This document shows, piece after piece, positions 1 through 64,000 of a DNA stretch of 64,000 bases (within the stretch, counting starts at the first letter, position 1; each line of letters starts with the position of its first letter). The position numbers and the translations under genes are program-made. The notes under the pieces were generated by a model, which was not told where the DNA came from, did not search any database, and saw only the letters and a list, made by a program, of their open reading frames with translations. The stretch is from Tethya wilhelma (taxonomy: Eukaryota; Porifera; Demospongiae; Tethyida; Tethyidae): positions 4,676,917 to 4,740,916 of the forward strand of contig CAXIPT010000006.1 of the NCBI GenBank assembly GCA_964030475.1. The letters are read 5' to 3'.

Positions 1-41
<41 letters not shown>

Positions 42-50
42 ACATACACA
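1..50. repeat. (CA)n microsatellite at the window edge
   Basis: Nearly pure CA dinucleotide run, decaying into CATACA. It ends about 40 bases before the first RhoGEF acceptor at 88/89 and is the tail of an intron whose 5' exon lies outside the window. Confidence 0.95.
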
Positions 51-88
51 CTCGTACAGATTCCCAAGGCCCTCCCATTGTGCCTCAG

Positions 89-3000
89 GTCATCACCACG
101 GAATACTCCGACCCGATGACAACCAGCTCCACAGAGGAGCTACTCAGCATGGATGACTCTCACAGTGATCAAAGTCGCCACAACTCCAGCCTTCCTCTTC
201 AAAGAACAGCCAGCGAAGATGTCAAGAAAGTGTCCCCCGAGGCTTTTCCTCTCGGCCAGAAGACCACCCACTCTCTCACAGCCTCCCTGGAGGTCTTGGA
301 CGGGGGGAGCAGTCAGAAGAGGAAGGAGAAGACGGGGGAACGGGAGAGTACAAGGGTAGAGGATGAACAGGAACAGCGATCTTTAAGTACTCTCGATTCA
401 GTACCAACTCCTGAACCAGCTCTCAACGTGCAGACCATTTCAACATCTGCCCCCGATCTTATTTTAGCTTCGAACGTAACAGGCCCTCTTTCAGAGCACC
501 ATCGGGACTTTATCCATCATGGCTTCATACCTGTGGAAGATTCGCTGATGGAGCACCGATCTCTGAGGCAGATCGTATCAGCATCACCTGTGTCAGACGA
601 TCAGACCGAGACTGATACTAACCACAATGATTTGAGCACGACCAGCGCAGAAGATGGTTTTATAATCCTCTCCAGCCCTCAATCCTCCACAGAATGTGAG
701 ATAACCAAGAGAGAAGCCAGCGGAGAGAGTAAGAGCTCTCAAATGACAACCCCCGATTTGACTACAAGCCAACAAAACACTGCCGATGCTAATAATGACA
801 GGGGTGAAGTGAACGATCCCCCTGTTGTTGAGCGAGAGAAGAGACTGTCCTCCTCCACGCCCACTCACAGTCGACTCAAGTCCCACCGAAGGAGCCTGAG
901 TGCGTCAGATGCCGAGGCTGCGAGGAAACTTGCTGTGGAGTTCATCGACACGTGCGAGAGTGCTGAGACCCTGTCCACGACTTCTGACCACAATTGGAAC
1001 ACTTTTATCCCCATGGCCGATATTGTGGAAGGCCACGCCCAGAGTCACGACAATGGGCACCACCTCAAGGGAGGGGAGAGGGAGGATCGGTCGCGGGCCA
1101 GCAGCATGAGGACCAACGAGACTAGCAGTCGGCACGAGTCGGAGGAGGAGTCTAGCAATGAGGACGACGGGGATTTCCTGTCTGCTAAAGAGTCCGTTTC
1201 GCAGATCTCTCTGGAATATCAAATATCGAATCAGTCGACGACGTCACTCGAACAGGAAGAGGATCGTACTAACGAGGCGATTGACGGGGTGACCCCTACC
1301 TTTCAACCCTCGTCAACAGAAGTGGCTCTCAGAAATGCTGCAAAGAGGCGTCTCCTCAAGACTGTCCCCGTCACAAATCGCTACTCGGCCGATTTTTCTG
1401 TCACGATCGACGAGGAGACGGATGACGAGCAGTCCCCCTCTCCCCCCAGCACCATCCAACGCTCCCGCCCTCACAGACGCATCCACAGCACCTCGGCAGC
1501 ACTGAGCATGCCCAATGAGCCCGCTCCAGAGGCAGGCGGTACTGCGGTACGTAGCAAGGGGGAATCTGTGGCAAAAGACCAGCCACTCCACCTGACAGTG
1601 CCCGCCGAGAATAAGACAAGTGGTGATTCTGTGTTTGCCTCTGACCACGATGTACTGACACCGTCTGATATTGATGTGAGCCTGGAGAGCAGCTTGGATC
1701 AGAGCCACTCTTCAAGTGTGTCTGTCTCTGTCGCAACAAACTCACCAAAATCATCCACAAAAAAGAAGTTCCTACGATCACCTCTTCTCCAGAGAAAGGG
1801 GACGGAAAAAGACTCACCCACCACCAAACGAAAGGGAGGACTAAAGAAAGAAGATGTTGTGCCAACTATGCAAAAACTTCGTGATTTGATAAACGTAGCC
1901 GAGGTTCCTACAGTGAGCCAGTCCTCTGACGACAGTGATACGACCGTTGGTGATCACATCCCCTCTCGTGTGGCCAGTGCCCTCAGCTCAAAGGGAACCG
2001 ACGAAAGTGCCAGCACCAACCTGGCAAGAAGTGCCTCCAGCGTCTCTGATTCTGTCGTCTATGGAGAAGAGACCGAAAGAAATCGATCTCTGTCAAATCC
2101 CCGCAGTCCCCTCAACACCTCGGTGTGTGCCGAAGGTAGGCAGTCTTCGTCCAGTCTGGACTACATCCCAGGCTCGCCACTAGCTGTCCGCAAGCAGCAA
2201 CAGTTGACGGATTTGTCCGGCAACCACCCCCCTTCTCCCCTCCTCTCTCACCTCTACAAGAGCCCACCCGGATCGAGTAACCAACTGGCGGATAGAAGTC
2301 GCCTCTCCAACAGTCCAAGCCCCGTTCTACCTAGCTCCCCCGCCAAGGAGTGTGAGACCGTTACTAGTCCGGTACCAACTGATGAGACACGTGTGGAAGA
2401 GGACGAACTGAGGAGCAGTGCTTCCGAAGCTTCCATCGTAAAACTGCCATTTTCTCCCAATCGCAAGGCTCTGAAGAAACAAGCCATGAGTGTGGATGAA
2501 GGGTCCACATTCATCGGCAGAACACAGTCCAGTCCCGAGCCTGCCTTCATGCACGGGGACATCTTGGAAGAGCTGCGTGAAGAGGAGGAGGTGAAGGAAA
2601 CATCGCGAGAGAAAGAGAGCAAGGTCAAGAGACTCGTTCGTGGAGAGTTCTTCCGCAGGTCGAGGCCAAACAAGAAACTCCAGAAGGTTCAAAACAAGAG
2701 CAACGAGGTGGAGCAGATCCAAGACCCTGTTGTGGCCTTGCAACCCCATCAGGCCATTGCAAAACCACTTCGACCCAAATCGGCTCGAACAAGACCCAAG
2801 ATCGAAGAGGATACCTTCAAGTTTTACTCGCCGGACGAATACAACACAGAACTAGCACAACAGCAGCAACAGCAGCAGCAGTTGGCCTGCCCTCCACCTC
2901 ATGCCATCACTGTACACCGGTCGGCTAGCATGCAGGTTGGAATCAGTAAGCTACAAGGTGGGGCGGCCACCGGCGGTCATGCCCGATCCTCAAGCACACA

Positions 3001-4106
3001 GATCAACTCCAAGTACCATGATAAGAGAATGTCCCGATACAATTCTGACGATGCTTTAGTGTCACCGTCGAGAAAGGCCGAGCAACATCCCCTGAGTCCC
3101 GTAGAGGAGAGATCGGCAAGAAGTACCAGTCCCATGGTCCCTGGCGACCACATCACCTCCTCCACCTCTCCACAGTTAACGACCTCGTCTGCTCAGGGGG
3201 TGGCCATGATCAGCGGGGAATCGGAGAACGAAGAGCCAACTCAAGAAGCCGAGCAACTCGCCCGAACCATTTCAATGAGCTATCCCGAGCTGGCCATACA
3301 GGACGAGCCCTCCTGGGACAAGACCATTGATCGGAGGTTGTACAAGAAGCTGAACAAGGCAGAGAGAGAGAGACAGGCCATTCTCCACGAGCTTTTACAG
3401 ACAGAGAAACACCACTTTAGAGCTTTGCACGTCTTGAAACTCATCTTCCGTCAGAATCTCATCAAGCACGTTTCAGAGAGTTCACTGTTGCAGATGTTCC
3501 CAGAGTTAGACAGCCTCATCGCCATCAGCGATGGATTCATAAAGAAACTGGAGGCCAAGAAGAACGGGATAATGATTGACGATTTCAGTGACGTTCTCCT
3601 TGATCAGTTCTCGGGTGAGAGTCAGGAGAGGATGTACGAAGCATTTGGTTCGTTCTGTCGCCACCAGCTAGCAGCCACCGAGATCTACCGAGAGCACATG
3701 AAGAAGAAACCGTTCGCCAAGCACATGAAAGACTTGCACAGCCTGAAAGAATGCCAGCGATTGACCCTCCCAGACTACTACACCCGTGTGAGCCAGCGTC
3801 TCTCAAAGCTCCTCACTTTGATTCAACGTTTGGCGAAGAAGACTGAAGCTCTGAAGCTAAACCACGCCGAACGGGTCCACAAGAGCCTTGGACAGCTCCA
3901 GACGCTCATGTCCAACATCGACCAGAGTGTTGAGGACCACAAGAATAGGATGGCAGCAGTTTACATCCAGAACAGGCTGGAGGTGACGCTGCCTAGGTCA
4001 ACAAAAAATAGGAAGGACCTCAAGTGCTTGAATCTGGCAGCTCAGGATAGAAAGTTGAGGAAACGTGGAGAGGCAATGTGGACGCATCACGGAAAACAGC
4101 TCTGTA

Positions 4107-4150
<44 letters not shown>

Positions 4151-4917
4151 AGTGCATGTCCAAATGTACATATATGACTGTTTTCCCAGATACATTTGAG
4201 TAAACACACTAATGTACATTTCCCATGTTATTGATAGTGAAATGCCCCCGTCTACTCCACTGCCTTTTACAGTCAATCCCTTCCTCCATTGAATGTACTC
4301 TTATCTCTGTAGTAGCACAAACACCCATTAGCGTTGAACAAACAATGTACATGAAAAGAATGACTGTTTTGGAGTAGACGCAATCGCCAGAAAAAACTTC
4401 CCCCATTGTCATGTGATGCTGTGGTATAAAAAACTTTCAGAAACACACAAGATTTACTTGCAGATATTCAGTTGAAGTGCATCAAATCTAGTTGCTATAT
4501 GTGTTCAGAAAACAGCTGATTTTTGATTGAAAATCTGTCAACTAATAAGTAATTTCAAGCCTTTTGTTTGAAAGAAGTAATTACTGTATTTGGTGTTTCT
4601 GCTTCTCATTGTCTTCCCTCCAGATGTCCAAGTGGTGCTGGTGACTGACCTCCTTGTGCTGTTGACAGAGAGAGACCAGAAGTACCACTTAGCAACACTC
4701 CAAGATCTCAAGGTGAGCTAGTTATACACACAAACTTACTGCCATGACATTTATTGAGATAGACAGTAGGGACAGCTTACGTGGTTTCTCTATACTACAT
4801 ATATACTGTCTTTCTCGAGGTAAAGTCGTTAGCGACTGGGAATGAAGCTAGTGAAATGTATACACTCCACTTATATTTAACCTCTTTTGAGTCTCAGTAT
4901 AATAGAATTATTACACA

Positions 4918-4958
<41 letters not shown>

Positions 4959-7900
4959 GGTATGTGCAGCCTCCTGTTATCAGACTGTATGATCTTCACG
5001 TCCGTCTCAACGCAGCTGTGAAGGCTGGGGTACAGCTCCTCCTCTTGGAGCAGGGCAACCAGCCTGAGATGTTCAGGTTGGAGTTCCTCACAAAGAAAGA
5101 AGCTAAAGAGTAAGTCATGCAAAGATTCTGAAACAAGACCAAGAATGTTTCAGTCTAGGAAGGCCCTATGACAATGGGACTAGCACCACTGTGATCAGCT
5201 CAAAGAGATCTTTTAAATGATTTGGTTTAATACTAGATTTGGTTTTACTCAAATTTCACCAAATACCATGAACTGTATGATTTGTCATTTTCAAATTCTA
5301 TATAAAGCACACTATCTTATAGCATTTTATATCTCTCTTTGAGCTGATTACAATGGTGCAAGTCCCAACTTCGTACGACCTTCCTAGACTGAGATATGGT
5401 CAGTGTTGATTAGTACGATGCTTCGTATAAATTAAAGCATCTTTGTAATAGTAATTATAATAATCGTGTCGATTGCTCCGCCCCCTCAGGTGGGAGAGTA
5501 CATTGAACACTGCCATTGAAGAGTGCAGACAGAAAGGACTAAAGTGTGGTAAGTCACGTCAGCATTATATGTAAAATCAAAAAAAATATTTGTGTTTCAA
5601 TTGTAAAATTAACATACATGTAAGTTCTTGCCTGGTTATTATCGATTTTGATGTCCATAGTACGAAATGAAATAACCCATGCGATTGTACAATCAGTATA
5701 AGATAAAATAATTTTGTGCTATCAAAAGATTTAAATTAAAGTTCTTGCCTGGTAATTATGAATACCACTTGATGTGTGTGTGTAGAGTTCTTTGGTGAGG
5801 AGAAGGTCTTGTCTGGTGACGAGGAAAGACGTTCTGAGGGAAAGGAAGGGGACAGCGACCAGGAGGAGGCAACGGCCATCATGACCTCCAGACAACCCTC
5901 CTTCCGATCAACCTACTCCAGCAGTCCAAAGTGAGTTGGTCATCACTATATCACTATCACTTGTTGTTTGTTTGTTTGTTTGTTTGTTTGTTTGTTTGTT
6001 TGTTTGTTTCTAAAGATGATAAATCAGTTTATTGAAAGAGCATAGAAATAGCTTATGGAACGCCATATGCGACAAAAATAAAGTTTTCAGTTATTGTGAT
6101 TTGCGATTGAACATTTCCGATTTCCGATTGATAATTTCTGATTTTTAATTATTGATTTCTGATTTCTGATTTTTGATTTTTGATTTTTGATTTCTGATAT
6201 CTGATATCTGATTGTCGATTTTTGATTTCTGATGTCTGACTTTTGATTTTTGATTTTTGATTTCTGATATCTGATATCTGATTGTCGATTTTTGATTTCT
6301 GAAATCTGATATCTGATTGTCGATTTTTGATTTCTGATTTTTGATTTTGATTGTCGATTTTGATTTCTGATTTTGATTTTTCTTGCCGATTTTGAATTTT
6401 TGATTGTCGATTTTTAGTGTCGATTTTTGATTTTTGATCTTTGATTTTTGATTTTTGATTTCTGATTTTTGATTTGATTTTTGATTTTTTTATTGTAGAT
6501 TTTTGATTTCTGATTGTCAAAATCGACAATCAAAATCAGAAATCAGAAATCAAAAATCGACAATCAGATATCAGATATTAGAAATCAAAAATCAAAATCA
6601 AAAATCAAAAATCAGAAATCAGAAATTATCAATCGGAAATCGGAAATGTTCAATCGCAAATCACAATAACTGAAAACTTTATTTTTGTCGCATATGGCGG
6701 CGTTCCATAATAGCTAGCTTCAAAAGAAATTTGAAAAGAATGATTTCAATCAGCTAAATCTATTCAGTGAAAGAGCATAAAAATTAGCCTTGTTCCCAAG
6801 GTTATATATAAGCGGGGAAGGAGCCTGGGAACAAGGCTGCGTAGAAATAGCTCTGAAAGAAATTTAAAAAGAATCATTTCAATCAGCTTTCACTTCAGAC
6901 TTGCTCTTTCATCTTGCAATCTCTTTTCCCCCTGACCAATCACAGCTCAAGAAGGATACAGCGAGCCAAAGAGAGCCTTGAACTAGCTGCTCGTCTTCTC
7001 AGCATTTCATCACAGAGCTCTACCCTCACTGGCGACACTGGCTCCGCCCAGAGACACCAAGGAGCGGCTGCCGTTGCTAACCTCTCAAAGAACCCCATCA
7101 CTCGAGAGAGTCCAAAGAATCGCAACAGATCTCAGACCATCCAACAGATTGGAGCACCGCGGCCCAAGACGGCTTACTTCACAAATGATGATGATGAGAA
7201 CACTAACAAGAGTGCAACCTTTGCTGCCCAGTCCGGGGAACATGTGATCTCGCCCCCCATTCCTCCCCCGTCCGCCCAGAAGAAGACAAAGAGCGAGAGA
7301 AGGCGAGGGAAGTTGGACAGGAGTTCGACGTTTCGTAGCAAAGAGAAGGACAAGGAGAGAGAGAAGAAGGCGGACAGTGGGACCGCCACTGGGGATGGAG
7401 GAGAGGGGTTTCGTATCCTCGAGCAACGTTACATCGAGTGCGTGGCCGGACTGAAGGAGGCCCTGGAGGAGACGATGGTGAGTTGGATGAATGAAACTGA
7501 TTTTTTACTGTTTGAGTTAGTGTTCAGTGAAACATTTGTGTTCACTGTTGCTCAAGAACTAAGTCATTGCTAATTTTTAGTGGTAAAAATTCTTACATAA
7601 CTATCAACTAAATTTATTTGTTATCATTTTTGTTTTGTGTTTCAGGAAGCATCAGAGGCGAAGGACGAGGAAATTCTAAAGCTCCGAAACGAAGTTGAGT
7701 CGTTGAAGGAGACCATCCGTGACCTTGAAGACGAGCGCAGCGAGGATCACCACCAGGGAAACACTAACGGGATGATCCCTCGGCACTCCCCCCGCTCCTC
7801 TCCCCCTCAACCGAGACCCCACTCGATCCACATCGACCTCTCGGAGCATGAGGACACACTCGCAAGATTAGTGGCGGGCGAAGGACCGGCTCCCCCTACT

Positions 7901-9468
7901 AAGAGTGAATTCCTGGTCGTTATGACTAATCACAATAACGAGGTTGTCAATAGCAACGCTACAAAGTGTCANATCGACAATCAGATATCAGATATCAGAA
8001 ATCAAAAATCAAAAATCAGAAATCAATAATCAAAAATCAGAAATTATCAATCGGAAATCGGAAATGTTCAATCGCAAATCACAATAACTGAAAACTTTAT
8101 TTTTATCACATATGGCGTTCCATAATAGCTAGCTTCAAAAGAAATTTGAAAAGAATGATTTCAATCAGCTAAATCTATTCAGTGAAAGAGCATAAAAATT
8201 AGCCTCGTTCCCAGAATATATATACGCGGGGAAGGAGCCTGGGAACGAGGCTACGTAGAAATAGCTCTGAAAGAAATGTGAAAAGAATCCATTTCAATCA
8301 GCTTTCACTTCAGACTTGCTCTTTCATCTTGCAATCTCTCTTCTCCCTGACCAATCACAGCTCAAGAAGGATACAGCGAGCCAAAGAGAGCCTTGAACTA
8401 GCTGCTCGTCTCCTCAGCATTTCATCACAGAGCTCTACCCTCACTAGCGACACTGGCTCTGCCCAGAGACACCAAGGAGCGGCGGCCGTTGCTAACCTCA
8501 CAAAGAACCCCATCACTCGAGAGAGTCCAAAGAATCGCAACAGATCTCAGACCATCCAACAGATTGGAGCACCGCGGCCCAAGACGGCTTACTTCACAAA
8601 TGATGATGATGAGAACACTAACAAGAGTGCAACCTTTGCTGCCCAGTCCGGGGAACATGTGATCTCGCCCCCCATTCCTCCCCCGTCCGCCCAGAAGAAG
8701 ACAAAGAGCGAGAGAAGGCGAGGGAAGTTGGACAGGAGTTCGACGTTTCGTAGCAAAGAGAAGGACAAGGAGAGAGAGAAGAAGGCGGACAGTGGGACCG
8801 CCACTGGGGATGGAGGAGAGGGGTTTCGTATCCTCGAGCAACGTTACATCGAGTGCGTGGCCGGACTGAAGGAGGCCCTGGAGGAGACGATGGTGAGTTG
8901 GATGAATGAAACTGATTTTTTACTGTTTGAGTTAGTGTTCAGTGAAACATTTGTGTTCACTGTTGCTCAAGAACTAAGTCATTGCTAATTTTTAGTGGTA
9001 AAAATTCTTACATAACTATCAACTAAATTTATTTGTTATCATTTTTGTTTTGTGTTTCAGGAAGCATCAGAGGCGAAGGACGAGGAAATTCTAAAGCTCC
9101 GAAACGAAGTTGAGTCGTTGAAGGAGACCATCCGTGACCTTGAAGACGAGCGCAGCGAGGATCACCACCAGGGAAACACTAACGGGATGATCCCTCGGCA
9201 CTCCCCCCGCTCCTCTCCCCCTCAACCGAGACCCCACTCGATCCACATCGACCTCTCGGAGCATGAGGACACACTCGCAAGATTAGTGGCGGGCGAAGGA
9301 CCGGCTCCCCCTACTAAGAGTGAATTCCTGGTCGTTATGACTAATCACAATAACGAGGTTGTCAATAGCAACGCTACAAAGTGTCAGACTGCTTCTATTC
9401 CCGAGCAAGAGGAGGAGGAGGATGAGGAGAGTGGAGTCGTGAGGATAAGAGGAGGGTCCAGAACCTGA
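89..9468 (+). CDS. Lbc-family Rho guanine nucleotide exchange factor (ARHGEF2/18/28, AKAP13-like), 5'-partial
   Basis: Activates Rho GTPases by GDP/GTP exchange, probably at the cortex or cytoskeleton. Exons read from the sequence: 89-4103, 4624-4712, 4970-5109, 5490-5548, 5786-5930, 8361-8892 and 9061-9468; phases agree throughout (about 1795 visible residues). The first exon is a 4 kb block of Ser/Thr-rich disordered protein with a polyQ run at 2857-2883. A DH domain follows at about visible residues 1095-1290 (ILHELLQTEKHHFRALHVLK, then LLDQFSGESQERM). The PH domain is spread over the next exons (VVLVTDLLVLLTERDQKY, PPVIRLYDLHVRLN). The last exon holds a coiled coil (LKLRNEVESLKETIRDLEDE). 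DH-PH-coiled coil is the Lbc-type order; no C1 domain is seen, but the 5' end is missing. The last two exons also occur at 6946-7477 and 7646-7971 in a duplicated haplotype block and should be counted once. Confidence 0.88.
5151..5391. mobile_element. Inverted-repeat element (MITE-like), family B, copy 1
   Basis: Begins CAGTCTAGGAAGG and ends with its reverse complement CCTTCCTAGACTG. Inside, GATCAGCTCAAAGAGATC is mirrored by a GAGCTGATTACAATGGTGCAAGTCC arm. It lies in a RhoGEF intron. Related copies are at 25920-26218 and 58659-58927. No ORF inside, so non-autonomous. Confidence 0.75.
5963..6008. repeat. (TTTG)n tetranucleotide microsatellite
   Basis: About eleven TTTG/GTTT units in a RhoGEF intron, directly upstream of the family A inverted-repeat element. 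Confidence 0.9.
6056..6707. mobile_element. Foldback/MITE-like element, family A, with GATTTTT satellite core
   Basis: The outer arms start TGGAACGCCATATGCGACAA and end with the complementary sequence closing in CGTTCCA. TA flanks both sides, suggesting a TA target-site duplication (Tc1/mariner-like, inferred). The arms run well over 80 bases. The core is a degenerate array of TGATTTTTGATTTCTGATATC-type units on one strand, then their complement, so the whole element can fold on itself. The right arm recurs at 7973-8121 because of the assembly duplication. Confidence 0.75.
6556..7971. repeat. Duplicated block, copy 1 (RhoGEF last two exons), ends at single n
   Basis: Matches 7973-9386 with scattered substitutions and small indels, including synonymous and intronic changes. 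It carries a second copy of RhoGEF exons at 6946-7477 and 7646-7971, the latter cut short by the n at 7972. The pattern fits two haplotypes placed in tandem by the assembler, not a real gene duplication. Confidence 0.85.
6785..6842. mobile_element. Short inverted repeat TAGCCTTGTTCCCA, family C, copy 1
   Basis: TAGCCTTGTTCCCAAGG faces GCCTGGGAACAAGGCTGCG across a short AT-rich centre with AGCGGGGAAGG. Related to 8200-8257 (the same locus in the other copy) and 52420-52523. Confidence 0.6.
7973..9386. repeat. Duplicated block, copy 2 (RhoGEF last two exons, continuous with the stop codon)
   Basis: Second copy of 6556-7971. This copy continues past 9386 into the genuine stop codon at 9466-9468, so it supplies the usable exons 8361-8892 and 9061-9468. 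Differences from copy 1 in coding sequence are few and mostly silent or conservative. Confidence 0.85.
8200..8257. mobile_element. Short inverted repeat TAGCCTCGTTCCCAG, family C, copy in the second haplotype block
   Basis: Same arms as 6785-6842 but with AGCCTCGTTCCCAG and CCTGGGAACGAGGCTACG, so the arms co-vary (TTG/CAA in one copy, TCG/CGA in the other). Confidence 0.6.
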
Positions 9469-9529
9469 GGATGTGCTGCATTGTGTGGTGTGTGTTTGTG
9501 TATAGTTTGTATTAGGTGAGTTGACTGTA

Positions 9530-9560
<31 letters not shown>

Positions 9561-9947
9561 AGTAGGTTATAGTTTGTATACTTAATGCAATTACATCAAA
9601 TAGAGGGAGAAAGAATTCCCTAGGAATCTAGCACTAGCTAATGCCAAGTGATTCTCATTCTCTCTCAGCAGTTTTCTTGATATGTTTGATTTGTTCACCT
9701 CTGATTCTATTTCTGATTCTATTTCTCGTGTGCAGGTATACTGCGTGCAAGTTTATGACTGAGTCTTGACTGGTAATGCTGTTTTTGACAGAACTGTTTT
9801 ACTTTACCGAATTTTGCCGTCCGGTCTCAGAAAATGAAATCATTTTGGCTTTCTCTTTTACTTGTATTATTATTTTTGTGGAATTTCAGTTGATGTACTA
9901 TACATGTGTGTGTACATGTGTACGTGTGTGTGTGTGTGTACGTGTGT

Positions 9948-10003
<56 letters not shown>

Positions 10004-10326
10004 GTTTAAGTCATGAGAAACAAGTGTTGTAACTATTATTGCACATAAAATATTGACATTCGATATATTCAGCTTTGACACTAGTGATTTAGTTGTTGGG
10101 AAATGGTCGTCGTAACTACATATCAATGCTCTGACTATAGACTGTGCGCGATATGCAAAAGCGGTATTTCTGCTCAATGTATACAGAGTATACGGATGAT
10201 TTGTTGAAAGATCGATCCGTTTGAGAATATTTCTTATCTCTCCGTAGGCCATACCTGTGAGATCACAGGAAGATCATGTTTGAGATTTTTACAAAGCTGA
10301 TCTTTACCCAATTTGGAGAAAAAGTT
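9469..10326. other. RhoGEF 3' flank and intergenic DNA with GT arrays
   Basis: No convincing exon. Contains (GT)n at about 9528-9556 and a longer GT/TACGTG array at about 9903-10008. GGAAATGGTCGTCG at about 10099-10112 is one copy of a dispersed motif (see findings). The RhoGEF 3' UTR must lie here, but no clear AATAAA was found. Confidence 0.6.
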
Positions 10327-10338
10327 TGCGCATGCGCA
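10327..10338. promoter_or_regulatory. Palindromic NRF1-type site upstream of the KLF gene
   Basis: TGCGCATGCGCA is a perfect 12-base palindrome matching the NRF1/Ewg consensus, about 300 bases before the KLF start codon, with a further GCGCATGC at about 10450. A promoter role is inferred from position and motif. Confidence 0.5.
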
Positions 10339-10634
10339 CAATCTCAAACACGTGGTCAGTGCGATTGCTAATGAGCCCCGCCCATTTACATTTTCTTGCG
10401 TAACGGGAAGTAATAAAGCCACAACTTCCTGTCTAGTTTTGTTGCATTAGCGCATGCAACACACACCCTCCCACTGTTGCAAAAGAAGGCTGTGGCCCTT
10501 GGAGGTGTGAATCGAACGTTCGGTTTTCTCTTACTACAGACCTTCGAAATCAACTCGTTTTTGTCAGAAACTTGAAAAAGATTCAACTCCCATTCAAGTC
10601 CGATACAGTTCAACTCAAGAAAGGCGAGAAACGA

Positions 10635-12134
10635 ATGGCTACGGAAGGCATCATTCAAAGCGGGCCAACTCCCCCTTTCTCTCCTCAGTCTCAATCGAGC
10701 CACACCGCCTTCTTGACAGCGGACACACTCCCAACAATTAATGTGGATACTACTACCACAACAACTGCCACTCCAGTTTCAACTCAAAAGCCCAAACTGC
10801 CTGGCGAAGAGGCGAACACGACTGCTCCTGCTATCCAGAACAACAACTCAACAGCTCTATTTCTCGTTGCCAAGGTACTGGCTAATTTGAGCCAAGAGAC
10901 TTTGGCTAGGACGTGTTTGGCCGTGAATCCCGAGCGTTTTGTGACTCCATCCGAACCAACACCGCCTGCTTCTCTCACTTCTACTCCCATCACGACTACC
11001 AAGCCACAAGAACTGCTGTTTTCGGCGAACCAACTCACCGCGCAAAATGACCAACAGCAACAAAACGAACAGTTGCAGATCAAGACGGAGAAGACGGCGA
11101 CAGCAATTGGTGCCGTGCAGCAAAATCCAGACCTAGCGTTCATGAATATCGAATCTTTACTGAATGCTGCCACGAATGCCACTTCCAGCTCCGATGCGAT
11201 TCAGCCCAGCCCCCCTTCTCCGTCTTCGCCAACTGAAGCCGAATCGCAGAGTCTTTCTCAATCTCACAGCTCCTTCACGAGTTCCGTGAGCTCAATTTCA
11301 GGCACTGAGAGTCTTTCTCCACAGACCACACCAACTGGAGGGTCAGGAAAGCCCAAGAAACGTACGCATATCTGTCCTTGGGAAGCATGCGGCAAAGCAT
11401 ATGGCAAGAGTTCTCATTTGAAAGCTCACATCAGGACTCATACTGGAGAACGTCCCTATCCTTGCAGCTGGGAAGGCTGTGGAAAGAGATTTGCTCGTTC
11501 TGACGAGTTGGCACGTCACTTCCGTACCCACACCGGAGAGAAGCGATTTGCCTGTCCTGTCTGCGACAAACGCTTCATGCGTAGCGATCATCTCAGCAAG
11601 CACGTGAAACGTCATGCTGTGAATCAAGCTAAAGGTCGAGACCCGCTCGCTCTGAAAGGAAAAGCTCGAGCTGCAGCGGCTGCTGCTGCTTACCCCAGCC
11701 GAAGGGAGAGTGGGAATTCCGTCACCTCTCCGCTCACACCTGTCACGCCCATCACACCCCTCACTCCCATCACCCCCGGCTCCATCAAAGGATGGGACAC
11801 ACAGATCGCACTCATCCAACAACAACAACAAACGATGCATACCAAAGTCATTCCAAAGTCAGAGTCACCAGATACGCCCACCCCCACTGGTGCTGGACAG
11901 GAGCCAACTCTCACTACTGATGAACCAATGGATGCCGATCCACCTAGCCTCCCAGCAACCACCACAGCAGTAGCACTATCTTCCCAGCTCCCTGTACAAG
12001 CATCAATTGTTCCCATCACTGTGGCCAAGAGTATCTCTGCCACTACTCCCATTGGTACCCTCCTTCCAAGGAGTGAGCCTGGTACTACCACTACTGCTAT
12101 GATAGTGCTTACTACTCCCAATACACAAGCTTAA
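10635..12134 (+). CDS. Krüppel-like factor, three C2H2 zinc fingers
   Basis: Sequence-specific nuclear transcription factor of the SP/KLF family that should bind GC-box/CACCC sites. One uninterrupted exon encodes 499 residues from the first in-frame ATG; an upstream extension has only a TTG. The three fingers span residues 245-327. They have canonical spacing, the HTGERPY and HTGEKRF linkers, and the recognition helices [14 protein letters not shown] and RSDHLSK typical of the family. The N-terminal 244 residues are Ser/Thr/Pro/Gln-rich and open with [10 protein letters not shown]. Unlike most KLFs, about 170 residues follow the last finger, including [16 protein letters not shown] and a Q run. 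No SP-family Buttonhead box was seen just before the fingers. The exact KLF subgroup cannot be fixed from the fingers alone. Confidence 0.92.
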
Positions 12135-12750
12135 AGGAAAAAGGTTTGTGCACTTTTTTGAAAGTTTTTTCTAACACATTTTCCCTACCCAAAGAAAACT
12201 TGATCGTGTTTTTTTGTGTCTGTGTGTGTGTGTAAGTTTTTTTTGTACAGAAATTCATTTAACCGAATCATATGTTAACACATAATTATGGTAGTGAATA
12301 CTAATCAACACTCAGATTCATTTTCTGTAATACAATATTCATCCCCTTGCTGATTCATGACCAGCTTATATCTTATTCATTTTGTGTTCCCCGAAAGCTT
12401 CAAACCACATTCAAGTATTCATGTATTGCCAGTCGAAATTCATGTAAGTACACGAATACACTTACACTTATCAATGGAAAACATTTACTCCTCAAAACTA
12501 CCTGTGATTATCTATCTTTGTGTCTGTTTGATGATTCTGTAACGATAATCAGTGAAGAATTTTGACCCTGTACTGTTGACAGCTGCGAACTTAAATTGTT
12601 TGTGCGTGTAAATGTTTATGTATACGTAATTGTCGTGAACAGTTTATGTACTTAAAAGTTCTTTTGTTTTTTTGCTTTTTTGATTGAGTTCTTGAAACTT
12701 GTGCTGTGGCTAAATGCTGCACATTGCTTGTTTTGGAGATATTTTATTAT
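12135..12750 (+). other. KLF 3' UTR, AT-rich
   Basis: T-rich sequence without a supported exon. Several AATAAA motifs follow just downstream (for example 12950-12955) in the duplicated block shared with the OTUD7 3' flank. KLF and OTUD7 are therefore tail-to-tail with a short shared 3' region. Confidence 0.6.
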
Positions 12751-13667
12751 AGGTCTTTTTTTTTCTTTCTTTTTTAAATGTTATGCTCATGTGTATTGTA
12801 TGTTGTAATGTAAATTTGTAACGATTTTGTATCTCAGTTAATAATTGTTACATTGTTATATATGTCCATGGATGATGCATTTGCTATGTACACAAAATTA
12901 TAAAGCATTATATACTTGAGAAAATGTTCACTTCAACATGTTAAAAAACAATAAATTGTGACATTGATGTATGTGTATGTACACATGATAGAGGTGAGCA
13001 TTATTTAGAATTAGGGTGTGGCACATTTCATGTACAATAAAAAACACATTATCTACAGCACTGTAACATTGCACTACACCATTGTAATTATTATACAAAT
13101 AAAATTTTCAATCCTAGACAATTTGTTGGGACTCTGCAAAGCACTTTGAGCACATACCCTCTCTCTCTGCACTCCCAAAAAACTGGCAGCCTTGAGTCCT
13201 ACAAGTCATTTTCCTGTCTCCACTGCTAATGTTTATGGGTTGAATGCTATCTCTAGTGTATCTGCCACTGCTGGGACTACTGGTGTTCTGTTTCTTATAG
13301 TTGGAGGGCATTAGACCACTTGAGTTCATCTGTCTACCAGGGTAGGGTGGAGGTGCCTTTGGGTGGGATGAAGACTGAGATTTTGAGGACATTTTGGGCA
13401 GAGATGAGGTATTATTAGCAGTGTGTGATGATTGTGCAGCTCTTGGAGGTATTGCTGGAGGTGGTGCAGAAGTAGTTGTGTGCTTTGGACTCACAATGGC
13501 GTGGCTTGAATTCTGAGTTCCTTTCGAAGTGGTTTTGGGAAAAGTTTGAAATGCCGAAGACTGAATGCTTGATTGTGGGCTCACAGAGGGTAGACCTTGG
13601 TATGGCAGCTCCCTGTGTTGGTCCACAGGATCGGGTGAGGGATGGCGCTGATACTTCGGAGGTCTAT
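12751..13667. repeat. Duplicated block, copy 1: partial copy of the OTUD7 C-terminus (minus strand)
   Basis: Matches 13669-14585 with a few percent substitutions and small indels. On the minus strand, 13114-13626 repeats the last 170 residues of the OTUD7 protein, including the second A20 zinc finger, with changes such as S/P and V/M. It stops at the single n at 13668. Best read as the other haplotype placed in tandem, not a pseudogene. Confidence 0.85.
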
Positions 13668-13668
13668 N

Positions 13669-14585
13669 AGGTCTTTTTTTTTCTTTCTTTTTTTAAATGT
13701 TATGCTCATGTGTATTGTATGTTGAAATGTACATTTGTAACGGTTTTGTATCTCAGTTAATAATTGTTACATTGTTATATATGTCCATGCTGCATTTGCT
13801 ATGTACACAAAAAATTATAAAGCATTATATACTTGAGAAAATGTTCACTTCAACATGTTAAAAAACAATAAATTGTGACATTGATGTGTATGTGTATGTA
13901 TGTACACATGATAGAGGTGAGCATTATTTAGAATTAGGGTGTGGCACATTTCATGTACAATAAAAAACACATTATCTACAGCACTGTAACATTGCACTAC
14001 ACCATTGTAATTGTTATACACATAAAATTTTCAATCCTAGACAATTTGTTGGGACTCTGCAAAGCACTTTGAGCACATACCCTCTCTCTCTGCACTCCCA
14101 AAAAACTGGCAGCCTTGAGTCCTACAAGTCATTTTCCTGTCTCCACTGCTAATGTTTATCGGTTGAATGCTATCTCTAGTGTATCTGCCACTGCTGGGAC
14201 TACTGGTGTTCTGTTTCTTATAGTTGGAAGCCATTAGACCACTTGAGTTCACCTGTCTACCAGGGTAAGGTGGAGGAGCCTTTGGGTGGGGTGAAGACTG
14301 AGATTTTGAGGACATTTTTGGCAGAGATGAGGTATTATTAGCAGTGTGTGATGATTGTGCAGCTCTTGGAGGTACTGCTGGAGGTGGTGCAGAAGTAGTT
14401 GTGTGCTTTGGACTCACAATAGCGTGGCTTGAATTCTGAGTTCCTTTCGAAGTGGTTTTGGGAAAAGTTTGAAATGCCGAAGACTGAATGCTTGATTGTG
14501 GGCTCACAGAAGGTAGACCTTGGTATGGCAGCTCCCTGTGTTGGTCCACAGGATCAGGCGAGGGATGGCGCTGATACATCGGAGG
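13669..14585. repeat. Duplicated block, copy 2: genuine OTUD7 3' end
   Basis: Second copy of 12751-13667. It is continuous with the rest of the deubiquitinase reading frame beyond 14585, so it is the copy to use for the gene model. Confidence 0.85.
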
Positions 14586-15987
14586 GCGATAGGGAGGGGG
14601 TGGGCGGGGATTGGCACCCTCTGGGACACTCTTAGGTGCAGCGACGTTTCCTAGATGTTCGGGACTAGCACTCGATTGCTTTGAGAGCTGTTTTTGGTAG
14701 CACATTGAGCAGAGGTTGTTTGTAGCTGCTCTTCCAAACAGATCACACCCCTCACCTTCGCAAGGTACGGGCATGTTCTCTAGTTTCTTCTTTTTCTCCT
14801 CCTCTCTACGGAGGCGGTTCTCCTTCTCCTGTTCGTACTGTTTGCGTATGTTCTGAAGGTACTTGTCCACCAGCTCCTTCTGGTAGATCGGCTGAGCCTC
14901 TTGAGTGATGCATGCAGCTGGGAACCTGACCTTGGGCACTTGAACGGGAAAGAGATGATCGTAGTCTTCGTCAGTTGCCTGTCGTTGCTGCTCTATGGTT
15001 GGCACCTTCAGCTGGATCCATCTGAGGTCCATGTAGCTCTCTATTAGACGAATGATGTCATCGGGGAATTCCCCAATTGGGTACTCCATCTTGGACCACT
15101 TTTCTTTCACATTTTTCTTTTTTGGGTCGAAAATAAACTGCACAGGAAGTAGCGAGCCATCGGGTGTGACGAGAGGCATGACGGTTTCTTTACGCGAGTT
15201 ACCACGAGCGTACTTCACCCTACTCTGGTACTGCTGTTGTGATTTACTCTCTTGTTGGACATCTTCTCGTGCCACGAGTGGAGAAAAGTGAGCCGAATCG
15301 TATGCCAGAACGAGCGGTGATTTGTAACAGGCGGTGGGGTTGACTTCAAGAGGGAGATAGATGCCACCGAAGTAGATGGGAGCCAAGTCCTGCCCGCTGT
15401 AATCCTTCAACATGTTGTTAGAGATGATAATGATGGCTCTGCGGATCACGTGTGCCAATGCAAACACATGCACCTCTTCCAAACTCTCGTAACTCAGTCT
15501 CAAAGAACTGTAGCGCTTCAGCGATGCTGTCACAGGCTGGCGACGAGGCTTATTGGTAGCGATACGAACAATCTCTCCCCATTCAAACTCCCACTCCTCT
15601 TCAGAGAACCTCAGTCCCCCGGCCTCGTTGTTCCTCAGTTGGGTCTGGTACTGCCATCTCCTGCGAATGGCGTCTCTCTCTATGCCCGACGTGAGGAGAC
15701 GATGAAGAGCTGTCCTCAGGATGAGCTCTCTGTCGTGGAAGCCCCACATGTAGAGGGAGGCGGCATGAAGGAGGCAGTTCCCATCGCCAGAGGTCGAGAG
15801 GGGCTCGAGACGAGGGAGCTTCCCTGTCGTTGTCCACCAATTAAGACGACCTGTGATTGTAATGTGTGTTAGTGGTGCAACGTGTTTAATAATCATAAGT
15901 TTAAGAGTGTGGGCATGTTATTGCATGCTTGAGTAAAAGAGCATGTACACACACAGACACATTTTATCATTAAGTGAAGTACATGTT

Positions 15988-16026
<39 letters not shown>

Positions 16027-16464
16027 CTAGCACAGCTGGAGGTGGGGCTGCTCAGACCATTACCTACAAGTGCTCAACAAAGGAAACAGATCCACTGTCT
16101 CTAGGGAATTAGATCAGCACACTTTGGCAGAGGACCAAGGATATTACAAGCCATCTAACACTGTACACACACTTCAATGGGGTGACTGCTCACACAGCCA
16201 CACACAACATACAATGAAATGTGCCATAATAATTTTGGTCTCCCATATCAAAACATTCCAGTGTCCTAAATAACACCAGTCTAATAGCAGCAGCAGCCCC
16301 ACCTCTAGAGCATAGCAATCCTTTTTTGATTTTTTATTTATTTATTTCTCAGCTTCCTTGGAAACTGATAGTAGGGAGTATTGTTTATTGGAGTTGAAAC
16401 ACAACTAGTGAAACCATCCAGTGGCAGACCACAATGAGTACGAGTGAATTGAGTAACGTACACA

Positions 16465-16524
<60 letters not shown>

Positions 16525-16612
16525 TATAAGCTGAGAACTATCTTTGATCAATAACTTCCCATGTATGAGGGCGGGGCAACAAGGAAGTGTAGCAATATGT
16601 ACTAGCTGTAGC

Positions 16613-16694
<82 letters not shown>

Positions 16695-16874
16695 TCAGAT
16701 CAACACACACAAAGCATGACTCATTGCTGAGATGTGTGATAAGAGCATTGAATAAAAAGAACAGGATATGTACACACACACACACAATGGAGACACTGTT
16801 GGTGTGTTTCACTCAAGGGAGTTGAAATCACATCAGGATCAAGAGTCTGGGGTCAGTTTCACTTCATCCAATTG

Positions 16875-16908
<34 letters not shown>

Positions 16909-17122
16909 TTGTTCTTTATGTGGATTCAGTTAGTGGATGTGTACCCATACTCTAAATAATATCTAGTCTAGAGAGAGACATGCAAATCAAGTTACACCCA
17001 GCCCACATAGCAACGAGCATAACGACAGAGGGACACACCTCTAGCCTTAAAAATGAGCTAATATAATTATTATTAGCACACACACACATACGACATCACA
17101 CACACACACACATACAATGTCA

Positions 17123-17154
<32 letters not shown>

Positions 17155-17531
17155 TGCAAGCATACAACAAATAGCAAGTCATCTGGTGTGTAGCTTATGA
17201 CCAACTAAGGTCAAAAATGACAAATGAAGTGCTCTCATCCTATCCAGCCCAGCCCGCCTACCATCCACCATTCATCGAACGACTCTCAGTGCCAAACCCA
17301 CAACTCCTTGTCCACAAATACCTGACTATTCATAGACACCAGAATGCAATACATATGCACATATAGCAGCATACTGGCACGCAACACACACACACACACA
17401 CAATTGCTTGACTACAAACTATACAGGAGAATAATGTAAGATTGTTTGTTCCACTGTCACACCACACAATCACATCATATGTACAAGTAGGCTACACACA
17501 TACCATTGAGGATGTACATAGAGAAGTGCAT

Positions 17532-17563
<32 letters not shown>

Positions 17564-20500
17564 AGAGCATGGGTGGGGCTGCTGGGAGACAGAGAGGGCC
17601 TAGCAGGTGTAATGAAAATGGTTGAAATTCCAGGAGCATAATCTTCCATGAAATGGAGTAAGCGGCATCAAATTACAGTCAACATTACTGCTATATATTT
17701 ATACCAGTGGAGTACAATATTGCTGGGAATGGAGTGTCCAGGGAAGGAGGTGGATCTCACACAGATGGAGATAGCTGGTGGCTAAGATAACTGTATACTT
17801 AATGCACTGGGATTATCACAGAGCACACATACTTGGCATGTAGGTACCCACCCACCTTGAGATGTGACAGTTATCAGCTAACAGACAGAAAGAGAGAGAA
17901 CTATAGCACTAGAGTCTGCTATTTTTAGACAAATTGAAATCTATTTCATTTCTATGAGTTTTCTCCTAAATTTAGGTTATCAAATGCTACAGAGAATTAC
18001 ATACATGTGGAATGTGGAACTGTATTTTACCCATTTTGGTACACACATAAATACATACATACATTTGACTATATATAAACTTTGGACTTGAAGCCACAAC
18101 ACCACACTAACATTTCAAGAAACCATACTTTCTACCCCTGCACCCAGTGTATAGTACACACAGCCATTGATGGGAGCAGTTGAATCAACCCATATGAGTG
18201 TGGTTGATGCCAGTGGCGTGTTCAATGGTCAGACTGGACCAATGAAAAGAGCCATGGGAAGCCAAGGGTGGTTAGGAAAATGTAATTATGCGCCTGTGTG
18301 CCACCTGGTACTACACAATGGGCATGGCTGCTCATGCACTGCACACACTCACAAACACACACACACAGAAGTGAAGTTTGGGTGGGGCACAGTTGAAAGA
18401 TATGAACTAGCTCAGCATTATTTGTAGGTTGTTTTCTTTAAATTCTAAAAAAAAGAAGTTCCATAAAAAAAGCTTTGATTATAAAAATAATCATAACAGA
18501 GAGAAAGAAAATAAGAGAAGCTGTGTATTCTGAGAAAGAAATTTGCATGAGTTTCATAGCTGCATCATTCTGTAATTCTTGAGCCAGGATTACATAAGCT
18601 CAATGTGTTTAACACTCAAAGGATACCCACACACACTCGCACACAATAGCAGGCAATGTTCTGCCAACAGGCTACTAATGCAATGATACAGGGGCTACAA
18701 AGATGAACACCAGGTACTCCCATAGGCAAACAGCCAGCAACACAGCCAGAAAATTAGCAGCTAATGGCCTAGATAGATATATCTGGACACCTCCTACTGA
18801 CCTAGTCTCCCTCCATAGATTGTAAGCTTGTATTGCTATGGCACACACACACACTCACTCACACACACACTAAAGTGGCATGCCAGAGTAATTAGTCCAT
18901 GACCGGCACTCACACACCATAGTACAATCAGGCCAGGAATAACACACCCCCACTGCATACGGTGAACCCCAGTGTGTGTGTGTGTGACGATATTATGCCG
19001 TACAGTGTGTGTATAATTATTTTTATTGAGAGTGTATGTATGTATAGTCTGGCACTGTGTTTTGTAGTTGCTATCAAACTACACATTCCTTGACAGTTTA
19101 AGGTAGATTGGTGTAGTCAAGTTACCATTATTGTCAGCTAAAAGCATTGAACATGAGCCAATGTACTCATTAATAACACCAACTACCTATAAAAGACTCA
19201 TATGACGTGCCTAAACAATGGGCATAGCTGTAATAGTGCATAGCTCTTGCAAGTAGCAAGCTGTATAGCTAGCTATAGGCTACTAGTTGAGTTCAGTTTG
19301 GGTGGGGCAGTGCAATGGATATAGAGATGGAATGAATTGACTGTGAAAGTCAAAAGCCTGCTCTCACACAGAGATAGAGATAGTGTAACAGGATAATGTT
19401 TCAGTTGTATACAAAACACTCAGCTACTCACTACACATACACACACACTCACACACATACACTCTGACACACACATACAGCTTTTGTCTGCCATAATAAT
19501 TTTCAACACAGCTGCAATACAACAAAAAGAACAGAGAACTCCTCTTATCTCTTAGGTGGGTAGGGCTACCTGCACACACCACTCTCACACTCACACACTA
19601 CAGAAGGAGGGTAGGGCTGGCTTCTCTCTTTGTGTCATCAATTTACAACTTACACACACAAAAGATTACAGTTTACCTATTGTGTGTGTTTTGTATGGCT
19701 TTTGTTATCTCTGTCTTAGTAACGTTTTCATAGCGGTCTCTTCAGTTGACACAGTGTCTACACCGCCAAGACACCCAGATACACCCCTCTCCTAGCTAGC
19801 AAGCCAGAGGATAACACATTAGTTGGAAATTCTCAAATACACTGAAAGTGTTTCAGAAATGCTCTGAAGTTGATTTGTGTGGTGTAGACAGTGCCAATTT
19901 TCAAGTTTTTGCAATTAACTATTTCTCAAACATACTAGAACATAAATTCCTATTAGATAAGTTACACATACACACAAACACATCACAAAAAAAACTGGAA
20001 CTTTCTTGCAAGCTTACATATTGCATTAAGTAAAAACATACAGCAAAACTCAAATTGGTGTCAAGTGTATGATTAGTGGCACAGCAAACTTTAGCAGCTA
20101 TGAAAACACTTTCAGGTTACAATATAGCACATGTCTCTTCAACAAAGGATGTTGCAAAACATCAACTCTATTATATACTGCAAAGGAGGAGCACACATGC
20201 AAAGCACATCAGTGAGGCTGAAACAAGGAAACATGCAAGAAGTGACTCAGCTTACCCAGACAAGTGGCTACAAGGCTCAAGTGTCTATCTGTGTGTGTGT
20301 AGCAGGTTAATAGGCTGACAAGATGCTCTCTATAATGTGTGTGAGTGGAATGATACTGTGAGAGTCAGAGAGCAAAGAAAAAATTCCCAATCTACACACA
20401 CTATGCTCTGATTAGATAACCATCTCAGCTCCTCCCACCAAAACAGCAGCTGTGACCACAGCACCTGCCCACATAGTGTAGACCCATGGCTACACCCCCA

Positions 20501-21919
20501 CCTGCATGGTAGCTGGCCGCTCAAGGCATGGTGCAGGTCATGTCAGCTAGCTAGCACCACAAGCAAACATCGCTACTGCGATGTCCTTGGTTTGCTCAAA
20601 GACTTGCTTGTGTGTTGTTGGGGAAATAACAAAGGTGTCGCTGACCTCGACTGGTGTCTGTGGTTATATGGTGATGCAATTAGCACTGGAACTGCAACAG
20701 TTGGTGCACAATATCTCAATAATTTTCTCTTTAACACTTATCAACACAACCACAGCTGTATGGTACAGAGCAGCTCATTCTAATTAGAGCCCACCCTCCC
20801 ACTCACCACAGCTCTCTAGAGCCCTCTTGTGGGATATTTCAAGGAGGTCGCTAGCAATGTACTCCTGCAGGTCCTCGCTCTCGGCAGAAAGGTCGGGATA
20901 GACGAAAGAGTGTTGGAAGAACTTGTCATCAATCGTAACCTATGTGGATGTGAGGAGTAAAGTTGGAATGAACAGTCGGTATATTTAGAGCTCAAATCTC
21001 CAAAACTATATATAGCACCTAGCTGCTTTAAAATTGGAAAATAGTTTGCTGCAATGACGTAGATTGCAGGTATAAAACACACACACTGTCTATGTGCATT
21101 CAATTATTGTTGTATGTACAGGGTATACACCATTGTGTGGGTTTTAACGGTAAACACATCAATATAATGTACTTGTACATTGTTGAACTATCATCAAACA
21201 ACATATGGTGTGTTGGGATACTGCCAAGGTGAACATATGCTCTCACAGACTCATGGAATCGTGAATATGCTGACTTATGTACATGTGTGTGTGTGTGTGT
21301 GTGTGTGTGCATTAGGCAAAGCCAACACCCAAGCATTATTTTTAATTTCTTGCATTTTATGGTAAGTGGTCGTCACAAACAAATACTAAATATCGATCTA
21401 TTGTACCAATCATGACCATGGCAGCCCAAAAAGGTCCAACTGTTACCACAATAAATGGGATACATCATTGAGGTTATATTGCAGCACTGTGTATCAACCA
21501 ATATTTGTACCTGTTCTTTGGCTTGGACCTTCTGCTTAGAGATGGCCACCTTGTTGAACTTGTCCACTATCTCCCCAGCGACCAGCGACAACCCTCTCCC
21601 TCTCTTCTCTCTCTGTCTCTTGGCCAGCTGTCTCCTCTGAGCCTCGTTAGCATCCATAGACGCAGTACTCACAACTAGATTAAATACAGGAAGGAACAAA
21701 GTACTTTTAATTTTGACGACCCTTTACCAGCTACTTCATGGCTAAAGATTTCAGAGTTTGTAAAATAAACGGTGATTTTCACTGCATACAGTATTATGAG
21801 TAGTTGGTTAGTAGCAGACATTACATGGTCAATTGGTACCTGAGTCTTCCAAATTGTAATGGCCATCTTCAGAGATGCTTGAGAGCGCAGGAGGAGACTT
21901 GAGACTCTCAAAGTCCTCT

Positions 21920-21956
<37 letters not shown>

Positions 21957-22272
21957 ATGTCTAATAATAATAATAGTACTTTTCATTACACATCAAGATT
22001 CAAAACAACAAGAAGTGTTGGATAAAGTGATCTTTTGTCTAAAAATCTCCTTCAAAATTCACAAAATACACTGTACACTGTACAATCTCTCTCTCTCTAG
22101 GCTCACTTGGGTCATAATGGAAGTCGGGCTGTTCAGGAGTGTGTGTGGTCTTGAGACCTTCGAATGCACTCACAGCAGCATCAATGTTCCACTCAGTGGC
22201 GTCAAGGAGGTCGTGTGCTAGAGCAGGATCAGCATTGGTGCGCGCTATGAAATCACTGAGAATGGAATCCAT
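14037..22272 (-). CDS. OTUD7: Cezanne/OTUD7-type OTU deubiquitinase with A20 zinc fingers
   Basis: Cysteine protease that removes ubiquitin chains; vertebrate Cezanne prefers K11 linkages and restrains NF-kB signalling. Coding exons (minus): 22272-22107, 21917-21840, 21674-21511, 20939-20807 and 15850-14037. Phases close exactly, giving 784 residues. Residues 1-45 form the UBA-like domain (MDSILSDFIARTNADPALAH). The stretch before the OTU domain reads PDLSAESEDLQEYIASDLLE. The OTU domain starts at about 181 with GRLNWW. The catalytic Cys is about 206 in SGDGNCLLHAAS and the His about 368 in AYDSAHFSPL. A20-type zinc fingers lie at about 544-567 (CEGEGCDLFGR) and 756-778 (CRTQGCQFFGS). The region between is Pro/Ser-rich with PPPYRPP and PPPYPGR. 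A 5' UTR exon probably ends at 22703 (GTAAGT donor), joining the acceptor before 22283. TNFAIP3/A20 is the alternative, but the UBA domain and GRLNWW favour OTUD7. Confidence 0.93.
15851..20806 (-). other. Large OTUD7 intron filled with simple repeats
   Basis: No credible exon on either strand. Holds many CA/GT runs (for example near 15989-16023, 16470-16522, 16880-16907, 17123-17154 and 17536-17562) and a long GA run at 16612-16691. Short open frames here are low-complexity readings of these tracts. Confidence 0.7.
16612..16691. repeat. (GA)n microsatellite
   Basis: About 40 uninterrupted GA units in the OTUD7 intron. Confidence 0.97.
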
Positions 22273-22703
22273 TGGGAGCTGAGCTGTGGGTGTGTGTGTG
22301 GGTGTGGGTGGGTGAGAGAGAGAGAGAGAGTTGCAGCACTCAAACACATAATCACATTTAGTGCTTCCATATTAGGACGTACACATACCACAGTTCCACT
22401 ACATACACAAAATAGTTGTGCGGGAGTTGAACAAACAGCAGCACAATCTGACTATTGAGAATCCACTATTTACTACCCATCACGTCCAGCCCATTGGAGA
22501 ACATACACAGACAGTGATTTACACAGCTAGACATGACATACAACCAAGTACAAGCTCTCTACATAAGCTTAATGTTGTTTTGACGTACAGTACATACACT
22601 ACTATTTAAAACACTGTAAATTTATCTCGAGCAGTGCTCATACGATCGTGCCCTACACGCACTCTCTCTTTGGACAATACCTACTGTAGCCGTTCAACTT
22701 ACT

Positions 22704-22898
22704 TTAGGCGATTCGCTGGCATCAACAGCTGGAGTACAGAGGAGCTCTGGACACAGTCACCGTCAAATTGACTTTTTTGTTGAGTCAGCACTTTCATCAC
22801 ATGATTGTCGCATGATTCACGTGACAGTGACAGAAATAAATACACACACATTCACTTTTGTGAAGATTTCAAGACGTTCTGTAGCCAGTGAAGAAAAG
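22704..22898. promoter_or_regulatory. Probable bidirectional promoter between OTUD7 and the plus-strand exon at 22899
   Basis: The minus-strand OTUD7 5' UTR exon appears to end at a GTAAGT donor just below 22703. A plus-strand ATG exon starts at 22899. Fewer than 200 bases separate the two transcripts' 5' parts. No TATA box was seen. Inference from gene arrangement. Confidence 0.45.
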
Positions 22899-22947
22899 AT
22901 GTCAGCGTTTCAGAGAAAGGGAACCGTTTCTAAAGCATCTGGACCGA
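22899..22947 (+). CDS. First coding exon of a plus-strand gene, possibly UBAP1-like
   Basis: The ATG opens MSAFQRKGTVSKASGP and runs to a strong GTGAGT donor after 22947, leaving one base in the last codon. The next plus-strand exons (from 26268) begin in phase 0, so at least one exon is missing if they are joined; the N gap at 25590-25875 could hold it. If joined, the minus-strand membrane gene at 23652-25029 sits inside this gene's first intron. The peptide itself is not recognisable. Confidence 0.4.
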
Positions 22948-23651
22948 GTGAGTTGCGTCTGTGTGTCAGTAATTGTCTGTAATTGCCATAGTTTGCACGA
23001 CTGTACAAATTATGTGTAGTTTCCATAGCAAACTTGAGCCAAAGTACGTTTAGTTTTGACAGCTATAGGTGTATGGGAAATATATATGAACATTTATGAA
23101 TCTATTATTGTATGCTCTGGGTTGTAGGGTGAATATTAAGGTCAAATTAACACATTGAACTTGAAATATTGTTAAAAATGAGTTTAATGTTCTTTTGCAT
23201 ATGAAATCAGGTCTCATGTTGATCTGACATAGACAAGGATCAGTGTAGTGTTAACATCATGTAACATATGTTTAAATACGGTCACCCGGCATTGTGTTTA
23301 CGCATTTCCAACACAAATGACATCATTTTGATGTCATAGTGTCAGATCTGATTGTCACATGCTTATGACCATGATGCAATCACCGCAGTTCTTATTAAAT
23401 GAGTTTATTTGTGAACACAAAATATTATATAGCTATTATTATGCACAACAAACATCTGCTATTGATACAAACAAAATTAAATGTAATATGTAATCTCATT
23501 GCTGTGTGTGATTATTTTAACAAGGGTTTTAGTTGAGAAAACATCAAAACAGAGTTGTAAGCAATAATTTATTTGTAGTTTCAGTCCTTTGGTGCCTTAA
23601 GTGTGATAGTTGGTCTTTTAAAGAAGGGTTCCATATTTTGTCAGAAGTTTA

Positions 23652-25029
23652 TTAGAAGTTAGTGAGAGTGAAGACGGTGCCCATCACTGTTAAAACAGTA
23701 CCAAGAACAAAACCAGGACTGCCGAGAGAAATATTGATTCCCGTTCCAGGAATATTGGGTGTGAAATCGGACTTTGGAAGTTTCTGGATCGGTAGCAACT
23801 TGTCGGTGATGGCGTACCAAAGCTTGCTTCCTGCTTCTACATCCCTTGCACTTTCACTGAGACCTCTTTGCTTCCTGCGTATGTAGCGCCGAAGGTAGGA
23901 GTTCATTTTGAGAGCAAAGATGTAGGAGAACATCAACATGAGGAGGTCGTTGAAGAAGTAAGTTGCATGTCTCTCACTGTCCATCCGCATGGTGTTCATC
24001 AGGTAGGGCCTAAGGAGGTATGTCAGGTTGATGAAGATGAGGAACAGATATCTTATCCACTGAATCATGAACCACGACCGAAATATCTTGTAAATGGATC
24101 GAACTTTTTTCAACCGTGCTTCATAGTCTTGGATACAGCTGTAGTATTCTGTTCCAGCTTTCTCCCAGTCTTTGTTGCCATGTTCCTCACTGCTCTCCAG
24201 TGATACCTTCAGGTCTGTTTGCTTCACGTCAAAATCCCCTTCAGGCACAGCCAGCCATATTGCTCCACATGTGATAGCAAAGCATGCCATCACAATACGA
24301 ACACCAGTTGATATCATATTGGTGACGAATATGAGTGTATGATAGGCGTAGATCAGTCCTCTAGTCAGAGCAGGACTACAGCTCTTTCTATTAAGTCTGT
24401 TGCCCACTATACCCAAGATAGGTGGGCCGATGGAAGACAGCACAAGAACGGTCATGAACGAAATTGCCATGATTAGTTTCGCCTTCTTTTTCAGCATGAA
24501 CATCTTTGTGTGTTTCACAAGACTTGCGTGAAATGCACACGGCCATTGAGCAGCTGATCTTAGGAAGAGGTAGCCTCCGTAGAATAAGTAGCCATATTCA
24601 AACAAGCTGAGGATGTTGCAGAGAAGGAGCAAGATGTGAGAGAGACGAAAGTACTGCTGTTTCTCTTGCATCCTATGTTGCATTTTGTTAGCTGAATTTG
24701 GGATTAGTGTCTCTGTCTTGTTTAGCTTGGCCATCTTGCTTCGTGACATCTCTGTCATGTTCTCTGGTGCTTGTTTTGGTTGCAAATCGCAAAATGATTG
24801 TAGCTCGTATTTGAGAACAAATTTGAAGCCTATCAGTGCTGTTTGGCTGAAGAGCAGGATCATGACTAACACCAGGACAAAGAAGAACTTGCACTTGACA
24901 GTAGCTGGAAGGTGTTTAGGACGGCCATGATGAGTGACCTGCAGGACAGGACAAGAGGCACATTATGTATAACTGTAGCGTATTCAAATTGTTCATCCTT
25001 ACCTCTACTTTAGCAACATTTGATTCCAT
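23652..25029 (-). CDS. Unrecognised multi-pass membrane protein
   Basis: Two exons: 25029-25003 (MESNVAKVE) and 24938-23652, joined in phase 0 by a GTAAGG donor and a CAG acceptor, giving 428 residues. I do not recognise the family. There are about seven hydrophobic segments: one near the N-terminus (KFFFVLVLVMILLF), one in a HILLLLCNILSLFEYGYLF stretch, one around SFMTVLVLSSIGPPILGIV, one or two around IVMACFAITCGAIWLAV, then RYLFLIFINLTYLL, DLLMLMFSYIFALKM and a C-terminal GFVLGTVLTVMGTVFTL. A charged loop of about 70 residues (DFDVKQTDLKVSLESSEEHG) separates the middle segments. It could be a receptor-like or transporter-like protein, but no signature motif supports either. A TATAAAAG box lies about 90 bases upstream of the ATG. 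Confidence 0.75.
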
Positions 25030-25116
25030 TGGTTAGCTTGTAAAATTTATAGTGAAAATTTCTCTTGGAAAATTCTCCGTTTATTTTCACTGACTGTAAT
25101 GATGTTGTCTTGATGG

Positions 25117-25124
25117 CTTTTATA
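25117..25124 (-). promoter_or_regulatory. TATA box of the membrane-protein gene
   Basis: The minus strand reads TATAAAAG, about 90 bases upstream of the start codon at 25029, leaving room for a short 5' UTR. Motif and position only. Confidence 0.5.
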
Positions 25125-25519
25125 GTAACAAAAAATGATAATGATATTCACAGTGTGAATTCCGAGAACTCCCTTCTCTCATGTCTCAGCCAGCTGTACT
25201 TTCGTGACTAGTTAACCTCTGTTAATAACTAGAGAATCCCTTGCTGAGTGGTGACCACCCAACAATCAGAGTTGCTGAGTGTGGTACAATGATTTCCTGT
25301 TTTTTCCTCCTCTAAGTCCTCAGCCCATATTGTGATGTGTGTTATCAACCAGTAGATTGTTGAGGGGGAGTTGTGTAGGGGTCACTGAGGGAAATTGGTC
25401 ATTACTTTCATGATGTCATACAGAGTGTTGTGATAGTCTCAATTTCAATCATTTGTGCTGTCATTGTGTGTGAAGCTGTCTTATGAAGCATCTGTTTATG
25501 GAAGATTACAAATGTTTCC

Positions 25520-25525
<6 letters not shown>

Positions 25526-25589
<64 letters not shown>
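25526..25589. repeat. (CT)n microsatellite abutting the assembly gap
   Basis: Pure CT run that ends at the first N; (GT)n resumes right after the gap at 25876. The gap was therefore caused by simple repeats. Confidence 0.95.
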
Positions 25590-25875
25590 NNNNNNNNNNN
25601 NNNNNNNNNNNNNNNNNNNNNNNNNNNNNNNNNNNNNNNNNNNNNNNNNNNNNNNNNNNNNNNNNNNNNNNNNNNNNNNNNNNNNNNNNNNNNNNNNNNN
25701 NNNNNNNNNNNNNNNNNNNNNNNNNNNNNNNNNNNNNNNNNNNNNNNNNNNNNNNNNNNNNNNNNNNNNNNNNNNNNNNNNNNNNNNNNNNNNNNNNNNN
25801 NNNNNNNNNNNNNNNNNNNNNNNNNNNNNNNNNNNNNNNNNNNNNNNNNNNNNNNNNNNNNNNNNNNNNNNNNNN
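25590..25875. other. Assembly gap (286 N)
   Basis: Unknown bases between a CT run and a GT run. An upstream UBAP1-like exon may be lost here. Confidence 1.
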
Positions 25876-25919
25876 GTGTGTGTGTGTGTGTGTGTGTGTG
25901 TGGTGGGGAAGGGGGGTTA

Positions 25920-26218
25920 GGATACATTCTGGGCTGTGCATCTCAGTCTAGGAAGGTCGTATTGAGCTGGGATTGGTACCATTGCAATCAGCTTGAAGAG
26001 ATCTTTTAAATGATTTGGTTTATATGTAGATTTTAAATTTTGACTAAAATGGTCAAAACCATGTTTTATAGCCTTTGATCAAGTGTGATTTTTTGACAAA
26101 AATGACCTTTTTTCAATTTTCAAATTACACCATATCATTTAAAAGATCTTTTTGAGCTGATCGCAATGGTGCTAGTCCCAGCTTCTAACAACCGAAGGTT
26201 GCTGTTTTAGGAGCAGAT
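25920..26218. mobile_element. Inverted-repeat element, family B, copy 2
   Basis: Contains TCTCAGTCTAGGAAGGTCGT and GAGCTGGGATTGGTACCATT. The opposite arm reads GAGCTGATCGCAATGGTGCT then CCCAGCTTCTAACAACC. It lines up along its length with 58659-58927, including the outer GATACATTC..GGCTG start. Confidence 0.75.
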
Positions 26219-26267
26219 AATATTAATAATTATTATCTCTTATCCACCAATGCTGTCTGTTCCACAG

Positions 26268-28497
26268 TATAACTACTCAGTTGAGAATAAAGTTTTGGAA
26301 CAGGCTAGAACCAGAGCTCGCTCTATAGCCTCTGAGGCGTCTCTGGAGAGAAGGAAGCTCAAAGAACAGCAAGAAGAAGCTGCAGCAGCAGAGACAACAG
26401 ACCGTCAAACAGCTCCCCTTTTACCCTTTCTGGCCAGCGATACCATCCTCACTCCTATTCCAGTTACAAACAATACCAGTAATACCAGTCAAACCAGTTC
26501 TGATTCGAATGGACAAACTAGTCAAACTGGTTTAGCCAGTGATGGTGGAGCAACTGCTGGAACTCAAGCCAAAAGCACCGATGCAAGTAGTGCTATCAAA
26601 TCTCTCGGACAGTTAAGCCTGAGAGAATTTGAAGATGATAATTTTGACCCATTCGAGATAACTAGTTTGCAAGCCATTAACGACTTAGAGGTACTTCAGA
26701 GTGTACTGCAGCCGACTGTTGTTAGCCCACCTGCGTCCGTTGCTACTAGTAACTCATCTCCAATTAGTGCCCACCATCCACAGCAGGAAGAGGCACCACC
26801 AAACCAATCATCGTCAGGGGTTACCCCTCAATCAGCAGCTATTGTTACCGTAGCAACACAACAATCAACCACACCCACTCCGCTACCAAGAACAAATCTC
26901 AAACCAAATACATCGCCAAAACCAGCTGCAAGAAAACTCTCAGAACCCACTTCTTCACGAACAGCACCTCTCCCCCCTCCTCCAGCATCACCACCATCAG
27001 TGGCTCCTACCGTGATGCCAGGGAGGAGTGGTAGTGCTCCCAGTATGGATGTAATGGCACAGCTGAATCAGCCTCCTCAAGACCTGTTCTTCTCAGTGAC
27101 TCCAACACCTGTTGTGTCCACTAACCCGTTTGCTAGTCAGACCCCGACTCACACCTCCTCCGCTCTCCCCTCCTACCCCACCCTCCCTTCCTCACTACCA
27201 CCTTCTTCCTCACCTTCCGCTGGTTCAACTGTCACTAATCCTTTTGCCGTCGCCACAGTAACACCAACGGTTGCTGCGACTCTCCCTCCAGCTGTCTCCG
27301 TGGCTCCGAGCTCCGAGGGAGGGGGGCCCAGCGTGGGGACTCTCATTGAGATAGGCAGTTCACCTGCTGTGTCAGTGGAACAGCAGCTGCCAACTCCTCC
27401 AGTGCCAGCTGTACGACACTCACCTCTTCAGGTATAAAATTGAAGGATATTAATTTTACTGTAGGAGGAAATTTTGGTATCGAATATCGGAAAATTTTTA
27501 CACAATAATATTCCAATCTATGGTATGCAGTTTACCTGTATTGTGTATGCCAATTGTACTTTTGTGTGAGTTTTCAGAATATCTTTCTCTAATTGTCAGT
27601 CTGTTCAGGTCCCTCCCCCCTATCCCACATCAACCACTCCCTCCCAACAGCCTCAGGGCGTTCCTACGTCTCAATCATCCAGTCCTGTTCCCAAGCCTCG
27701 GTCACACCTTCCTTCGTCACAACAGACACGCCCACTTTCTGCCGGCGAGAGAGTATTCAATGGACAGTCGTCACAGCCACGCCCACCTCCCCTCGGACCA
27801 AAACCGACATCTGCGAGTAACGTGAGCCCCCAGTTGCACCCTCGTCTTGGCCTAGGAGTACCTGTCCTCCCGCCAATTCCCACAGCCAGTGCAACAGCCA
27901 CACCCACCAGTGTGTCTGAGTCACACCCACCTCCTTATAAGGCTCAAGTGACTCCGCCCACTAAACGAGCGTCTCCCCCGCCACCTTATCGAGCCTACGA
28001 TCAGCAATCTCAACAGCAAAGAGGTCAAAGTCCACCACAAGTGGTACCGAGGCAGTATAAGCTACCAGATCTACAAGTAAGCCGTCATATTTCTAAATAA
28101 TGCACACTGTTGAATGTGATTCTATTTAATGCCCACTGTGTGCTGCTTTCATAGTCGAGTTTGAGCAGTGAACAGAAGTCTGAGGTGAACTCCATTGCTG
28201 GAATGGGCTTTCCTTCGCCACGAGTGGCAAGAGCTGTCCTTAGATACGATGGAGATCGATCTAAGGTGTGTGTGTGTGTGTGTACGTGTGTACGTGTGGG
28301 TGGGTGTGGAGAATTTGATGAATAAATTGACACTTTTGTTCTTGTATTAAACCTCATTTGCTGTGCATTTGTAGGTTCTTGATTTTCTGTTTCTTGTTGG
28401 CCATCTTGAAGAGCTACGCTTCAATGGAGATTCTGCTGAGACAGCACTTTTAGCATGCAAAGAGGACAGTGAAAAGGTGTGTTGACAGTTTGTGTGT

Positions 28498-28543
<46 letters not shown>

Positions 28544-28725
28544 CAAGCAATCTGTTCCAAATAGTTCTAAAAATCTGACTTCTTCTCCAGGCAAAGGAGT
28601 ACCTGAACAAAGTGGATCAGTTCAAAGGAATGGGCTTCAGTGAGAAGTCCATTCACGACTCCTACAGCAAGGCCAAAGGAGATTGGGACAAGGTCCTTGA
28701 TCTCTTGATAACAGCTGCTAGCTGA
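26268..28725 (+). CDS. UBAP1: UBAP1-like ESCRT-I subunit, 5'-partial
   Basis: ESCRT-I subunit that binds ubiquitinated cargo at endosomes for multivesicular-body sorting. Exons: 26268-27431, 27600-28076, 28155-28265, 28375-28476 and 28591-28725, all phase 0, 662 residues. The first exon opens YNYSVENKVLEQARTRA, like the region after the ESCRT-binding UMA domain of UBAP1, then has REFEDDNFDPFE, like UBAP1's acidic NL.DFE..DPF stretch. The last three exons match the tandem UBA (SOUBA) region: EVNSIAGMGFPSPRVARAVL, VLDFLFLVGHLEELRF, then VDQFKGMGFSEKSIHDSY and a stop soon after. The middle is Pro/Ser/Thr-rich with NPF motifs (NPFASQ, NPFAVA) and three PPPY motifs, suggesting EH- and WW-domain partners. 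The UMA-encoding 5' exon was not found; the N gap is a likely place. Confidence 0.85.
28498..28541. repeat. (GA)n microsatellite in the last UBAP1-like intron
   Basis: About 22 GA units between the two final exons. Confidence 0.95.
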
Positions 28726-29115
28726 CATCCACTACCGTGATTTGTATGTATGTATGTATGTGTGTGTGTGATTGTGTACGTGTGATATCATGAACTAGTG
28801 ACTATGTACATACACACGTACTCTGTGTGTATGTGTGTGTGTTAGAGCTGTGTATGTATGATTGTCTTGTGTCTCTTAGCAGCTGTTTGTCGTGTACAGT
28901 TAAAATTTTGTACATGTGTGTGTGTGTATCAGTCAAAAGTCAATACACGAGAATTAAGCAATTTTTTTACAGAGAATCTAAACAAATAAAATTTCATTGT
29001 GTTATAAGTTCTGTGGTAGCTGTTTATCACCAAAAAAAACAAGAAAAAAACTCTTCTTTGCATGCATGGTTTAGTGTCTCAATTTGGGTATATATTATTC
29101 TTGTGATTGACCTAG
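28726..29115. other. Shared 3' region of the UBAP1-like and SelA-like genes
   Basis: TATG/GT-rich 3' UTR. AATAAA at 28985-28990 fits UBAP1-like polyadenylation, 130 bases before the stop codon of the convergent minus-strand gene. No exon seen. Confidence 0.6.
28985..28990 (+). terminator. Polyadenylation signal AATAAA for the UBAP1-like gene
   Basis: First clear AATAAA after the stop codon at 28725, about 260 bases downstream. Confidence 0.5.
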
Positions 29116-31373
29116 CTATGATGTCAGTTCAAACGTCTTGTAAGCTACGACAGTTCCAACTAGATCATGTGATGCACATGTGAGTGGTACGGCGATCTGC
29201 GACTGCAGAAGAGAGATGTTCTGCGACACCTGCTTCAGGAGGGAAACCCTACCAATCATGGCGCACGTCGAGGGAGGTCCCTGAAGGATCTCCGTGTCAG
29301 GGAGGAGAACAATGTCGGCACCTTGAGCAAAGAACTCCATCATCGTGAACACGAACCCACGTCTCGATCCCCTTTTCATTCCGCTCCCGTCCACGATCAC
29401 GGTGACATCATTGACGAGGGTGTGGCACGAGGAGCACACCTCCTGCAGTGACATGTGCTGACAGTGCTTCATGTACGAGTAAGGCTGATAGCACACAGCT
29501 GCCACGCGGTTTGATCGTATCGCCATACTCAACATCCTCCTGTCCATTGGGGAGGCTAGGTCCCCTAGCTCCCAGTCGTAGGCTCCCGTCAATGCTGTAC
29601 ACGTCTTAAGGGGTCCGCTATCCTGGTTGCCATGGCAACAGGCATCGTGGAGGACCGCCAGTGGTAGGCCTTGTCTGGAGTTGATGCGACGGTTTATGCT
29701 GAGCGGGTCGATCTTGAGCATGCTTGCTGAGACAGCGATGATGTAAGCTGCAGCTCTGGAGGGGGCGATGATGATGGTGTAGTCGTCAGGGGGTAGTGAG
29801 AGGGCCTGGATCATGTGAGACTCACATGACTTGGTAAGAGTGACAGGGTTGACTGTTTCTTTGAGTGCTGACTGCATGGCTTGAATCTGTACGAGAATAA
29901 TATCAATATCACAGTAAAGTATTAGTTTCTTCAAGTCATATTGAATACAAGCAAACCCAAAATGTCTGTTTGACCAGAGTGAACATTAATTAGAAGTGCT
30001 CCTACCAAGCCACCACCAACACATATCAGTCCACTTACCACTGAAGGGAGTATGGTATCACATGGCTGTGAGTCTAAACCAAACAGAAGATCATACACCG
30101 AGCGCTCTTCTTCTACTTCTTTATCTTCTTGGTCATTTGTTGATGTCTCTTGAGAGAAGTCATTTTCATCGGCACTGTTTTCTGGCGATGCTGCTCCACT
30201 TGTCACAGCAGGTTCAATGATGGTGGTGAAGATCTGTTGGAAACTGTTTGCCAAAGAAGAAGAAGAAGAAGAGGTAAGGTTTGTGTCTCCAGCTGCCCCT
30301 TCTGGTGGTCGGGATTGGCTGCCCACTTTCAAAGGGGTGTGCAGTTCAAACAGCCCACTTTGGATGCCCGTGGAAGTGACTCTCCTCTTTGAAGTGGAAC
30401 TACTGCTACTTGCTAGTGGACTGTCAGACAACAGTTTGGAACGTTTGCTAAGAGTTTCTAAGCTGATCTGAGGTAGCCTACATTTAGGAGATCTCTTCTG
30501 TGCACGTTGCATTGTAGGGACGCTGCTAGCTACTGATTTGTGGGTTCCTAGAGGAGATGAGGATGGAGTCCTGATTTTTCCAGGTATTCTAATGTCACGA
30601 GCTTGTCCTGGAGGCTTTGTCTTGCGTCTACAACCATAACCATGGCTACAAATATCACACGAAGCAATCTAAAAGGACAGAGCCACACACACACATATCA
30701 GTACCATCCTGTCACATGACATACAAATGACAATTGGTTGCTAAGAACCTACACACTCGCAGATGTCCTTCCTTTGGCCTTTCCAAAAGTACTGCTGTCC
30801 AATCAGCTCCAGCATCTTATCTCTCCTGTGGTGGAAATTATCGCTGCCCGTCATCACGTGGATCTCATTGCAAATCTTCACCCTCTCGTCATAACCCCTC
30901 ACAACGAGCACGGTTGATACACTAGTGCCATCTTTGGAAGGTTTGGAGTAGTACAGCTTGTTATCGCTGCCCAGGTTGTAGCTGGAAGCCGCCTTTGCGA
31001 TTCCGGTTGGATTTTTCTTTGGTAGTGTTTTTGTTTTGAGATATTCATACATTTGATCGTAGAACATCTCCCAGCGTGAGATGTCAGCTTGCAGCTGTTC
31101 ACTGTGTACACCATCACTTTCAAGAAGGGCACCATTTGTGGTGGAGGTGGTGGTGTCGTTTTCGTGATCAATCGTGTCTGTTGTCATGACTACAATGGGT
31201 GGAGTGTTACATGACGTAACACCAGTTGACACGGCAGGTGTATTTGTATCAATATCTGTTTGTGGATTGCTGCCATCTAAGATGAGCTCAACCACACTTG
31301 GAGTTGATGTTTCAGTGGCAGTATTTGTGCATTCATAAGGTACACTCATGGCTTTTAGCATTGATTCTACCAT
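29116..31373 (-). CDS. Integrase-type H2C2 zinc-binding domain fused to a SelA-like PLP-fold domain (lysine lost)
   Basis: Coding exons (minus): 31373-30753, 30668-30039 and 29886-29116, each a multiple of three, 673 residues. Residues about 110-215 resemble the integrase H2C2 module: YDQMYEYLKTKTLPKK, LYYSKPSKDG, then HVMTGSDNFHHRRDKMLELI and QQYFWKGQRKDICECIASCD completed by IC across the first splice. A basic, Ser-rich linker follows, then an acidic stretch. The C-terminal 256 residues resemble bacterial selenocysteine synthase SelA: TIIIAPSRAAAYIIAVSASM, VAAVCYQPYSYMKH, VTVIVDGSGMKRGSRRG and ADIVLLPDTEILQGPPSTCA. In SelA the last motif carries the Lys that holds PLP; here no Lys is present, so classical catalysis is unlikely. 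No reverse transcriptase, protease or DDE core is seen, which suggests a domesticated host gene. A 5' UTR exon probably ends at 31516 with the acceptor before 31398. Function unknown; the SelA relation is recognition from memory. Confidence 0.7.
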
Positions 31374-31515
31374 CACATGTACACAACTAGCTCTGACCCT
31401 GTAGAAACGTGACAGGACAAAGTTATAAAGTAAATGTGACCTAGTATCTGACCTACAACAGGCCAGCCGCCAAAAAAGACTGATTCCTATAACTTTAACA
31501 GTTTGAAAGACTGAC

Positions 31516-31625
31516 CTTCAATACAATTTTTCTTTTTGTTCGTCCTACCACCTCATTGTCCTTGTCCCAAAGTTCATTTAACGTGACCCGCCCAACCGCG
31601 AACGTGACCCGCAAAGATGGCCCCC
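31516..31625 (-). promoter_or_regulatory. 5' UTR exon and promoter of the H2C2/SelA-like gene
   Basis: CpG-containing stretch (CGTGACCCGCCCAACCGCGA on the plus strand) with AAGATGGC, a YY1-like core, at about 31614-31621. The minus-strand transcript seems to start here and to use a GTCAGT donor at 31515. It begins only about 65-80 bases past the SRFBP1 stop codon on the same strand. Confidence 0.45.
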
Positions 31626-31688
31626 GGACGGACACGTGAATATAAAATTAATGTCATCCCTAGCTCTATATTAAACTGCATGCATGTT

Positions 31689-33034
31689 TTAATCAGAGTC
31701 TGTAAAGATAGTCTTCTTTCCTTGAAACTGTTCAATGCCCCTCTCTTGCTGTTTCTTCATTCTACTAGCTTGCCAAGATGGATGGAGTGTTGCTGCAGCT
31801 GCTGCTGCTGTGTCAGTGGACAATGGTGATGCTTTTGATGATGAAGTTCTTGGAATCACTTGAGTTTTCTTCTTTGTGCTAGTTCCTGGGTTAATTAATG
31901 GATGTCAATGTGTAAATGAGAGAGGCTGTATGTTTGTTTGAGTGAATGTAGAATACCTTTATCTTTGGTCAAGTGAGTAGCTTGGCCACCGTATTTTGAG
32001 AGCCACAATCTGTATGTACAGAAGAGAGTGCCATTGACTAAAATGATACACACAATAATAGTGACTGTATCTCACTTCCTTCTAGCTCTCTGACCAAGAC
32101 GATTTTTCAACTTTTAAAAAAAAAAAAAAAAAGAAACTGGTTAAACAATATTCATTCAACAGTAGTCAACGATCCAGTTCACCACTGCAACTTACTTTAT
32201 GCCTGGCTTTGCTAGATTTAGTTGTTGAAGAGCTTCTCTTAGTCTGAGAAGTGAGTTTTGTTCCTTGGCCACTGACAGACAAGGAGCTCACAAATATGGA
32301 GTCAATACTTCTCTGGGGAGCCACTTTGACGGATTGAGAGGCTCCACTCTCTTCAAGAGAGTCATCTTCTTCATCTTCTGATGTCATTGCATCATTGCCA
32401 TCTGCATCGCTTGAATCCGATGGAACAGTTCTTGATTTCAAGATCTCTTCTTGGTCACCTTGCTTTCCTGTCCTACAAACTGCATCTTTCGTCCTAGCAT
32501 CAGCTGTCCTGACTGTATTCGTCCTGATGAATCTTTGCAATGATTTGGAGGAAAGAATTCTCCATTTTGCTCTTTCATTGAGACTTGTTGGAGGCTGCAA
32601 CATCACAAAAAAAATAATCTTTGTAAAATCTACCCTGACAAACAATTTGCTAATCTTATCCCCTCACATTTCTCTCCTGCCATTGTTCATCACCTTCAGT
32701 TCTGTCGTTGAGATAGTCAACCAGTTCAGTCAAATTGACTTTCTATATGGATCAAAAATGAACCCATACATGATTGGAAACACACACTGAGTTACTTTGA
32801 TAAGCTCCAGCTCTTCTTGTAGTCTGCTGACTTTACGTTGGTTCTTTTGAATTTGAAGTTCATTGCCTCTGAAATTTTGAGAAACTAAGTGATTTTGTTC
32901 TTGAGGTGAGAGTGCAACCAGATACTATTGTTAGCACACCTTTTTCTTCCAAGGGCCTTAATTCGTTTGCTTACTCTCTGAATTTCAAACAGTCTTGCTT
33001 TCTTGAGCTCTCTCTTCAAGTGAGTCTGCATCAT
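31689..33034 (-). CDS. SRFBP1: SRFBP1/BUD22-family protein
   Basis: Nuclear/nucleolar protein; yeast BUD22 acts in 18S rRNA processing and vertebrate SRFBP1 binds serum response factor. Exons (minus): 33034-32940, 32868-32796, 32742-32668, 32594-32196, 32110-32076, 32009-31957 and 31885-31689. Phases close, giving 308 residues from MMQTHLKRELKKARLFEIQR. The N-terminal coiled coil continues GNELQIQKNQRKVSRLQEEL, as in the BUD22 domain. A Ser/acidic middle (MTSEDEEDDSLEESGASQ) follows. The C-terminus carries the family hallmarks KNRLGQRARRK, LHPSWQASRMKKQQ and FQGKKTIF just before the stop. It is shorter than human SRFBP1 (about 430 residues), mainly in the disordered middle. Confidence 0.9.
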
Positions 33035-33475
33035 TATTGGGTAATGGTCGTCACACAAATTTCAGCGATTGTTACGTAATTGTAATTATAAATGTGCATG
33101 CAATAAGCTAAGAAGGAAGTTGCCTATAAGTGGCATGTTGTGACTCATCAATGGAGGAAATCCTTCATCTTTAGAGCAGAGGTGACTGGCTACATGCTTC
33201 TCCTTCCTCTGCTAATTCACCCCTCTGTGTTGACATCCTGACCTGGACATACCTTGATTCCTGGGCTATTGATGATTGCAAACTCAGTTAATACTTATTG
33301 ACATTATTATGATTGTATACCATAGATAATATTATCTATGTGTATACACACACATACACATGAATGCGCAAAATAACCGACTATAAGATGCACAATATAT
33401 CTGCCCATTTTTTCCATTTCAAGATCAAGACGCTATAACTACAATCAGCTCTTATTAACTAAATTTAAAGAAGTG
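33035..33475. other. Head-to-head intergenic region, SRFBP1 / mucin-like gene
   Basis: 441 bases between two divergent start codons; no exon seen. GTAATGGTCGTCACACAAA, a copy of a dispersed motif, lies just upstream of the SRFBP1 ATG at about 33041-33059. Confidence 0.6.
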
Positions 33476-34021
33476 ATGCATTGCTATAGAATGTTCTCCT
33501 GCCTAGGCTTGCTAAGTCTGGTTGTGCTAATAAATGCTCAGCTTGATCTCAGTGACCACGATCCAGAGTGTTTTGCTGACATTCTTTTGCAAAACCAGTT
33601 GTTTCTCTGCAAGCCAATCATCCCTGGTGATCCTGCTCCTTTTGCAGATACTATATGCACTGAGGAATGCTTTACAAGACTGCTGAAAGCGTATGAAGTT
33701 TGTGGTGGTGCAGAATTTCGTGAACTCATTATTGGAGGTAAAATCGAGTTGAGTATTATTTAATATTATCATCAATAACTTAATAATTGTTGATTTTCCA
33801 GTAATTATTAATGTCACAGAAACTATTGGCTCCTTGTTCATGTAATTAACTCTTGCAGGTTGTTCAAGAGATGCCAGTGGAAGATTGTGTGCACAGGTTG
33901 TTCCAGAGTTTCTACAGTCCAACAACACTCTGGTTCAGACAGCCATTGCAGCTTGCCAAGGAGGCTCCAACTGTGATGATGGCTGCAGCAGTGCTGTGAA
34001 TGAGGTACTACTATAAGAACG

Positions 34022-34061
<40 letters not shown>

Positions 34062-34808
34062 CAGAATAATGTGCTTCAATTTTTTGCTACATGTATCTCA
34101 CACTTTCAGCTAGGATGCTGTGCTCGCTACACCAATGGAATCTTATCATTTCTCACATTTGAAAATGGTCTCCTCTTAGAAGACATGTTAGGAATCAGCC
34201 AATGTAACATTGCTACTTGTGCTCAACAGCCAACAGGTATACCAACCCCTGGTGGACAGACCACTAATGCACCAACTGCTGATGGTCAGACCACTATTGT
34301 GCCAATTACTGACAGTCAGACCACTAATGCGCCAACTACTGGTCGTCAGACCACTATTGTACCAACCACTGGTGGTCAGACCACTATTGTACCAACCACT
34401 GGTGGTCAGACCACTATTGTACCAACTACTGATGGTCAGACCACTAATGCGCCAACTACTGATGGTCAGACCACTATTGTGCCAACTACTGATGGTCAGA
34501 CCACTAATACACCAACTACTGATGGTCAGACCACTATTGTGCCAACTACTGATGGTCAGACCACTATTGTGCCAACTACTGATGGACAGACCACTATTGT
34601 GCCAACTGCTGATGGTCAGACCACTAAGATACAATTGCCTACACTGTCCACCAAAGCAAGCACAGCGATTGTCACAGATAATTCTCAAACTGATTCAAAG
34701 AGTGACATTACCATGACAACTGAGATGAATGGAGCAGTTGGCTTCCATCCTACAATTATACTTATGTCTCTAGCTGCATTTGCAGTTATGGCTCTGATCC
34801 TTTTGTAA
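33476..34808 (+). CDS. Secreted Cys-rich, mucin-like, probably GPI-anchored surface protein
   Basis: Exons 33476-33737, 33859-34004 and 34110-34808; phases agree, 368 residues. The start MHCYRMFSCLGLLSLVVLINA is a signal peptide, with a second Met at 33491 possible. Residues about 25-180 form a Cys-rich ectodomain (CTEECF, CGGAEF, CQGGSNCDDGC, LGCCARYTNG) of a type I do not recognise. Next come about 13 ten-residue repeats of type DGQTTIVPTT/DGQTTNAPTT, rich in Thr and Pro and likely O-glycosylated. A short spacer leads to a C-terminal hydrophobic tail (FHPTIILMSLAAFAVMALIL) ending the protein, which suggests a GPI signal; a single-pass anchor with almost no cytoplasmic tail is the alternative. 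Role unknown; an extracellular coat or adhesion protein is plausible. Confidence 0.82.
34240..34628. repeat. In-frame 30-base minisatellite (about 13 units)
   Basis: Units of the form ACTACTGATGGTCAGACCAC plus ATTGTGCCA or AATGCGCCA, each encoding ten residues; adjacent units often alternate IVP/NAP. Likely to vary in copy number between alleles. Confidence 0.93.
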
Positions 34809-34938
34809 ACATCTACTGTACACGCATGTGAAATTAATTTTCAAGTTTACCCTTTGCAACAGCACAATAATTATTTTTAACAATTAAATACACAGTATTG
34901 TTATGCTACTGAGTGAATGCATAATGTTTTGATTTCTT

Positions 34939-35587
34939 TTAAACTTTGCCCATTTGTTTCATCATAATATTTCTCTCATGTGCTTTTTGCTTTCGTAATC
35001 TTCTCCAATATTCCTTACTGTCCACAGGATACTCCTGGTAAGATTTCTTTGGTTCTGCCAACACCCACAGCCAATCGGGATACTCAGAGTCTTCCTCTAT
35101 AGGAGGATCGCTGCCATCTTTGAACACGTTGGCTCCTTTGCATACAGTGTCATCCTGAGCACTGGGGGGAGGGGGAGGGGGTGGGGACTTCACAGAAGTC
35201 TTTTTTGATGGAGCATTTCCTAATAAGTAAAGGAAAAAAAAAGAGGAGACAGTATCATTAATAAATTGGTAAATGGTCGTCAAACAAACATTCCTCACAA
35301 GGCTTCAAATAACTGTATTCAGAGCTCTCTGTTCCTAAGCATACACGCTAAACTAATTTGTCATCTAAAGTAAGTGTACCTTTAGCTCCTCTGACAAGCA
35401 TCAATCCAGCCAAAGAGTTCCTTGGTCCTCTTACCAGGGATCTACTCGGCTTGTCCTCGTGCACGCCAGTGTGACACAACCATAGCGAGTTCATCTGAGA
35501 CACAGAGCTACTGATAGGTCTGTAGTTCCTTCTCAATAAGTTTACAATTGATACTTTGAGCATTTTGCCAGAAATTGGATGAAACAT
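34939..35587 (-). CDS. MRPL54: Mitochondrial ribosomal protein mL54
   Basis: Component of the large subunit of the mitochondrial ribosome. Exons (minus) 35587-35380 and 35219-34939, joined in frame: 489 coding bases, 162 residues. The N-terminus is basic (MLKVSIVNLLRRNYRPISSS), fitting a mitochondrial presequence; Met at 35587 or 35563 could start it. The conserved core reads GANVFKDGSDPPIEEDSEYP, then DWLW, and ends KEYWRRLRKQKAHERNIMMK, matching the mL54 signature EYP-(E/D)WL and EYWRRLRK. A proline run (SPPPPPPPSAQ) precedes the core. It is convergent with the mucin-like gene, stop codons 130 bases apart. Confidence 0.9.
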
Positions 35588-35607
35588 GCTTGACAGACTT
35601 CTTCACT

Positions 35608-35700
35608 GCACATGCGCGGACATTGGCGGGTCTACATACGCGCGTACGCGCCAAATGAAATGACGTCATTGCCTAGGTGAACTCAAAAGTGATGACTCAG
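35608..35700. promoter_or_regulatory. MRPL54 promoter with NRF1-like, E2F-like, CRE and AP-1/ARE motifs
   Basis: Directly upstream of the MRPL54 start: GCACATGCGC (one mismatch from NRF1), ATTGGCGGG (E2F-like), the palindrome CGCGCGTACGCGC, a perfect CRE TGACGTCA at 35661-35668, and TGATGACTCAGC (AP-1/antioxidant-type). An NRF1-like site fits a mitochondrial ribosome gene. Motif-based inference. Confidence 0.5.
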
Positions 35701-36627
35701 CAGATTAGCGGTCAAGAGACAAAGCCTGACCTTCCAAAAAAAGCCGAGAATGTACCACTGTGAGGCAAGTATGAGGTCCTGACTGTGATATCTGAGGAAC
35801 CTACCACCCTAGCCCGCTCCATCGAGTGAAAAAGTGAAGAAATTAAAGGTATTTGCACGTGAAATTCTAAATCACGCCTGGCTATCTATCTAAGCCTTGA
35901 AGGAAGGTTGGGTGTGTACTAAAAGAGAAAGTATAACATTCTTAGAGGTACTAGGTATGGCTTATGACCAGATAATATGGGTGTCAATGGAAATGTTCTC
36001 ATAAACACATGGGCTCCAAGCTGTGCTCCAAGTTGATTCTTATGCCATTTTATGATAGTTCTATGAGCTCCTCCCTCTTCTGCTAACTGCTACACATAGT
36101 AAGAAACTAAAGTGGGAGGCCACACAAAATCATTTGACAGGATTTTTTGACATCAAAAATTGCGACCCATTATGGCATAATTTTTGTTAGCTGTATTGAC
36201 GACCCTTGCCTAATACTTTGTGTGACACTGCCTAAACTTGTCTGCCAACTTATTGCCACAATCAAGATGTAGTTAGTGTTGTATCTCTAGTGTTCCTTAT
36301 CTTCCATTCAATGTTAGTAGTCTGTAGTTAACAACTATAGACCTAATGGAGAGGGGTGTGGCTTCAGAATAGAAGGTACACGCCCATTTGAAATTTCGCA
36401 AGTTTTGGCTTTTATAGCTGAACTGCTTTCAGCCATGGTTGTTTACATTGCTGCAATAGTTTTTCACATTCTGAAAGTAAAGCTGATCATTGTGTTAACT
36501 ACCAACCATCACGGATTGTTATTTTTGCTAGTGTATATGTTCATTTCTTAGTCACCTTTGGGAAATACTATATATGTATCAAATCTTTGTATTGTTTAGA
36601 TGTGGTTATCTTTATGGTAGTTAATAG
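35701..36627. other. Intergenic DNA between MRPL54 and SMG5
   Basis: AT-rich; no exon that can be supported on either strand. Confidence 0.6.
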
Positions 36628-37060
36628 TTATTTCATTCATAGACTTAAAACTATAGACATGCATGTTGTCAAAGAATAGGACACAACAAAATTATAATAA
36701 TGCATACACACATCCTCTAACTAACGACCAAGAGGAGGCTGTACATATAACATCACTTCCTCAAGAGAGCAAGAAGACTAGAAACTGAGTGTGCCCCCAC
36801 TCCAGTGGTGGTCAGCCTTGGCAGTTTTCTGGTGGAGAAAGTCACAAGCCAAGGTCCACAGGTTTGGGAACTGATCAGCTATCATATCAGCTGATTCTGT
36901 GGCTAGTAAAGAGCCAAGATAAATCCACTAGGAACCAACCAACTAACCAAAATTTATTTTGTTGAGAAGCTGTATAATAATTATGCATTATTATAATTTT
37001 GTTGTGTCCTATTCTTTGACAACATGCATGTCTATAGTTTTAAGTCTATGAATGAAATAA
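36628..37060. repeat. Perfect inverted repeat (about 78-base arms) ending at a single n
   Basis: Left arm 36628-36705 (starts TTATTTCATTCATAGAC) is repeated in reverse complement at about 36983-37060, which ends exactly at the n at 37061. The loop is about 277 bases. The perfect arms and exact end at the join suggest a folded-back read or mis-oriented contig end; a MITE is the alternative. Confidence 0.7.
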
Positions 37061-37240
37061 NCTCTCTCTCGCTGTTTTATATCGGCTGTCTTTTATCCTT
37101 CTGAATTGACAGTGATGGTGGTTTGAAGCTGTCGAGGATGTTCTCCTGTCGTTTCTTTGAAGTGTAGCGAAATATCTCTAGTTTTTATAACCAAAGAGAC
37201 GCTCAATTTTCGTTCCTTTGCGGCGCATTCTTCTCCACAG

Positions 37241-37453
37241 TCCGAGCAACCAAGATACAACGCACACACTCTAACCACTACTGGACGTAAAGGTGAAGTT
37301 GTAGCACTGAAAGGAACTCGGTGTACTGTCAAAAATGCTCGACTAATAGTCATTTTATATTGGCTCACTGTGTACTTTGCTGGGATGGGTTTTTGTGCCA
37401 TTGGCATCTCATTAACAGTTTACCGCAGAGAATGGCAGTTGTCCTACTACTAG
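37241..37453 (+). CDS. Possible last exon of a small membrane protein, upstream part missing
   Basis: After a CCACAG acceptor, the frame encodes SEQPRYNAHTLTTTGRKGEV, a basic stretch, then a hydrophobic segment (LIVILYWLTVYFAGMGF) and the end YRREWQLSYY before a stop. The open frame has no ATG upstream, so a 5' exon would be needed; it may have been lost at the n at 37061. Not recognised; may be chance. Confidence 0.3.
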   Translation, partial: SEQPRYNAHTLTTTGRKGEVVALKGTRCTVKNARLIVILYWLTVYFAGMGFCAIGISLTVYRREWQLSYY

Positions 37454-37714
37454 ACAATCGGAATGCCCGAATTAGCTTTGACTGGCTTCCGACTTAGCTT
37501 CTCTGGACAGGAAGTGGTAGAGTACTTACTACAATGTGTGTGTGTGTAGTGCCACATTTCCAGACCTCTAAGAGATTACCTGCCTAAGAAGGGGGATGAA
37601 ATAAATGAGAGAGAGAGAGAGAAATCTAGGAATGAGGCTATAGTGTTTGCGAGTGCATTAAACTTTACCTCCACCTACACACACACACACTGATCAGTCA
37701 ATGAACGTCACATC

Positions 37715-38108
37715 ATGAGTGCCCTCCCCAAATCCATCCACCCCGAGCTTGGCTCAACAGAGTCAAAGGGAAAGCAGCTCTTCAAGTAAATGTCCTACAT
37801 GTGTAGTAATGTTATGTTGTGCCAAGTATGTAATGGACGTTGCATGTACACAGTGGTATTAATCTTGTCCTTCTACATTGTCCCTGTTAATTAACTGCAT
37901 GCTGCATGTATTACCCCCATACCACACACCATATGTAACCTACATTGCTGTGTACCTCTCTCTCTCTTTCAGGAGAGCGTGGGAGTATAGTCAGAGACTT
38001 GATCTAGCCACCAAGACGTGCGCTCACACTGTCGACCTGTTTTCACAGGAATTGGAAGCTCTTAGGAAGAAGTAAGAACCACTCTCCAGACTCCGTTTTT
38101 CAGTTTGA

Positions 38109-38149
<41 letters not shown>

Positions 38150-41100
38150 GGGTGAGAGAGAAGTGTGCTCAAGTTGTTCTCTTGTCCTGCTCTCTCTCTC
38201 GTAAGGCCGAGGAGCTTCTTTGGAAGAAGAGCTATTATGAAATCATCCAGCGATGCAAGCAACACACACACGTGAGTCATTGTTCTGTCATTGAGTGTCC
38301 TAACTCGTAGGGGAAGTTGAACCATCAAACACTTACAATACCATTTTTAAAAAGAAAGCTGTTTTTATTGCCTGCCAAAGTATACTCTAATGGAACACAA
38401 ACTTTACTTTGTAGTAACTACAGTATGTGTACTTGTGGTATCCACAGTGTAATGAACACATCTCAAATAACAGACTCTAAAATGGACGTACATCCTCACA
38501 TGTACATACATGTACATCCTCACATGTGGAGATATGTGTCCCTCGCCCGTTGCCAACGGTGTGTGACTTACAGTCCTTCCTAGTTGTGCCACATCATGGC
38601 TTATAAGTCCTGGTGTTAGCAGTGCGGTGTGCCAACTGGGTTAGCTGGGGGGATACACATTGTGTTATCATCATTGTTTGGTCTCTGCTTCCATGCATGT
38701 CACGACGACTGCCTCTGCAAGAGAATGTTTCCGAAAGGAAATGGATGGCTCTGTGTGTGTGTGTGCGCCTGTGCACGTGGAGAGAGACAGAATTATGATA
38801 CTTCTATTCAGCTTGTGGTCAAATAAGTAGCATTTTCACTTCTTTTGATGTTTACCTCCACAAGGCCAGGCTAGTCTTTAAACTCTGACATACCATCACC
38901 ATCATTGACCAATGTCTGTCTGTCTGTCTCATGCCTGATGGTGTCCCGATAGCTGAATTGGTGTGTCAGATGCTGTGCCATTTTAGCCAGCCAGTGTTTG
39001 TAGTATTTGGTTGCTGTTTTCAGGAGGCCCCTCCAAGTAGCCTTGCCCAGTTCCCTATTGTGCCACGAATTATGCCCCGATCTTTTGTCCCATTCAATGT
39101 GTAATAACCTCACCTGAATGATGCTGTTTGCTATCATCATTGCATGCTATGGTGAACTGGCTATCTATCATTTGCCAATTGGCTCAGATTCCTGTGGTAA
39201 GATTGTTCTCCCAAAACTTGCTGATGGTATATACTGGATAAATGATTAGTCCTTTTAAATATGACCACAAGCAAAGCATTATTGGACATTATCAGATAAA
39301 AGTGTTGGAGGTGCATGCTTCAATCAAGACATGGTGTGTGTGTGTGTGGTTGGGAATGCATGCATGTAGCACTATTTATCACTGTAAGTCCTTTGGATGA
39401 GACTCTGGTTGATCTCAGGCCATAGCACTCACTCAAGCAGCTGGGCTTAGAGACACAAGTGAGTAGTTTTCAAAGCTCTCTTATCTCTATGTCCTGGGCA
39501 CTTGAGTGATTCCATTTAAAAAGATGCCTCTTGTTGCTATGCATGCTCTAGCAGTTTTTCTACTTGATATAATTGTATAACAGCAAGGTAAGATTTTATC
39601 TTTTTGTGTGCCTTTCTTGGTCCAGTGCAATTTTGTAGTAATATCTTATCTTTTGAGTCTCTCATTGCTAAGTCTTGATAAAGGTCTACTATGATGTGTG
39701 TGTGTGCTTTGCTTCTTATGAGTGCACAAATACAATGGCAGAGTATCTGATGTGCTTGGTAGTCAAATTGCTATAGATTAAGTGCAAAGTGTACTACCTA
39801 ATCTTTATACAGAATCTTCATAGTTTTTTTGTTCTCATAACTCTCTATCTCTTCCGCTGGTCAATGCAAGAAAGACAAGCATTAGTTTGAAATGCAGCCA
39901 CCAACAGCTAGTACATACAGAGTCACAGCTTAGCATTGCGCAAAAAAAGAAAAGAAAAAGAAAAAAAAATTCCCAACCACCAAAGCACCTGTGAGTGAGT
40001 GCGTGTATCATTGCTACGTAGAACAATAGGCTGGTCAGTGTATGCTGGCCACTTCAGTGGAGCCCTCATGTCACTGGGCACACTCATCGCCCCTCCCCTC
40101 ACAGCCATGGCANTTGTTTGGTCTCTGCTTCCATGCATGTCACGACGACTGCCTCTGCAAGAGAATGTTTCCGAAAGGAAATGGATGGCTCTGTGTGTGT
40201 GTGTGCGCCTGTGCACGTGGAGAGAGACAGAATTATGATACTTCTATTCAGCTTGTGGTCAAATAAGTAGCATTTTCACTTCTTTTGATGTTTACCTCCA
40301 CAAGGCCAGGCTAGTCTTTAAACTCTGACATACCATCACCATCATTGACCAATGTCTGTCTGTCTGTCTCATGCCTGATGGTGTCCCGATAGCTGAATTG
40401 GTGTGTCAGATGCTGTGCCATTTTAGCCAGCCAGTGTTTGTAGTATTTGGTTGCTGTTTTCAGGAGGCCCCTCCAAGTAGCCTTGCCCAGTTCCCTATTG
40501 TGCCACGAATTATGCCCCGATCTTTTGTCCCATTCAATGTGTAATAACCTCACCTGAATGATGCTGTTTGCTATCATCATTGCATGCTATGGTGAACTGG
40601 CTATCTATCATTTGCCAATTGGCTCAGATTCCTGTGGTAAGATTGTTCTCCCAAAACTTGCTGATGGTATATACTGGATAAATGATTAGTCCTTTTAAAT
40701 ATGACCACAAGCAAAGCATTATTGGACATTATCAGATAAAAGTGTTGGAGGTGCATGCTTCAATCAAGACATGGTGTGTGTGTGTGTGGTTGGGAATGCA
40801 TGCATGTAGCACTATTTATCACTGTAAGTCCTTTGGATGAGACTCTGGTTGATCTCAGGCCATAGCACTCACTCAAGCAGCTGGGCTTAGAGACACAAGT
40901 GAGTAGTTTTCAAAGCTCTCTTATCTCTATGTCCTGGGCACTTGAGTGATTCCATTTAAAAAGATGCCTCTTGTTGCTATGCATGCTCTAGCAGTTTTTC
41001 TACTTGATATAATTGTATAACAGCAAGGTAAGATTTTATCTTTTTGTGTGCCTTTCTTGGTCCAGTGCAATTTTGTAGTAATATCTTATCTTTTGAGTCT

Positions 41101-41871
41101 CTCATTGCTAAGTCTTGATAAAGGTCTACTATGATGTGTGTGTGTGCTTTGCTTCTTATGAGTGCACAAATACAATGGCAGAGTATCTGATGTGCTTGGT
41201 AGTCAAATTGCTATAGATTAAGTGCAAAGTGTACTACCTAATCTTTATACAGAATCTTCATAGTTTTTTTGTTCTCATAACTCTCTATCTCTTCCGCTGG
41301 TCAATGCAAGAAAGACAAGCATTAGTTTGAAATGCAGCCACCAACAGCTAGTACATACAGAGTCACAGCTTAGCATTGCGCAAAAAAAGAAAAGAAAAAG
41401 AAAAAAAAATTCCCAACCACCAAAGCACCTGTGAGTGAGTGCGTGTATCATTGCTACGTAGAACAATAGGCTGGTCAGTGTATGCTGGCCACTTCAGTGG
41501 AGCCCTCATGTCACTGGGCACACTCATCGCCCCTCCCCTCACAGCCATGGCACATACATGTGGGTGGTTGCTAACCCAGTGCTTGGTTGAGCTCTGAGGA
41601 GCATTGGTCAGATCAGGGTGCTCAAAATAGTAGTAATCTTGACTTTTTGCATAATGTAGAAGTTTGTGGCTCTCAAGAGGCTGTTCAGTAAGTACTCTGT
41701 GTGTGTGCTGTGGGTGCTAAGCCATTGAGAACCACTTGCAGAGCTCTGTAGTGGAGAGGAGCAGCCTCTTCTCTCAACAGTGCACACACATGTGTATGAA
41801 TTTGAACATATTATTATTCCCTCACTGGTGTGATTTTACATACCCAAAATACCCAACACACTATTGAATGT

Positions 41872-41904
<33 letters not shown>

Positions 41905-44900
41905 ATCCTAGATGCAATGTGTCACTATCACACACTCACATTCACACAGATGTGCCTCACTCACTCACACACAGGCATGCAATAAGGCTAGCCGATGGGC
42001 AAGAAATCGGGTGACAGTGCTGATAGCTCATAGCTCTGGTAAATTTGCAAACCTCTCGCTAGACCGATGGCTGCCACTCTTCCCCTCTCTGGTCACAGTC
42101 GAGTGATTCTCCATGAGAGAAAGAGACCTGAGTGTGTATATCTTAAACCGCAGATAACACAGCTGCTTATGCTCTCTATTGAGCTGAGGCTCCAGGCATG
42201 CCTATTGGATGTTCATCCACTCTCTATCTCTGAGGTCTAGGCCTCAAAGGCCAGCCCCTCTGCTACCACAAGTTTAGACACTGCACACACATTAAATGAC
42301 CCCACACTGTACTGAGGCTGTATGTAGATATGCTAGGCTGTGGTGACCACTGCTGGCATGCTTCAATGAGCATTGCTGAACAATCTTGGAATGGAATCAA
42401 AAATTATCTGATGTATGTTGTTTGTCTGCCCAATATTATTTGTTTATTTGTGTGTGTGAAGATAGAGAACCTTGCATGCAGGATGCTGGGGTTCCTTTGT
42501 ATCCTTTCCTCCTTGGTCTGAGAATCTTTCCCTGTTCTCTTGCTTCAAAAGCCTCTTGGAATGCTGATTGGATTGTTTCAAAATGTAATTAGTGTTGATC
42601 TTGTTAATGTATTATTGTGAGCTCTGTGTGTGTGTGTGTGTGTGTGTGGATGGAGAGTGATTGGTGTTAAATCTTCATTGATTATGCTCCACTGGGCTAT
42701 TGATGAGACTCATGTCATTGTCTTAGCTATTGTGAGCGGTGAGATAGAAGTGGTCACTGTTTGTGTCCCTCTACACTTGTAAATTGAAAGACTTGAACTG
42801 CTAATGACAATGTTATACCAACGCATACGTTTGCACATTAGCTCTGTTGGCACAAGTCACCATTTCAACTGAACATTTTTCAAATTTTTGTGGTACAATA
42901 TTTTCATGAATTTCACGATTGGACCGTACATTGGCAGAATAATTTCAGAGATTGTGATTCACGAAAATAATGTTAGCAAAGACAGAGTTTTCACTGACTT
43001 TTGTACCACAAAAGTTTGGAGCTGTACAATACAACAACCTGTAGTCAATATACCTAAGAAGATGCACTGATTTCCACCATAATTATGTCAGCAAAAAATG
43101 AAACGAAAACTCTTAAACACACACACACCTCCACCCCTCACAGGTTCAGGATAGGACCACACCTCTCTTTCTCTCTTACCAGGCTCTCCTCCGATCGGCC
43201 GACGCCTTCTACAGCGACCTCATCCTCTCCCTGGAGGGCCAGAGTGGGGTCACCCTCTCCCAGACCACCACCATGATAGGTACGTGACTGATTGGGAGCA
43301 GCTGCTGGAGAAGGTTGGGTTGGATACTTTAGAAGAATTTCCACAAGACTTGCTAGATCTTCCAATTTTGTTAAAGTTTGCAAAGCACATTTAATTTGTA
43401 GGAAGACCATCTTCCACTTTTTGTAGTTAAGGGACACCTTGCAAACATATTGTTTGTTTGTTTGTTTGTATGTTTTTGTTTTTTTGTTTTTTTTTTTTAC
43501 CTAAAAATGTGATCATAATAATGCTAACTTGGACTGACTAGTTTTATTACCTTTCATTTCAAGAGTCGGACCTGGAGAAGCAAGGGCTCCTCCAGCTGAG
43601 AGAGACCTACTTCAAGTGCCTCATTCGTCTAGGCGACATAGGTGAGCACATCTTTATAATTATAATATGATAATATTATTTACACACTCATTTAAAGAAA
43701 TATCACCAGTTTGTGTTTCCCGGGAAACTCCCTCCTCTAAAATCTTGTCAGATTAAAGTAGATTACACAGCAGCTGATTTTGAAGGTTCAAATTGTGAGG
43801 TGGTTGGTTTAAAGCATATGGTTTGAAAAACAAAGAGAGAGATAGATAGAGAGGGAGGGAGGAAGGGGTGGATGTTTCCTTTTGTGGATGTGCTTCTCCT
43901 TGCCAGGTCAGTGATAGTGTGTATCTCTGACAACACACCAGCCATCCACCCATCACTGATCATCTCTGACTAAACCAACAAACCCTCCCTCTTCTCTCCC
44001 TGTCAGTCAGCCATCAGGACCTGGTCACCAGAGATAATGCTCAGGTGTTTTTGAGGGAAAACCAACAGATCTAACTCACTGATCTCTTCCACCAAGCTCA
44101 CAGTGCAGAATGTGTGTGGTGTGTCGTGCTTCAGAGAGCACTGATATTATTCATGAGATGCTGCTGGCTGTTGAATTATTCATGAAATGCTGCTGCCTCT
44201 TAAATTATTCATGAGATGTTTGGGTGTTGAATTATTCATGAGAGGCTATTGCTGTTGAATTATTCATGAGAAACTGTTGGCTGTTGAATTATTCATGAAA
44301 TAGATTCTAAACTTTGCTGGCTAGAGACTATCCAGAGAAGAATGGTTGCCATAGTAACATTCTAAGTGGAGGGTATTTTCAACTACATACAGTTGGACAG
44401 CCTCCAATTTACATAACAATGGGATATAAATATTTTAGCAAACTTTTAGGCTGCACCTGTAGTACTTGATTATAGTACCCAGAACCCATACATATAAACA
44501 TGAGCTTGGGTCCAGATTATTTATTACTGTCATGTTATTGTCATGGATACGTATTATTTTTATACAGTACCAGTGGCGTAGTGCAACAGTGTATGTATGT
44601 ACATACGTACTGCGGTGCTAGAGCTCTTGGGATCTTGGTATAGAAAGGCATTCCGCAACCTTCCCACAGTTCTAGCCATACTACAGACCACCTGCACCTC
44701 CTTGGTTTAGAGGTACCCCTATCTTGGGTTTTCAGCAATTAATCTCTTGTTTTGTGTTCCTCTTGGCCCTGCTTGCGTGAGGCTTGGTTTATCTCTCACT
44801 CACTGTGGAGTAGGATGTTTTAGATCAGACTTCCTTGAAACAGGAAGATTTTATTGTTAGAGAGAGAGAGGCAGTCTATAGGTGAAGGTGTAAAGATGAA

Positions 44901-45344
44901 GCAAGCAGCAGCTGTATCACATCTTCTGAGGTGGATTTTTTTTTTCCCCAGCTGTCTTTAATCAAGGCTTGTTAGGGAACCATATTCCATGACTTAACTA
45001 GCTCACCCACCCGGTACCCTCTCCCAGTTGCAGATACTGTATAGCTCCAAATTTTTGTCGCACACTATTTTCATGAATTTCGTGATTTGACTGTATATCA
45101 CGAAAATTTTCTCCATGAAAATTTAGAAAATCGTACATCAGCAATATAATTTTCAGAAATTGTAATTCACAAAAATTTGTTCAAAACAGCAAAAACAGAC
45201 TTTTCACGAACTTTTTGTGTCACGAAAATTTGGTGGCTAACTGTAGCTTGTAACCCAGGTTGCCCTTTGACCTTCCACTCACAGAAAGGAGAAGGGAAGC
45301 GTGAGTGAAAAGTCAAAGGTAGAAGCCTGGGGATGAGGGATGAG

Positions 45345-45402
<58 letters not shown>

Positions 45403-46775
45403 ACTACCCTATACCGCTGCATTGTGCTAATACAAGGTCATTCCATTGTGGTGTTGACGGTATCCGTTGCTCTAACCATAATTGTCATTAATAACTTGAT
45501 AATGCTAATTGTATTTAATTGTCCCTATCAGCCAAGTGGTTTTAGCACTTATGATAACATGTGGTCCACAGACCACTTATCTGCTAGGTGTTCATGTCAC
45601 AACTTCTCTGCTCCCAACAAAAGCTGGCTACAAGCTTCTTCTGAAGAGAAGCAGATTCTTGCACAAACTCTGCTTACTCCAGGATAACTATCAGCCTGTT
45701 AGCATCAGCCATAGCTAGACATTCATAGCTTCTTGTACCCCAAAGTTTGCTTTGTGTGCTACTCCCTTTTCCACAAGCTGTTCTAGAGATGTACAGGGAG
45801 GGCATGTATTGATCCTTGCCTGTATTGGTTGGATGTCTCCATGTCAACTGACCTGGTCTAGGCCAGTCCTCCCATGGAGTGCTGACCAGTGAACCATGAC
45901 TCCTGTCTCCTCTCAACATGTTCAGACATGTCAGCACATTATTGCTTGTGAAAACTACTAACCTTTGTAGCTGGTAGTGTGTGCTCTGTGTGCCTGGCAA
46001 CATGCATGCCAGTGCTTGTATCTGGCAGCATGCATGTCTGTGCTTGTACCTGGCAACATGCATGCCAGTGCTTGCATCTGGCAGCATGCATGTCTGTGAT
46101 TGTATGCATGCCTGGCAACATGCATGTCGATGCTTGTATGCCTGGCAGCATGCATGTCTGTGCTTGTATCTGCCAAGTTTAGTAGAAAAAAAACTTGAGA
46201 TCTAGCTGAGATTCAAACCCAGGCGGTTCTAATTCCAGTCGAATGCTCTTACCACTGAGCTACAATAACCCACTGCCATTGGAACCTCATACAGCATGTG
46301 TAGTGGTTCTAACTGTGTTGGTGGTATCTTCTTACTGAGGTTAAGAAAGAGCGTAGTATCAATTCATCCAACTTACGACCATGAGCAAGGCTTCTTGGCT
46401 TCTTGGCTTCTTGGTCTGCTCCACTGACCAGTACATGGGTTGCACCTGTGTCCGTCTCCATGGAGATAGCATTAATGATTTTCTCACCATAAAGTACTAT
46501 CTTTATGATGATTGGATCTACACTTACCGCTATTAACTATCACACGCACTCTATGTGCGTGTGTGTGTTATGTGTGTGTGTGTGTGCATCTGTGTGTGTG
46601 TGTGTTTGTGTGTGTAGTATGGTTGGTCCTGTGTGAAAATTGATCAGTGTGTGTCATCTTTATGGCTGACACTCTTCACCAGAGTGAGTGATAAGGAGAG
46701 ATGACACCTAGCCACAATGCCACACTCTTTACCCAAACCAAAATGAAGAAGTCCTGCCGATGCTCTGCAAACACA

Positions 46776-46870
<95 letters not shown>

Positions 46871-48687
46871 ACACACACAAAGTTAGGAAGTTAGATAGTT
46901 CTGTACCTGATTCTTTTTACAAAAAAATGTCAGTTACGTATTATGTTGCTAAGGATTAAGTTTCCATAAACGCATTCAAATACTCTTCTTTTTTTTTTTT
47001 TTTTTGCTATATAGACTAGCTTTTCTTTTTCCCCGTAAAAGTCTTGACTATAATTATACCATTTATGTGGATGTACTCCAGCCTAGCGCTTGCCTGCTGC
47101 ATATAATAGAAGCATTAATAGACACAATGCATTGACATTGGTCGATCAAAGCGCAGATGTGTTTGTTCAAGATAGTGGAGCTGCTCTGTGTGAGAGGAGA
47201 ATGGTACCATTGTCAGCCATTATCTGTGTGTTTTGAGAGATGCTCCCTCTAAGGTCTATCTGCCTCTAGATATCTACTGGTGTTTGTTTAGCGCACAAGT
47301 GGCAATTGCACTGAGAGAACAAGTGAACCATTTATGCTACTACTACTGGGTGGTGATGCTGACCTGGATAATACCAAGTCACGATATCATCTCGATGTAC
47401 ATACAAGTAGAATCGGTAGTGGATTGTACTGCTGTGATGATGTAATTGGAAATTATGTCGTCTGAATTACAGCTATCGTCATGTGATTTGTGAGTTGAGG
47501 TCAAATCAATTGGCACTTCACTTTAAATACAGTGAAAAGTCACAATCGTGATTTTTTTTTTTTTGTTTGAGTAATTTAATGTCTCAAAGTTGGTTGAGAT
47601 ATAAGCCTCAATGAGGCTTAAATATAAATATCGTTAAAATATTTTCAAAGGAGGCTCCTCCTTTGAAATATTTTTCTTTTGGAATAGGAGGAGAAACATC
47701 ATCCTAACCCCCTCCCTCTGTAAGAGTGACGAAAATGAAATGAGATGAAACTGAAAATAGGCCTATGTATATTTCTAATTGTGTGCTGTTTTTCCCTTTT
47801 CTCTTCTCTTCTTTCCACAACAATTCACATCTGAAACTTGACCTCCCAACAATTCACATCTGAAACTTGACCCCCCTGTCTTCAGAGCAGCCCTGTGTAC
47901 TGTGTGCTGTGATATGATAGGACAGTAGTTTGGGTGTAATGCAGCCACTCTGATGTGGTTAGGGCCACTGGTCCCCAGCATCCATCCGTCACACATCATG
48001 CTACTCTGAGGAATGCATAATGCGGTGTTATGTTACCCTACCTTGACCCGACCTACCAACAGACTCACCGCTTCAGCTTCGAAAGAGACTTGTGGCGTAG
48101 AAGAAGGCCTAGATCAGTTAGTGATATTCAGTTACACTCATTGACCCATACTACTCACTCTAGTCTGGGTGATGAATGAATATTTGCTGCTTTTGAGGGG
48201 TCTGCCTAACTAAAATTTTCATTGGAACCCCGAGGGGTCTCCCATACTATGTTAGATTTTAAAATAAATATTAAGCCTGACTGCCTTAGACCACAGTTAT
48301 TGTTATGTCATATGTCATACATGTGCTTCAAAGACTACACCTAGCTGAAAGTGATCTCTCTCTATCTAGCTCCTGTCATGTGGTCTTGACCCAGACCAAC
48401 CAGCCACTGCAAGCGGCCATATTTGGTGACACACGCACACACACACACACTTGAGATGGGGGGAGAGGGGAGAGGGAGAGAGTGAGCTTTATGTTCAATG
48501 GTGACCTCTTAGGGTTTCTATCATGTGGGTTTATCTGTGTGTGACATCAGGTAGGCTGTTACAATAGATGGCCCTCTTTTGGGTCTCACTGTGTAAACAG
48601 TCTGGTCTAGTCTGGTAGGCTGTTGGTGGTACCAGCTGAAATGAGTGTACTGCTTGTGGGTCGGCTTTTTTATATGATGATGATAAG

Positions 48688-48752
<65 letters not shown>

Positions 48753-51700
48753 GTAGTGGACATGCTAGATGGTCTGTCGTTAGAGTATGCCATTTTGTTT
48801 TGAGGTTTTTGTGGATCATTATGGTCGCAGTTCACTGCACACTCGGGTTGTGTTTGCTTTGATTTGATAAGACGATTTGCCAAGTATTTTATCCGCCATA
48901 TGTTTCAGCCTTGTAAATCACTCAGTGCATCTTAGTAGTAGGTAGCCAGCCACATTGCGACATATACCTGCATAAGAAGGTGTGCANCTCTCTTCCCCTC
49001 TCCCCTACAAAAACAAGAAATAAAAAATTAACCCCCCCCCCTTCCCCCTACACACAGACTGTTTGATAATACTAAGTGTTTGTGTGTTTGTTTGTGCCCT
49101 CAGGGGCTGTAGACCAGTCTGGTGTGTGGGAGGCCCAGACTGGTGGTCAGTGATCTCTGTGTGCATGCATGGTGCTGTAGACAGGACAGGGAAGAATGTA
49201 GTAGCTCCTTTCTTCATGCTTGAGTGCTTCCTAATTCATCCCAGCTGCATTTCCAGACAGCAGGCAGGCATGCAGCGCAAGGTGATGTGATGGAGGTAGC
49301 ACACACTGCATTCTTCATGGTCTAGTGAGTAAGGTATTGGTTCAGTAGTGGACCCAAGGCCCGAGGGTGTTGTGATGTGTGCCAGTCAAGGAGGGAAGAA
49401 TGGTAGGAATTTTTGCCACTGGCTTATACTTGTTGTCTTCTCTATTGGAAGCTGCTGATGCGTGGAAGAGATGATGTCATGGTTTGGTTTCACATGCATC
49501 AAGAGGGCTGGCCAAATAAGTCACTGTGGTCTTTAAGTTGGGGCATTGTGTGTGTGATACAGTGTTTTAGTAAGGAATATGTGCTAGTGGTATAATAACA
49601 TAAAGATGAGACTAGTCCGACTAGAAGGGTTCATGATACTTGTTATCTAAATGATTACACCACATGAAGATGTTTCAATTGATTACACCTCATGAGGAAT
49701 GACCCTCATGCCAAAGACTAGTGCCTGAACTGGTTTGTCTCAACATCTTCTGATACAGTTCTATATCCTTCTTTCAATATCATTAGGGTGTCTGTCTGTC
49801 TGTGTGTGTCTAGCCTAATCGTTTTATCATCTGTTTGAAATCTATCACAGCCAGTGCTGCTGTGTCTGCCAGAGAGAGAGTGTGTGTGAGAGAGCCAGGG
49901 CTGTGTGTGGGGGAGAGGAAGGAAGTTTATTCGGTATTGATTAATTTGTTGATTGTCCAGAGTGAGTTACGGTATGTCTTAATTTGGTTTTCTGTTGTTT
50001 AAATTAAAAATAAACTGTGTGTGTAAGTTTCAAGCATGATGTAATGTTGATGTCATTGTTTGGTTTATTTACAGCTCGTTACCATGTTGATGTAGGGGGC
50101 AACCCCCTTGCTGCTATTGGACACTACCTTAATGCCATCGCACTGGACTCCACACAAGGTAAAACACTTATACACACACACACTTTGAGGAGAGATCTCA
50201 ACCCTCTAAGTGGTTGGTAGGGTGTGCCTACCAACTGACACAGGAAGGACCTGCATGTCTCTGCATGGGCTCTGTGTTCACTGCCTGGTCCTCACCACTT
50301 CAATCTCCTGTGGTCTAACTCAGCTCCATGATAAAACTCTCCCCTTTGTAAAGCTGGCTTCTGGTTTCCTCCTTGCATGCTCCATGGTTGCTTCTCTTGG
50401 CAGGATTTTTCCTGCCATTCTCACTCATTCTTGGTAGCAAAATATATACAGGGCCATTATCTATAGCCTCCTATTGTCTGGCTTCAGTTTCACTATTAGA
50501 GTGAAATCATTTTACAGCAAAATGGAAGAAGAGGGAATTCTTTTGCTACCTCCATGATGTTTTGAGAGTTTGTTTCTCTTTCCTTGCAGGCACTCCTTAC
50601 AACCAGCTAGCCGTCATGGCTGGGACCAAGAACGAGGGCCTTGATGCAGTCTACTACTATCAGAGAAGGTACGTAATTGTATCATGTGATAATCATGTGA
50701 CATGGCAATGCCCTTCGTACCTGTTCACGTGACCAGCCCATCCCCCTTTAACCCTGGCTGCCTGTGTGATAATGATGACCATGAACATCTGTTGTGCAAA
50801 GATTGTATGTTTAGTGTTGCCGGTAACACCTCCATTCTGATATGCATGAGTGAACGCAAGGTATTTCCATACCCCATCAAAATACCTCTGCTTGGAGGTA
50901 CTCCCTACTTCAGCCTATAGCTGACAATAAGGAATACTATGAAAACTATTGGTTGTGACATTTTTGTCCGTAAAAGTTGCTTCTACTTAGACACGTGCTC
51001 CAAAACTTTTTTTTGTTTCTTATAAGATTAATAACCCTCAATTGATGATATCATGCTTGCTACTCATTCACTATGGTGTCGCCGTGGCGATGGGATTGTA
51101 CTCCAAAGTGGTGTAATGTGTGACTCGCTATGAATGTGGTAGGAATGGTCCGAGGCTTGGCAAGTTACAGACACCCCATCTGTGTGTGAACCTGAGTCTA
51201 CATGGGTGGGCAATTAAAAAGCAATTAAGCAATATCTTATCATTTGTTCCACTTGAGTGAGTATGAACCCCCTGAGGAGATATAGGTATGGACTGCATAG
51301 AACCATCACCACTATACTATATCAACCTCATGCCAGATTGGACCAGATCAGATAGTGATATACCTCTGGCCACTCTATCTCTCTCTCTTTCTCTGTAGCT
51401 GCGTCTTTCAAGCCACCCAGTTCTCTTGTATGTCTTCCATTTTCATTCTGCCTCTTCTCAGATTACAGCCCATGCCTTTGTTGTCATGCTTGGATGGGTC
51501 TGTGGCTATAGCTGTATGCATTGCAGCCTCCCTCAAGCATGCATGTGCCTGCCTGTTTGAAGGCACATGGCCACGTCAGCCATTGTGATGGTTGAATCCC
51601 TTTTGAAACGCTGCATGACAATAAAGTGATGCTTCTTTGGACATTAGATAAGGAAAAGAAAGATAAAGCCACTCCATATTGTGTGAGTGTGTATGATATG

Positions 51701-54061
51701 CTCTCTGACCACATCCCAGAGGTAGTCTCCTCACCAACTGTCAACAGATACCCCTCTATGGCAGTTGGGTTGGACCGTGATGAAACATTATTAAAGGGAG
51801 AATTTGACCCTGACCGTTTTATGGGTAGATATTGACATTTTTTTTCTTTTACTAGTGGTTTCTGGCTCGGTGTGTTTGGAAGGTTTTCTCCAATTTTGAG
51901 AGGCAATGGCATGATAAATTGTTCACTCAATTCAATGATGTAATGATGATGCAATGACTAGCTGCTAATGATGTAATATCAGCAGCTTTGCCAGTATTAT
52001 CATTGTGTGTAGAGCTTGCAGGCTGTGTGCATTATTTAGAATGTCAAGATGAAATTATTAAGAGTGTGCTCCCAATCAATATACCCCCACAGCCTGTGTG
52101 CCCCAACCCCATTCAAACTATCAGAGACAAATTTGCTGCGCATCTATGAAACTAACTCCTCTCTCCTCGAATCCTTGCAATCTAAAGCCGAGCACACGAC
52201 AGAACCAAAGATAAGGTAATATTGTACTGTCAGACAATTTTTAGCTTTTGTTTTTGGTGACCATTTACCATACTATGTGTATGTGTATACCCACTGTTAT
52301 TGCAGGGAGTTTACTAAACGACTGCTTCTTGTACGCTTCCTTCGTTTGCAACAAGTGCTCTGTCCCAGTGAGCAGTAAGTGAAACATATCTTATTATTAC
52401 AGTTATATATGTGACTACCTAGCCTCATTCCCAGGCTATTCCTTTGCAAATATTTTCTTTTTCTTTCCCTCCTTCTTTATTTTTGAAGAAAATGTTCGCA
52501 AAGGAGGAGCCTTGGAACGGTAGNAAAACTTTTTTTTGTTTCTTATAAGATTAATAACCCTCAATTGATGATATCATGCTTGCTACTCATTCACTATGGT
52601 GTCGCCGTGGCGATGGGATTGTACTCCAAAGTGGTGTAATGTGTGACTCGCTATGAATGTGGTAGGAATGGTCCGAGGCTTGGCAAGTTACAGACACCCC
52701 ATCTGTGTGTGAACCTGAGTCTACATGGGTGGGCAATTAAAAAGCAATTAAGCAATATCTTATCATTTGTTCCACTTGAGTGAGTATGAACCCCCTGAGG
52801 AGATATAGGTATGGACTGCATAGAACCATCACCACTATACTATATCAACCTCATGCCAGATTGGACCAGATCAGATAGTGATATACCTCTGGCCACTCTA
52901 TCTCTCTCTCTTTCTCTGTAGCTGCGTCTTTCAAGCCACCCAGTTCTCTTGTATGTCTTCCATTTTCATTCTGCCTCTTCTCAGATTACAGCCCATGCCT
53001 TTGTTGTCATGCTTGGATGGGTCTGTGGCTATAGCTGTATGCATTGCAGCCTCCCTCAAGCATGCATGTGCCTGCCTGTTTGAAGGCACATGGCCACGTC
53101 AGCCATTGTGATGGTTGAATCCCTTTTGAAACGCTGCATGACAATAAAGTGATGCTTCTTTGGACATTAGATAAGGAAAAGAAAGATAAAGCCACTCCAT
53201 ATTGTGTGAGTGTGTATGATATGCTCTCTGACCACATCCCAGAGGTAGTCTCCTCACCAACTGTCAACAGATACCCCTCTATGGCAGTTGGGTTGGACCG
53301 TGATGAAACATTATTAAAGGGAGAATTTGACCCTGACCGTTTTATGGGTAGATATTGACATTTTTTTTCTTTTACTAGTGGTTTCTGGCTCGGTGTGTTT
53401 GGAAGGTTTTCTCCAATTTTGAGAGGCAATGGCATGATAAATTGTTCACTCAATTCAATGATGTAATGATGATGCAATGACTAGCTGCTAATGATGTAAT
53501 ATCAGCAGCTTTGCCAGTATTATCATTGTGTGTAGAGCTTGCAGGCTGTGTGCATTATTTAGAATGTCAAGATGAAATTATTAAGAGTGTGCTCCCAATC
53601 AATATACCCCCACAGCCTGTGTGCCCCAACCCCATTCAAACTATCAGAGACAAATTTGCTGCGCATCTATGAAACTAACTCCTCTCTCCTCGAATCCTTG
53701 CAATCTAAAGCCGAGCACACGACAGAACCAAAGATAAGGTAATATTGTACTGTCAGACAATTTTTAGCTTTTGTTTTTGGTGACCATTTACCATACTATG
53801 TGTATGTGTATACCCACTGTTATTGCAGGGAGTTTACTAAACGACTGCTTCTTGTACGCTTCCTTCGTTTGCAACAAGTGCTCTGTCCCAGTGAGCAGTA
53901 AGTGAAACATATCTTATTATTACAGTTATATATGTGACTACCTAGCCTCATTCCCAGGCTATTCCTTTGCAAATATTTTCTTTTTCTTTCCCTCCTTCTT
54001 TATTTTTGAAGAAAATGTTCGCAAAGGAGGAGCCTTGGAACGGTAGCTACCTACTCACTCA

Positions 54062-54124
<63 letters not shown>

Positions 54125-57100
54125 GCAGGTCTAGCACTGGTCTATTGAGTGACAAGATTCTGAACCAACTCTGTGAAGACATCATTGCCAACATGGACCA
54201 ATGTCTCAACTACGACCTCCACCTGTTCCAGGAGACTTGCCTGGAGAAAGTCACCGCCTGCCTGTGTTCAGACTCCACTGCTACCCAGACCACCACTTCT
54301 CCTTCCATCGACCATCTCACATGCTTCCCTCAGCAACTGATGGTGAAGTTTTGTGCTCTCTCTATCCTTCCCTCTCACTCTCTCAGACTCCTGGGTAAGT
54401 GGGTTCAAGCCAAACAAAATATTCACTCAAAAAACAGTTCAATACGTAAAAGATCTTTGTGTTTTCATACATAGCTTCATTAGTGTATAATTAATTGATA
54501 GCAGTCCATTTTTGATGATTATCTTATCCCCATATCCATCTCCCAGGCTCCACCCACACTCCTACAGCTACAGCGTTTGCTCTGACGGTGTTCTCACAGC
54601 TGTTGGACTGCTCTCACAAACGACTTCTTCATTTGACCTCTAGTGCATTGAAACTGAAAACAGATTGCAAGGAGACCGACAACGACATTGAGACTTTGCT
54701 CCAGAGTGAAAAGAACATGGTTGAACTTCTCTTGAGTAGAACAACAGAGGAGAGAGAAAGAAATCAGTTGTCTCACAGTACAAAAGGAAGAAAATCAGTT
54801 CTTGTAGAAGAACGAGGTGAAACTACAGGCCCTTCTTTTCTACCAGCCAAGAAGAGCTCTCGTCAAGAAGATTCAAAACCATCTCACGATGGTAAACGTG
54901 GACCTCGTAAGACGGTTGATCGCAGGAGGCGCCGAAGGAGAGAGGAGATGAGTAGCGAGGAGGAGGAGGAAGAAGAGGATCTTAGCGATGGTGACAGAGG
55001 GAGAATGTCGAGATCTTCCAGCGATCACAGCCTGTCCATGCTCTCTGAGAGTGGAGATGATCTGGAGATGCTGGAGAGTCTCAGTGAAAGTTCGTCTTCT
55101 GACGAAGATGAAATCGGTGGTACTCATCTGACAGTGCCTTCAGCAAACACTGCATCTTCTTCCAGTCCATCTTCATCTCCACAGCGACAGAAACCAGGCA
55201 ACAAGCGACAGATTGTCTTAGCTGCCAGTTTCAATCTTGCACCGAGCAGCAAAGAAGCTAGCAAATCGAACACCAGCAGTCCAAGTGCTAGTCCTCACCT
55301 TCGGGCTAGTGCTGGGAGACATTCTTCTTCAAGTCTTGTTCAAAGTTCACCAAAGGGAGGAAGTAAGCAACGTCATGATCATGATGGTAATGAACTCCTG
55401 GAGCAGGTGCAGAGACAGACTGAGCTCCAAACGGCAGTGCACACTGCATGTTGTTTGATCAGTGAAGATAGCTACCTGATGATGGTGAAAGTGTTTGCCC
55501 AGTGGCTACAGTCCTACCCGATTGTCATCGCCTCTTGCACTCAAGTACGTATGTAGTGCAGTGTAACATCATTTGTGACCCATGCTAACGTCCATCTGGT
55601 TTAAGAATGCTGGTAGAAAAAGTTAAATAACTTTCTAAATATCCAACCGATTTCAAAATTTCAAGCACCATTGGAAAGCGCTCGTTTTCCCCAATTCTTT
55701 TGGTTGCTTTTCCAGCTTCCTTTGCCTTACCAATCATTTTGCCCCATATAAAAAGTATTGCATGAATCTCATTATTTCACTTCCAGCGGCATTCTCAAAC
55801 CAGATGGACTTCAGCCTCGTAGCTATGTGCTTTATAATAATACCATAGCACAAAAAATTTGGAAGATTGGTGGTTAACTTTAAATCTACAAAATAGTCTT
55901 TTTTGCATTCGCTACCGCCAAAATTAAATCTGCCAATCATGAAATTTATGACAATCCACCACATTTTATTCCCGCCAATATTTTGTGCTATACAGTAAGA
56001 ATCATTATTGTTTGATCATTAAAAATTATGGCACATGCAGAGTTTCTCCACGATGTGGTCTCGCCTGGCCTCCCTGCTCAACTTTATACCGACAGCGGAC
56101 CAGATTGAGCAAGCCGGTACGATGATGATGGTAGAACTTTGTCATTGCACACAGTAATACATTTGTTATCATTGCACACACTATATAGGGATGGTGCCAT
56201 CGGGTGGACTGGGCGTGGCCCTCCTGGAGGATATGGTGTTGAGGGGGTTCCCTCCTCTTGTCCGATCGCAAGAGACACTCCTCTTCCAACAGGAGGACAA
56301 ACCAGCACTGTTGCAACAGGTGTTCTTAACTATAATTATATATAATGGTTGCATGTACAGTACCGTATAGCGGGAAATTTTCGTGCGGTTAAAATTTCGT
56401 TTCAGGCCTTGAAAACAAGTTTTCGTGGTCTTATTTTCGTTCTGGACCCATGACCCCGCGGCCGCGTTTTAAAAATTTCAGATTTTCGTGGGCAAAATTT
56501 TCGTTTTCATGCTGTCTGGAACGAAAAGAACGAAATTTTTCCCTCACGAAAATTTCCCACTATACGGTATACTCCATGGGCTATGTGGTCTGTGTTGATG
56601 GAACTGAATGTGGTTTACTAGAGACTGTCTGAAACTGAATCAATGGTCAAATCTCTTCCTGGCTTACTGGAGTATTTTTTATACAGTCTCTCTATAGATA
56701 GTGAGGCTAGTTTATGCTCTAGCTGTATAACAGTCCTTACGAGCGCACTCAAATTTATTTGCAGGCAGGAAGTTTGTGGTCAAGCCTAGAGTAAAGCATG
56801 AATAAAATTAAAATTTATATGTTATCTTCAATGGATGATATACTGGACTCTGAGCATGCATAAGACTTGAACTAAAGTCTATAGAATTGCTCTCTTCTTC
56901 AACTATCCAATGGTGTTTGTCTCATTTCCACAAGTATCACAGAAAGAAAGTTACAGGGTTGTTTCTTCAACTCATTTTTTAATGAGATGCAAACACCCCA
57001 CATATTTTGCTCTAGATTAGCAGTCCTGACAAATATTTTGAGCTAAGTTTGCAAATACTGATAGCTAAAGGATAGTTCTACATGTGTCTTGTGTCTGTTT

Positions 57101-58952
57101 CATTTTGCAGGTGTCATTTGCCTAAAACAACTGCTCAAAGTTCAGCAAATTTTCAATGCAATTTACCATACTATGCCTCTACTCCTCACCTCTGACCTCA
57201 GCTCAACAACATCATGAATATTCATATCAATTTAAAGCACCTAAAAACTGCTTATTTTCGGCCTTTCTGAGATTTTCTTGAAGTCAAACAATCATAAATA
57301 CTTGATATTTGGGGTGCCTACTTCAAAGACCTACTATATAATGAGTGTTCAATCAACTAAATACTGTAAAAATTGTTATTATTCAGGGCTTCAAATAGCC
57401 TAGATCAAAACCTGCAAAATGGTTCTTTGCTAGTTAGAATCCTACATTTACCTTTGTACTAAGCTTTGCAAGAGTCTTGGGTAAAAAATATTGGTCAGGA
57501 CTGCCATTCTAGAGTAACTTGTGACACAGCTCAGGCTGGATCAAGAAAGAGTTGTGCAAGAGAAACGCTGCTTCTAGCGTTTCCAAACTTGCAAATCATT
57601 GGTTCAAGCGGTTCCTACAATCAGATTAGGTTCCTCTACTGGTTTCTTTTTATTTTGGTTCAATAGCTTCTTTCCTTCTCAAGAAAACTTTTCTCAAAGA
57701 CGAGGTCACAATACGGCAGATTTAATGAGCTGCTGTTTCAATGACGTAATGCTTTTTCGCGCTGAAATTAAAATTGTACACAAACAATTGGGCGCGCGTA
57801 AGGACTGATAAAGTCTGTCTAGTGAGACTATAATGTAGACTGTCATTCTCTGCAAGAGCTCTTAAAATCAACTTTTACTTTGAATTTGTTCATCTAAATT
57901 CACTCTACAGTCAATTTCAAGAGTCTTGTTACTGCATAAGTTTGGTCAGTACCTTGCCGATGCTAGAGTGAGTTACATACTGTGTTACTACAGTGCTTGT
58001 ATGATAAAAATATTATGTGTTTCATGCCATAATCATCACACAGACGGCTCCGTCATTCACGTGGAGTGGTACTGCCTGTAGATACATTGGTCCAGCTCAA
58101 AAGGCAGCAATGGAGAATAGTCTCTCTGAGGCCTCCAAGAGAGATGAGGAAAAACAGGCATGTCTTGACTCTCTGTGTTGATGTAACTCACTCTCTGACT
58201 CTCTTTCTTGTCTGTTTGCTTGCTAAAATGGTGTATCTTGTCTTTCACTGCTTGCAGGCTCAGTTGAACCGCTCCAAACTCATGAAGGCCATGGCACAGA
58301 GAAAGCTGCAGGTACGTGTGTGTAGTTCTATGCTGTGTGTATGAGCATGTCTAGTTGATAATATAGCACACAATTAGCCTCGTAAAACAGGCTTCCTACG
58401 CTTAGTTTTACAAGGCTAGCACACAATGGTGTCATGGATTTCTCCTTTGTGTGAATGTGTATATACCCTGCAGGCTGAAGTAGCCACTCTCACAGAGACC
58501 AAAGCAGCAAGGAGAAAAGAGGCTGTCTTCACACCCTATGTCATTCCAGACGCCCTCTCCCTCTGCACTGGACTGCACATTATCAAGAAACTTCTAAGAT
58601 CAGAGAAATTTGTCTTTGTCATTGCTAAGTCAGGTATGTCTTATACTATATGGCTTACGATACATTCCAGGCTGTATCTCAGCCTAGGAAGGTCGTATTG
58701 AGCTGGGATCGGTACCATTGTGATCAGAGTGATGAGAGCTTTCAAATGATATGGTTTATGTACGTATTTGAATTTTGACCAAAATGATCAAAACCATGGA
58801 TTCCAGTGCGATTTTTGACAATTTTTTTCTATTTTCAAAATAAACCACATCATCTGAAAGATGTCTTCATGCTGATTGCAATGGTGCAAGTCCCAGCTTC
58901 TAACAACCAACAGTTACCATTTTTGAGCGGGAAACATTTATTGTAGTGGCTT

Positions 58953-58993
<41 letters not shown>

Positions 58994-59614
58994 CTCAGTG
59001 ATAGGAGCTCTTGATGACATGAAGAAAGGGAAGGAGAACTACACTGCAAGGGAGGCAATAAAGTTCCTGGAGAGAGAGTTCCAACGTGGAAACAAGTTCT
59101 TTCGACCTCAAAAGCCAGCTGAGTCTCTGAATCAGGGAAGAAGAAAGAACCCCAAAATGGACGTGCAAGTTTGGTATGTATTTTGTGTATGCGTGTAAAA
59201 AGTGCTCCTAGATTATGCATGAAAATTATTCCACTACAGTTAACTATGTACATCTAATGTGGCATTTTTACTTTAACAGTAATTATAACAATTTGTGCCT
59301 TTCACCTCGAATTTAATGTCTTCATACACATCAGGTACTATGAGTGTCTCGTGGACTGTGCCAACTACTTCAATCAAACCTCCTCTGCCAGTGCCCCCTC
59401 CCCAGGCCAAAACTCATCCGTAGCCACTCTACTCCTGGATAATCACGTTCTCAGTTTGCTGGACAATCTCGCTGAGCAGGAAAAACAGCCACAGCTTGCT
59501 CAAGTAGTAGAGAGAGCCCAACAGAGTGGACTGGGGTTGGAGACTGTTCTCAGCTTCTACACAAACTGGCAAGCAAAGAGTCGAAGTAAGATGGCAGGAA
59601 AAGAAAAACGATAG
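37715..59614 (+). CDS. SMG5: SMG5, nonsense-mediated mRNA decay factor (EST1 family, C-terminal PIN)
   Basis: With SMG7, binds phosphorylated UPF1 and recruits decay and PP2A. Exons: 37715-37785, 37973-38071, 38151-38271, 43183-43279, 43564-43641, 50075-50158, 50590-50668, 52093-52215, 52306-52374, 54129-54394, 54547-55544, 56041-56116, 56189-56319, 58044-58157, 58258-58311, 58474-58633, 58999-59173 and 59335-59614; phases close, 1024 residues (human 1016). The N-terminal 14-3-3/TPR-like region includes LQLRETYFKCLIRLGDI and TPYNQLAVMAGTKNEGLDAV. Exon 11 is an acidic/Ser-rich linker. The PIN domain from about 845 has YVIPDALSL, VIGALDDMKKGKENYTAREA and FLEREFQRGNKFFR, ending LSFYTNWQ. Exons 8-9 occur again at 53616-53738 and 53829-53897 through an assembly duplication. 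Intron 14 uses a GC donor. An extra small exon between 56319 and 58044 is possible. Confidence 0.94.
38674..40112. repeat. Exact tandem copy 1 within SMG5 intron 3, ends at single n
   Basis: 1439 bases that reappear, as far as read, without change at 40114-41552, offset 1440. Entirely intronic. The n at 40113 marks the join; read as an unmerged contig overlap. Confidence 0.92.
40114..41552. repeat. Exact tandem copy 2 within SMG5 intron 3
   Basis: Second copy of 38674-40112. Beyond 41552 the intron continues with unique sequence. Confidence 0.92.
42881..43019. mobile_element. Inverted-repeat element, family E, copy 1
   Basis: Ends CAAATTTTTGTGGTACA and TGTACCACAAAAGTTTGG are inverted; GAATTTCACGAT inside is partly mirrored by GATTGTGATTCACG. 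In SMG5 intron 3. Non-coding. Confidence 0.6.
44145..44300. repeat. Minisatellite with ATTATTCATGA core (six units)
   Basis: Six copies of ATTATTCATGA(G/A)A spaced 26-30 bases apart (about 44146, 44174, 44204, 44230, 44258 and 44287), separated by GGCTGTTGA-type spacers. In SMG5 intron 5. Confidence 0.8.
45057..45233. mobile_element. Inverted-repeat element, family E, copy 2
   Basis: CCAAATTTTTGTCGCACA opens and TGTCACGAAAATTTGG closes; the interior shares TATTTTCATGAATTTCGTGA with 42881-43019. In SMG5 intron 5. Confidence 0.6.
45343..45398. repeat. (CA)n microsatellite
   Basis: About 28 CA units in SMG5 intron 5. Confidence 0.95.
45990..46173. repeat. 26-base minisatellite (GGCAGCATGCATG units), about seven copies
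   Basis: Alternating GGCAACATGCATGCCAGTGC and GGCAGCATGCATGTCTGTGC units, giving a 52-base higher-order period. It borders the tRNA-like sequence at 46199-46269. Confidence 0.85.
46199..46269 (-). pseudogene. tRNA-like sequence with pol III signals (tRNA pseudogene or SINE head)
   Basis: On the minus strand, 71 bases with box A TAGCTCAGTGG, a D stem GCTC/GAGC, anticodon loop CTGGAAT (anticodon GGA by position), a 4-base variable loop, T arm CTGGG-TTTGAAT-CTCAG (box B) and, six bases on, a run of eight T (46193-46186) usable as a pol III terminator. The acceptor stem pairs at only four of seven positions, and the anticodon stem has one mismatch. A GGA (Ser) anticodon in a molecule without a long variable arm is odd. 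Hence called decayed. Confidence 0.6.
46780..46866. repeat. (GT)n microsatellite
   Basis: About 43 GT units, one of the longest in the window, in SMG5 intron 5. Confidence 0.95.
48692..48751. repeat. (GT)n microsatellite
   Basis: About 29 GT units in SMG5 intron 5, upstream of the single n at 48987. Confidence 0.95.
51002..52523. repeat. SMG5: Exact tandem copy 1 containing SMG5 exons 8 and 9, ends at single n
   Basis: 1522 bases that recur at 52525-54046 (offset 1523) with no difference noticed. Includes exons 52093-52215 and 52306-52374. The n at 52524 marks the join. Confidence 0.92.
52420..52523. mobile_element. Inverted-repeat element, family C, copy 2 (also at 53943-54046)
   Basis: TAGCCTCATTCCCAGGCT then CCTTTGCAAATATTTTC; the right arm reads GAAAATGTTCGCAAAGGAGG and AGCCTTGGAACGGTAG. 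Same outer motif as 6785-6842. Occurs twice only because of the assembly duplication. Confidence 0.6.
52525..54046. repeat. SMG5: Exact tandem copy 2 with duplicate SMG5 exons 8 and 9
   Basis: Duplicate exons at 53616-53738 and 53829-53897. Including both copies would insert 64 repeated residues into SMG5 in frame (123 + 69 bases), so an automatic gene model might not notice the error. Confidence 0.92.
54059..54122. repeat. (CA)n microsatellite directly before the SMG5 exon 10 acceptor
   Basis: About 31 CA units end in CCTGCAG, the acceptor of the exon at 54129. There is no ordinary pyrimidine tract between the repeat and the AG. Confidence 0.95.
55848..55988. mobile_element. Inverted-repeat element related to family E
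   Basis: GCACAAAAAATTTGG opens and CCAATATTTTGTGC closes; the interior has GATTGGTGG mirrored by CCACC. In SMG5 intron 11. Confidence 0.5.
56363..56567. mobile_element. MITE-like element, family D (CCGTATAGCGGGAAATTTTCG termini)
   Basis: Left end CCGTATAGCGGGAAATTTTC and right end GAAAATTTCCCACTATACGG are inverted with one mismatch, flanked on both sides by TA. Sub-repeats of TTTTCGT fill the interior, with CCGCGGCCGCG near the centre. About 205 bases, no ORF; TA duplication suggests Tc1/mariner-type mobilisation (inferred). Confidence 0.75.
56568..58043 (+). other. SMG5 intron 13, distal part
   Basis: AT-rich. A CAG acceptor-like site at about 57110 precedes VICLKQLLKVQQIFNA in one frame, which could be a missed small exon, but the evidence is weak. 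Nothing else found. Confidence 0.4.
58659..58927. mobile_element. Inverted-repeat element, family B, copy 3
   Basis: CTCAGCCTAGGAAGGTCGTA and GAGCTGGGATCGGTACCATT, with the opposite arm GCTGATTGCAATGGTGCAAG then CCCAGCTTCTAACAACC. Parallels 25920-26218. In SMG5 intron 16. Confidence 0.75.
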
Positions 59615-59854
59615 CTGTGTAGCTTACTCCAGATATAGAATGAACTCAAACTCAGGAGAGATTCCAGGTCTTGTAGTTTTGTTTATGATCTAGTTGTACC
59701 AGTTGTAGAGTGTAATGGCTACATGTGACTGTGAGTGATTGTGTAAGTTCTGAAACCAAACCCATCCTCCAATTAGTAACAGTTATTAGGTTTAAACCAT
59801 TTGTAACACAGAAGAGCAACATAATATTATTATTATTGACTGAAGTACTTTATG

Positions 59855-60590
59855 TCAAGTTTGATGTTTAATTTTGTCTGCTAGGGTAGGATCGGTGAAA
59901 TATTCTAATTAAAGAGAAAATAAATATATTCTTTATTAATGTCAGCATTCGTTAATTGTGTCATAATCGACATACCTGCAGCAAATTCTCTCACTTTTGC
60001 TGGTCGTTTCAGTAATACCGCACTGTGTGTGTGTGTGTGTTAGCCTTGTGTAAACCATGTCTTCCCTGCTTAAATATTGCCACGGAGGCTCGCTAGCCAT
60101 GTATTGAGCCTCGGTTTTAGTGCAAAGACAAAAAGAGCTAAAATTGGGCAACTCTAACAAATATGTGCAACTATCTAAAAATCACATCCGTGTGGCATTC
60201 CAGGGCAACACGGAAGTGCTGGGGTTGAGACTAGACCCTTTTCCCGCATGCGTGTAAGGGACTGGCTACGCCAGACTAATAAAAACACAAATGGCATTGT
60301 ACAAGCAGCATATTTTTACCTGACAAAGGATGACATCAGTGCAGAGACCTCTGGGTGCTCTCTCAAATATTTCTCGTTTTCAATACGTACATTCCTCTGA
60401 AAATGCACAGCAAAATACAATAGATAAATATAATTTCACGCTTCCTTGATAATATTTACGCGCAGACTGAGCGATGGAATTCTACCTTGTGTTCATTGAG
60501 CTTCTCCTGTTGCTCTCTCGTCAGTGCCGTTGTGTCGTTGGGCTCAAGAGCAGGCCTCTTGCTCAAGTCAGTCTCCAGCTTCAGCTCCAT
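59855..60590 (-). CDS. RIIAD1: RIIa-domain protein RIIAD1
   Basis: Small protein built on the RIIa dimerization/docking fold, which in PKA regulatory subunits binds AKAP helices; family members are often flagellar. Four exons (minus): 60590-60486, 60396-60320, 60022-59976 and 59904-59855; phases close (105, 77, 47 and 50 bases), 92 residues, the same as I recall for human RIIAD1. Residues include EPNDTTALTREQQEKLNEHK, NVRIENEKYLREHPEVSALM, then VLLKRPAKVREFAA and EYFTDPTLADKIKHQT before TGA. FAA-(D/E)YFTDP is the family hallmark. All exons are too short for open-frame detection; they were found by motif and splice sites. The last exon lies inside the probable SMG5 3' UTR on the other strand. 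Confidence 0.92.
59919..59924 (+). terminator. Polyadenylation signal AATAAA for SMG5
   Basis: First AATAAA after the SMG5 stop codon (305 bases downstream). Use of this site would make the SMG5 transcript antisense to the last RIIAD1 exon. Confidence 0.55.
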
Positions 60591-61421
60591 GCTAGTATGG
60601 TGTGTATTAACTAGAGTTAATAGTCTGTAACTATGGTGATGATAGTCTTGTCCCCAGACCCTACCCCTTCTCCTCTAGGGGTGGGGTCTGAGATTGTGGA
60701 AAGAATTGGTAAAAGGTCGGTACGATAGTGGGCTGCAGAGTACTAGTGCAAGTGCTACTTACTTTTCGACGACCTTTTACCGAATATATTATGTCCGCAG
60801 TAACGATATGCATTGGCTCCACACACAATTATTGTAGCACTGACTGAAGACTGAAAATCTGTGGTTGCATGATAATAGGGCATTTATACTTTCCTTCATT
60901 CCATAGTAACCCATGAGACTATTGTTATCACTAACAATGAACATTTTCTATTACTATAATTTAGACCGTGGCATGTAATTGACTCTGGTCAGGTATGATC
61001 ACCTGGCACTCCAACACATGCACAATCACATGCATCAGTCCGTACACCTACATGGTTCTAGAACAGCTAGTGCGTTAATCCTTTTCCCCTTAAATGGAGT
61101 TGTTTTCCATGAAACTATCATAACAATGACCATTCTTATCATTTCCTTCGTAGTCCATTGTCACTCCAACACACACAGTCACATGCATCTGCGCACACAC
61201 CTAGCCATACACAACAACAGAGCATTGTTTCCCACTATGAATATTAACTGTTGTCTTCCTGTGAAATGATACGAGTACAACTGAGATCGAAAATATAAGA
61301 TTATCATGTACAAAACAAGTAAAACACATGAGTGGCATAAACACAATGTTTTACATAGCAATAAAAATCAGTTACACTGTATCACTATAACATTATACAC
61401 AATCATCCTATAGCTTAATTT
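60591..61421. other. Intergenic region between RIIAD1 and the death-domain gene
   Basis: No supported exon. Holds an inverted pair GGTAAAAGGTCG / CGACGACCTTTTACC at about 60709-60780 and CCATAGTAACC, an X-box-like half, at about 60902. The 3' UTR of the death-domain gene should lie near 61300-61421. Confidence 0.55.
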
Positions 61422-61979
61422 CTATGCACATTTTTCTTTTCTTTCTATCTCATCAGCTACACCATTTTGTCCTATTTTCCTAAGAGCCTCAACTAAAACG
61501 TTCCAGGTGAGCTGATCGCCACTTTTTTTCTTCACCTTGTCTTCTTTTCTCAACCAAGCTCTCACCATGTCATCAGGGAGGTCATGCATCTTCTCAAGGT
61601 TGAAGGCACTCAACCCTAACACACCACCAAGCAGTTTGATCTGACGCTTGTCCAGTTTGTTCAAATAGCAAATGATATCCGCCCAATCATCTTCGTCTGA
61701 GATGTATTAATTTTGTCACATTACTTACTGAAGGTGGATAGCACCACATGTTTGACTCACCAAGTTTATTTGCATCACTAGATTCTGAAGTGGCACCTGC
61801 ATCACTCTGAACAGGAACTGTAAACAATGAGTTACACAATAAAATACTATACAATGGTCATAATGATTGTGCTTCATACAAATTCTACTCACTTTTATCT
61901 GATTCTGATGTCAGTGGACTTGTTTGGTTGCTAGAAGGAGATAAAGATTCTGAGGATGGTTCATCTTGACTGGCAGCAG
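61422..61979 (-). CDS. Death-domain protein, 5'-partial
   Basis: Adaptor-type protein-interaction domain of apoptosis or innate-immune signalling. Exons (minus) 61979-61893, 61817-61761 and 61696-61422, in phase with each other. The first two encode a Ser-rich linker (QDEPSSESLSPSSNQTSP, SDAGATSESSDANK). The last encodes DEDDWADIICYLNKLDKRQI, then GVLGLSAFNLEKMHDLPDDM, VRAWLRKED and LTWNVLVEALRKIGQNGVAD. The LGL...W(L/R)...TW..L..AL..IG..G.A spacing is that of a death domain, about 80 residues, at the C-terminus. The exon before 61979 must end in phase 1 and was not found; the N gap at 62099 and an inserted retrotransposon fragment lie there. It may belong with the HMG-like exons at 63111-63564. 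Confidence 0.8.
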
Positions 61980-62029
61980 CTATAGAAGATAGGAAATAAA
62001 AATCATTGCTGGTGATACACATTATTATG

Positions 62030-62033
<4 letters not shown>

Positions 62034-62085
<52 letters not shown>

Positions 62086-62098
62086 CACACACACACAC
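62034..62098. repeat. (CA)n microsatellite abutting the second gap
   Basis: CA run with one CG interruption that stops at the first N, again a repeat-caused gap. Confidence 0.95.
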
Positions 62099-62198
62099 NN
62101 NNNNNNNNNNNNNNNNNNNNNNNNNNNNNNNNNNNNNNNNNNNNNNNNNNNNNNNNNNNNNNNNNNNNNNNNNNNNNNNNNNNNNNNNNNNNNNNNNN
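62099..62198. other. Assembly gap (100 N)
   Basis: A length of exactly 100 suggests a placeholder of unknown true size. Confidence 1.
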
Positions 62199-62570
62199 TT
62201 CACGTGCTCAATGCATGTAAGGTGGCTCTAAACCATCGACGATACAATCAACGCCATGACAGTGTACTTGCTGAACTCTACACAGAGGTCAAGGCTAACC
62301 TCCCAGAATCAACATCCTGTGTTGCAGACCTAGATGGAAAATACAGATTCCCTCTGCATATTGCCTCAACTGACCTTCGCCCAGACATTGTGTGGTGGGA
62401 TGATGAACAAAAGAAATTGTGTTTGATTGAACTGACGATTCCTTTTGAAACATCATTTGATGAAGCGGTCAAGAGAAAGGAGGATAGATACTTTGATGTT
62501 CTTGTTACAGCAAAAAGTAGGGGATATGAGGCTGAATTAATTACTTTAGAGGTTGGGTCACGTGGTCTTC
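62199..62570 (+). mobile_element. Fragment of an R2-like non-LTR retrotransposon (restriction-like endonuclease end)
   Basis: Opens in frame after the gap with HVLNACKVALNHRRYNQRHD, the second half of a zinc knuckle (H-x4-C) and the RHDSVL motif. It continues with RPDIVWWDDEQKKLCLIELT and ends ITLEVGSRGL at the single n at 62571. RPD followed by an acidic residue in xELT is the PD-(D/E)xK-type restriction-like endonuclease signature of R2-group elements. No reverse transcriptase is visible; the 5' part is in or beyond the gap. On the strand opposite to the surrounding gene. Confidence 0.7.
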
Positions 62571-62998
62571 NTATTGTAAGTTTCCTTCAATAGTTACTTA
62601 TGCCCAGTTTTATTTGTTACTAAACATCAAACATGACCAGAAAGCTTACAATTTAAGTTTGTTTAGAGAGCTACATGTGTAATAAAAGCTGACTGTGTGT
62701 AGTCCACAATTTATATGTTATCTGTAAAAGTTACTTAACTTTGGATACAATTTTAAAGGAGTGTAGACTACTGTCAGTGGGCATAGAACACTTTTATCGG
62801 ATCTCCTCTTCTCAATCTATCAACTTTGCAGTTTAATGTGTATAGTAGTACGTATAGTAGGAGGAGGCAGCCTGTCCCATACACACTATACAAAATGTTC
62901 AGTAAAGCATTTGAACATTCATATCGCTTAAAGCATCCCTCAGACAGTTTTCTAATTACATGCATCAACAAAATACACAGAAACTTTCTAGAGCACTC

Positions 62999-62999
<1 letters not shown>

Positions 63000-63062
<63 letters not shown>
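63000..63062. repeat. (GA)n microsatellite
   Basis: About 31 GA units starting TAGAGAGA, just downstream (minus sense) of the HMG-like exon. Confidence 0.95.
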
Positions 63063-63065
<3 letters not shown>

Positions 63066-63110
63066 TGTTATTTCCCTTCACACAATAATTATTTAGTATG
63101 AAATTTTTAC

Positions 63111-63564
63111 CTCAGAATGCATTTGTCGCATTATCTTTTGAATCTTTGGCCAGGTTATTTCTTTGCTCCCTGAAAATTCACCAATTTTGTCTTTGTATTC
63201 TTTTTTCTCATCGTCTGTGAGGCTCCGCCACTTTTCTCCAGCAGCTATATACTTCTCTTTTGTGGTATCCAAGGATCTGGCCTCTAATGCAAAAAAGACT
63301 ATTTTCTAATCAAGTGAAAAGCTAGTTCATGTGGTGAAATTAAGATTAATAGCTATAGTATTTAATGTACATATTTACGCACATTGTAATATAGAACTTA
63401 CCTTCTGACTTCAAGAATTCAGCCACATGTACGTTGTAACTATTGGGTGTAGACAGCAATCTAGGTCGTTTGTAAGTATGGGCAGATGAAGACTCTGCCT
63501 CGTGTCGGTCTTGTTTGTTCCCAGGCTTACTTGATGTTTTTCGTTTATAATTACTAATCCAATT
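63111..63564 (-). CDS. HMG-box-like exons, partial gene
   Basis: Two exons (minus), 63564-63402 and 63283-63111, joined in phase by GTAAG and TTAG. They encode NWISNYKRKTSSKPGNKQDR, a basic RPRLLSTPNSYNVHVAEFLK segment, then EKYIAAGEKWRSLTDDEKKE with YKDKIGEF and a C-terminal ITWPKIQKIMRQMHSE. P-NSYNVHVAEF followed by KW..L(T)D-(D/E)EK..Y matches the layout of an HMG box (about 70 residues), suggesting DNA or chromatin binding. The frame leaves exon 2 in phase 0, so it cannot splice straight to the death-domain exon at 61979 (needs phase 1); an intermediate exon would be required. The 5' end is beyond 63564. Confidence 0.6.
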
Positions 63565-64000
63565 CTGCAAATATGAATGCAATGTCAGTGTACGTGTATG
63601 CATGCATCAAAAGAAAATGAAATAGACAATAGTACTGTACACTGGCGTACATGATAAATACAGTGGAACCTCTCATAAATCTGTCCATAGTTGCACACTG
63701 GAAGTGTCCAATATGACTAAGAGTCTGAACACTTCAACAGACAACCTCTCGGGTTAGTATAAAGTATACATGTTCCACTTTATACGTAACTATCTTAGTC
63801 TATCCTTATGGTTCTGAATATTAGCTATTGTTGTCCCATCCAAAATCAATTTAGACTGCGGCATGACATTGTACATTTTGGCTATAGCTATAGGGTAAGA
63901 CTCATTTCTATATACAGACAGTTGAGTCATGCATGGCTGTCTGTGGGATCTATTGGAAGTTCTGTGCCTGTAGATTGATTCAGTGCTGAGCAGCATTAAT
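63565..64000. other. Right-hand edge: intron or intergenic DNA with a pogo-like terminal motif
   Basis: TACAGTGGAACCTCTCATAA at about 63659 resembles the terminal repeat of pogo/Tigger-type elements. A minus-strand open frame at 63790-63996 (ends ILDGTTIANIQNHKDRLR) is not recognisable and may be an exon or chance. Confidence 0.35.

Follow-up and report, generated by a model that had tools for sequence, protein, structure and literature searches.

How an animal gene might come to join a zinc-binding module of the kind found in transposases and integrases to a domain resembling a bacterial selenocysteine synthase, and what the resulting protein might do, is the question raised by a minus-strand gene in the window, that is, the whole 64,000-nucleotide stretch of Tethya wilhelma DNA analysed here from a genome assembly of 124.6 Mb. 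The best overall explanation, to which a probability of about 0.6 is given, is that the front part of a Ginger1-type transposase, consisting of a pre-H2C2 region and an HHCC module, would have been combined with a linker of low complexity and a truncated fold-type I domain of the SelA/DGL type to give a host gene, with one transposon intron retained within the zinc module. The molecular identity of the product, taken by itself, is very likely to be correct.

Each of the three exons (Table 1) has a length divisible by three, all are bounded by GT donors and AG acceptors with phase 0 joins, and the predicted spliced product is a single open frame of 673 amino acids and a stop. At the level of sequence, this bears out the proposal of the preliminary description that one minus-strand, three-exon, phase-0 gene with an intact frame is present. 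Exon 2 ends in the donor GTAAGT, which lies 152 bp from the exon 3 acceptor with equal phase. The linker between the two conserved parts (residues 223-417) is 36% serine, threonine and proline, and the C-terminal domain comprises 256 residues. The exon boundaries can also be read from relatives. One relative of exon 1, P0031, is 71% identical across the part searched, carries PF17921 at 32.4 bits and reads into a valine codon right after 'CEC', compatible with a GT donor; this was the only match among six candidates, a search that carries little weight for distant species. At the other junction, four of the 30 relatives of exon 3 (P0001, P0002, P0011 and P0022) extend past the acceptor edge, and all four have a glutamine, compatible with CAG, directly before [I/V/M]EA. 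Since the acceptor edge is conserved, exon 3 needs an upstream exon.

Table 1. Parts of the three-exon gene and two diagnostic residues of exon 3, in window coordinates
Feature	Position	Strand	Description
Exon 1	31373-30753	-	Residues 1-207; N-terminus variable, followed by the pre-H2C2 region and the opening part of H2C2; ends ...KDICEC; in frame, with donor GTAGGT
Intron 1	30752-30669	-	84 bp, phase 0; interrupts the H2C2 module
Exon 2	30668-30039	-	Residues 208-417; IASCDICS supplies the closing C-x2-C of H2C2; a linker rich in Ser/Thr/Pro follows, with patches of basic and of acidic residues
Intron 2	30038-29887	-	152 bp, phase 0
Exon 3	29886-29116	-	Residues 418-673, then the stop codon; predicted large domain of fold-type I, SelA/DGL-like
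Ile200 of exon 3	29289-29287	-	Stands where SelA (SGDK) and Cap15 (SGPK) have the Schiff-base lysine
Asp166 of exon 3	29391-29389	-	Aligns with Asp of Cap15 'VIVDA'; invariant in 31/31

The flanks were inspected by eye: a same-strand frame ends at 31689, and plus-strand frames from 26211-28100 converge on the gene. The same-strand frames upstream of the gene occupy 31689-32663 on the minus strand, and their C-terminus presumably resembles SRFBP1/BUD22. Elsewhere in the window, a single long open frame at 14040-15917 on the minus strand combines an OTU protease with A20-type zinc fingers (zf-A20) and is taken by us to be A20/TNFAIP3-like; the plus strand carries a C2H2 zinc-finger gene at 10437-12131, which we assume to be KLF-like, and a RhoGEF-domain gene at 2-4174. 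In two pairs of open frames (51301-51957 with 52824-53480, and 7601-8026 with 9016-9465) the first 70 residues look identical, which suggests recent tandem duplications or assembly duplicates.

The zinc module is completed by the predicted splicing. Pfam Integrase_H2C2 (PF17921, gathering score 25.5) matches exon 1 alone at 25.9 bits and the spliced protein at 33.5 bits (E 4.5e-8), and this rise on joining the exons indicates that the splice between residues 207 and 208, within H2C2, completes the domain; the likely zinc ligands are H172, H181 (or H182), C211 and C214. An HH and C-x2-C module completed exactly across a splice site had been proposed earlier, as had the lack of a reverse transcriptase and of a DDE core, and both points are upheld, Integrase_H2C2 being the only Pfam family found in the spliced protein at E<=0.01. 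A third proposal, that the gene is domesticated, here in the sense of not mobile, also gains support. Exon 3 has a single locus in the genome; for the H2C2 exon there is one strong locus, and its three other matches have E-values of 0.17, 0.22 and 0.81. The first of these three (contig C60) is located some 1 kb away from a match to a Ginger-type query. None of ten pairs of candidate terminal inverted repeats is convincing, since just one pair, 18 nt at 83%, flanks the coding span with an arm on either side, and relatives have been retained at 80% identity for exon 3 and 71% for exon 1.

The source of the zinc module calls for revision. It had been ascribed to a retroelement, and a Ginger1-type DNA transposon is now the probable source, because Ginger-like copies in the same genome are interrupted by an intron that matches in both codon and phase; the protein trees do not decide. 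In a genome scan in which 150 of 336 H2C2 candidates were scored, four matches (L118, L119, L120 and L121) end at profile position 48-49, all with an intron there, and the other matches among those inspected extend to position 52 or beyond. Three of the four continue into an integrase-like exon; the remaining one, L120, is fragmentary and shares 45% identity with the L119-based query. Pfam places H2C2 (58.2 bits) and a Ulp1-type protease (22.2, cut-off 20.7) in L118, with a partial rve match (25.1, cut-off 32.6) and a PHD match below threshold; these domains agree with the published description of the Ginger1 transposase (PMC2836005). L118 (contig C5, 984800-988800), L145 and L119 are intron-bearing, Ginger1-like transposon copies.

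Thirteen transposon loci were inspected at this site, the four matches ending at position 48-49 and nine from Ginger-type query matches. Donor and acceptor stand at the place and phase of the window gene's intron in L118, L119, L120, L121, L145 and L149; L146 has the donor only, and L144 and L151 the acceptor only. In L143 an acceptor-like site is shifted by one codon, in L148 the frame runs on without a break, and L147 and L150 are uninformative. The codon boundary and phase 0 are thus common to 9 of 13 loci, which were picked for match breaks near the site so that the proportion is not a frequency, and these represent about four diverged Ginger-like groups. Across the junction the sequences read, for example, WPGVSKDVYNY|IETCDTC in Ginger and WKGQRKDICEC|IASCDIC in the window gene, the bar marking the intron; a second, more upstream intron of L118 has no counterpart in the window gene. 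In a tree of the H2C2 module, which retained 25 of 30 gypsy-type or other loci (L002-L031; L006, L016, L022, L029 and L030 were dropped for stops or motif pattern), the window protein and three Ginger rows are joined weakly (support 68/96), and a topology of Ginger without the window protein is not rejected (AU p 0.52).

For the C-terminal half, the preliminary description had proposed a SelA-like domain, and structural comparison does recover a match to the SelA-type PLP fold, with Cap15 and DGL ahead of SelA. Single sequences say little here. Pfam assigns no family above cut-off to exon 3, a genome-wide search for PF03841 is negative at E<=1, and PDB searches with single sequences gave nothing meaningful and NCBIfam nothing credible. 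In a sequence-by-sequence scan of the alignment of exon 3 with its 30 relatives (A1, 31 sequences), three members touch Pfam SelA (PF03841), weakly and at best with E 0.045; PLDc_2 and a DUF touch four members each at similar strength, so the single SelA matches mean little. Profiles are more informative. The sole match of the A1 profile to solved sequences at E<=10 is Cap15 (8T7J, annotated 'putative selenocysteine synthase'; E 0.0061, 210 of 255 positions). When sequences were scored locally as a control, Cap15 reached 20.0 bits, against 6.3 for the best of 9,000 shuffled Cap15, DGL and SelA sequences; among 81 SelA sequences the highest score was 10.0, and both E. coli SelA (4.8) and the DGL piece (5.9) fell below the best shuffle. 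Eighteen of the 83 sequences exceed that mark, and the control shows that, individually, only Cap15 stands clear. A search with E. coli SelA retrieves both Cap15 (2.3e-14) and DGL (6.9e-11), and hhalign of A1 against SelA, Cap15 and DGL together gave 90.8% with a score of 50.8, compared with 21.2 for the best of 40 column-shuffled controls, over a match that covers 105 columns only.

The AlphaFold2 model of exon 3 built with A1 reached a pLDDT of 85.3 and a pTM of 0.86 (single-sequence pLDDT 33). The top five Foldseek hits to this model are four chains of Cap15 (best E 1.8e-13) and DGL (1.7e-11), followed by human SHMT2 (4.3e-9) at rank 6 and SelA (5.1e-9) at rank 7. VIA-align ordered DGL (20.7; 2.7 A over 220 residues), Cap15 (20.1; 2.8 A, 220), SelA (18.9; 3.2 A, 217, and 18.7; 2.9 A, 211) and methionine gamma-lyase (17.9; 3.1 A, 199); several more SelA entries, scoring 17.3-17.9, tie with the methionine gamma-lyases. 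The predicted fold of exon 3 is that of the SelA/DGL/Cap15 group, with Cap15 and DGL clearly ahead and SelA itself narrowly so. In fold and order of motifs the SelA-like assignment therefore stands, while an active SelA enzyme does not, the lysine being lost and the domain short.

The exon 3 family itself is well defined, its relatives being 45-80% identical and 250-282 amino acids long in 29 of 30 cases, P0030 being a 153-residue piece. None was found in viral contigs. A query with the whole protein found no homologue of the C-terminal region at E<=10 among 1,598 candidates, because the relatives were probably predicted exon by exon and fell outside the length limits. Three placements (HMMER on Cap15, HMMER on SelA, and hhalign) put the column of the Schiff-base lysine at residue 200. 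Lysine is the commonest residue there (15 of 31), followed by arginine (5 of 31), and in the other 11 members, which include the window protein, with isoleucine, and its 80% relative, the residue is I, D, H, V, Q, L or E; changes between lysine and other residues number at least six on the family tree. All 83 SelA, DGL and Cap15 sequences have lysine at this place (82 by pattern, one by eye), although SelA of closely related bacteria accounts for 81 of these. Exon 3 aligns with residues 42-267 of the 369-residue DGL chain and ends ahead of the small C-terminal domain. From these sequence comparisons we infer that the window protein is neither a selenocysteine synthase nor a PLP enzyme that works through a Schiff base. 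A working selenocysteine synthase was considered and rejected, as the lysine is lost and both a PF03841 match and the SelA N-terminal region are absent. Another part of exon 3, comprising residues 80-83 and residue 94 (near window positions 29647-29605), is conserved, with H80, C83 and Lys94 invariant in all 30 members covering them and D or E in the D81 column; H80, C83 and Lys94 may mark a new functional site replacing the lost PLP lysine.

It is worth asking how far other histories could account for the same gene. The zinc module could derive from a captured gypsy-type integrase fragment that acquired its intron later, by chance at the Ginger codon, and the abundance of H2C2 matches in the genome speaks for this; the undecided H2C2 tree is compatible with this origin, and of the three weak matches that the H2C2 exon has outside itself, those at E 0.22 and 0.81 sit in long open frames. 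This origin is nevertheless unlikely, for it would leave the equality of codon boundary and phase across four Ginger-like groups to coincidence, and random insertion exactly there is estimated at about one in 160 positions of the module. The same reasoning from shared introns has already been used to argue for the derivation of GIN1 and GIN2 from Ginger1 (PMC2836005). It is still less likely that two genes are being read as one, exons 1 and 2 forming an H2C2 gene and exon 3 belonging to a SelA-like gene with its true upstream exon elsewhere. The single match to the H2C2 exon among six candidates would suit such a split, as would the unequal longest contigs given for P0031 (1,862,718) and P0001 (947,887), but exons 1 and 2 both end in donors, the second shortly before the phase-matched acceptor of exon 3, and the conserved acceptor edge requires an exon upstream.

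A different objection concerns the enzyme rather than the gene. In some members of the family the SelA-like domain could still work as a PLP enzyme, either with the lysine kept or with arginine or Lys94 substituting; lysine being the commonest residue in the critical column, some relatives may bind PLP, and the arginine of five members also fits this reading. Asp166, whose counterpart presumably holds the PLP ring nitrogen, and Lys94 are invariant, which also speaks for this possibility. The residue is, however, neither lysine nor arginine in more than a third of the family and changes repeatedly on the tree, and in the model Lys94 would lie in a helix after strand 77-81, not at the lysine site. 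Moreover, the small C-terminal domain is absent, and R301, R332 and R346 of DGL, modelled near the substrate phosphate (PMC9529869), fall beyond the aligned part; an enzymatic role of this kind is accordingly rated as quite unlikely.

With the Ginger1-derived host gene as the preferred reading, a role can be sketched. Integrase N-terminal domains bind nucleic acid or help assembly, and the zinc module would likewise bind nucleic acid or chromatin, or aid protein assembly; the linker would be disordered; and the SelA-like domain would serve oligomerisation and/or the binding of a small ligand or partner. Relatives of the SelA-like domain form large oligomers; DGL is called octameric in a reference title within PMC9529869. 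The whole protein might then act as a scaffold or ligand-responsive regulator, perhaps nuclear, and comparable to MocR and GabR in logic, not descent, a role drawn by analogy and best regarded as tentative. A bolder version, rather unlikely at present, is that exon 3 represents an undescribed eukaryotic family of SelA/DGL-like pseudoenzymes, perhaps acquired from bacteria, whose fusion here to a domesticated Ginger zinc module would make a metabolite- or oligomer-controlled binder of DNA or chromatin, a counterpart of MocR in logic. A degraded PLP-enzyme fold in place of the integrase core would be a new partner among transposase fusions, and the gain and loss of lysine among exon 3 members would offer a natural case for the transition from PLP enzyme to non-enzyme.

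How does this protein compare with known systems? Among regulators, MocR proteins have a DNA-binding part with a PLP-type fold that can act as a sensor (PMC5320631). The likeness of MocR and GabR to the window protein is in logic only, a module of DNA-binding type standing N-terminal to a fold-type I PLP-like domain; theirs is a winged helix with an aminotransferase-type domain, and the DNA-binding part is unrelated. Descent from MocR was rejected, since neither a GntR winged-helix nor an aminotransferase-type Pfam domain is present in the window protein at E<=0.01. Among enzymes, SelA (PF03841) is alike in fold group and motif order, and its SGDKLLGGPQ segment aligns, whereas the window protein lacks a Pfam SelA match above cut-off, a conserved lysine and any counterpart of the N-terminal part of SelA, which has a tRNA role. 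The Cap15/DGL group shares 19-23% identity and has the PLP lysine and a chain of about 365 residues, in contrast to the 256 residues without the lysine in exon 3. To our knowledge, no SelA/DGL-type fold is otherwise known in animals, and word searches of open-licence PMC literature, with larger result sets sampled in part, found no paper on an H2C2 and SelA-like pairing or on an animal SelA-like family.

Among domesticated transposons, GIN1 (Gin-1) and Gin-2 resemble the window gene in the integrase-type H2C2 module and in having introns in common with Ginger elements; they are described as integrase-like (PMC2836005), unlike the window protein, which has a SelA-like domain and no DDE core in Pfam at E<=0.01. 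Imagin of malacostracans is likewise a domesticated Ginger1 gene, present in single copy and split into several exons, that has H2C2 and is no longer catalytic; it retains the integrase core, and the available portion of its source describes no fused PLP-fold domain (PMC12863088). Ginger-derived host genes are themselves already known, and the partner domain, for which no description was found, would be what is new in the gene presented here.
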